Origin: Fidelibacterota bacterium
GTDB lineage: Bacteria > Fidelibacterota > Marinisomatia > SCGC-AAA003-L08 > JACNLC01
Reading direction: 5' to 3'
Assembly: GCA_014381725.1 (NCBI GenBank)
Contig: JACNLC010000057.1
Coordinates: 1-40,480 of the forward strand
Length of the DNA stretch: 40,480 bases
Shown piece by piece: positions 1 to 40,480 of the stretch. Below the pieces are notes generated by a model. It saw only the letters and a list, made by a program, of their open reading frames with translations. It was not told where the DNA came from and searched no databases. How positions within the stretch are numbered: position 1 is the stretch's first letter; each line of letters begins with the position of its first letter. Both the position numbers and the translations under genes were made by a program.

Positions 1-233
1 ATCCGTTTAATCCGAGTACAACAATTAGCTATGCGGTAGAGACAAACGGCCGTTTATCTCTACAAATTTACAACATTACTGGTCAATTGATAGAAACATT
101 GGTAAACGAGCAAGTAGAAGCTGGTTATCATACTGTAGTTTGGTTTGCAGAAAATCAACCATCTGGAATATATTTCGCAAAATTAGTAGCTGGAGATTTT
201 ACTAAAACTCAAAAATTAGTTTTACTTAAATAA
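1..233 (+). CDS. C-terminal end of a secreted protein with a type IX (Por) sorting domain, 5' end outside window
   Basis: Reading in frame from base 3, 76 codons precede a TAA at 231-233. The peptide begins PFNPSTTISY and ends with TKTQKLVLLK, which is the C-terminal sorting domain found in the other secreted proteins here. In Bacteroidota-type systems this domain is recognised by the type IX secretion machinery and cleaved or anchored at the cell surface. Only this domain lies in the window, so the function of the rest is unknown. Its DNA is nearly the same as the sorting domain at 10809-10900, suggesting recent copying between genes. Confidence 0.85.
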   Translation, partial: PFNPSTTISYAVETNGRLSLQIYNITGQLIETLVNEQVEAGYHTVVWFAENQPSGIYFAKLVAGDFTKTQKLVLLK

Positions 234-353
234 ACGAGTTAAATCAGAAAGTTTGAAAGGTAGCAACTGGTTACCAATTTTTCAATTTCTTTTTATGAAC
301 TTTCCCGCCATTTAAGTTAGTTTGTTTTTAAACAACTATATTGCCTAAATTGA

Positions 354-2588
354 ATGTTTAATAAAATGAATAAATTGTACAATATGAAACTATTATATCA
401 ATTAACTGCTATCTTCTTCATAATGATGATTGCTGTAGGGCGAAATACTGAAAATACTACAAATGCTTCATCAAACCAAATTACTGGAATTGTATTAGAT
501 TTAAAAACTGGTGAACCATTAATTGGTGTAAATGTTCTAATAAAGGACTCATTCATCGGTACTGCAACAGATAATTTTGGAAGATTCGTAATCTCCGATC
601 TGCGAAATGGTAAATACGATTTAGTAATCAGTATGATTGGATATCGAAAGAAAAATATCCGTGGTATCGTGGTGAATGGAATAAGCGAATTACTCGAAGT
701 ACAATTAAAACAAGATGTGCTATCATCTCCTCAAGTAGTTGTAACTACCTCACGAAAAGAACAGGATATAATGGAATCTCCCTTATCTATTGTTGCCATT
801 GGAATTCGTGATATTCAAGAAAAAGGTGCAATAAATCTTAAAGAAGTATTGCCTTATGAAGCCGGAGTTAATACAGTTAATGGTCAGCTAAATATTCGTG
901 GTGCTTCTGGTTATACAATGGGAGCTGGTGAACGGTCGTTAATGTTATTGGATGGGATTCCATTACTTGGGAGTGCCTCCGGAAATATCAGTTGGTCCAT
1001 TGTTCCAACTTCCGAAATTGAACGAGTAGAGATAGTTAAATCTGGAGGGTCTGCACTATATGGCTCAAGTGCATTAGGTGGAGTGCTGAATATTATTACC
1101 AGAAATGCACCTCCAAAACAAGAAACAAAAGTCAGATTCAAAATTGGGCAATATAGCCATCCTAAATTTGAACAGTGGCAGTGGAGAGAAAATCCCGGAA
1201 TGTTCTACACAACAGAATTGACTCACGCTACTCCATTTGGTCCACATAGTATTTGGGTTAGATTACAGAAATCAGAAACCGATGGATATACTCAGCTTGG
1301 ATGGGCAAATTCTTACAACATTACAGGGAAATTAAAACTTAATTATAGCAATAAATACAGTGCCTCAGTATATGCAAATTATTTTTCTGATAAAGAGGGT
1401 ATTGGCACACAATGGAAATCTCCAGCAGATCCATTTGAATCTCCAAACGGTTATGAAAATGATTATGGAATTGGCAATAAATTAAACCTAAATGGATTTT
1501 TTAATTACATATACTCACAAAATGTAGTGATGAAAGTGCGTGGAGCTTTGTACGATGTGTATTGGAGAAATTATTCAGAAACCAATACTGATTTCTCTCG
1601 AGAAAAAAAATATTATGGAGAAGTACAATTCACTACCTCCTTATTACGGTTTATGAATACTATTTATGGACTTGCAATTCAATCGGCTAATATTAACTCA
1701 AAATTATTTGGAGATCACCAAAGCAATTCTGGTTCTATATACTTGTTATCTCAGATTAAAATTCCAGGTGGAATCACAATTTCAACAGGTGGAAGATGGG
1801 AAAACTATTTTGTGGATGACGAAGTTCTTGATCAATCTTTTGCACCTCAATTTGCCGTAAATTTGAAGTTTAATGAATGGATGGCACTTAGGTCGTCAGT
1901 GAGTTACGGATTTAGAGTCCCTACGATAGCAGAATTATTTACTGAGTCTAAATTGGGTGTTTTCGAGGTGAAGCCAAATCCAGATTTGGTTGCTGAAAAG
2001 AGTTTTTCTTATGAAGCAGGAAGCACAGTAAAACTTTTATCCGAAAAGGGATTTGGATTAACAGTAGATGGTAATGTATTTCAGTATAATTACGAAAATT
2101 TGGTTGAACCAACTCCAGATGAAACTGGCATAATTCATTTTGAAAATATTCGAGATGCCAGAATAACCGGAGCAGAAATTGGTTTAAAAGCAGGTTTGTT
2201 GAACAATCATTTGTTATTGCAATCGGCTTATACTTATTTAGATCCTGTGGAAGTTAATTCATCCGGAGAAGTGATAGATACTTTAGCATACCGTTTTCGA
2301 CATACTTTTGTGAGTTCGATATCAGCATATTGGGAAGTTCTAACGGCATCTATCGAATACCGTTACTCCAGCAGAATGGAAAAAGTTGGTATTTTCCAGG
2401 AAAATAAAGAAACTGGTCAAGATAAACGAGTACCAATTAGAGTGTGGAATGCAAGTGTTGGTTACAAATTAAGAGATTGGCAATACTTACTAAGAATTGA
2501 GAATATTTTTCAATATTATTATGTGGAGCTCGAACGAAACATGGGCGAAGAACGGAATTTTTCTATAACAATAACTAAGATATTTTAA
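354..2588 (+). CDS. TonB-dependent outer-membrane receptor
   Basis: A 744-residue outer-membrane transporter of the TonB-dependent family. After a hydrophobic signal region comes a carboxypeptidase-regulatory-like beta domain at about residues 42-125 (ITGIVLDLKTGEPLIGVNV), then the plug domain at about 127-250 with the motifs LNIRGASGY, SLMLLDGIPL, VEIVKSGGSALYGSSALGGV, then a long beta-barrel ending in an aromatic residue (TKIF). The family imports large ligands such as siderophores, cobalamin or glycans using TonB energy; the ligand cannot be told from sequence. Met11 (position 384) gives a cleaner signal peptide than Met1, and neither has a clear ribosome site. The next two genes follow at 3 and 14 nt, suggesting an operon. 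Confidence 0.9.
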   Translation: MFNKMNKLYNMKLLYQLTAIFFIMMIAVGRNTENTTNASSNQITGIVLDLKTGEPLIGVNVLIKDSFIGTATDNFGRFVISDLRNGKYDLVISMIGYRKKNIRGIVVNGISELLEVQLKQDVLSSPQVVVTTSRKEQDIMESPLSIVAIGIRDIQEKGAINLKEVLPYEAGVNTVNGQLNIRGASGYTMGAGERSLMLLDGIPLLGSASGNISWSIVPTSEIERVEIVKSGGSALYGSSALGGVLNIITRNAPPKQETKVRFKIGQYSHPKFEQWQWRENPGMFYTTELTHATPFGPHSIWVRLQKSETDGYTQLGWANSYNITGKLKLNYSNKYSASVYANYFSDKEGIGTQWKSPADPFESPNGYENDYGIGNKLNLNGFFNYIYSQNVVMKVRGALYDVYWRNYSETNTDFSREKKYYGEVQFTTSLLRFMNTIYGLAIQSANINSKLFGDHQSNSGSIYLLSQIKIPGGITISTGGRWENYFVDDEVLDQSFAPQFAVNLKFNEWMALRSSVSYGFRVPTIAELFTESKLGVFEVKPNPDLVAEKSFSYEAGSTVKLLSEKGFGLTVDGNVFQYNYENLVEPTPDETGIIHFENIRDARITGAEIGLKAGLLNNHLLLQSAYTYLDPVEVNSSGEVIDTLAYRFRHTFVSSISAYWEVLTASIEYRYSSRMEKVGIFQENKETGQDKRVPIRVWNASVGYKLRDWQYLLRIENIFQYYYVELERNMGEERNFSITITKIF

Positions 2589-2591
2589 ATT

Positions 2592-3443
2592 ATGAAGAAA
2601 CGAACTTTATTAATTATTGTAGCTGTTATACCATTAATTTTCTTTTTAGATAATTGCGAAACACCAGTAGGTTTAGAGGATGTTTCAGGGATTGAAGGTA
2701 CAATCATATTTAATGGCAGTTGGCCCAGTGGCATTACGGCCGCCGCACCAGTTGTTTTCGATTCAACATTTGGGACTTTAATTGCACTTGGAGATCCTGT
2801 GATTAGAGATACAACAGATGAAGTTTTCAGTGAATATTCGTATTTTATACAGTTATCCCCTGGAGATTATTGTCTTATTACACTAGGACTTTCTGGAATA
2901 GAACCGGCATATTTTGCAGCAAATGTAGAAACTTATATGGAAGATGCCAATAATGGTGGAATTTTACCATTAGAATTTTTGGAAAATCCGTTAGATACAA
3001 TAGAATCAAACTGGGAGCCGTTTACTGTTACAGAAAAAGAAATAACTACATTTGATAAGGAAGTTAATTTTACTGGTATTCAAGGAAATATATTTTTTGA
3101 TGTTGATGAATGGCCAGAAGATATTACTGCGGTTACAACAGTAGTATTTGACAAAAAATATCCTGTTGGAGAAATGTTAGCTTATGGTATGCCAATAGAA
3201 AGTGGTGTTAGTAGTAGCTATTATTTTCTGCAACTCAACTCCGGAGAATATTATAAAACTATTTTTGGTTTACAAGATGTTGAACCGGCATTTTTTGTTG
3301 CAAATCTTGACTCATTCCTAGAAATGTCATCAAAGCCATTTGTTGATTTGCTTTATGATGGATATTTTGATGTATCATGGAGACCAGATACTGTTATAAC
3401 TGGTGAAATTATAACAATTAATGATACGATTATTTTTGATTAA
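2592..3443 (+). CDS. Putative lipoprotein with two tandem copies of a ~120-residue beta domain
   Basis: I do not recognise the family. The 283-residue protein has an N-terminal hydrophobic stretch followed by FLDNCETP, an atypical lipobox whose Cys (residue 22) could be lipidated. The mature part is a tandem duplication: residues about 33-158 start GIEGTIIFNGSWPSGITA and residues about 162-283 start GIQGNIFFDVDEWPEDITA. Both copies then carry a PVVFD/TVVFD strand, a YxFxQLxxGxY segment, and GLxxxEPAxFxANxxxxxE. It starts 3 nt after the receptor gene and is probably co-translated with it, so a role as a surface partner of that receptor is plausible, but this is inferred from position only. Confidence 0.7.
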   Translation: MKKRTLLIIVAVIPLIFFLDNCETPVGLEDVSGIEGTIIFNGSWPSGITAAAPVVFDSTFGTLIALGDPVIRDTTDEVFSEYSYFIQLSPGDYCLITLGLSGIEPAYFAANVETYMEDANNGGILPLEFLENPLDTIESNWEPFTVTEKEITTFDKEVNFTGIQGNIFFDVDEWPEDITAVTTVVFDKKYPVGEMLAYGMPIESGVSSSYYFLQLNSGEYYKTIFGLQDVEPAFFVANLDSFLEMSSKPFVDLLYDGYFDVSWRPDTVITGEIITINDTIIFD

Positions 3444-3457
3444 ACTGAGAGGGAAGA

Positions 3458-4513
3458 ATGAAAAATTCAATATTAGTGATTTGTTTGTTTGCAGGATTTG
3501 TGTTTGGATGGCACGAATCGTTTAACTTAGACGCAACTTTAGATGGTGATTATATAACAGGTGACTATACTTGGGGATGTTATCCGTGGTATGGGCAAGA
3601 ACCTTATATCGGAAATGGTAGTTTGGTTCTACAAGGCGATCACTTAGGTGCAACTGATCCTTCGGGCTTATTTTCTTCTTGGGTACAGATGGATTACAAT
3701 ACCGACCCTAATATAGAATTAACGCCTACTGATAACGATGTGTTTGTAAAACTGAAAATTAATTCAAATGGAGTGCCACACGAGAAAAATCATTTTCATT
3801 TAGGTGTATTGGGTGATCCTGATTTCTTTAATAATAAAAAGGCATATACTGTTGGAGTTGGTCCTGCTTACGGGAAGCGGCTCGGAGTTTTTTCGTTGTA
3901 TGACTATATGTCTTATGAAAATCCTGATACAATTGAGTTTTGTGGTTGGACATTTCCAGAAGAAGAAAATGAAGCTGTAGTATTTGATGAATTTTTCTGG
4001 TTACGAGCAAAAGTAGATAGTGGAACCGATATCTCAATTTGGGCATATCCAGATGGAGAGAGTTGTCCAGCGACACCTGATTTAGTTTATACACAAGATC
4101 AAGTTGATGAATTTATGGAAGCGTTAATTATGATTGCTATTCAACCAGCTGACACATCCGGTGGATTTGCTGGACAAACAATCGAAATTTCTGATGTGTA
4201 CTACAATGAAGTGCCACTTGATAACAATTATCAATCTTCAATTGTAAATTATCAATTATTAAATGCTTATCCAAATCCGTTTAATCCAAGCACAACAATT
4301 AGTTATCAACTCCCTGCTCCAAGCCCAGTGCTACTTACTATTTATAATGTAAAGGGCCAACTTGTCGAAACACTAGTAAACAGTAGCAGTATGCAGGAAG
4401 CTGGTTATCATCAAATTACTTGGATTGCAGATAATCATTCAAGTGGCTTGTATTTCGTACAAATGACAGCTGGTGATTTTACACAAACACAGAAGCTGTT
4501 GTTTTTAAAATAA
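3458..4513 (+). CDS. Secreted protein with a lectin-like beta domain and type IX sorting domain
   Basis: 351 residues. A signal peptide (MKNSILVICLFAGFVFG) precedes a beta-rich region of about 240 residues (HESFNLD...YNEVPL) resembling concanavalin/LamG-type folds in pattern (an FxLDATLDGDY start and a late ISDVYYNE strand), which often bind carbohydrate. That fold is an inference. Residues about 270-351 are a type IX sorting domain (LLNAYPNPFNPSTTISYQL ... TQTQKLLFLK). GAGAGGGAAG just before the ATG serves as ribosome site. The gene follows the receptor and lipoprotein genes at 14 nt, so the three probably act together at the surface. The linker before the sorting domain (SSIVNYQLLNAYPNPF) matches those of the genes at 18672 and 19787. 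Confidence 0.8.
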   Translation: MKNSILVICLFAGFVFGWHESFNLDATLDGDYITGDYTWGCYPWYGQEPYIGNGSLVLQGDHLGATDPSGLFSSWVQMDYNTDPNIELTPTDNDVFVKLKINSNGVPHEKNHFHLGVLGDPDFFNNKKAYTVGVGPAYGKRLGVFSLYDYMSYENPDTIEFCGWTFPEEENEAVVFDEFFWLRAKVDSGTDISIWAYPDGESCPATPDLVYTQDQVDEFMEALIMIAIQPADTSGGFAGQTIEISDVYYNEVPLDNNYQSSIVNYQLLNAYPNPFNPSTTISYQLPAPSPVLLTIYNVKGQLVETLVNSSSMQEAGYHQITWIADNHSSGLYFVQMTAGDFTQTQKLLFLK

Positions 4514-4514
4514 T

Positions 4515-4531
4515 TGTTTCAAACTGTTACA
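4515..4531 (+). promoter_or_regulatory. Paired TGTTACA-like heptamers upstream of a secreted-protein gene
   Basis: TGTTTCA (4515-4521) and TGTTACA (4525-4531) start exactly 10 bp apart, 91-107 bases upstream of the ATG at 4622. The same arrangement lies before the other two genes whose products share modules A and B. A shared regulator binding one face of the helix would explain this, but no regulator is identified. Confidence 0.35.
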
Positions 4532-4621
4532 ATTTAGTACGAGTAATTTTAGAATAATGATATTATATTTGAAGATGAATTTTTAATAGTTAAACAACAA
4601 AACCTAATAAAGGAGAGTATT

Positions 4622-7075
4622 ATGAGAAAATCAATCACACTAATTACCATTTTGTTTTTGTTACCAATATTTATTTTGGCAAGCAATAATGTTAATTTAG
4701 AACAAAATAAAGTTAAAATAAGCTTATCTGCTAAAGATTATAATCTACCAAATTGGCAATATTTATCATCTGATAGAAGTTTAGCTGATATGTTTGGTGT
4801 TGCATCAACTGCACCTGTATCTGCAGGAGAAATGATTGTTCATGCAGATGTGCCTGATTCTGTATTAGAAGATGGACCTTTTAATGCATTTCTATTTTCT
4901 GGAAATGGATTGGATTCTGATTGGGCCAATGATACTGCCTACTTGATGGGTACTCCAGGTTATGAAAATACTTTTTCAGCTACGGTTTCAACTCCTGTTT
5001 CTGGTCCGTTTAATATTGGAGTTCAAGCAGTTATGACAACTGATACAGGAGAAGTAGTAATTACCCAAGCACCATTAAATGCTAATGAATCTTTTCCTGC
5101 ACCTTATTATTTGTCAATTTGTGATGAATCATTAGGAGATGAAGAAACAGGGAATTCAAATTTGGATATTGAGGATGTATCAATCAGCATTAGTGATAAC
5201 AAAATTTATGGAAAAATGACAAACGCACCTGGTGCAGGTTATCCAGTTGATGATGGATTTTTCGGACCTTGGTATCTTTATACAATTGGATTTGTAAATC
5301 CAGATGATACAGATTCTACTCTTTATGGTATGGGATATGCAGATGCAGGATTTGGAACACTATACACAGGATTATGGAAATTCCAAGATGGAGGGGATCC
5401 AGTATTCATTTCAAATATAGATCATACAATTAATGGAGATGAATTGCATATGGCTTGTAATTTAAGCGATGTTGTAAATGATCCTGATTTTGGTGTTTGG
5501 CCAAATGAATTTGAATCTTTTGGTGTTTCTGGACTTACAATGAAAGTAACAACAAGTGAGCAATTGATAGGTGATGTTACTGATGGTGTTGGCCTAAATC
5601 CTGATATTCAAAGGTTTGTTATTGGTGAGAATACAGCACCCGTTATTGTAGATCATGGATTCAATATATTATCAGAAGCTGATGGAATGTTTGCAGTTGA
5701 ATTTTATTGCGAATATCAAGATGATGATAATCACTTTCCACTATACCCTTGGCTATATATGGATGGTGCTGAAACGGGCTTAGATATGATTTCTTATGAC
5801 CATACATACTATGACGGATCAGTTTTTACCACACAAATTTCTCTTGAAGCTGGTGATCACTTCTATAATTTGAGTTTTAACGATGGGTTGAATTGGGCTA
5901 CAACTAGTACAATTCCATTTACACTGGGTTCTCAAGAAAGTACAATTTCTATACCAATGCTCAGTGGATGGAATTGGTTCTCAATTAATTTAGAGAATGA
6001 TGACCTAACTTTGAACACAGTTCTAACTACATTGGGTGCTGATGCTTCGCTCATAAAAAATCAAACCGGATTTGCAACATACTATGCAGATTTCGGTTGG
6101 TATGGGCTTGATGCTATTGATGTGAAAAGTATGTATATGATCCAAATGTTGGCTGACGGATCTTTGGAATTTGAAGGTACTCCTGTTGATTATTTGAATA
6201 CACCAATCTTATTGGCTAATGGCTGGAATTGGATTTCTTATCTTCCACAAGAATCAAACGATTTGAATGGTGCATTAGCAAATATCGGATCTAATGGAAC
6301 TTTCTTAAAAAATCAAAATAGTTTTGCAAATTATTATGATGGATTTGGTTGGTATAGTGGTAACGGAATGGATAACATGGAAGCCGGTGGTGGATATATG
6401 TTACAAGTAATTGCTGATGCAGAACTGATTTACGGAGAACCTGTAGGATTCTTAAAGTTTGAAACGGAAGTTATGGATTTACATTGGAGCGTAAATCCGC
6501 ATCAATTTGAACACAATATGGCGGTTACTATTAGTGTAGAAAATATGAACCAAAGTGATATTCTTGGTGCTTTTGTTGGAGGTGATGTCCGAGGTGTCGC
6601 AACTCCATCATATTTCCCACTTACTGATTCTTACACCATTAATATGATGGTTTATGGATATGAAAGTGAAAATATCAGTTTCAAAATTTTCAATCAGAAA
6701 ACGGGAATAGAATTAGAAATTAAAGAAAAACTAACTTTTATTCAAGATGGTATAATCGGCAATGATATTGAGCCAGTTTTTCTGAAATCTGTTTCTGAAG
6801 AAGCTGAGGATTTCTTGCTTGCTTCTGCATATCCAAATCCGTTTAATCCTATGACAACATTGAGTTACGATTTGGTTCAGGATACAGAAATCGAAATTAA
6901 AATATTTGATATCACCGGACGACAAGTTGCTGAAATATTACAAACCAACCATAAACAAAGTCCTGGACATTATGAAATAATTTGGAATGCGAATGAGTAT
7001 TCTAGTGGGATATATTTTGTTATCTTTGAAACAGAAAATGCAATTACTACACAAAAATTAGTTTTAATGAAATAA
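4622..7075 (+). CDS. Large secreted protein with modules B-B-A and type IX sorting domain
   Basis: 817 residues. It has a signal peptide (MRKSITLITILFLLPIFILA) and a strong ribosome site, AAAGGAGAG, 4 nt before the ATG. Residues about 60-430 are beta-rich and of unknown function. Residues about 439-606 hold two copies of module B (GWNWFSINLE...IKNQTGFATYYADFGWYGL and GWNWISYLP...LKNQNSFANYYDGFGWYSG). Residues about 619-721 hold module A (HWSVNPHQFEHNM...GAFVGGDVRG...YFPLTDSYTINMMVYG...IIGNDIEPV). Residues about 734-817 are a type IX sorting domain (AYPNPFNPMTTLSYDL). It is presumably exported and held at the surface or released; no catalytic motif is visible. A strong terminator follows. Confidence 0.85.
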   Translation: MRKSITLITILFLLPIFILASNNVNLEQNKVKISLSAKDYNLPNWQYLSSDRSLADMFGVASTAPVSAGEMIVHADVPDSVLEDGPFNAFLFSGNGLDSDWANDTAYLMGTPGYENTFSATVSTPVSGPFNIGVQAVMTTDTGEVVITQAPLNANESFPAPYYLSICDESLGDEETGNSNLDIEDVSISISDNKIYGKMTNAPGAGYPVDDGFFGPWYLYTIGFVNPDDTDSTLYGMGYADAGFGTLYTGLWKFQDGGDPVFISNIDHTINGDELHMACNLSDVVNDPDFGVWPNEFESFGVSGLTMKVTTSEQLIGDVTDGVGLNPDIQRFVIGENTAPVIVDHGFNILSEADGMFAVEFYCEYQDDDNHFPLYPWLYMDGAETGLDMISYDHTYYDGSVFTTQISLEAGDHFYNLSFNDGLNWATTSTIPFTLGSQESTISIPMLSGWNWFSINLENDDLTLNTVLTTLGADASLIKNQTGFATYYADFGWYGLDAIDVKSMYMIQMLADGSLEFEGTPVDYLNTPILLANGWNWISYLPQESNDLNGALANIGSNGTFLKNQNSFANYYDGFGWYSGNGMDNMEAGGGYMLQVIADAELIYGEPVGFLKFETEVMDLHWSVNPHQFEHNMAVTISVENMNQSDILGAFVGGDVRGVATPSYFPLTDSYTINMMVYGYESENISFKIFNQKTGIELEIKEKLTFIQDGIIGNDIEPVFLKSVSEEAEDFLLASAYPNPFNPMTTLSYDLVQDTEIEIKIFDITGRQVAEILQTNHKQSPGHYEIIWNANEYSSGIYFVIFETENAITTQKLVLMK

Positions 7076-7099
7076 CAAAATAAAGTAGTTTTTATTTTG

Positions 7100-7133
7100 G
7101 ATATCCCGATATGTATTTATCGGGATATCTTTT
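7100..7133 (+). terminator. Rho-independent terminator after the 4622-7075 gene
   Basis: A perfect 12-bp stem, GATATCCCGATA (7100-7111) and TATCGGGATATC (7118-7129), closes a 6-nt loop and is followed by TTTT (7130-7133). It sits 25 nt after the stop codon and separates two adjacent secreted-protein genes, so the next gene needs its own promoter. Confidence 0.85.
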
Positions 7134-7135
7134 AC

Positions 7136-7151
7136 TGTTAACATTGTTACA
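7136..7151 (+). promoter_or_regulatory. Paired TGTTA(A)CA heptamers just before the next gene
   Basis: TGTTAACA (7136-7143) and TGTTACA (7145-7151) lie 9 bp apart between the terminator and the ribosome site of the gene starting at 7167. They match the pairs upstream of 4622 and 12842, although this pair is much closer to the start codon. That position would suit a repressor site or an mRNA-level element better than an activator site. Confidence 0.3.
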
Positions 7152-7166
7152 TTGAGAAGGGAAACA

Positions 7167-10100
7167 ATGAATAGGGTATTTCTATTTCTTTTATTATCAT
7201 TTTCATTATTTGCACAAGAAAGTATTCGGTCAAACGAGTTTATTGACCCGGGAAAAGTTGATGCGTTAGCGCCATTTCCCATAGGTGAATCCTTATCGTT
7301 AATTCAGTTCGATTTACCAAATGATAGTTTGTTGCAGATTGTTGATAGTCAGATTCCAAATTTAGATTTGAACATCGGACCTGCTTCATATCAGAGGATT
7401 ATTCCGGAATCTATTTATAGAGAAATTTATCAAATTATTTCTCCGAATCTTTGGCAAGTAATTATTGAAGATTACAAAATAAATTCAAATAGTAGAGAAA
7501 ATTGGCAACAGACTCAATGGGGCGATGAAGCTGCTGGAACCAGCGAAAGTGTTGGTTACGATTGTATGTGCACGGATGGATCTGATTGTTTGGTCATTGG
7601 TTATAATGATGATTGGTGGGATCCGCTAGATTATTATGGTGATGCGTGGTGGGAGTTTGATCCACCAAATTGGGCTTCTATATCTTCAGTAAAGATTTCT
7701 GTAAAAGGAATGCAATGTGATGATTTGCCATTATCGTCAGAAAATTATTTATCAATTAAAAACAATGACTGTGGTTGGGCAAACGATCAATGGACTGCAA
7801 CACTTAGTTTGGATCATACGATTAATGGTCCTTACGAAATACCTACTGAAATGCTGGAAGAAATTTGGTGTAGTGAAAAAATTATTCCAGTGATTTGGTC
7901 TGAAGACAATTATAATGTAGAATGGGTAAAAATTGAATTTCAATATGAAAATTTACCATCAGCGCCTAATGGTTTAACAGCAGAAGTTTTAGGTAATGAT
8001 GTTCATCTTTCTTGGAATTCTCCAGAAGCTGGCTTTTTACCAGAGCCATACAATGTGATTGCAGAGGGAAGCGAATATGAAGGATCTCCGGCAATTACTT
8101 GGTCTTGGCAACACGATGACTATGAGCAAATTCTCTATACAGATTGCGTAGGTACAGAATTTTCTGCTGAATATCTATCGTGGTTGGATGACGGATATTG
8201 TGACGATGGTGAATGGGGCCTAAATTTCCTTTGCGAAGAATGGGGATGGGATTGTGGAGATTGTCCGGATTATCAAAATATGCCAGACCCTAACGGTTGG
8301 TGTGCAGAATTAAGAAGCGGTGATGATATTGTGCCAAAGGAAATATATCATCCAGTAACAACATTCGATATTCTCTATGGAAATATTCAATCTGATTTCG
8401 AACGAAGTGCCAATATGTTTGAGCTCAATTTTAATTACAATGGTACGGATTATTCGTTTCAATCGTCAGATTTATCAATTTTGGTTTATGGATTTGATAG
8501 TGGTGTAAATGTATGCGGTAATATTACTGCAATTGATATGCAATCAACACCTTGGATTTATTCCCAACCATCTCTTGATGCTTGTGCAACTACTAATGCT
8601 AGAACTTATAATCAAGAGAAGAATCTACAAAGGAATTTACTGGGTTACAATGTTTACAGAAATGGACAATTGATTGCTTCTAACATTGAACAAACTACAT
8701 TTATAGATGAAAACTTGGAGCAAGGCACTTACACTTACACAGTAACTGCAGTTTATACTTTGGGTGAATCTGAACATTCTGGTTCAGCCACGGCCGAATT
8801 GATGTTCATTGGTCCATCAGCGAATTTTTCAGTTGATATTTCTACTGGGATGGCTCCTTTTTCTGTTAATTTTATTGATAATAGTTATCCTGGGAATAGT
8901 GATATTATCGAATGGATTTGGGATTTTGGAGATGGAGCAATGGGATATGAACAATACCCAAATCATATCTATGAAGTTGCCGGAACATATTCTGTTTCTC
9001 TAACAATTACAGATGAAAATGGACAATCATCTTCAATTACTGAAGAAGATTTAATAGTTGTTGGAGGTTTACCATCAACATATCCCGATTGGGAAGTACA
9101 TATCCAAGATTATGAATTTAATTTAACTCTAGCTGGATTGCTGTATTTTGACGGAGAAGAATCTGAAGATACTTATGATTTAGTTGGTGCATTTGTAGAT
9201 GGCGAGTGCAGAGGAATCGCAAATCCAACATATTTCCCGCTAACCAATAAATATACTGTTAATTTGATGATTTATAGCAATCTATCAGAAGGAGAAACGG
9301 TTACTTTTAAAGCTTATAATTGTTCAGAAGAATGGACTTATGATATTGTTCAAGAAACAGTAGAATTTGTAGCAAACGATATCATTGGAAATGACCTAGT
9401 TCCATTTGAACTTCACGCAGTTACTAATCAGAATTATCCTGATTGGTCTGTCTATTCACCAGCATTTGAATTCAATATGTCATTAATCGGACTGCTGTTT
9501 ATTGATGGTGAAGAATCATTTGATAGCAATGACTTGGTTGGTGCATTTGTCGATGGCGAGTGCAGAGGAATTGCAAATCCAACTTGTTTCCCGATGACTG
9601 AACAATATACAGTCAATATGATGATTTATAGTAATGTTGCAACAGGTGAAGCAATATCATTCCAAGTTTACGATTATTCAAGTGATGAAGTATTTGACAA
9701 TGTTGCTGAGAGTTTAACTTTTGAAACTGATGCGATTATCGGTAATGATCTTTTTCCGTTTGAAATCCACGCTGAATATGAGAGCAACATAGTTCTGCAA
9801 AATATAGATTTTCTTACTGGCTGGAATTGGTTTTCCATTAATGTAGAATCTGAAAATATGAGTTTGAATACAGTTTTAAATTCTGTTGTGGGATATGCTG
9901 AATTCATTAAAAGTCAGACAGGATTTGCAACTTACTATGAAGATTATGGTTGGTACGGATTAGAACTTATCGATGTCAGAGAAATGTATATGATTCAAAC
10001 TTATTCTGATATATTATTTAGTTTTGAAGGATATCCTGTAGATTTTCTTGATACACCAATCGAGTTAGTAAATGGTTGGAATTGGATCAGTTATCTCCCA

Positions 10101-11003
10101 CAAACTACAAATTCTCTTAATAATGCATTGGTTAGTATCGGATCAAATGGAATATTTATTAAAAGTCAGACTGGATTTGCCACTTACTATGATGATTATG
10201 GCTGGTATGGACTTGAAGTTCTTGAACCTGGGATTGGATATATGCTTGAAATGTCGGTAGAAGATCAGTTGATTTATGGAGTACCTGAAGTCTTAGCTAA
10301 GGTTGAGACTGAGGTTATCAGTGGAGAATCGGTACTTTCAAGAAGTTTACCTGATTGGAATGTAAATGTCTTTGATTATGAGTTTACTGCAACAATGACA
10401 TCAGTAATAATTTTTATTGATGAAGAATCAACAGATGAAAATGATTTGTTAGCTGCGTTTGTAGGCGACGAGTGTCGTGGAGTAGTAAGTCCAACATATT
10501 TTCCTGTTAACGGTAGATTTACAGTAAATATTATGCTGTATGCAAATGAGAATGGTGAAACGATGACATTTAGAGCTTATGATGCATCAACAGATGCGGT
10601 TTTTGAAGAGTTGTTTGATGCTGATGGAAATAGTTATAGCTATGAGTTTATAATAAATGAAAATAGCGGTAATGATATTACCCCAATAGAATTGTACACC
10701 AATAATTTGTTAGATAATGATATATCTATTCCAAATGAATATTCGTTGAATAGTCCATATCCAAACCCATTTAATCCAACAACGGTTATTAGTTATAGTG
10801 TGCCGTTAGAGTCAAACGACCGTTTGTCTCTACAAATTTACAACATTTCTGGTCAATTGGTAGAAACATTGGTAAACGAGCAATTAGAAGCTGGTTATCG
10901 TCAAGTAATTTGGAATGCAGATAATCAACCAAGCGGATTGTATTTCGTTAGAATGACTACTGGAGATTATGTAAGTACACAGAAGATGTTGTTGTTGAAA
11001 TAG
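7167..11003 (+). CDS. Giant secreted multidomain protein (Fn3-like, PKD, modules A-A-B-B-A, type IX sorting domain)
   Basis: 1278 residues from the ATG at 7167, chosen because it follows GAGAAGGG and begins a clean signal peptide (MNRVFLFLLLSFSLFAQ); a TTG 15 nt upstream in the same frame is less likely. A fibronectin type III-like region starts near residue 264 (APNGLTAEVLGNDVHLSWNS) and resumes after an insert of about 200 residues (LGYNVYRNGQLIAS). The insert has a Cys-rich Notch-repeat-like segment (CDDGEWGLNFLCEEWGWDCG). A PKD domain lies at about 548-631 (WDFGDG). Then come module A at about 638-751 and 756-869, two module B copies at about 874-1041, module A at about 1060-1177 and the sorting domain at about 1197-1278. 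This architecture suits a surface adhesin or binding protein; no enzyme motif was seen. Confidence 0.85.
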   Translation: MNRVFLFLLLSFSLFAQESIRSNEFIDPGKVDALAPFPIGESLSLIQFDLPNDSLLQIVDSQIPNLDLNIGPASYQRIIPESIYREIYQIISPNLWQVIIEDYKINSNSRENWQQTQWGDEAAGTSESVGYDCMCTDGSDCLVIGYNDDWWDPLDYYGDAWWEFDPPNWASISSVKISVKGMQCDDLPLSSENYLSIKNNDCGWANDQWTATLSLDHTINGPYEIPTEMLEEIWCSEKIIPVIWSEDNYNVEWVKIEFQYENLPSAPNGLTAEVLGNDVHLSWNSPEAGFLPEPYNVIAEGSEYEGSPAITWSWQHDDYEQILYTDCVGTEFSAEYLSWLDDGYCDDGEWGLNFLCEEWGWDCGDCPDYQNMPDPNGWCAELRSGDDIVPKEIYHPVTTFDILYGNIQSDFERSANMFELNFNYNGTDYSFQSSDLSILVYGFDSGVNVCGNITAIDMQSTPWIYSQPSLDACATTNARTYNQEKNLQRNLLGYNVYRNGQLIASNIEQTTFIDENLEQGTYTYTVTAVYTLGESEHSGSATAELMFIGPSANFSVDISTGMAPFSVNFIDNSYPGNSDIIEWIWDFGDGAMGYEQYPNHIYEVAGTYSVSLTITDENGQSSSITEEDLIVVGGLPSTYPDWEVHIQDYEFNLTLAGLLYFDGEESEDTYDLVGAFVDGECRGIANPTYFPLTNKYTVNLMIYSNLSEGETVTFKAYNCSEEWTYDIVQETVEFVANDIIGNDLVPFELHAVTNQNYPDWSVYSPAFEFNMSLIGLLFIDGEESFDSNDLVGAFVDGECRGIANPTCFPMTEQYTVNMMIYSNVATGEAISFQVYDYSSDEVFDNVAESLTFETDAIIGNDLFPFEIHAEYESNIVLQNIDFLTGWNWFSINVESENMSLNTVLNSVVGYAEFIKSQTGFATYYEDYGWYGLELIDVREMYMIQTYSDILFSFEGYPVDFLDTPIELVNGWNWISYLPQTTNSLNNALVSIGSNGIFIKSQTGFATYYDDYGWYGLEVLEPGIGYMLEMSVEDQLIYGVPEVLAKVETEVISGESVLSRSLPDWNVNVFDYEFTATMTSVIIFIDEESTDENDLLAAFVGDECRGVVSPTYFPVNGRFTVNIMLYANENGETMTFRAYDASTDAVFEELFDADGNSYSYEFIINENSGNDITPIELYTNNLLDNDISIPNEYSLNSPYPNPFNPTTVISYSVPLESNDRLSLQIYNISGQLVETLVNEQLEAGYRQVIWNADNQPSGLYFVRMTTGDYVSTQKMLLLK

Positions 11004-11089
11004 TAGAAAATAAACAATAAACAACGAACAGACGAAATAAAATAAGTTCGTAACTTCGGCTTGTCCGCCAACGTTTTTCAGGTGGTTGG

Positions 11090-11111
11090 TTTCGTTGTGA
11101 ACCTTAAAACA
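11090..11111 (+). repeat. 22-bp direct repeat, copy 1
   Basis: Identical over 22 bases to 11510-11531 (starts TTTCGTTGTG, ends CCTTAAAACA). The copies are 420 bp apart. They may mark a duplicated or deleted segment; the origin is unknown. Confidence 0.7.
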
Positions 11112-11509
11112 TTGCCAGAAGTAGGATTACCACGCAGAGCGGGGCAGGCAGGATTAATAGATAACAGGATTTATCTCAATTATTAGTTTAGTTACTTGTT
11201 CTTTTTCTCTTGACAGAAAAAGAACCAAAAAGGTCAAGGCAACACTCAATTTGCTAAAACAAATACTTTCATTCCTAAAAGAAATAAACTTGTCCGTCAG
11301 TTGACGGACTTCAGACAGCATTTCTTTTTAAACGGAATTCAACTATTGTTTTTATACCCAAATTGAGTAAGGCCAAATTCAATAATAATACTATAATTTA
11401 GTAACAATAAGGTGAGCTTGCACCCTTGTCTTGACATAAACTGAACATCGATTTTATAATAAAGTAAATCGGACTTGTAAAGATCGATACTATTCGATGT
11501 ATTCGGCGT

Positions 11510-11531
11510 TTTCGTTGTGAACCTTAAAACA
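11510..11531 (+). repeat. 22-bp direct repeat, copy 2
   Basis: Second copy of the 22-base repeat at 11090-11111. It lies about 60 bases before the truncated signal-peptide reading frame. Confidence 0.7.
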
Positions 11532-11590
11532 ATTCTTGCTACTAACAAAACTAACAATGTAAATTCACTCATCGAAAACACAATTTAATT

Positions 11591-11695
11591 ATGAAAAGTT
11601 TCAAAATTATATTATTATTATTTACCATTTGGTGCGTTTCCGTTTCAGCACAAGAAACTTCTGCACCTATTTTTATATATCCAATCATAACTTGA
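11591..11695 (+). pseudogene. Severed signal peptide of a lost secreted protein
   Basis: The ATG at 11591 opens a 34-codon frame: MKSFKIILLLFTIWCVSVSA, then QETSAP, then a TGA at 11693-11695. The first 20 residues are a textbook signal peptide with a VSA|QE cleavage site, but no mature protein follows. This is most simply the 5' stump of a secreted-protein gene whose body was deleted or replaced by the FISUMP gene 23 nt downstream. A real small secreted peptide is possible but less likely. Confidence 0.5.
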
Positions 11696-11718
11696 CAAAC
11701 TTAAAAGGAGAACCAAAA

Positions 11719-12402
11719 ATGAAAAAAAGTAGAATAAAACTCGTAACAATAATAGTGTTAGCAGTAGTAATGCTCGTTAGCTGTAATGGCAAAACAGGCA
11801 CAATGACCGACATTGACGGCAACATTTATCAAACTATACAAATTGGCAACCAGACCTGGATGGCGGAGAACCTAAAAGTAACCCATTACCGCAATGGTGA
11901 TGCAATCCAAACAGGTTATAGTAATTCAGAATGGGAAGATTTATACGATACAGAAACAGGAGCATACTGTGTTTACGATGACCAAGAGAGCAATGCAGAT
12001 ACTTATGGTTATTTATATAATTGGGTTGCCGTAGATGATACAAGAAACATAGCTCCAGAAGGTTGGCATATACCCACAGATGAAGAATGGCAGATATTGG
12101 TTGATTTCTTGGGTGGAAGCAGTGTAGCCGGTGGAAAGATGAAAGAGACCGGCACAGTGCATTGGAACAGCCCAAACACAGGTGCAACAAACGAGAGCGG
12201 TTTTACAGCCCTTCCTGGTGGTTACCGTAGCTACGACTATGGTAATTACAACGATATGGGTAACACCGGCTGTTTTTGGTCTTCTACGGAGTACGATAGT
12301 ACCAATGCGTGGACCCGGAAGCTGTATTACTATAGTTCAGAAGTCCCCCGCTACTACTACTGTAAGAAGCACGGTATTTCTGTCCGTTTAGTTCGCGATT
12401 AG
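11719..12402 (+). CDS. FISUMP (Fib_succ_major) domain lipoprotein
   Basis: 227 residues from the ATG at 11719, which follows AAAAGGAGAA. An N-terminal signal with lipobox LVSC (Cys near residue 19) predicts a lipoprotein. The rest is a Fib_succ_major paralogous domain: TDIDGNIYQTIQIGNQTWMA, ENLK, WHIPTDEEW, FTALPGGYRS, CFWSSTEYD and a terminal HGISVRLVRD. The family has a C-type-lectin-like fold and is abundant in FCB bacteria; members are known among targets of diversity-generating retroelements. The last 40 residues (NAWTRKLYYYSSEVPRYYY) occupy the position that varies between family members. The gene is visibly richer in G and C than its neighbours and sits in an otherwise gene-poor island, suggesting transfer. 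Confidence 0.88.
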   Translation: MKKSRIKLVTIIVLAVVMLVSCNGKTGTMTDIDGNIYQTIQIGNQTWMAENLKVTHYRNGDAIQTGYSNSEWEDLYDTETGAYCVYDDQESNADTYGYLYNWVAVDDTRNIAPEGWHIPTDEEWQILVDFLGGSSVAGGKMKETGTVHWNSPNTGATNESGFTALPGGYRSYDYGNYNDMGNTGCFWSSTEYDSTNAWTRKLYYYSSEVPRYYYCKKHGISVRLVRD

Positions 12403-12541
12403 ACTATTTGACTACTTGTCCCGTGGAATACGACGTTTACCCAGTGCAATGCTTGTCCTGTAGGGAAGAATGACCGTATCAGGGCAAAGCATATTACACC
12501 AGGGAAGGAGTAAATTCCACTGGGATTTGACAATTTGACTA

Positions 12542-12611
12542 TCTCGACGCTTTTTGTCGAGACCCCGTCAGGTTGCGGGGTTTGACTATTTATCCCGCAT
12601 TTATGCGGGAT
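12542..12611. repeat. Three consecutive hairpins downstream of the FISUMP gene
   Basis: TCTCGAC/GTCGAGA (12542-12548 with 12556-12562), ACCCCG/CGGGGT (12562-12567 with 12576-12581) and ATCCCGCA/TGCGGGAT (12592-12599 with 12604-12611). The last is followed by TGAAAATATATTTG rather than a clean T tract, so a terminator role is uncertain. Stem-loops just downstream of a variable gene end are also a feature of retroelement-diversified targets. Confidence 0.6.
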
Positions 12612-12742
12612 TGAAAATATATTTGTTTAGGTTTTACAATCCCGCCCGCCTGCTAAAGTGAAACGGCGGACTACATATCTATAGAATTTGTTTAACTCTT
12701 TTATAACCAAATAGTTCATCTCTCAACCACAACACCAAAATA

Positions 12743-12759
12743 TGTTACAACTTGTTACA
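12743..12759 (+). promoter_or_regulatory. Paired TGTTACA heptamers upstream of the C25 peptidase gene
   Basis: Two exact TGTTACA copies at 12743-12749 and 12753-12759, 10 bp apart and 83 bases upstream of the ATG. This is the clearest example of the paired motif also seen before 4622 and 7167. Confidence 0.4.
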
Positions 12760-12841
12760 CTTTAATTAAAGGAAAAGCACCCGATAAACAGATATATTTA
12801 CCACTACAATTTTAATTAAATCAAATAAGGAGATAAGTAAA

Positions 12842-15800
12842 ATGAAGAGAAGCACTTTAATAATAGTGATTATATTTTTAGTCCAAACTATATTTGCAGG
12901 AACATTAACTCAAACTTACAGTTTTGAAAAACCTCAGCTGAAAACTGAAAATGGTCTTACGGAAATATTGTTTGATAATTGTAAAAATATGGGTGAAGAA
13001 GGTACGCCTTTACTTCCACAGTTTGCAGCAGATATTCTTTTGCCTCAGAATCAGGAAATTGTAAATGTTACGATTATTGAAAAAACATTTTATCCGGGTT
13101 CAGAAAACATCAGAATTAAACCAGCAAGTGGACATGTACCACTTTCCTTGAAACCAGATATTGTTAAACAAGTAATACCAAACGAAGATATTTATCTTTC
13201 AGAAACAGATTATCCATTAGAAACAATTAAATCTATGGATACTCATTTTCTATCTGGCCATTCAATTGGTTCATTTACAATCTGTCCTGTTGTGTATCAT
13301 CCATCTGAAAATAATGTAGAATTCATAAAGGAAATTACTGTAGAAATCGAAACTCAATCTACTGCAAGAGCACTAGATGCAGAGAAATTTCTCAGGAATT
13401 CAGTTGGTGTAAATAGTCGTATTCATAAGATTATAGACAATCCTGATATGTTAAGTTCTTACACATATCAACAACCAACAAGAACTGAAGAGTACGATTT
13501 GTTAATCATCTCAAATAATACGCTATTACCAGCATTTGCAGATTATATTGATTTTAAGGAATCAACGGGATTTGCCGTTGCTACAATTTCTACTTCTGAT
13601 ATTTATAGTCAGTTTGCTGGACAGGATAATCCAGAAAAAATCAGAAATTGCATCATCAGTTATTATACTGAATATGGTATTAGCTATGTGATTTTAGGTG
13701 GTGATTCAGATACAAATAACTCATCTGATAATATTGTTCCTCATCGTGGTTTGACCGCAGATCCAGGAAGTGGTTATGAAGATACAAATATCCCTGGTGA
13801 TATTTATTATGCAGGTTTAGACGGAAATTGGAACGATGACGGTGATAACCGTTGGGGAGAACCAGGTGAAGCTGATTTATACGAAGAAGTTGCAGTAGGA
13901 AGAATTTGTGCAGACCAAGCTATTGAAATTACAAATCACACATACAAATTGAGAATGTATCAAGATCAGCCGGTTGTTGCGGATATCGAAAAATCACTAA
14001 TGGTTGGTGAACATCTTGGTTTTGGTGGAGTTTCTGAATATGCTGCAAATTCAAAAAATGAAGTAGCTTATGGTAGTTCAAACCATGGTTATACAACAGT
14101 TGGAGTTTCTGAAAATTTTAGCATTGACGAATTGTATGAAGATCCATCTTATGGTGGTTACAGTTGGCCAGCAAGTTCCCTCTATTCACAATTTAATAGT
14201 ACAGGAGTAAATCTACTTAATCACCTCGGACATTCAAGTCCGGATTACAACATGAAGTTGTATAACTCAGATTTAACTACAAACAATTTTAGTAATGATG
14301 GTATTACTCGTGGATTTGTGATTGGTTATTCACAAGGGTGCTATCCTGGTTCATTCGACAATTATCATTACAATGGTTATTATATGGACGAAGATTGTTT
14401 TGCTGAAAAATTCACTCAACTCGAAACAGGTGAAGTTGCGTTTATTTGTAATTCGCGCTATGGATGGGGAGAATGGGAAAGTACAGCTGGTCCATCGCAG
14501 TATTTTGATAGACAATTTTTTGATGCTATCTTCGATGAAGATATTACCAAAATTGGTGAAGCAAACGGTGATTCTAAAGAAGACAATGTTGCATACATTA
14601 ACGAAAGTGGTGTTATAAGATTTTGTGCTTATGAACTGAACTTATTTGGTGACCCATCAATGGATATTTGGACAGCAACTCCAACTAATATTTCTGCTAA
14701 CTATCCAGCAAGCGTGCCAATTGGTTCAAGCACGATAGCAGTTCAAACAGGAACTGAAGGTGCAAGAATTGCGATTTTACAAAATGATGAGTTGATTGGT
14801 AGAGGTGTTGCAAATTCCAGCGGAAACGCTACAGTACAGTTGTTTAGTTCAATTAGTACAGCACAACCTCTTGATATTTCAATTATTGCTCATAATAAAA
14901 ATAGACATTACGGAACTATTTTTGTTGTTTCTGACCAACCATATGTGATTTTTGATAATTACGAAATTAATGATGGAAATAATGGCGTTGCGGAATTTGG
15001 CGAAGATATAACACTTGATATGTCTTTAAATAATGTTGGGAATCAAAATGCTTACAGCGTTAATGTTACAATTTCGACTGATGATGAATTTGTAACTATT
15101 ACTGATAATTCAGAAAATTATGGTACAGTTTCGGCTGAAAGTGTTTTGACCATCAATAACGCATTTGCATTTAGTGTTTCTAATGACATTCCAGACCAGC
15201 ACATAGTAAACTTTGATTTAACTGCTACTGGTACTGCTCGCGATACTTGGGATTCATTCTTTAGTATTACTATAAACGCACCAGAACTTTCTGCTGGAAA
15301 TATGATTGTTGATGATAGTGCTGGTGGTGATGGAAATGGTAGATTAGATCCAGGTGAAACTGCTCAGATAACAATTCCAACAACTAACTCTGGTAATGCG
15401 AATTCACCTTCAGCTTCTGCATCATTTACTTCTGCAAGTGATTACATCACAATCGTTGATGGATTTTTTGACTTTGGAGTAATAGAAGCTGGAACAACTG
15501 AAAATGCAACATTTAGTATCAGCGTTTCTGAAGATGCCCCAATAGGGACAGCAGTAAGTTTTGGATTTGTTGTAGAAGCTGGAAGTTATGGATTTGATCA
15601 ATCCTTCGGAACTTCAATAGGTTTAGTTCTTGAAGATTTTGAGACGGGTGATTTTTCACAATTTCCTTGGGAAACCAATTGGGAGATTTCGGGCGATGCT
15701 TATGAAGGAAGTTACTCTGTAAAATCAACTAATAATTCTGACAATACAACTTCTGAATTATCAGTTCAGTTGGAAGTTACTAGCAATGGTACTATTTCAT

Positions 15801-18592
15801 TTTTTAGAAAAGTGTCATCTGAAGCGAACTACGATTATCTATATTTTTATATAGATGGTTCTTTGCAAGATCAATGGGCTGGAGAAGTACCCTGGGGAGA
15901 AGTATCTTACCCAGTTACTTATGGTACACATACTTTTACTTGGGAATACTATAAAGACCAATCTGTTTCCAATGGTTCTGACTGTGCTTGGGTAGATTAC
16001 ATTATTTTCCCACCTGTTGGACCGGGACCTGAAATTAGTGTAAATCCAGCTAGTTTTATTGAAACGATTCCAGAAAATACAATTGAAACTAGAAACTTGA
16101 ATATTGCAAATACTGGTGGCGGAGTATTGAATTATAGCATTGATATTGAAGAAACTACTTCCGGGAGAACTAGTTTAAATGATGTTTGTATTATTGATGA
16201 ACTTACTGAAGAACAAAAACGAGCTGACTATTTAACTAAAAAAGATAGAATTGCTACAGAAGGTTTAGAAATAGATAAATCTATTACTAAGTCTGAGGTT
16301 AATCATGAATATGCTCCAACCTCTAGATCAACTGATGTAACAATTATTTGTGATGGTGGAGATTGGCAGTACGAAGTTGGTTGGGCTTTAATTGCTCCAA
16401 ATGGAGAAACTGTTGCAACTGGAAGTGCACCTTATAGTGGTGATGCTTCGCTGGATAATGGAATATATACTGTGAATGCTACAGATTCTTATGGTGATGG
16501 TTGGAATGGTAATTATTTATCAATTGTAGATACTGATGGAACTGTATATTTGAATTACACTTTGGATTATGGCTCAAACGGATCAACATCATTTGAAGTT
16601 GATGCTTTACCTCCAATAACTTGGATGACTTTAAGTGAAGATAACGGAGAAGTTGATGGTGGAACATCTGAAAATATAACAGTCACTTTCGATACAAATG
16701 GACTTACATTAGGCGCAACTTATACTGCAAATATGATAGTAGATTCACCTGCAGGTTCAGTTGTTGTTCCTATTTCATTGACTATTGGAGACGCTGGTCC
16801 TCAGTCAGAACTTTCTGTGAATGTAGGTTCTGTCGATGAAGAATTATCTATTAACCAAACTGCAACTGTAGATTTTGAAATCTCAAATGTTGGAGAAGTT
16901 GGATCTACTTTGAGTTATGAACTATCATTAGATGGTGTTCCTGACTGGGCATCGGTTAATCCTTCAAACGGTGAATGTGGTTATGGCGAATCAGATGTCA
17001 TTGAAGTAACATTCTTATCTGATGGATTAGAACCCGGGACTTACAATAGCGAAATTACTATTTTATCTAATGGTGGTTCAGCAAATCTTCCCATTTCATT
17101 AGTTGTACATGACTGTGTTAATTGCCCAGATTGGGAAGTTTATATTCCAGAATTTGAGTACAATTTAACATTAACTGGATTATTATTCATTGAAGGTGAA
17201 GAATCGTTTGACGAAAACGATATGGTTGGTGCATTTGTTGGTGATGAGCTTAGAGGAGTTGCATCTCCAAGCTATTTCCCATTAACTGGCAGTTATACTG
17301 TAAATTTAATGATTTACAGCAACGAAAGTAGTGGAGAAACTGTAACATTTAAAGCTTATGATTATTCTCAAGATGTAATATTTGAAAATGTGATTGAGAC
17401 AATAAATTTTGTTGCGAACGACATTATTGGCAATGATTTGGTTCCATTTGAGTTCCACGCATCAGGTTCTATGGTGCAGAATCTTGATTTCATAGTGGGT
17501 TGGAATTGGTTTTCACTTAATATTGTATCAAGTGATATGGCTATGAATTCTGTTTTAGCTTCACTTGGTAGTGATGCAACATTCATTAAAAACCAAAGTG
17601 GTTATGCTAACTATTACGATGATTTTGGTTGGTATGGACTTGATACTTTTGAAATCACAAGTATGTATATGATTGATGTTACAACTGCAAGTACATTAAC
17701 AGTTGAAGGAAGTCCTGTAGATCCAATGATGGAAATCTCATTAATGGAAGGTTGGAACTGGGTTTCCTACTTACCACAACTTACTGTTGATATTAACTTT
17801 GCTCTTGAGAGTATTGAGCCAAATGGAACATTCATTAAAAATCAAACTAGTTATGCTAACTACTATGATGATTTTGGTTGGTATGGTATAGAATCTATGA
17901 ATCCAGGTGATGGGTATATGCTTCTGATGAATACTGAAGATGTGTTAGTTTATAACATTCCAGTTGGACTTGTAAAAGTTGATAACAATGAAGAAACTAA
18001 AGAAACTAAAGAACTTCATTGGAGTGTTAATCCACATCAATTTGAATACAATATGGCAATAACAGCAGAGCTAGAAGCAGGAAGCCAATTAGCTGTATTT
18101 GTTGATGACGAAGTTAGAGGAGTAGTAGAATCAACATACTTCCCATTAACAGACTCATACACAGCAAACTTGATGGTTTATGGAAACGATGGAGAAGAAC
18201 TGAGTTTTAGAGTTTATCAAGAAGCTAACGATACAGAACTTGATATACTTGATCATCTAACCTTTGAAGTTAACGGAATAATAGGAAACGATATAGAACC
18301 AGTTTTATTAAGAACATTATCACTTCCTGAAGACTATAGTTTATCACAGAACTATCCAAATCCGTTTAATCCGAGTACAACGATTAGCTACCAACTCCAA
18401 GCTACCAGTTCCGTGTTACTTGCTATTTACAATGTAAACGGTCAATTAGTAGAAACTTTGGTAACTGGACAATTGGATGCAGGTTATCATTCGGTTGTAT
18501 GGAATGCAGATGATTTTGCATCTGGAGTTTATATTGTAAAACTTACAGCCGATGGTTTTACTCAAACACAAAAGATGCTGTTAATGAAATAG
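12842..18592 (+). CDS. Giant gingipain-type C25 cysteine peptidase with type IX sorting domain
   Basis: 1916 residues with a signal peptide (about 1-19), a C25 propeptide-like region (about 25-190) and a peptidase C25 domain from about 215 (YDLLIISNNTLLPAF) to about 605 (LNLFGDPSMDIW). The likely catalytic pair is His464 (NHLGHSSPD) and Cys500 (YSQGCYPGSFD), spaced much as in gingipains. Then follow CARDB-like beta domains (about 650-920), a MAM or jelly-roll-like domain (about 925-1058), a DSYGDGWNG domain near 1215, BACON-like domains to about 1420, module A (about 1427-1540), two module B copies (about 1543-1711), module A (about 1724-1824) and the sorting domain (about 1837-1916). It is expected to be secreted as a zymogen and work at the surface on proteins. 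A terminator follows. Confidence 0.9.
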   Translation: MKRSTLIIVIIFLVQTIFAGTLTQTYSFEKPQLKTENGLTEILFDNCKNMGEEGTPLLPQFAADILLPQNQEIVNVTIIEKTFYPGSENIRIKPASGHVPLSLKPDIVKQVIPNEDIYLSETDYPLETIKSMDTHFLSGHSIGSFTICPVVYHPSENNVEFIKEITVEIETQSTARALDAEKFLRNSVGVNSRIHKIIDNPDMLSSYTYQQPTRTEEYDLLIISNNTLLPAFADYIDFKESTGFAVATISTSDIYSQFAGQDNPEKIRNCIISYYTEYGISYVILGGDSDTNNSSDNIVPHRGLTADPGSGYEDTNIPGDIYYAGLDGNWNDDGDNRWGEPGEADLYEEVAVGRICADQAIEITNHTYKLRMYQDQPVVADIEKSLMVGEHLGFGGVSEYAANSKNEVAYGSSNHGYTTVGVSENFSIDELYEDPSYGGYSWPASSLYSQFNSTGVNLLNHLGHSSPDYNMKLYNSDLTTNNFSNDGITRGFVIGYSQGCYPGSFDNYHYNGYYMDEDCFAEKFTQLETGEVAFICNSRYGWGEWESTAGPSQYFDRQFFDAIFDEDITKIGEANGDSKEDNVAYINESGVIRFCAYELNLFGDPSMDIWTATPTNISANYPASVPIGSSTIAVQTGTEGARIAILQNDELIGRGVANSSGNATVQLFSSISTAQPLDISIIAHNKNRHYGTIFVVSDQPYVIFDNYEINDGNNGVAEFGEDITLDMSLNNVGNQNAYSVNVTISTDDEFVTITDNSENYGTVSAESVLTINNAFAFSVSNDIPDQHIVNFDLTATGTARDTWDSFFSITINAPELSAGNMIVDDSAGGDGNGRLDPGETAQITIPTTNSGNANSPSASASFTSASDYITIVDGFFDFGVIEAGTTENATFSISVSEDAPIGTAVSFGFVVEAGSYGFDQSFGTSIGLVLEDFETGDFSQFPWETNWEISGDAYEGSYSVKSTNNSDNTTSELSVQLEVTSNGTISFFRKVSSEANYDYLYFYIDGSLQDQWAGEVPWGEVSYPVTYGTHTFTWEYYKDQSVSNGSDCAWVDYIIFPPVGPGPEISVNPASFIETIPENTIETRNLNIANTGGGVLNYSIDIEETTSGRTSLNDVCIIDELTEEQKRADYLTKKDRIATEGLEIDKSITKSEVNHEYAPTSRSTDVTIICDGGDWQYEVGWALIAPNGETVATGSAPYSGDASLDNGIYTVNATDSYGDGWNGNYLSIVDTDGTVYLNYTLDYGSNGSTSFEVDALPPITWMTLSEDNGEVDGGTSENITVTFDTNGLTLGATYTANMIVDSPAGSVVVPISLTIGDAGPQSELSVNVGSVDEELSINQTATVDFEISNVGEVGSTLSYELSLDGVPDWASVNPSNGECGYGESDVIEVTFLSDGLEPGTYNSEITILSNGGSANLPISLVVHDCVNCPDWEVYIPEFEYNLTLTGLLFIEGEESFDENDMVGAFVGDELRGVASPSYFPLTGSYTVNLMIYSNESSGETVTFKAYDYSQDVIFENVIETINFVANDIIGNDLVPFEFHASGSMVQNLDFIVGWNWFSLNIVSSDMAMNSVLASLGSDATFIKNQSGYANYYDDFGWYGLDTFEITSMYMIDVTTASTLTVEGSPVDPMMEISLMEGWNWVSYLPQLTVDINFALESIEPNGTFIKNQTSYANYYDDFGWYGIESMNPGDGYMLLMNTEDVLVYNIPVGLVKVDNNEETKETKELHWSVNPHQFEYNMAITAELEAGSQLAVFVDDEVRGVVESTYFPLTDSYTANLMVYGNDGEELSFRVYQEANDTELDILDHLTFEVNGIIGNDIEPVLLRTLSLPEDYSLSQNYPNPFNPSTTISYQLQATSSVLLAIYNVNGQLVETLVTGQLDAGYHSVVWNADDFASGVYIVKLTADGFTQTQKMLLMK

Positions 18593-18620
18593 AGTTTTTA
18601 GATTGAAAATATAATCATAA

Positions 18621-18652
18621 ATTAAAGGGGCGGAAATCGCCCCTTTAATTTT
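18621..18652 (+). terminator. Rho-independent terminator after the C25 peptidase gene
   Basis: A perfect 12-bp stem, ATTAAAGGGGCG (18621-18632) and CGCCCCTTTAAT (18638-18649), with a 5-nt GAAAT loop and a T run. It lies 28 nt after the stop codon. Confidence 0.9.
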
Positions 18653-18671
18653 ACTTAGAAGAAAGCAAAAA

Positions 18672-19790
18672 ATGTGTTTAAGATCACTTTATAAAATATT
18701 AAGTAGTATTATTCTATTACTGGGCTTGATGTTTAGTCAACTCATAGATAGGGATATACCTTTTGGGTACTACGATGGTACTGATGGATTAACAGGAGAA
18801 ACTTTGAGATCTGTACTTCACCAAATTATTGATAATCACAATTCACAGAGTTACGGTAATCTACACGAATTGTTTGAAGATACTGATGCAAAATCCAACA
18901 ATACAGTTTGGGATATGTATTCTGATAATCCCGGAGGAAATCCTCCATATACTTATCATTTCACTGGTTCAGATCAATGCGGTAATTATGGTGGAGAAGG
19001 TGATTGCTATAATCGTGAGCATTCTTGGCCCTCTAGTTGGTTTAATAACGGTTCTCCAATGAAATCAGATTTATTTCATCTTTATCCTACTGATGGTTAT
19101 GTGAACGGAATGAGATCAAATTATCCGTTTGGGGAAGTGCAAAATCCAAATTGGACATCCCAAAATGGAAGCAAACGGGGTACAATGTCTTCCTATGGTT
19201 ACTATGGGACGGTTTTTGAACCAATTGATGAATACAAAGGTGATTTTGCGAGGACTTACTTTTATATGTCCACTCGGTATTATAATGAAGATAACAGTTG
19301 GGATGAAAACGATATGGTAGATGGTGCAGATCTGAAAGATTGGGCTGTTGATATGTTAATTGATTGGCATGAAGCAGATCCTGTAAGTGATAAAGAAATT
19401 GATAGAAACGATGCGATATATAGTATACAATACAACAGAAATCCATATATTGATCATCCTGAATTTGTAGATTATATTTGGGGATCTCAAGTGGTTGAAA
19501 ACAGTGATCAATACTCAATACTCAATTATCAATTAGTAAACGCTTATCCAAATCCATTTAATCCTGTAACAACGATAGGTTACCAACTACCAGCTCTCAG
19601 CTCAGTGCTACTTGCTGTTTACGATGTGAATGGACAATTAGTTGAAGAATTAGTAAGCGGTAGCATGATGCAGAATGCAGGTTATCTTTCAGTTACTTGG
19701 AACGCAGATAATCAACCAAGTGGAATTTATTTTGCAAAATTACAAGTTGGAGAATTTACTAAAACTAATAAAATGGTATTAATAAAATGA
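18672..19790 (+). CDS. Secreted endonuclease I with type IX sorting domain
   Basis: 372 residues. A signal region (LSSIILLLGLMFSQ) is followed by an endonuclease I domain (EndA/Vvn/NucM family) over about residues 25-275. Family motifs visible are NREHSWPSSWF, with His117 as the presumed general base, and DLFHLYPTDGYVNGMRSNYPFGEV. These enzymes are metal-dependent, non-specific DNases that degrade extracellular DNA for nutrients or biofilm turnover. Residues about 290-372 are a type IX sorting domain (LVNAYPNPFNPVTTIGYQL), so the enzyme is likely held at the cell surface. The stop overlaps the next start by 4 nt. The sorting domains of these two neighbours are almost the same, so one may have been copied from the other. 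Confidence 0.9.
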   Translation: MCLRSLYKILSSIILLLGLMFSQLIDRDIPFGYYDGTDGLTGETLRSVLHQIIDNHNSQSYGNLHELFEDTDAKSNNTVWDMYSDNPGGNPPYTYHFTGSDQCGNYGGEGDCYNREHSWPSSWFNNGSPMKSDLFHLYPTDGYVNGMRSNYPFGEVQNPNWTSQNGSKRGTMSSYGYYGTVFEPIDEYKGDFARTYFYMSTRYYNEDNSWDENDMVDGADLKDWAVDMLIDWHEADPVSDKEIDRNDAIYSIQYNRNPYIDHPEFVDYIWGSQVVENSDQYSILNYQLVNAYPNPFNPVTTIGYQLPALSSVLLAVYDVNGQLVEELVSGSMMQNAGYLSVTWNADNQPSGIYFAKLQVGEFTKTNKMVLIK

Positions 19791-20812
19791 AAAATAATTG
19801 GTCATTATTCAAGAGTAGTATTTTTAGCATTTGTTTTTTTGTTTTTATAAATGCTCAATCATCCCATTTTCAATTTACTTCAACAGATAATTTCGAACCT
19901 ATATTTGTTAATGAAATTAATTCTGAAGAGTTTACTCCTGAAATTGGTGTTGACGAGGTTGCCGTTTTCGATGGATTTCTTTGTGTTGGAGCGACACTAA
20001 TAATGGAAGATGTTACTCAAATATCCGCTTGGGCGGATGATGGTTTCACTTCACAAATTGATGGATTTATTCAGGGAAGTCTAATGAGTTTTAGATATTA
20101 TGACTCATCAGAAAATAAAGTATGGATTGTGTCTGAAGTAGAGTTCATTGAAGGTGGTGGATGGGATACTAGCGGAAGGTTTGTATTAAATGCAATTTGT
20201 GGTGTTAATTTAAACTTATTTACCGAAGCCCCAAACTTTATAACTAGCACTCCAATTGAATGGATTGATATTTTAGCAACTCCTGAATATTCTTATACCA
20301 TTGTAGCAGAACATCCAAATAGCGAAACTCTATCATTTATCAAGACTACGGCCCCCGCTTGGTTAACATTAACTGATAATGGTGATAATTCGGCTTTATT
20401 ATCTGGTATCCCCTGGAGTGTAGGAGAATATTCAGTCGTAATAACAGTCACAGATAATTCTAGTGATATTTCTTTTGAAAACCAGTATTTTACAATTACT
20501 GTAAATGAAGGAAGCGCAGAAAACAATACTCAATTATCAGTTATCAACTATCAATTAGTAAACGCATATCCAAATCCATTTAACCCCAAAACAGTTATTA
20601 GTTATCAACTCCAAGCTTCAAGCTTAGTGCTAGTTGATATCTATAATATAAATGGACAATTAGTTGAAGAATTAGTAAGCAGTAGCATGATGCAGAATGC
20701 AGGTTATCATTCAGTTACTTGGAACGCGGATAATCAACCAAGTGGAATTTATTTTGCAAAATTACAAGCAGGTGATTTTACTCAAACTCTGAAATTGTTA
20801 TTATTGAAGTAA
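19787..20812 (+). CDS. Small secreted Ig-like protein with type IX sorting domain
   Basis: 341 residues. After a signal peptide (SIFSICFFVFINAQ) comes a domain of about 120 residues with VDEVAVFDGFLCVGA and SFRYYDSSENKVWIV, a pattern similar in style to module A (VGAFVxxExRG). Then comes a putative Ig domain (He_PIG-like: TAPAWLTLTDNGDNSALLSGIPWSVGEYSVVITVTD), and a sorting domain at about 258-341 (LVNAYPNPFNPKTVISYQL). It overlaps the endonuclease gene by 4 nt (ATGA), so translation is coupled. No enzymatic motif was seen; a surface binding or scaffold role is a guess. Confidence 0.8.
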   Translation: MKNNWSLFKSSIFSICFFVFINAQSSHFQFTSTDNFEPIFVNEINSEEFTPEIGVDEVAVFDGFLCVGATLIMEDVTQISAWADDGFTSQIDGFIQGSLMSFRYYDSSENKVWIVSEVEFIEGGGWDTSGRFVLNAICGVNLNLFTEAPNFITSTPIEWIDILATPEYSYTIVAEHPNSETLSFIKTTAPAWLTLTDNGDNSALLSGIPWSVGEYSVVITVTDNSSDISFENQYFTITVNEGSAENNTQLSVINYQLVNAYPNPFNPKTVISYQLQASSLVLVDIYNINGQLVEELVSSSMMQNAGYHSVTWNADNQPSGIYFAKLQAGDFTQTLKLLLLK

Positions 20813-22264
20813 ATGAGTAATATTTCTCAACTTTTAGAAAAAAATAAACATCATTCCGAAATTCTTCATTCTGCAGGGAAACTAGCAAGCGATACTGGTA
20901 TTGCTGCTTTTGTAGTCGGTGGATATGTCCGCGATGCTTTATTAGGTCGCGACAATAAAGATATCGATATTATGGTTGATGGAAATGGTATCCAATTTGC
21001 TGAAAAGTTGTCAAAGATACTTGGCATAAATATAGTAGTTCCTTACGACAAATTTGGCACCGCATTAATTCCTCACCCTGAAGTTGAAATTGAAATTGCT
21101 ACTGCTCGTACAGAAACATATCAACCAAATTCAAGAAAACCAAAGGTAGAATTCTCAACGGTTGAAGAAGATATGTCTCGACGAGATTTTACAGTAAATG
21201 CTATAGCTGCGTCAATCCTTCCGAGTAATTTTGGTGAATTGGTTGACCCGTTTAGAGGAATTTTAGATTTACACAATGGGAAATTGATTACACCTTTAGA
21301 TCCCGATGAAACCTTTAGAGATGACCCCCTACGAATGTTGAGGGCAGCTAGATTTTCTGCTCAACTAAATTTTACGATTGATGAAAAAACACTCGATAGT
21401 ATTACTCGACAAAAATCTAGATTAGAAATTATTTCTAAAGAACGAATTACTGAAGAAATTTCCAAAACTTTAAAATCAGTGAAACCTAGTATTGGATTTT
21501 TAGTAATGAAACGAACAGGACTATTGCAATATGCGTTTCCAGAACTGGATATTTTATCAGGTGTAGAAGTAATTGATAATAAAGGTCATAAAGATATTTT
21601 TCTTCATACTCTCAAAGTTGTAGATAATACAGCTAAACTATCTTCAAATGTAAATCTTAGGTTCGCTGCATTAGTCCACGATATTGCCAAACCTAGAACA
21701 AAACGGTTTGTGAAAGGAAAAGGGTGGACATTCCACGGCCACGATGAAATTGGAAGTAGAATGCTAAAGAAAATATCTCGACGAATGAAATTATCCAATG
21801 AACTAAGAGATTATTTAATGTTATTAACCAAATTACATCTTCGTCCGATTACTTTAGCAATGGATGGGATTACTGACAGTGCAGTTAGAAGAGTGATGTT
21901 TGAAGCAGGTGAATTGGTTGACGATTTAATGATTTTGTGCAGAGCTGATATAACGACGAAAAATCCAAATAAAGTTACTAAATATATGGGCAACTTTGAA
22001 CGGGTAGAAAAGTTCATGCAAGATGTTAAACTAAGAGATGAACTTCGTGCATTTCAATCTCCAGTTCGGGGTGATGTGATTATGAAAGATTTAGGATTAG
22101 AACCTGGACCATCAATTGGGAAAATCAAAAAAGCCATTGAAAATGCAATTTTGGATAACAAAATTCCAAATGAATATGATTCAGCTTATAAATATATGCT
22201 AACTATAAAGGATGAAATATTAACTACCAATTTTCCAAAGTCTAAGAATAAGGGTATTAAATGA
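20813..22264 (+). CDS. cca: CCA-adding tRNA nucleotidyltransferase with HD domain
   Basis: 483 residues. It adds or repairs the CCA end of tRNAs. The class II nucleotidyltransferase core is clear: FVVGGYVRDALLGR at residues about 33-46, the catalytic DIDIMV motif, RRDFTVNAIA, and the RMLRAARFSAQLNFTID region. A C-terminal HD hydrolase domain follows (LRFAALVHDIAKP, FHGHDEIGSRML), as in many bacterial enzymes. A poly(A) polymerase role is possible in this family, but the HD domain favours CCA addition. The ATG directly abuts the stop of the secreted-protein gene, and the end overlaps the next gene by 4 nt. Confidence 0.93.
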   Translation: MSNISQLLEKNKHHSEILHSAGKLASDTGIAAFVVGGYVRDALLGRDNKDIDIMVDGNGIQFAEKLSKILGINIVVPYDKFGTALIPHPEVEIEIATARTETYQPNSRKPKVEFSTVEEDMSRRDFTVNAIAASILPSNFGELVDPFRGILDLHNGKLITPLDPDETFRDDPLRMLRAARFSAQLNFTIDEKTLDSITRQKSRLEIISKERITEEISKTLKSVKPSIGFLVMKRTGLLQYAFPELDILSGVEVIDNKGHKDIFLHTLKVVDNTAKLSSNVNLRFAALVHDIAKPRTKRFVKGKGWTFHGHDEIGSRMLKKISRRMKLSNELRDYLMLLTKLHLRPITLAMDGITDSAVRRVMFEAGELVDDLMILCRADITTKNPNKVTKYMGNFERVEKFMQDVKLRDELRAFQSPVRGDVIMKDLGLEPGPSIGKIKKAIENAILDNKIPNEYDSAYKYMLTIKDEILTTNFPKSKNKGIK

Positions 22265-23487
22265 AGAAATTTCTAATATTTGCTGTAATTAATTTTTTAT
22301 TAATATCATCGTTTTGTCTTGCTAATCAAGATTCATCAACCGATGATATGGTTAATGTTTACATTGATTGTGATATGTGTGATTTAGATTATTTGCGACG
22401 CAGTGTTACTTTCGTCAACTATGTTCGCGATCGTGGGGATGCTGATGTACATATCGTGGAATCTTTTCGTCCTACAGCAAGCGGTGGCGAGGAATTTACT
22501 TTAACTTTTTATGGGCAAAAAAACTATAAAGTCGTAAATGATACTCTTAAATATATTCTACAAGAAATGGATACAGAAGAAACTGACAGAAACGAATTTG
22601 TAAGAGTTGTTAAATTAGGACTAATACAGTATGTAAATTCTACTCCAATTGCAAAGGATATTAAAATTGAATATTTAGCTCCGATTAAACCAATAATTAT
22701 AGAAGATCCTTGGGATAGTTGGGCATTTAGAATTGGGATTAATGGTAATGCAAATGGACAAAAATCCTCTCAGTCATCTAATTCTTGGACATCATTATCT
22801 GTTGAAAGGATTACGGAAGAATGGAAATTCCAAACTTCGTTACATGCGAGTTTTAACGATTATTTAGATCGAGATTATAATAACTATTCTTCTTCTTTAA
22901 GTCGAAGTATCTGGGGTATGTTGGTCAAGAGTTTGGGAGAACACTGGTCTATTGGTGGTTACGGTTTAGTAAATTCTTCAACTTATAGCAATACGGAAAT
23001 TTCATATTTAGCTGGACGTGCAGTAGAATATAGTATTTTCCCTTATTCTGAATCGAGCACGCACGAATTAATCATTCAATACAAAGTTGGAGCATCGTAC
23101 TATAACTACATTGATACGACAATTTTCGAAAAGGTAGAAGAGTATTTATCTGGCGAATCTATCACATTGGAATCGCAGTTTGTACAACCATGGGGATCAA
23201 CTTTTATACAAATGGAAGCTCAACATTATTTTCACGATTTTACAAAAAACAAATTCAGCATATATGCAAATCTATCATTAAATCTGTTTAAGGGATTTTC
23301 ACTAGATTTATCAGGTAAATATTCACTAATTAATGATCAGTTATCAGTTTCTGAAGATGATCCAGGTGCTCAGGAAATATTTTTAAATCAACGCCAACTT
23401 TATACAAATTATGATTATTTTGTCAATATCGGACTAAGCTATTCTTTCGGCTCAATTTACAATAATGTGGTAAATACACGGTTTTGA
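22261..23487 (+). CDS. Outer-membrane beta-barrel protein with a conserved N-terminal periplasmic domain, unknown function
   Basis: 408 residues with a signal peptide (MKKFLIFAVINFLLISSFCLA). Residues about 28-145 form a compact domain (VNVYIDCDMCDLDYLRRSVTF, VNYVRDRGDADVHIV, an FTLTFYGQ strand) that I recall from uncharacterised proteins of FCB and related phyla. The rest alternates polar and aromatic strands (SFRPT, WAFRIGINGNANG, LYTNYDYFVNIGLSYSFG) and ends in Phe, as expected for an outer-membrane barrel. It overlaps cca by 4 nt and precedes the PorD-like gene, so an envelope-assembly role is conceivable. The function is unknown. Confidence 0.75.
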   Translation: MKKFLIFAVINFLLISSFCLANQDSSTDDMVNVYIDCDMCDLDYLRRSVTFVNYVRDRGDADVHIVESFRPTASGGEEFTLTFYGQKNYKVVNDTLKYILQEMDTEETDRNEFVRVVKLGLIQYVNSTPIAKDIKIEYLAPIKPIIIEDPWDSWAFRIGINGNANGQKSSQSSNSWTSLSVERITEEWKFQTSLHASFNDYLDRDYNNYSSSLSRSIWGMLVKSLGEHWSIGGYGLVNSSTYSNTEISYLAGRAVEYSIFPYSESSTHELIIQYKVGASYYNYIDTTIFEKVEEYLSGESITLESQFVQPWGSTFIQMEAQHYFHDFTKNKFSIYANLSLNLFKGFSLDLSGKYSLINDQLSVSEDDPGAQEIFLNQRQLYTNYDYFVNIGLSYSFGSIYNNVVNTRF

Positions 23488-23540
23488 TCTTCAGCCACAA
23501 ACATTGTAATTTGTATGAAATTCTTGGTAAATTCACTTCT

Positions 23541-24392
23541 ATGAAAATGCACAAATTTCTCGTAACAGCGGTTATAATGCTATTCTCTTTGAGTTTTTCT
23601 CAATTTGTAGATGTAAATGTTAAATTAGATATTCGACAACTTAGGGGAGAAAGAGAACGGCAATTTATGCAATCATTTGAAGAGCGAATCAAATCGTATT
23701 ATCTGACGACAGAGTTTGCACCTGATGCTATGGATATCGAGATGGTATTGGATATTCACTTTGTTGTAGAAAGTGTATCTATCAGAGGTAATGAAGCAAA
23801 TGTAAGTGCTCAGGTTTTAGCAACAAATGGTTTAGATCAACAGTATTTTACAAATGGAATCGAATTTCCATATTCACAGGGACAATCTATATATTTTACT
23901 CCATCATTTGATCAATTAGCATCATTTTTGGATTATTTTGCATTTTTGATAATTGCTGGCGAGTTGGATACTTGGGATTATCTCGGCGGAGATATTTATT
24001 ACAAAAAAGCTGAAGATATTTCTTTGGAAGGAATGGAGTCTGCTGGAGTTCGTGGCTGGGAAGATCGTTGGAAAAAATGCAGACTCATAATGGAAAATCA
24101 CTATTTAAGGACAGCAAAGTTACATTTTTATACAGCATTGGATATGTTTAATGCTAAGGAAGTTATTGAGAAAGAACTAAAAGTATCTTTAACTAAATTT
24201 GAAGAAATGATTATTGGTATTTATAACGAAATTGGAAGCGACAGGAATACAATGATATTTCTTGGGGCTCATACTGATGAAATAGGGAAAATGTTATCTG
24301 CTATGAAAATGATCGATTCTTTACAGTTTTTATCAAATTTTGATTCCGACAATAAAAAAGTGTACAAAAGTTACATTATTTCTGATGAATAA
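23541..24392 (+). CDS. DUF4835 / PorD-like type IX secretion-associated protein
   Basis: 283 residues from the ATG at 23541, chosen because it starts a proper signal peptide (MKMHKFLVTAVIMLFSLSFS); an upstream TTG at 23484 would add an implausible 19 residues. The pattern fits the DUF4835 family, which is named PorD in annotations of type IX secretion: an N-terminal FVDVNVKLDIRQLRG strand, the segment FTPSFDQLASFLDYFAFLIIAGEL, then YLGGDIYYKKAEDI, a tryptophan-rich GWEDRWKKCR, YLRTAKLHFYTALDMF, and a late FLGAHTDEIGKML. The assignment is by eye. It fits the many type IX cargo proteins encoded upstream. Confidence 0.6.
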   Translation: MKMHKFLVTAVIMLFSLSFSQFVDVNVKLDIRQLRGERERQFMQSFEERIKSYYLTTEFAPDAMDIEMVLDIHFVVESVSIRGNEANVSAQVLATNGLDQQYFTNGIEFPYSQGQSIYFTPSFDQLASFLDYFAFLIIAGELDTWDYLGGDIYYKKAEDISLEGMESAGVRGWEDRWKKCRLIMENHYLRTAKLHFYTALDMFNAKEVIEKELKVSLTKFEEMIIGIYNEIGSDRNTMIFLGAHTDEIGKMLSAMKMIDSLQFLSNFDSDNKKVYKSYIISDE

Positions 24393-24470
24393 GAGAATCC
24401 TCTGAAAACCTTTTGCACAAACTTCATTATTTCTTTCGGAATATATCTAATTATCATTTAATTTTTCAGC

Positions 24471-25682
24471 TTGAAAGTTGTGCGAATTCATATATTAATC
24501 ATACTAATTCTATTTTCGTTTATTTCTGGACAAAAATCTTCTAAGGAAATACAGAAGGATATTGATGCCAGAAACTCGGAATTAAACTCACTTCGTAAGG
24601 AAATCCAAAATGTTGAAAAGAATATTATTTCAAAAACTAACGAAGCAATTTCTACAACTGAAAAATTATTAGACTTAGAACAAAAAATCAATTTAACGGA
24701 AAAATTAATTAAATCACTAACTCGAGAAGAACGGTTTGTCTCTGAACAAATATATAATCTTGAATCTGAAATACAAGCAAAGCAGAAACATCTAAGAGAA
24801 TTAAAACTTAAGTTAGAAAAACGAGTTATTCATCTTTACAAAAATGGCCGTCCAAGTTTATTAGAAACAATTTTGTTATCAGATAATTGGAACGATTTAA
24901 CATATCGAACAAAATATTTATCAATACTATCTGATGCTGAACAAAAACTTAGTGAAGATATTCAAAAAGCAATCGTTGGACTTGAAGATAAAAATAATAA
25001 TTACAAAGTAGAATTAAACAGAAAGCGTGAACTCCGTAGAGAGAAACAGAGTGAAAGCAGTAATCTAGAAAAAGATAAAAAAACTAGAAAACGATATCTT
25101 AAAGAAATTGAAGAAGATAAAAATAGATTAGAAAATGAATTGAGTAATAAGAAAAAAATGATTACCGAGATTGAAGGGTTAATAGGGAAATTACTTAAGG
25201 ATAAGAATGAATCCAAACGGCGTGAAGTAGAATTAGCAAGAAAACGCGCTGAGCAACATAAAGCAACTTCAGGGAATTTTGCATCTCAAAAGAAGAAGTT
25301 ACCTTGGCCGGTTCAAGGTAAAGTAATAACCCATTTTGGCAATCAGCGCAACAATAGATTAAACACTATCACAGAAAATACAGGGATTGATATCAAAGCC
25401 ACAGAGGGAGCAAAAGTTTCTGCTGTACTTGATGGAATGATTACAACTATAACTTATCTAAGAGGTTTTGGAAATCTTATTATTGTTGACCATGGAGGTG
25501 GATATCTTAGCGTTTATGCTCATATTGACAACATTATTGTTCACGAAAATGATTATGTACAACAAGGTGATGTTTTAGCTGAAGTCAGTAATTATGGATC
25601 TCTAGACGGATCAAAACTTCATTTTGAGATTTGGGGAAATAAACAAAAACTTGACCCTGAAAAATGGTTAATAAAAAAGTAA
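24471..25682 (+). CDS. envC: EnvC-like coiled-coil protein with degenerate LytM (M23) domain
   Basis: 403 residues from a TTG (a GTG at 24480 is an alternative). A signal segment (HILIILILFSFISG) is followed by coiled coil over about 25-265 and a LytM domain over about 278-403 (PWPVQGKVITHFGNQ, LIIVDHGGGYLSVYAHI, LHFEIWG). Active M23 peptidases have HxxxD and HxH zinc and catalytic motifs. Here the first His is Asn303 (ENTGID, with Asp307 kept) and HxH reads KLH. The loss of a zinc ligand predicts a non-catalytic activator of cell-wall amidases, like E. coli EnvC, acting in the periplasm during division. It sits 1 nt before holB. Confidence 0.85.
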   Translation: MKVVRIHILIILILFSFISGQKSSKEIQKDIDARNSELNSLRKEIQNVEKNIISKTNEAISTTEKLLDLEQKINLTEKLIKSLTREERFVSEQIYNLESEIQAKQKHLRELKLKLEKRVIHLYKNGRPSLLETILLSDNWNDLTYRTKYLSILSDAEQKLSEDIQKAIVGLEDKNNNYKVELNRKRELRREKQSESSNLEKDKKTRKRYLKEIEEDKNRLENELSNKKKMITEIEGLIGKLLKDKNESKRREVELARKRAEQHKATSGNFASQKKKLPWPVQGKVITHFGNQRNNRLNTITENTGIDIKATEGAKVSAVLDGMITTITYLRGFGNLIIVDHGGGYLSVYAHIDNIIVHENDYVQQGDVLAEVSNYGSLDGSKLHFEIWGNKQKLDPEKWLIKK

Positions 25683-25683
25683 A

Positions 25684-26826
25684 ATGATTTACAATAATTT
25701 AGCAGTTAACAATAAAATTTGGGATCGTTTATCATCTGCTTGGAAAAATGATAAATTACCACATGCAGTACTATTTTATGGAGCATCTGGAAGTGGAAAA
25801 GAAGCTCATGCAATAGAATTATCAGCCCTTGTAAATTGTATTGCTCCATCAGAAAACGGAGCTTGTGGAACTTGTCCGTCTTGTCAGAAAATTAAAACTT
25901 TTCAGCATAGTAATATATCGTTGGTCATTCCATATCCAAGAAGAAAAACTATTGATAAACACGACCCAGCAATTAAAGCTATAAATGATAAAGATATAAC
26001 AATGCTGAGAGAAAAAATGGAAGAAATGGGACAAAATCCATATTCAAAAATTGAACTCGATAATGCAAATACGATATTGATTAATTCCATCCGTGATTTA
26101 CGAAAAGAAATTTATATGAGTAGCTCAGAAGGTGGTTGGAAAGTTGTGCTAATTTTTAATGCAGAAAAATTGTGTCTTCCGCAACCGGAATCTGCTAACG
26201 CTTTACTGAAGATATTAGAAGAACCTCCATCTAGAACTATTTTCATTTTGGTAACTTCCAATATTAATTCAATGATTGAGACAATAATCTCTAGAAGTCA
26301 AAAAATGTATTTTCCACCAATATCATCCGATATTATCAAACAAAAGATGATTGAAGAAGGTATTGATAATGAAAAAGCTTCCGTAATGTCTCAAGTTGCT
26401 AATGGCGATATTCGTTTAGCTTATAAATTGCTAAAGTCATCAGGAGAGATATTCAAAGATATTGATCTCATTTTCGATTCGGTATTCAATCCGTCATCAG
26501 CCATTTGGCAGAAAATGATAAATAGAATATCTAATTTAAAGAGGAAAAGCCAAAATGAGATTAACTACTTTTTTCGATTGGCAATATATTTATTCAGAGA
26601 TTTAATGCTCATTTCTGATTCTGTCGATCATACAAAAATGGTATTTTCAAATATGAGCGAAAAGTTGAAAGGAATGGAAGAAAAATATCAAAATGCAAAT
26701 TGGGCTAATTGCATCACAGCACTCGAGGACACACTTGGATATATCAAGGCAAACGGATATGTACCATTGATGGTTACAACAATGCTAGGCGATCTGAGAG
26801 AGATTTTGAAAACGAGTAAAAAGTAA
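25684..26826 (+). CDS. holB: DNA polymerase III delta' subunit
   Basis: 380 residues. A clamp-loader AAA+ subunit that helps place the sliding clamp on DNA. Visible are the P-loop GASGSGKEAH near residue 34, the zinc-binding cysteines NCIAPSENGACGTCPSC, and the sensor and helix segment ANALLKILEEPPSRTIFILVTSN followed by IISRSQKMYFPP. The P-loop is intact, whereas in E. coli delta' it is degenerate, so a DnaX-like reading was considered; length and lack of DnaX C-terminal domains favour delta'. It begins 1 nt after the EnvC-like gene. Confidence 0.85.
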   Translation: MIYNNLAVNNKIWDRLSSAWKNDKLPHAVLFYGASGSGKEAHAIELSALVNCIAPSENGACGTCPSCQKIKTFQHSNISLVIPYPRRKTIDKHDPAIKAINDKDITMLREKMEEMGQNPYSKIELDNANTILINSIRDLRKEIYMSSSEGGWKVVLIFNAEKLCLPQPESANALLKILEEPPSRTIFILVTSNINSMIETIISRSQKMYFPPISSDIIKQKMIEEGIDNEKASVMSQVANGDIRLAYKLLKSSGEIFKDIDLIFDSVFNPSSAIWQKMINRISNLKRKSQNEINYFFRLAIYLFRDLMLISDSVDHTKMVFSNMSEKLKGMEEKYQNANWANCITALEDTLGYIKANGYVPLMVTTMLGDLREILKTSKK

Positions 26827-26844
26827 TTATGATGAAAGGGAAAA

Positions 26845-28359
26845 ATGTCAAAGTTTTATGTAACAACACCATTATATTATGTGAATGATAAACCACACAT
26901 TGGCCATGCATATACCACGATTCTAGCAGACGTTCTTGCTAGATTTCATCGTTCAAACGGAGATGAAGTATATTTTCTTACCGGCACAGATGAACATGGT
27001 CAAAAAATTCAAGAAGCAGCTGAAAAACGAGGTGTTGATCCGCAGACTCATGTTGATGAATATGTGCAGAATTTCCAAAATTTGTGGAAAAAACTTCATA
27101 TTGATTACGACGATTTTATTCGTACAACAGAACCTCGCCACACTGATAGAGTAAAAGAACTCTTACAAGAATTATGGGATAAAGGTGAAATTTATGCAGA
27201 TGAATATGAAGGATATTATTCTGTATCAGAAGAACGATTTATTACAGAAAAAGAAGCAGAAGAAGGGGATTTTAGAGAAATTAAAAAACTGAAGGAACGA
27301 AATTATTTCTTCAAAATGTCAAATTACCAAGACAAACTTATAGAACATATTGAAACTCATCCAGATTTCATTAAACCATCAACAAGGAGAAATGAAGTAC
27401 TCGGATTTTTAAAAAAACCTCTAAACGATTTATGTATATCCCGTCCGAAATCAAGACTAAATTGGGGTATTGAACTGCCATTTGACAAAGACTTTGTTAC
27501 TTATGTTTGGTTTGATGCGTTGCTCAATTATATAACAGCAATTGGTTGGCGTAATGATAATGATAAGTTTGAAAAGTGGTGGCCAGCAAATTATCATTTA
27601 ATGGCAAAAGATATTCTTACAACTCACGCTGTATATTGGCCAACAATGTTGATGGCATCCGATGTTCAATTACCAAAAACTATTTTATCTCACGGTTGGT
27701 GGATGATGGGCGAAACCAAAATGTCAAAATCGCTTGGCAATGTAATTAATCCGATGGATTTTATTGAGCAATATGGAGTTGATCCTGTTAGATATTTTTT
27801 GATGCGAGATATGGTTTTAGGTCAAGATGCGTCTTTTACAGAAGATGGATTTATTCGTCGTTACAATTCTGATTTAGCTAATGATTTTGGAAATTTGGTT
27901 AATAGAGTAACAATTTTGATTCACAAACATTTTGATAGTAAAATCCCTCAACCAGGTAAATTTGATGAAGTAGATTTGGAATTAATTGGTGTTGCTAAAT
28001 CCACACCACAAATTGTTCGGAAACATATTGAGGAAATGAAAATTCCTGATGCAATAGAAGTATCAATTTCACTTATGAGGAATCTGAACAGATATTTAGA
28101 AACTCGAGCACCTTGGAAACTTGTTAAAGAAGACAAATCTGCGTGGAGTGTTTCCGCAACAACACTGTTTTTATCAGCGGATATTTTGCGAATTGGAGCA
28201 CAACTTCTTCATCCGGTTATGCCAAGTAGAATTGAAACAATATTGAGTATATTGGGAGCATCGAAAATCCCAATTAATGATGTTTCTTTGGGACTACTAA
28301 AAGCAGGATCATCACTCGGTGAAGGGAAATCACCATTTCCAAGAATTGATGTAAAATGA
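26845..28359 (+). CDS. metG: Methionyl-tRNA synthetase, short form
   Basis: 504 residues. It charges tRNA-Met. The class I signatures are HIGH in YVNDKPHIGHAYTTI near residue 18 and KMSKS in GETKMSKSLGNVINP near 290. The TGTDEHGQKIQEAA and YVWFDALLNYITAIGW motifs are present. The zinc-knuckle insertion has no cysteines (YYSVSEERFITEKE), and no C-terminal EMAP-like tRNA-binding domain follows the anticodon-binding helices. It starts after GAAAGGG and overlaps tatD by 4 nt. Confidence 0.95.
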   Translation: MSKFYVTTPLYYVNDKPHIGHAYTTILADVLARFHRSNGDEVYFLTGTDEHGQKIQEAAEKRGVDPQTHVDEYVQNFQNLWKKLHIDYDDFIRTTEPRHTDRVKELLQELWDKGEIYADEYEGYYSVSEERFITEKEAEEGDFREIKKLKERNYFFKMSNYQDKLIEHIETHPDFIKPSTRRNEVLGFLKKPLNDLCISRPKSRLNWGIELPFDKDFVTYVWFDALLNYITAIGWRNDNDKFEKWWPANYHLMAKDILTTHAVYWPTMLMASDVQLPKTILSHGWWMMGETKMSKSLGNVINPMDFIEQYGVDPVRYFLMRDMVLGQDASFTEDGFIRRYNSDLANDFGNLVNRVTILIHKHFDSKIPQPGKFDEVDLELIGVAKSTPQIVRKHIEEMKIPDAIEVSISLMRNLNRYLETRAPWKLVKEDKSAWSVSATTLFLSADILRIGAQLLHPVMPSRIETILSILGASKIPINDVSLGLLKAGSSLGEGKSPFPRIDVK

Positions 28360-29120
28360 AAATGATTGATAGTCACGCTCATTTGTATTATGATAGCTAT
28401 CGGGATTTACCAGAGGTTTTGGAAAGAGCTGAAGAAGCTGGAGTAACTCAAATAATTTGTATTGGGACTGATTTACAGTCTTCAGAAAAATGTATAGAAC
28501 TTGCAGAAAAACACCCACAATTATTTGCAACAGTTGGGATACATCCACACGAAGCTAAAATGGCACCTGTGCAATATTTAAATTTCCTAGAGAATTTTCT
28601 GCATCATCCAAAAGTTGTGGCTTTAGGTGAAATCGGATTGGATTATCATTACAATCATTCAAGTCCAGATATCCAAAAGAGAGTGTTTAGAGAACAATTG
28701 GAATTGGCAAACTCTGTTGAAATTCCTGTTGTGATTCATAGTAGAAAATCTGATGATGATTTGTTGTATTGTATCAGAAAGAGTAACAGCAAAAATGGAG
28801 TTGTCCATTGCTTTTCAAGTGGTGTAGAAACTGCTAAACAACTCATAGAAATTGGATTTTATATTTCATTTACTGGGATTGTTACATTTGGAAATAATGA
28901 AACCGAAGAAGTTATTAGAGCAATTGATATAAACAGCATTATGATAGAAACTGATTCTCCTTATTTATCACCAATCCCATTTAGAGGAAAACGAAACGAA
29001 CCAGCTTTCGTGAAATATGTTGCAGAGAAAATAGCAGAATTGAAAGATATTTCAGTTGAAGAAGTTGCTAACTTAACAACAATCAATACTCAAAAATTAT
29101 TCACTCAACTGACAAATTGA
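28356..29120 (+). CDS. tatD: TatD-family metal-dependent DNase
   Basis: 254 residues, the usual family length. TatD enzymes are metal-dependent nucleases of the amidohydrolase fold. Visible motifs are IDSHAHLYYD at the N-terminus, TVGIHPHEAK, ALGEIGLDYHY, IPVVIHSRKS, GVVHCFSSG and MIETDSPYLSPIPFRGKRNEP. The gene overlaps metG by 4 nt and rsmA by 4 nt; metG-tatD-rsmA is a common bacterial order. Confidence 0.93.
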   Translation: MKMIDSHAHLYYDSYRDLPEVLERAEEAGVTQIICIGTDLQSSEKCIELAEKHPQLFATVGIHPHEAKMAPVQYLNFLENFLHHPKVVALGEIGLDYHYNHSSPDIQKRVFREQLELANSVEIPVVIHSRKSDDDLLYCIRKSNSKNGVVHCFSSGVETAKQLIEIGFYISFTGIVTFGNNETEEVIRAIDINSIMIETDSPYLSPIPFRGKRNEPAFVKYVAEKIAELKDISVEEVANLTTINTQKLFTQLTN

Positions 29121-29863
29121 AACATCCAATAAGAAAAAAGTGGGGGCAAAATTTTCTACAAGATCCCAACATAATTCGTAAAATTGTAGATGTGGTAAAT
29201 CCTATTGAAGAAGATGTTATTTTAGAAATTGGACCTGGCAAAGGTGCGTTAACATTTGAGCTCACTCCAAAAGTGAAACAATTAATCGCTGTAGAAATCG
29301 ATCCACTATTAGTTGAATACCTAAATAAAAGAAAGCAAAGTAATTTGGTTATTCATCAGGCAGATATTTTGGATTTTGGTTTCAACCAGATGGAATACAA
29401 ATATTTAATTGTCGGGAATTTGCCATACAACATAACTTCGCCTATTATTTTCAAACTGCTTGAAAATACGAATTGGAACAAAGCTGTATTTATGGTGCAA
29501 AATGAAGTTGCGGAGCGAATGTCAGCAAAGCCAGGAAATAAAATTTACGGTAGATTGTCAGTAATGGTTCAAGCATTTGCAAAAGTGCAGTATCATTTCA
29601 AAGTTCCACCAGGAGTGTTCTTCCCTCAGCCAGATGTAAATTCTGCAGTAATATCTTTAACTCCGATTAGAAGAAATATTGACGATAGATTATTATTTAC
29701 AGAGATTGTCCGTACAGCATTTGGTCAGCGACGCAAAAAGATACGGAATACATTAAAATCTTATTTAGTAGAAAATAAATTGGAACAAATTGGAGATTTA
29801 AGACCTGAAGATCTTGCAGTTTCAGATTTTATTGATATATCAAACTCTTGCAAGGAATTATAG
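29117..29863 (+). CDS. rsmA: 16S rRNA adenine dimethyltransferase
   Basis: 248 residues from a TTG at 29117 that overlaps the tatD stop (TTGA). It dimethylates two adjacent adenines near the 3' end of 16S rRNA during small-subunit maturation. Motifs: KKWGQNFLQDPNIIRKIV at the start, the SAM-binding LEIGPGKGALT, NLPYNITSPI (the NLPY catalytic motif), and the MVQNEVAERM and FFPQPDVNSAVI segments. No ATG fits, and the TTG gives the expected N-terminus. Confidence 0.95.
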   Translation: MKHPIRKKWGQNFLQDPNIIRKIVDVVNPIEEDVILEIGPGKGALTFELTPKVKQLIAVEIDPLLVEYLNKRKQSNLVIHQADILDFGFNQMEYKYLIVGNLPYNITSPIIFKLLENTNWNKAVFMVQNEVAERMSAKPGNKIYGRLSVMVQAFAKVQYHFKVPPGVFFPQPDVNSAVISLTPIRRNIDDRLLFTEIVRTAFGQRRKKIRNTLKSYLVENKLEQIGDLRPEDLAVSDFIDISNSCKEL

Positions 29864-29911
29864 AAACTAGTATATTTAATGCTCTGCAATTTAATTTATT
29901 TGGAGATTTGA

Positions 29912-30982
29912 ATGGCGACAAAAAAAGAAGATAAGAAAAAAACAACCAAAAAAGTTGACAATTCTGTAAAGGCAGAAAAGAAGTCTTCCGTTGCTACAAC
30001 AAAGGATAAAACCAAAACTCAAACAAAAACGAAGGCAATTAAACCTACAAAAGAAAAAAAAGTAGCTACTCCCAAAAAAGAAGAATCAACTGAAGCTAAA
30101 CCAAAAAAGAAGAGAAAATCAGCAGTAGATAAAAAAATCCAAAAACTTGGGAATGATGCAAATCGTGCATTAAGTAGATATCTTCAGGAAATTGGTAAAT
30201 TTCAACCACTAGATCCATCCCGTGAGGTTGAACTTGCAATTAAGGTCAAACAGGGAAATAGAAAAGCTTTAAAAGAATTAACTGAAGCTAATTTGAGATT
30301 TGTAGTGAGTGTAGCCAAAGATTATCAAGGACAAGGTTTACCTTTAACTGATTTGATTAATGAAGGAAATCTTGGACTAATTAAAGCAGCTGAACGATTT
30401 GATGAAACTCGTGGTTTCAAATTTATTTCTTATGCAGTATGGTGGATTCGCCAGTCTGTTTTACAAGCACTTGCTGAGCATTCAAGAATTGTACGACTTC
30501 CACTGAATCGTGTTGGAACAATTAGCAAAATTAACAAAGCATCAGAAAGATTAGAGCAGGAATTTGAAAGATCTCCAAGAGATGATGAGTTGGCTCGTCA
30601 ACTCGAGATGGGAGCTCACGAAGTAGCTGATGCACAAAGAATTTCTAGGCGACATCATTCTTTGGATACACCATTCTCTGAAGATGATACTAATGGTCTT
30701 TTAGATGTTATTGCAGATACGAAACAGGAAAATCCTGATAAAGGACTGATGATGGATTCTTTGCAAGAAGAAGTAGCAGCTGCACTTGAAACATTAAAGG
30801 ACAGAGAACGCGATGTTATAAAAATGTATTTCGGTATTGAAAGAGAATATGCACTCACTCTAAACGAAATCGGTGAAGAATTTACATTAACACGAGAGCG
30901 AGTCCGTCAGATAAAAGAAAAAGCAATTAGACGACTTCGTCATCGTTCAAGAAGCAAAAAATTAAGAGCATATTTAGGTTAA
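29912..30982 (+). CDS. rpoD: Primary-type sigma-70 factor with a long lysine-rich N-terminal tail
   Basis: 356 residues. Regions 1.2 to 4.2 are intact: [13 protein letters not shown] (1.2), [20 protein letters not shown] and [18 protein letters not shown] (2.1-2.2), [20 protein letters not shown] (2.3-2.4), LDTPFSEDD (3.2) and [20 protein letters not shown] (4.2 helix-turn-helix). Residues about 2-80 are an unusual low-complexity run rich in Lys, Thr and Glu in place of region 1.1. It is most likely the housekeeping sigma factor. GGAGAT lies about 7 nt upstream of the ATG. It immediately precedes rpsU; sigma and S21 genes are often neighbours. Confidence 0.92.
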
Positions 30983-31000
30983 ATAATTAAATATCAATAA

Positions 31001-31007
31001 AGGAGGT
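31001..31007 (+). promoter_or_regulatory. Full-strength Shine-Dalgarno site of rpsU
   Basis: AGGAGGT lies 9 nt before the TTG start of rpsU, the closest match to the anti-Shine-Dalgarno sequence in the window. In Bacteroidota, bS21 is reported to help hide the anti-Shine-Dalgarno tail and rpsU keeps a strong site for autoregulation; the same may apply here. Confidence 0.7.
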
Positions 31008-31016
31008 AAGGACCTT

Positions 31017-31187
31017 TTGGTAAAGGTAACTATAAGAAGTAATGAACCATTTGAAAGAGCACTCAAGCGTTTCAAAAAGAAGTGGGAAAAAGCTGGTATT
31101 TTAAGAGATGTTAGAGCTAAACAGCATTATCTTAAACCGAGTTTGGAAAGAAAAATGGCAAAGCAAAAACCTAGAAAGAGAAGTTAA
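31017..31187 (+). CDS. rpsU: 30S ribosomal protein bS21
   Basis: 56 residues from a TTG at 31017 to a TAA at 31185-31187. The sequence begins MVKVTIRSNEPFERALKRF and continues KKKWEKAGILRD, with a basic KQKPRKRS tail. This is the bS21 pattern (E-x-x-ERALKRFKK), and the length is normal for the family. bS21 sits near the 3' end of 16S rRNA on the small subunit and aids initiation. The TTG start is unusual but is the only start that matches both the strong ribosome site and the family N-terminus. A terminator follows 21 nt after the stop. Confidence 0.93.
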   Translation: MVKVTIRSNEPFERALKRFKKKWEKAGILRDVRAKQHYLKPSLERKMAKQKPRKRS

Positions 31188-31208
31188 ATACTTCACTTTT
31201 TGATTTTG

Positions 31209-31239
31209 AAAGTCCAGATTTTATTCTGGACTTTTTTTT
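31209..31239 (+). terminator. Rho-independent terminator after rpsU
   Basis: A 10-bp stem, AAAGTCCAGA (31209-31218) and TCTGGACTTT (31225-31234), with a 6-nt loop; the T run extends to 31239. It ends the rpoD-rpsU unit. Confidence 0.9.
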
Positions 31240-31279
31240 GCATTCAATCTATTTAGTCAAATATGGGTAACTTTACACT

Positions 31280-32620
31280 ATGAGTATAATAAGAGGAATA
31301 TCTGGAATAAGAGGAATTGTTGGCGAAACACTTACTTATGAAATCGTCGGAATTCACTCTAGAGCATTTTCTATAATCCAAAAATCAGGTGGAATTCTGT
31401 TGGCCAGAGATAGCCGTTCTCACGGTGATGAATTGCTGAAATCTGCTATAAAATCATTGCACAAAAGTGGTAGAAAAGTGCTAGATTGTGGAATTATTCC
31501 AACTCCTACTGCACAATTTTTAGTAGAAAAACATCAACTTGCTGGAGGTATTGTAATTACTGCAAGCCACAACCCGAGTGAATGGAACGGAATGAAATTT
31601 ATTGATTCCGATGGATGTTTTTTGGATGCTAACAAAAACACCCAGTTGTTTCAAATTGCTGATGAAGATAATTTTGCAGAAGAATTTACTTCAGGAGAAG
31701 CTATTGATTTTACAAGTGAAGTCAATGAACACATCCAGCATACAATAAATCTGAGTGCTATTGATTCAAATAAAATTAGAGAGCGAAAATTTAAGGTTGT
31801 GGTGGATTCTGTAAATGGTGCTGCATCTAAAGTTCTGCCAAAATTATTGTCAAAACTCAACTGTGAGGTTATTCCAATGCATTGTGAACTTGATGGAAAA
31901 TTCCCGAGAGGTGCCGAACCATTACCGGAAAATTTAGCAGAACTCTCTAACGCAGTAATCCAAAATGGTGCAGATGTAGGATTTGCAACCGACCCAGATG
32001 GAGACAGACTTGCAGTTGTGGACGAAAATGGTAATCCACTTGGTGAAGAATATACATTAACTATTTGTGCCGATGGGTTTCTTGCACAAAACAGAATTAA
32101 ACAACCGCTAGTTACAAATTTATCCACAACAATGGCGTTAGATAAAATCGCTGAAAAGTATAAAACTAATGTAACTCGTTCTGCAGTTGGTGAAATAAAT
32201 GTAGTAAATTTGATGAAAGAGTTAAACTCTCCACTGGGTGGTGAGGGAAATGGTGGTGTAATTCTTCCGGAATCTCACTACGGTAGAGATTCACTTGTGG
32301 GATGTGCAATGTTTCTCAATCGAATGGCACAAACTAATGAAACCGTGAGTAAAATTTTTGAGTCTATGCCACAGTTTACAATGGTAAAAACTAGAATTCA
32401 GTTGGATGAACTAAATCCTGAAATTGCTATAAAAAATATTGCCGACGAATTTTATAATGTAGAACAAAATACTGTTGACGGTCTTAAACTAATTTGGGCT
32501 GACAGATGGGTGCATATTAGAAAATCCAATACAGAACCAATTATTAGAATTTACGCAGAAGCTCCAACAAAAGAACTTGCATTAAAATTAGTAGATAAAA
32601 TCAAATCCATTATTAATTGA
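31280..32620 (+). CDS. glmM: Phosphoglucosamine mutase (phosphohexomutase family)
   Basis: 446 residues, the length of GlmM. It likely converts glucosamine-6-phosphate to glucosamine-1-phosphate for peptidoglycan and LPS precursors. Motifs: SGIRGIVGE at the N-terminus, the phosphoserine loop [14 protein letters not shown], the metal-binding [11 protein letters not shown], the sugar-binding loop [12 protein letters not shown] and the phosphate-binding [15 protein letters not shown]. Phosphomannomutase or phosphoglucomutase activity cannot be excluded from sequence. It has its own start after the rpsU terminator. Confidence 0.88.
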
Positions 32621-32630
32621 GGATAATTCT

Positions 32631-33284
32631 ATGAAACCAAATGAACTTGCAAAATTTATTGACCATACACTGTTAAAACCAGATGCCACTCACAAACAAT
32701 TAACCAAATTAAGTGAGGAGGCCATACAATATCAATTTGCCAGTGTTTGTGTAAATCCGTGGAATGTTTCTTATTGTGCAGAAATCCTCAAAGATTATAA
32801 AATTCCTGTTTGCACTGTAGTTGGATTTCCACTCGGAGCGAATACTACAATTATCAAAACATCTGAAGCGGTTCAGTCAATTGCAGATGGTGCAACTGAA
32901 CTTGATATGGTTATCAATATCGGAGCGTTGAAAAACCAAGATTATGAATTAGTGGAAAACGATATTCGGCAGATTGTTGATGTATCTTTCGGGAATCTTG
33001 TAAAAGTTATTATCGAAACTTGTTTACTGACTGAAGATGAAAAAGTTACAGCGTGCAAAATCTCGAAAAATGCAGGAGCTGATTTTGTTAAAACATCTAC
33101 AGGATTTTCTACAGGTGGTGCAACTGTCGAAGATATCAAATTAATGAGAAAAATAGTAAGTAATGAAATGGGAGTAAAAGCTTCCGGTGGAATCAAAAAT
33201 TTAGAAGACACACTTGCAATGATAAATGCAGGAGCCAATAGAATTGGTGCAAGCGCAGGTGTATCAATAGTAACAGAAAGATAA
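32631..33284 (+). CDS. deoC: Deoxyribose-phosphate aldolase
   Basis: 217 residues. It cleaves 2-deoxyribose-5-phosphate to glyceraldehyde-3-phosphate and acetaldehyde in nucleoside catabolism. Motifs: [47 protein letters not shown], and [15 protein letters not shown], whose Lys forms the Schiff base. The late segment [20 protein letters not shown] is also typical. The gene follows glmM by 10 nt with GAGGATAATTCT before the ATG. Confidence 0.95.
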
Positions 33285-33288
33285 ATAA

Positions 33289-34701
33289 ATGAACGATGTT
33301 GTCCTTCCTAAAAAAGGAACTGATGTAGAATTAACGATTGAATCTTTGGCGTTTGGTGGAATGGGAGTTTCACATATTCACAACGCAGTTGTGTTTGTGA
33401 AAAATGCAATTCCGGGTCAAAAAGTAGTTGCTCGTATTACAAAAAAACGGTCGTCTTTTCTTGAAGCTAGGAGATTGCGAGTTGTTTCAGAATCTCCTCA
33501 AGCTGTTGAGGTAAAATGTAAGCATTTTGAAAATTGTGGAGGTTGCACTCTTCAGAATTTGGATTATTCTGTCCAGCTGAAATATAAAGAAGAACAAGTG
33601 AAAGATATTTTTCGGCGAATAGGTGGATTTCAGAAAATTTCCGTTGAACCAATTTTAGGTTGCGATGAACAATTCCATTACCGAAATAAAATGGAGTTTA
33701 CATTTTCTAACCGCAGGTGGACAATTGATGGACAAGATGAAAACCTTCCTGAGAATTTTGCCTTGGGATTGCATGTTCCGGGTAGATGGGATAAAATTCT
33801 TAACATTGATGAATGCTATTTGCAACAATCAATCGCTACAGAAATTTTACAACGCACAAAAAAACTGGCTTATGAACTCAATTTGGAACCGTATGATATA
33901 AAAAATCACACAGGATTTTTACGAAATTTAGTCATAAGAGTTCAAGAAACAGGCGAATTGATGGTAAATATCGTAACATCTCGCGAAGAACCAAAACTAC
34001 TCGAACCTATAATAGAAATGATAGTTAAGGAATTTCCACAAGTAACCAGTTTAGTGAATAATATTACCACTCGAAGAGCAGGTGTTTCTCACGGTGAGTG
34101 GGAGGTGGTTTTACACGGAAATGATCATATCATCGAAAAGCTTGGGGATTACGAATTTGAAATTTCTGCAAATTCATTCTTCCAAACGAACACCAATCAA
34201 GCGAAAAATCTTTACGATATAATTGCGGAAGAATCTGAGCTCACAGGAAATGAAGTTGTGTATGACCTTTTTTGCGGAACTGGATCTATATCGCTATATC
34301 TTTCTAAAAAAGCAAAAATGGTTTACGGATTTGAATTAGTTGGCGATGCTGTTCAGGATGCAATGGAAAATGCACAGAAAAATGGTGTGGACAATGCTTG
34401 GTTTTTTTCCGGTGATTTAATGAATTTATTTCGTACAAACATAGAAGCACAAAAATTAGAATCTCCCGATGTTGTGGTGTTAGACCCACCAAGAGCTGGG
34501 CTTCATCCAAAAACTATACCTGATATTATAAAGAAATCTCCTAAGAGAATTGTATATGTTTCGTGTAATCCAGCAACACAAGCACGAGATGTTAAAGATT
34601 TATGTGATAATGGATATCAACTGACAAAACTCCGTCCTGTTGATATGTTTCCGCATACACCTCATATCGAAAATGTAGCGACTTTGGTTAGATTAGATTG
34701 A
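33289..34701 (+). CDS. rlmD: 23S rRNA uracil-C5 methyltransferase (RumA/RlmD family)
   Basis: 470 residues. A TRAM domain at about 5-60 (LTIESLAFGGMGVSHI) is followed by an iron-sulfur cysteine set (CKHFENCGGC plus an earlier ligand region), and by a Rossmann methyltransferase domain with ANSFFQTNTNQA, YDLFCGTGSISLYLS, VVLDPPRAGLHPK and VYVSCNPATQARD, where the Cys is the nucleophile. The family makes 5-methyluridine in 23S rRNA or tRNA; the precise target base is uncertain. It is the last plus-strand gene before the minus-strand cassette region, and lies 4 nt after deoC. Confidence 0.9.
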   Translation: MNDVVLPKKGTDVELTIESLAFGGMGVSHIHNAVVFVKNAIPGQKVVARITKKRSSFLEARRLRVVSESPQAVEVKCKHFENCGGCTLQNLDYSVQLKYKEEQVKDIFRRIGGFQKISVEPILGCDEQFHYRNKMEFTFSNRRWTIDGQDENLPENFALGLHVPGRWDKILNIDECYLQQSIATEILQRTKKLAYELNLEPYDIKNHTGFLRNLVIRVQETGELMVNIVTSREEPKLLEPIIEMIVKEFPQVTSLVNNITTRRAGVSHGEWEVVLHGNDHIIEKLGDYEFEISANSFFQTNTNQAKNLYDIIAEESELTGNEVVYDLFCGTGSISLYLSKKAKMVYGFELVGDAVQDAMENAQKNGVDNAWFFSGDLMNLFRTNIEAQKLESPDVVVLDPPRAGLHPKTIPDIIKKSPKRIVYVSCNPATQARDVKDLCDNGYQLTKLRPVDMFPHTPHIENVATLVRLD

Positions 34702-34730
34702 GGGAGAGGGGAAACCGTAGGTAGGAATAC

Positions 34731-34787
34731 GACTAACGAATAAACTTACCCCCAGAATGCGGGGGGTGGGTTGATTGCGAGTTATGT
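34731..34787 (-). other. attC-like recombination site 1 (end of SIR2 cassette)
   Basis: 57 nt. On the minus strand it has ACATAAC, a 5-nt spacer, ATCAACCCACCCCC, a short loop, a complementary arm with G.U pairs, and GTTAGTC. ATCAACC is shared with sites 2 and 4. It pairs less perfectly than the other two and lacks their clean bulges. It forms the left border of the array, next to rlmD. Confidence 0.65.
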
Positions 34788-34798
34788 AGCATCTTACT

Positions 34799-34996
34799 TT
34801 ATTCATCTGGAACAAGTACAAATTGAACTTCAATTGTTTCCTCATGATCAAGCTTAATACTAAATGATTCAGGAGAAGATTGATATCCTTCTTGCAAATT
34901 TGATATTCTTAAAGAATAAGTTGTTAATGATTCAACGTCTTCAAAATGGAATTTACCATTAGTATCGGATGTGTCCCTTTGAATTGTCCGCTGGAG
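34799..34996 (-). pseudogene. Out-of-frame C-terminal coding fragment overlapping the SIR2 gene end
   Basis: This frame runs 65 codons to a TAA at 34799-34801, 11 nt before attC site 1, but has no start of its own. It reads DTSDTNGKFHFEDVESL, then TYSLRISNLQEGY, and ends FVLVPDE, the pattern of a carboxypeptidase-regulatory or transthyretin-like beta domain. It overlaps the last 73 nt of the SIR2-like gene in another frame. Its end is where a cassette gene should stop, so it may be the true tail of the SIR2-like protein displaced by a frameshift, or the remnant of a second gene. Confidence 0.55.
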
Positions 34997-36009
34997 CTAT
35001 TTGTTATGTTTTTTTCATCTTCTACCGCCTGTAACTTATCGTACCATTCCCATAACTGTTGAAAGTCAGCATCTTTTGGTAAAGGATTATTATCAATGAA
35101 CATTGCGTTCATAAATTGATTTAAATATGCTTCACCAGACCTACGAGGATGATTTGCAATCCATGAGTTATAAAAACTATTTTCAACTCGGTAATGATGT
35201 GAATGTATAAATGGTGACCATGTTGAAGTGAGGTCATCCTCATCACGTACGTCTATAATTTCAAATTCTTCCAAATTTCGAGAGTCAGTACTTCCCCATG
35301 CCTTTTTTAACAACTCAACTGCTCGTGTATCCGATACTGGCGCACCATAACCAAATACTGTGACCATAAAAACATGTTTTAGTAAGTCCTCAAGCGTTGC
35401 CCACTGTCGGGAAATAAACTCATCTAGATGATAGTTCTTCTCCGAAACTGGATATAAAATATTTGTTGGTGTTAAAGGCTGATCACATTCGTGACAGAAA
35501 CCACCATTATTACCCATCATGTGCCCATTTTCACAGTACCCAACCTCAACATTACCATGTAAGAAAAGTACTCTTGGTAATTTAAACCTTTTACCGTTCC
35601 GCTGTATAGCCTGAACTAGAAATGGATCCCAGTTGAATGTGGCTATAAAATCTTTGTTGCGAAGAGACAAAACAAGATGATCATAAATAGTTGGCTCATC
35701 TGGTATCTCCATATTTTGAAAATAATTATAAACTTCATTTTCTAGCTCTTTTCTTAGAGACTCTAGCTCTGGATTCTTATGTATTTCAGAATAAATATCT
35801 TCAAAATTATTAGATGTTGTTTTTATTTTTGCTCCTTCGATTAATTTTTCTATTCCTAGCGTCTCCACAAAGTTATTCATCAATGGTAATATTTTTCCAT
35901 TTTTATCACCATTTGGAAAGGCAGCATAACTTGCTCCAGCTCCGAGAATTACGAGATGGGGTTTGCCAACTTCTATCTGATTAATTTCTTGTTCTATTGA
36001 TACTTCCAT
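34924..36009 (-). CDS. SIR2-like domain protein with zinc knuckle, possible NADase defence protein
   Basis: 361 residues. SIR2 nucleotide-binding features: VILGAGASYA (GAGAS at 23-27), TFNWDPFL (124-131) and LHGN (151-154 region). A zinc knuckle follows, with Cys159, His163, Cys172 and Cys175 (CENGHM...CHEC). SIR2-like proteins of this size outside the deacetylase core often degrade NAD during anti-phage defence, but no partner gene is seen, so that role is inferred. The predicted start follows TAGGTGAAGA and lies 15 nt inside the cassette border. The last 20 residues (GTHPILMVNSILKTLNH) look unlike protein and are probably out of frame; see the fragment at 34799-34996. Confidence 0.75.
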   Translation of the reverse strand: MEVSIEQEINQIEVGKPHLVILGAGASYAAFPNGDKNGKILPLMNNFVETLGIEKLIEGAKIKTTSNNFEDIYSEIHKNPELESLRKELENEVYNYFQNMEIPDEPTIYDHLVLSLRNKDFIATFNWDPFLVQAIQRNGKRFKLPRVLFLHGNVEVGYCENGHMMGNNGGFCHECDQPLTPTNILYPVSEKNYHLDEFISRQWATLEDLLKHVFMVTVFGYGAPVSDTRAVELLKKAWGSTDSRNLEEFEIIDVRDEDDLTSTWSPFIHSHHYRVENSFYNSWIANHPRRSGEAYLNQFMNAMFIDNNPLPKDADFQQLWEWYDKLQAVEDEKNITNSSSGQFKGTHPILMVNSILKTLNH

Positions 36010-36023
36010 TCTTCACCTAAGAA

Positions 36024-36156
36024 ATATAACGGTTGAAATAACCTGCGTGAAAATTTTCACCACAAGCATTTCCTATGTCCAAATTTACTATTGAAAACCC
36101 ACAAAACATAAATTCACGCTACACGCTTTTCACGTCAGGTTGATTGGGGGTTAGGT
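36024..36156 (-). other. attC-like recombination site 2 (long form)
   Basis: 133 nt between the membrane-protein gene and the SIR2-like gene. On the minus strand it runs ACCTAAC (a perfect RYYYAAC), CCCCA, ATCAACCTGACGTGAAAA, a long loop, then TTTTCACGCAGGTTAT, TTCAACC and GTTATAT. The arms pair perfectly except for an extra C and an extra A in the left arm, the two positions of the classic extrahelical bases. It starts 13 nt after the stop codon of the upstream gene. Confidence 0.78.
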
Positions 36157-36168
36157 TTGCGTAATCTC

Positions 36169-36561
36169 TCATAATTGTCTTTTCGCCCACAAATAGCTTA
36201 TTATATAAGTTGGAAATATTATGATATAAAGTAGAAACATTGGCATCATTCTCAAAATTGAAATATGATTTGAATTTACTACCAAAACTGCGGCGACAGT
36301 CAAAAGAGTAATTACTGGAAACACGGTGATTATTAAAATATCTGCTCGTTCGATCGGCTTTTTTTGAGCCCAAAACAATAACACTGTCCATCCAGCAACC
36401 AATGTCCCAGCAATTCTTGATACATATAAATAAGCATCGGATATTTCAAATGGGCTTGGATTCAGAATTATTTCTGCAACCTTTGGAGAAAATAAAAGCA
36501 CTGTCGCTATTGCGTCAGCAACAATCCCAATCCAATATGATGCCATTAATAGATTCTTCAT
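36169..36561 (-). CDS. Small membrane protein with four predicted transmembrane helices
   Basis: 130 residues with hydrophobic spans near 5-25 (MASYWIGIVADAIATVLLF), 45-65 (VSRIAGTLVAGWTVLLFWA), 75-95 (ILIITVFPVITLLTVAAVLV) and 105-125 (MMPMFLLYIIIFPTYIISYL), ending WAKRQL. I recognise no family beyond a general resemblance to small integral-membrane cassette proteins. GTTAGGT, a perfect GTTRRRY word, lies 7 nt before the ATG (36569-36575), where a cassette border would be expected, but no matching left arm was found. The stop is 12 nt before attC site 2. Confidence 0.7.
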   Translation of the reverse strand: MKNLLMASYWIGIVADAIATVLLFSPKVAEIILNPSPFEISDAYLYVSRIAGTLVAGWTVLLFWAQKKPIERADILIITVFPVITLLTVAAVLVVNSNHISILRMMPMFLLYIIIFPTYIISYLWAKRQL

Positions 36562-36617
36562 TTACACAACCTAACCATGATTATCCTCTTGGCTGATAGT
36601 GTTTATCCCGCCAAACG

Positions 36618-36709
36618 GTCGTATAACCATTTTTGAAAATCTGTTCATAATGTATCTCCTGGACTTTTTACAACCCAATGATATTTGTAAATATTTGTGT
36701 AGTGCCATA
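36618..36709 (-). repeat. ~90-bp direct repeat, copy after RhuM gene
   Basis: Matches 37775-37865 with about six differences in 91 aligned bases. It begins 3 nt after the stop codon of the RhuM-like gene. It has no attC-like arms. On the minus strand it contains AGGAGATACATT followed here by ATG, and AAG in the other copy. Confidence 0.85.
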
Positions 36710-36712
36710 AGA

Positions 36713-37723
36713 TTATTTCTTTTTCGGTTTTATAATCTTCTTTTTTGCCTTCTTCTCCAAAGTTTTAATGCTCTCCAGATAGTCTTTTTCCGCTTTGCTC
36801 AGTGTTTCTCTCTGATACTTTTTATACTCCACTTCAGCTTTCTCTAAAGCTTTTTTGTGGCTTATTTTACCTGAATTCTTCAAAACTCCTTCACCAAAAT
36901 CTCCCAACAACTTATCAAGAGTTTTAATATGATCCTTCATGCTCATTGTCTGCTCATTCATCGCCCGTAACTCCGCCAATTCAAAATATGCCGAAACAAG
37001 ACGATTCAATTTTTCCAATTCTTCAATTGTCAAATAATTTTTTGCTATGCGTACTTCCTCTAAAACGGGCAAGTCGTCGGCAAAAACCGTTAAACCCATA
37101 AACTCCTTCTTACTATCGGCACGGTTGTAAATCACTTCCGCCGCTGTTTGTTTATGCGTGGCATAATGCAGTTTGTTTTGCACAATTTTGAAAAACCTGA
37201 TTGAATGTAGAGATTTAGGATCATAATCAACACTTGTGGCGTAGAGATCAAGAACCTGTCGATACAACACTTTTTCACTGGATCGAATATCACGAATACG
37301 GGCTAAAAGTTTTTTCCAGTACACTCCGCCACCATTATTTTTTAATAATTCATCATTCATCGTAAATCCTTGAACAAGGTACTCGCTTAGCCGTGCAGTC
37401 GCCCATTGGCGAAAATGTGTGCCCCGCAAGGACTTTACTCTATATCCAACAGAGATAATGACATCCAGATTATAAAAATTAGTTGGTTTGGTAGAAAAAT
37501 CGGAAATTCCGATTTTTCTCATAGAGGTTTCGGGAAATAACTCTTTCTCTTTATAAATATTGATAATATGTTCGTTGATGGTTGAGCGACTTTTATCAAA
37601 CAACTCTGCCATTTGATCAATTGTCAACCAAACAGTCTCACCTTCAATCCGAACCTCAATCTTTGGCTGACCCCTGTCGCCTTCATAAATGATTATTTGA
37701 TTGTCGGATATATTATCTTTCAT
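36713..37723 (-). CDS. RhuM-family protein
   Basis: 336 residues. The first 100 match the RhuM family core: IIIYEGDRGQPKIEVRIEGE, VWLTIDQMAELFDKSRSTI (helix-turn-helix-like), INIYKEKEL, YNLDVIISVGYRVKS and GTHFRQWATARLSEYLVQGF. The C-terminal half is helical and lysine-rich (DKLLGDFGEGVLKNSGKISHK...KPKKK). RhuM was named from a Salmonella pathogenicity island, and relatives sit in restriction, phage and integron loci; the molecular function is not established, and nucleic-acid binding is likely. A ~90-bp repeat follows its stop, as for the neighbouring DinD-like gene. Confidence 0.88.
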   Translation of the reverse strand: MKDNISDNQIIIYEGDRGQPKIEVRIEGETVWLTIDQMAELFDKSRSTINEHIINIYKEKELFPETSMRKIGISDFSTKPTNFYNLDVIISVGYRVKSLRGTHFRQWATARLSEYLVQGFTMNDELLKNNGGGVYWKKLLARIRDIRSSEKVLYRQVLDLYATSVDYDPKSLHSIRFFKIVQNKLHYATHKQTAAEVIYNRADSKKEFMGLTVFADDLPVLEEVRIAKNYLTIEELEKLNRLVSAYFELAELRAMNEQTMSMKDHIKTLDKLLGDFGEGVLKNSGKISHKKALEKAEVEYKKYQRETLSKAEKDYLESIKTLEKKAKKKIIKPKKK

Positions 37724-37774
37724 AGTTTAAATATTAACCTCAATTAATTTCGTCGTGGTTAAACTGCAATAATA

Positions 37775-37866
37775 GCCGTATAACCATTTTTGAAAATCTG
37801 TTCTTAATGTATCTCCTGGACTTTTTACTACCCAATGATATTTGTAAATCTTTATGTATTGCCATA
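37775..37866 (-). repeat. ~90-bp direct repeat, copy after DinD-like gene
   Basis: Second copy of the element at 36618-36709, offset 1157 bp, directly after the stop of the DinD-like gene. In one minus-strand frame it reads YKYHWVVKSPGDTLRTDFQ, which the other copy matches until its ATG/TGA change, so it may derive from a coding sequence. Confidence 0.85.
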
Positions 37867-37867
37867 G

Positions 37868-38722
37868 TTATTTTTTAGGATTATCCTTTAATTTCTTTGT
37901 GTTAGTATTACTACTGCCCAAATAATTTTCATCAGAAATAACACTCTTTCCAGTTTGCTCTTCTAATTCTTTTCTTGCTTGTTTTGCAACATTCCCACCT
38001 TTTTGAGCTACTTGTTTATTTTCAAGCAAACCTTTTGGATTCTTTTCTTTTGATATTTCTGTAGTTGAAGCTTCTGCTAACATATTTAAAACTAATTCAA
38101 GATTGGTCATATTGTCTCTCAAATTTTGTTTTTTTAATCCTTTGAAACTTTTATATTGTTTTACAGATTTCTCCGCCCAAGCTTTTGTAATTTCATCAGT
38201 TAGAATTGCATATTCTAAACCTTCTTTCATTCCTTTTTCTTTCCATTCATCTGTTAATTCTTTTCTAACTTCAATACTCTTAAGTCTTTGATTTATCCAG
38301 TCTTTGGAATACCCTTTTTTAAGATATGTTTGCATTGCTCTTTCAAAAGCAAGTTCTGGATCTTCTGTTTCTTCAATTCTTTCATATCCAACTTTGGCAA
38401 GCCACAGTTTGAAAGGCTCAGCTTTTGGAGATGGGATTGATTGAATAAGTCTCAATATATTTTCTGTATCTAAAACATCTGTATTATAAAATTTACCGTC
38501 AGATGATTGCATTTTTAGTTGTCCGATTTTTTCGGACAACTGACTTCCTTCATTTAATAACTTCTTTTTTAAATCATTCCAATATTTTCTAGGTCTTATA
38601 TTTCCAGTTAAAACTTCAATAACATCCACAACGGAAAAATACCAAAACTCTTTTACTTCGTCCCAATGACGACGAACTTGTTTTTCGTGAAAAAGTATTA
38701 TTGAATTATCTTTTTTAGTCAT
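37868..38722 (-). CDS. DinD-like Bro-N protein
   Basis: 284 residues. The N-terminal Bro-N domain (about 5-115) shows VRRHWDEVKEFWYFSVVDVI, LTGNIRPRKYWNDLKKKLL and LDTENILRLIQSIPSPKAEPFKLWLA, as in phage antirepressors. The C-terminal half resembles E. coli DinD: YKSFKGLKKQNLRDNMTNLE, LNMLAEASTTEISKEKNP and GGNVAKQARKELEEQTGKSV. DinD is SOS-induced and reported to inhibit RecA filaments; whether this copy does so is unknown. Found often on mobile elements. The gene is followed at once by the ~90-bp repeat. Confidence 0.87.
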   Translation of the reverse strand: MTKKDNSIILFHEKQVRRHWDEVKEFWYFSVVDVIEVLTGNIRPRKYWNDLKKKLLNEGSQLSEKIGQLKMQSSDGKFYNTDVLDTENILRLIQSIPSPKAEPFKLWLAKVGYERIEETEDPELAFERAMQTYLKKGYSKDWINQRLKSIEVRKELTDEWKEKGMKEGLEYAILTDEITKAWAEKSVKQYKSFKGLKKQNLRDNMTNLELVLNMLAEASTTEISKEKNPKGLLENKQVAQKGGNVAKQARKELEEQTGKSVISDENYLGSSNTNTKKLKDNPKK

Positions 38723-38780
38723 AATTTTAGAAATTTATCAGTTGAAATTTATGTTCATAATATACTAATTATCTTTAAAT

Positions 38781-38897
38781 ATTCAACTGCATTTCCACCT
38801 AAATATCAAAATGTCATTTTTGTATTTACGCAATCTGTCGCGTATTTTTTACCGTCTGCCTACCCCACAAAATGAGGGGGTGGAGTGAGGGTTATAA
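38781..38897 (-). other. Possible divergent attC-like site 3
   Basis: 117 nt between the small barrel-protein gene and the DinD-like gene. On the minus strand it has TTATAAC, CCTCAC, TCCACC, a long folded middle (including CCCCC/GGGG and TACGC/GCGTA stems), then GGTGGA, AATGCA and GTTGAAT, a perfect GTTRRRY. It starts 11 nt after a stop codon, as the better sites do. It lacks the shared ATCAACC box and the paired bulges, so the call rests mainly on position and the TCCACC/GGTGGA pairing. Confidence 0.3.
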
Positions 38898-38908
38898 AGC
38901 ACAATGAT

Positions 38909-39448
38909 TTAGAAAGAATAACCTAACCCCAAAGTAAGTGCCATGCCAATCCCTTTTGAGTTGTAAGAATAATTTTCTTCTCCATATCTATTAATTGTAG
39001 AATCTCTAAAATATCTTTCCCCTACATCTATATATAATGTTATATGCTTTAGAAATGCAATTTCCAAACCAAAACCAGCGCTAATAGCAAAAATGCTACT
39101 TTCTTGTTTTTCATCGTAACCCCAATAGCTATCATCCCATTCATAGCCATAAAATTGTTTTTTAAAACCTACTAATCCATAGAGTCTAGTGTGTTTTGTT
39201 TTGATGAAATTCTTTTCAAAAGTAGCACCAAATTCATACCAGTTTTCAGGACCATACTCGTCATCATAAGAATAGACATATCCTGCAATTCTAATCGCAT
39301 AATCTGGTTTGTAGAATCTATATGTTAAACCAGAACCTGAAAGACCAGAAACAGATATACCTAAATGATGCCTAAATTGAAAATTATCGGAATGTTGACC
39401 TATTAAACATCCAATTCCTAGAACAAATAGAATTACTACTTTTTTCAT
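38909..39448 (-). CDS. Small outer-membrane beta-barrel-like cassette protein
   Basis: 179 residues with a signal peptide (MKKVVILFVLGIGCLIG) and a series of amphipathic strands: GISVSGLSGSGLTYRFY, YAIRIAGYVYSY, YEFGATFEKNF, RLYGLVGFKKQFYG, SIFAISAGFGLEIAFL and GIGMALTLGLGYSF, ending in Phe. This fits a small eight-stranded outer-membrane barrel of the OmpA/OmpW-like porin type. It forms its own cassette between sites 3 and 4. No family-specific motif was recognised. Confidence 0.72.
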   Translation of the reverse strand: MKKVVILFVLGIGCLIGQHSDNFQFRHHLGISVSGLSGSGLTYRFYKPDYAIRIAGYVYSYDDEYGPENWYEFGATFEKNFIKTKHTRLYGLVGFKKQFYGYEWDDSYWGYDEKQESSIFAISAGFGLEIAFLKHITLYIDVGERYFRDSTINRYGEENYSYNSKGIGMALTLGLGYSF

Positions 39449-39513
39449 TTTACTATTTCCTAATTTTGTCCTTTGATTATTAAAGTTAGACGATTAAAGG
39501 ACACTCAAACACC

Positions 39514-39575
39514 GCCTAACGAATGAAATAACCTGCCCCGAATGCTTTCGGGGTCAGGTTGATTGGGGGTTATGT
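39514..39575 (-). other. attC-like recombination site 4
   Basis: 62 nt. On the minus strand: ACATAAC, CCCCA, ATCAACCTGACCCCGAA, a tiny loop, TTCGGGGCAGGTTAT, TTCATTC and GTTAGGC, a perfect GTTRRRY crossover box. The left arm holds an extra C and an extra A relative to the right arm, the standard attC bulges. It starts 7 nt after the stop of the right-edge gene. This is the best site of the set. Confidence 0.82.
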
Positions 39576-39581
39576 GTAAAA

Positions 39582-40480
39582 TCAAAATTCACTTTTTAAT
39601 TTTTGATTATCAATATTATATGCTTCTTTTGAGGAATAAAAAAACGAATGTATAAAATGCCCATAACTACCAGCACCTATTTGATAAGTTAGTTTTCCAG
39701 AAAATGCATCCCAACTATGCTGATATGATAACTCATTAATAGACATTGAAGTAATCCTGCTACTCACGTTATCACTTTCCCTTCCAATTGCCGTTTTGAT
39801 TGTTTTACCATACACGTCCATAATCAATTCTGCTCTACTAAAATAAGCATTAAGGCTCGCTTGATTATTATCTGTGACAAAATGTACAGATGCTTTATAA
39901 AGTTTGTTATTATAAAATTCTAATTGTAGAGTAGACTTGTTACCTTGAAAAACAAAATTACTTACATCAATTATTGTAGTGTTTGAAGTGGAATTATCAA
40001 CCTTGGACGTCTGTGGGCCAAGTATATCTTTTACTTGAGATACAGTCATTCCCCATTGATATTCTTGAAATCCTGTAATATCTTTTCTTTTCAGAACATT
40101 TCCATCTTCTTCTTTGCCAGGTAATGTTTTTTCATCAATATATGTCCATTCACTTGTAATTATTTCTGTTTCTCCTCCATATGTAGTCTTCATTTGCCAA
40201 GATGAATTTGCAGACATTCCATCTTTTGCAAAATGTACTGTCATAAATTCATCGCCGATACCCATAGCAGTCATATCAGTGTGCAACTGTAAGTATAATG
40301 AATTATCTTCAGTTTTTAATATATCATATTTATCAATCCTTGTTAGCCCGCGACCATCCTTTAGGATCACTTTAGCTGAGTATTCGTTATTATTGTTATA
40401 ATAATAATCTGTACCGCCTGTACCTCCATCAGAACTTCTAAACCAGTGTCCTATTAATAATTCAGCAGGGGTCATTTCTG
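39582..40480 (-). CDS. Unknown cassette protein, 5' end outside window
   Basis: 297 residues from an internal ATG at 40475, but the frame stays open to the window edge and no signal peptide is seen, so the start is probably outside. The N-terminal part (LLIGHWFRSSDGG, then beta strands) resembles lipocalin-like or small beta-barrel domains in which an early xxGxW motif is typical. A later segment, YQWGMTVSQVKDILGP, resembles short repeats found in some lipoproteins that begin WGMS or WGMT. No catalytic motif is visible and I do not recognise the family. Its stop lies 6 nt before attC site 4. Confidence 0.65.
   Translation of the reverse strand, partial: EMTPAELLIGHWFRSSDGGTGGTDYYYNNNNEYSAKVILKDGRGLTRIDKYDILKTEDNSLYLQLHTDMTAMGIGDEFMTVHFAKDGMSANSSWQMKTTYGGETEIITSEWTYIDEKTLPGKEEDGNVLKRKDITGFQEYQWGMTVSQVKDILGPQTSKVDNSTSNTTIIDVSNFVFQGNKSTLQLEFYNNKLYKASVHFVTDNNQASLNAYFSRAELIMDVYGKTIKTAIGRESDNVSSRITSMSINELSYQHSWDAFSGKLTYQIGAGSYGHFIHSFFYSSKEAYNIDNQKLKSEF

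Follow-up and report, generated by a model that had tools for sequence, protein, structure and literature searches.

Two unnamed modules, A and B, reused in secreted proteins of a Fidelibacterota bacterium

For many T9SS cargo proteins, annotation goes no further than the sorting tail and the catalytic domain. In the window analysed here (the whole stretch of 40,480 nucleotides, contig C87 of a 2.18 Mb Fidelibacterota assembly that is 98% complete), three proteins carry two further modules, A and B, close to the tail, which raises the question of what these modules are and what they do. Fidelibacterota is given in PMC11652737 as the phylum formerly named SAR406 or Marinimicrobia. A preliminary description of the locus held that the two modules were unnamed, that they were reused in three giant proteins always in the order B-B-A-sorting domain, and that this fixed block on different front ends might be a shared surface-display or ligand-binding unit.

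Modules A and B in the window proteins

The features of the three proteins are listed below.

4622..7075, + strand: protein 1, unknown front end, B-B-A, T9SS tail (ORF, 817 aa)
5945..6196, + strand: protein 1, module B copy 1 (profile i-Evalue 6e-43)
6203..6454, + strand: protein 1, module B copy 2 (profile 5e-36)
6482..6787, + strand: protein 1, module A (profile 7e-47)
6830..7063, + strand: protein 1, T9SS type A sorting tail (PF18962 45.9 bits, cut-off 27, residues 737-814)
7152..11003, + strand: protein 2, PKD-containing front end, A-A-B-B-A, T9SS tail (ORF, 1283 aa; PKD_4 6.5e-15)
9084..9416, + strand: protein 2, module A copy 1 (profile 6e-56)
9438..9770, + strand: protein 2, module A copy 2 (profile 1e-54)
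9798..10049, + strand: protein 2, module B copy 1 (profile 6e-42)
10056..10286, + strand: protein 2, module B copy 2 (profile 4e-38)
10350..10700, + strand: protein 2, module A copy 3 (profile 7e-50)
10758..10988, + strand: protein 2, T9SS type A sorting tail (PF18962 37 bits, residues 1203-1279)
12842..18592, + strand: protein 3, C25 (gingipain-type) peptidase, Ig-like domains, A-B-B-A, T9SS tail (ORF, 1916 aa; Peptidase_C25 2.1e-51, Propeptide_C25, Peptidase_C25_C)
13502..14665, + strand: protein 3, C25 peptidase domain (PF01364 175.8 bits, cut-off 23, residues 221-608)
17126..17458, + strand: protein 3, module A copy 1 (profile 3e-55)
17477..17728, + strand: protein 3, module B copy 1 (profile 8e-42)
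17726..17968, + strand: protein 3, module B copy 2 (profile 1e-37)
18017..18316, + strand: protein 3, module A copy 2 (profile 3e-43)
18353..18577, + strand: protein 3, T9SS type A sorting tail (PF18962 36 bits, residues 1838-1912)

A T9SS type A tail scored above the Pfam cut-off in all three proteins, and the corresponding TIGR04183 scores (NCBIfam, cut-off 23) were 41.1, 40.7 and 44.8 bits for proteins 1, 2 and 3; hydrophobic N-termini are also visible. Besides Por_Secre_tail, protein 1 had no Pfam match up to an E value of 10, and at 817 aa it is not giant, so the size given to all three in the preliminary description did not hold for this one.

Both modules proved real, A spanning about 105 residues and B about 83. 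The single A copy of protein 1 retrieved all other A copies at E values of 8.6e-36 to 6.8e-15, and its B1 and B2, each used singly, retrieved all other B copies at 1.6e-32 to 3.9e-12, such that every single-copy search recovered the rest at 3.9e-12 or better. Against 603 decoys made by shuffling or reversing the three proteins, the same three queries gave zero matches at E <= 10. The profiles also bore out the A copy numbers first proposed (one, three and two), the tandem B pair in each protein, and the extra A copies upstream of B in two proteins, one of them the C25 peptidase identified by PF01364 (A-A-B-B-A in protein 2 and A-B-B-A in protein 3). Alignment of the six window copies of each module yielded 20 invariant columns for A and 18 for B. 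Among 44 members, the best-kept positions of B are G-W-N-W (40 to 43), the K and Q of K-x-Q (41 each), W (42), G (42) and Y (41), and those of A are R-G (41 and 44) and two F (41 and 44). The K-x-Q and Trp/Tyr positions of B are conserved across phyla. Moreover, B1 of protein 1 is closer to the B1 of the other two proteins (1.6e-32 and 4e-30) than to its adjoining B2 (1.1e-16), which suggests that the pair is probably an old unit that moves as a whole.

Several other features of the window were recorded. The segment 11150-11726, between proteins 2 and 3, is repeated in the genome, with 95% identity to an inverted copy at L055 and 92% to L049. The T9SS-tail protein at 19787-20809 contains a faint A-like stretch (10.6 bits, 27 residues), close to which lies a D-E-V-A-V-F-D...C-V-G motif, and this protein may be a member of a wider A superfamily. 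A match to DUF4835, the family of the T9SS protein PorD, is present at 23484-24389 (50 bits, cut-off 25).

The proposal that the modules were unnamed was examined with profiles and databases. No convincing match to A or B was obtained in Pfam, NCBIfam, PHROGs or PDB sequences, and membership of a described domain family is rejected within these four libraries. When 44 diverse members of each module were compared with Pfam at E 10, scattered weak matches appeared, each family being hit by at most four of the 44 members (best E 0.0095); they included DUF6666 for A (E 0.0095, one member) and Lipocalin_9 for B (four members, best 0.017). An unnamed PHROG matched over a B of protein 3 at 0.034, and a PDB spindle protein that a small A profile had found at 0.0099 was gone with the larger one, the larger A and B profiles giving nothing below E 0.26 against PDB sequences. 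At E <= 10, models of starch-binding CBMs had no sequence match among the 44 A members, and RCK_C/TrkA_C models had none among the 44 B members. Gingipain adhesin-domain families were absent from the Pfam matches up to E 10 of the three window proteins. No publication on A or B was found in the open-access literature by motif, titles and abstract openings, and Rfam at the gathering score gave no match in three sources.

More distant candidates were also considered. A generic GWNLIS-type pair of P0005 was dropped as a relative of B (best match E 0.036 over 29 residues). A phage origin was rejected, as two pattern scans of viral contigs (20 and 286 candidates) gave no confirmed relative and tblastn of B-B against 50,697 phage records gave hits in 15 of them, none better than E 2 and all from Campylobacter phages. 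A structure match in BFVD to a marine phage 'putative hemin binding protein' had an E value of 8.4e-4 and a TM score of 0.53 on the query. A two-peptide-pattern search of genome contigs led to confirmation of 2 of 113 stretches.

Reuse in the host genome and in other genomes

The host genome contains 37 A matches (including a fragment of 22 residues), 22 BB matches (one halved by a contig end and two distant) and 61 T9SS tails; 15 stretches were taken for a scan of modules and tails. Among 21 BB pairs, 15 are followed by A, four end the protein and two are of the distant type. A tail motif lies within 60 residues in 14 of the 15 BB-A cases, and the remaining one (L053) runs off its contig. The order B-B-A-sorting is thus kept in the three window proteins and in the 14 proteins of the genome, but 'always' was too strong, since four of the 21 BB pairs end the protein with neither A nor tail. 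With 61 tails against 14 proteins that have BB-A, the block sits on a minority of tail proteins. The number of A copies in BB proteins varies from one to five, while B is paired; a single scoring B was seen in one ORF that a contig end cuts and in one ORF from other genomes.

The idea that a constant C-terminal block is joined to varying front ends was confirmed by these 14 proteins and by the A-BB-A order in other Fidelibacterota families and in Bacteroidota. A Pfam scan covered 13 of the 14, all except the AAAA-BB-A protein at L045. Three front ends are C25 and two are M14, and the following occur once each: trypsin-like, PAD_porph, beta-helix with cadherin-like, LTD, CarboxypepD_reg repeats and PKD. 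In two of the 13 only the tail was above the cut-off, and spacer-like domains (PKD, BACON, HYDIN-type Ig) lie upstream in several. In a quick tree built from 53 BB pairs, with 30 of 50 inner branches open, the copies of this genome required three label changes, compared with a mean of 16.9 for shuffled labels (0 of 500 as low). This clustering suggests a lineage-specific expansion of the genome's own copies, as expected of a cassette spread over many front ends. Near-identical DNA was also seen within the genome: a 902-base stretch shared by L048:6527-7428 and L056:3300-4201 (99.9% identical) overlaps a distant BB pair, and L048 has a 920-base tandem at 99.8%.

The four proteins that end in BB comprise two whole ORFs, namely L046:5479-6672, which has a PKD domain and two CxxCH motifs by eye, and L046:6850-8073, which has an Omp28 match, together with L054:4160-4717, truncated on its 5' side by a contig end, and L043:9166-9606, with an in-frame stop upstream. 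On contig C76, two tailless BB-ended proteins stand in a row with a BB-A-tail protein. Three of the four genes have a common 3' end that begins about 118 bases upstream of the stop and extends about 80 bases beyond it; in each block and pair compared, 39 to 49 of 50 bases agree. This likeness suggests that gene ends have been copied from one front end to another. Just past the stop of each of the three, within the shared block of about 200 bases, there is a hairpin with exact 11-base arms, the outer arms pairing along 15 bases (L046:5407-5455, L046:6778-6826 and L054:4088-4136). Allowing three mismatches or fewer, the 2.18 Mb genome has three occurrences of this hairpin, all behind BB-ended genes. 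A reading as an integron attC site was dropped, as the R-box pattern, compared by eye, fails in two of the three copies.

Across 245 Fidelibacterota genomes, 61 have B, 52 have A and 46 have both (Fisher p 6e-30, kinship ignored), with 15 of the 61 B genomes lacking A at the threshold used. Among 345 genomes from the phylum of the Bacteroidia locus L002, examined with wider profiles, B occurred in 28, A in 11 and both in 10 (p 2e-11, kinship again ignored). T9SS type A tails are present in 243 of the 245 Fidelibacterota genomes, so a link between modules and tails within this phylum is uninformative. In loci of other genomes, A comes after 32 of the 35 BB pairs and before 28 of them, shares that are not unbiased because the loci were chosen by module match. 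A relative at locus L001, recorded as Candidatus Neomarinimicrobiota, was placed in Fidelibacterota by the tree tool. In the Bacteroidia genome of L002 (G245), eleven open frames of 2,137-2,217 aa have L002-like A copies, eight of them on contig C61.

The neighbours of 12 A-BB-A loci from eleven other genomes were surveyed. In five of these loci (the first locus of G501, G548, G231, G224 and G211), a protein of 2,100-2,410 residues that ends in A-BB-A is followed by a four-A protein, whose gene is directly adjacent except in G501, where one one-A gene lies between. In four loci (G062, G152, G437 and G589) the next gene has one A, at the G276 locus the next two genes have two A each, and in two loci (L083 of G501 and L092 of G394) no A gene follows. 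The adjoining of A-rich and A-BB-A genes suggests that their products cooperate.

On the upstream side, the gene before the A-BB-A gene is tail-fibre-like in the two loci scanned, with Collar and Gp10_C at L085 and Peptidase_S74 at L090. These phage-tail-fibre-like proteins (L085:1360-2919 and L090:823-2304) have an apparent signal peptide. The layout of putative tail-fibre-like gene, A-BB-A gene and A-bearing neighbour was noted in Fidelibacterota and Bacteroidota, also at L082, L084, L086, L087, L088 and L089; in the printed sequence, the first residues of the upstream gene look alike by eye at L082, L083 and L088. The A-BB-A-ended proteins of L087 and L088 have LamG domains.

Predicted folds and candidate roles of the block

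Structures were predicted from five rows each for the A-B-B-A of protein 3 (pLDDT 71, pTM 0.44) and for B-B (pLDDT 73.6, pTM 0.68). A was modelled as a beta-sandwich and the B repeats as mixed alpha/beta, the first in the order strand-strand-helix-strand-strand-strand. In VIA-align, amylolytic enzymes or starch-binding chains made up 33 of the 50 rows listed for A-B-B-A by our own count (Z 5.3-6.5, with many redundant CGTase entries), including CBM26 6b15 (Z 6.5, 83 aligned, 2.8 A), CBM41 2j72 (Z 6.1) and beta-amylase 1veo (Z 6.1), and the top row was the non-CBM 6fwv (Z 7.1 at 23.8 A). For B-B, six of the seven best rows were the MthK RCK ring, a putative potassium channel related protein, BusR, KtrAB and AspT (twice), at Z 3.4-4.6 over 55-68 residues, all six being chains that contain RCK_C/TrkA_C domains. 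All A and B rows lie below Z 8, the level under which the tool calls matches common, and the fold likeness of A to starch-binding CBMs and of B to RCK_C is accordingly weak. Foldseek of B-B against PDB gave no match below E 0.26, and five Foldseek rows below E 0.001 for A-B-B-A were set aside (TM <= 0.14 on the query, rmsd > 20).

T9SS tails are described in PMC10202324 as directing export, with PorU cleaving them and being able to join cargo to A-LPS. If this is valid here, B-B-A would be the part of the protein nearest to the anchor. A PorU-like sequence is present in the host genome (C28:66859-68637, 311 bits, E 2.9e-93), under the curated NCBIfam cut-off of 420. A sequence of events may be proposed in which the protein would be exported by T9SS, a PorU-like sortase would cut the tail and fix the new C-terminus to the surface, and the block, a predicted pair of alpha/beta B domains with one or more predicted beta-sandwich A domains beside the sorting tail, would then lie between anchor and enzyme. 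There it might bind a surface glycan, a neighbouring surface protein or a particulate substrate, and such binding would hold peptidases and other enzymes at their place of action. B-B-A may thus be a binding or retention accessory cassette of T9SS cargo, placed like the adhesin domains of the large gingipains, to which it would be analogous in function; this is the reading we prefer, at slightly less than an even chance. It is in line with the 14 proteins that carry the block behind unrelated front ends, with the co-occurrence of A and B across genomes, with the clustering of this genome's own BB copies and with the PorU-like sequence. Of the two roles proposed at the outset, surface display did not stand as the job of A and B, being the known role of the T9SS tail (61 tails, 14 with BB-A), while ligand binding would fit a paired B and polar and aromatic positions that are conserved.

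The main rival, which we consider rather unlikely, is an inert stalk that lifts the catalytic part off the outer membrane like stacked Ig-like domains. The location of B-B-A between front end and tail in 14 tail-bearing proteins, the beta-sandwich predicted for A and the spacer-like PKD, BACON and HYDIN-type Ig domains upstream in several of them are all consistent with a stalk, and A, which resembles a common type of beta-sandwich, might be a spacer. However, B is paired and does not form a variable stack, its K-x-Q and Trp/Tyr positions are conserved across phyla, and some BB-ended proteins have no tail, hence nothing to be lifted from. Paired B, variable A number and conserved polar and aromatic positions together favour binding over a plain stalk. 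Several points weigh against the preferred reading: the four of 21 BB pairs that end the protein imply that the cassette is not tied to anchoring by a T9SS tail, the PorU-like sequence scores under its cut-off, the tree has thin support, the co-occurrence statistics ignore kinship, and some B genomes (15 of 61) have no A at the threshold applied. These same tailless proteins argue against the least probable reading, in which B-B-A would be part of a secretion signal read by T9SS or its shuttle; the block does lie directly before the sorting tail, but most of the 61 tails are found on proteins other than the 14 with BB-A.

Docking and a specific ligand were also weighed. B-B might dock like a plug into the A of its own protein or of a neighbour, with A-rich scaffolds and BB-ended passengers following a logic like that of cohesin and dockerin. 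The row of tailless BB-ended proteins on C76, the four-A protein one or two genes after the A-BB-A protein in five of 12 loci, and the co-occurrence of A and B across genomes speak for this improbable alternative. On the other hand, A and B mostly share one chain, so that docking is not needed to account for their co-occurrence, A was missing at the chosen threshold from 15 of the 61 B genomes, and the next gene has no A at L083 and L092. Extended to a whole undescribed surface docking system of T9SS-bearing phyla, in which A-rich scaffolds would receive enzymes, cytochrome-like and Omp28-like proteins through B-B plugs with or without a tail, the idea is likewise given a low chance. Very unlikely, in our estimate, is that A would bind alpha-glucans (starch or glycogen) as a member of the CBM20/26/41 fold group and that B-B would be an RCK_C-type pair that senses ligands outside the cell: the counts of 33 of 50 and six of seven best rows point in this direction, but all Z scores are below 8, the top A-B-B-A row (6fwv) is not a CBM, no sequence match to either family was found, and the two models reach pLDDT values of 71 and 73.6.

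A and B are real and widespread modules, unnamed in the libraries searched, and of an ordinary kind, namely accessory modules of T9SS cargo. With 21 BB pairs in one genome and an order kept in two phyla, they offer a handle on how extracellular enzymes are arranged in Fidelibacterota (SAR406), and naming them would annotate parts of many hypothetical proteins. The tailless BB-ended proteins provide a direct test case for binding or docking by BB.

Comparison with known systems

With a tail in three of three window proteins (PF18962/TIGR04183), the proteins most resemble T9SS type A cargo. T9SS tails are described in a 2023 review (PMC10202324) as restricted to Bacteroidota, whereas they occur here in 243 of 245 Fidelibacterota genomes; Por tails in SAR406 have already been reported in PMC5596340. 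In Black Sea MAGs, Marinimicrobia among them, C25 has likewise been reported as part of the extracellular peptidase set (PMC8359207).

With regard to folds, predicted A has a beta-sandwich similar to those of starch-binding CBM20/26/41 at Z of about 6, no sequence similarity having been found. The predicted B repeats are weakly alike to RCK_C (TrkA_C) at Z 3.4-4.6, again with no sequence match. RCK_C domains are cytoplasmic regulators of ion transporters.

A close parallel in layout is found in the large gingipains RgpA and Kgp, which consist of a C25 peptidase, adhesin domains and a T9SS tail. Protein 3 resembles them in having a propeptide, a C25 domain, a C25 Ig-like domain and a type A tail, with extra domains between enzyme and tail. 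It differs from them in that these extra domains are A and B, which have no Pfam match, and in that the same block is also carried by proteins that are not peptidases.
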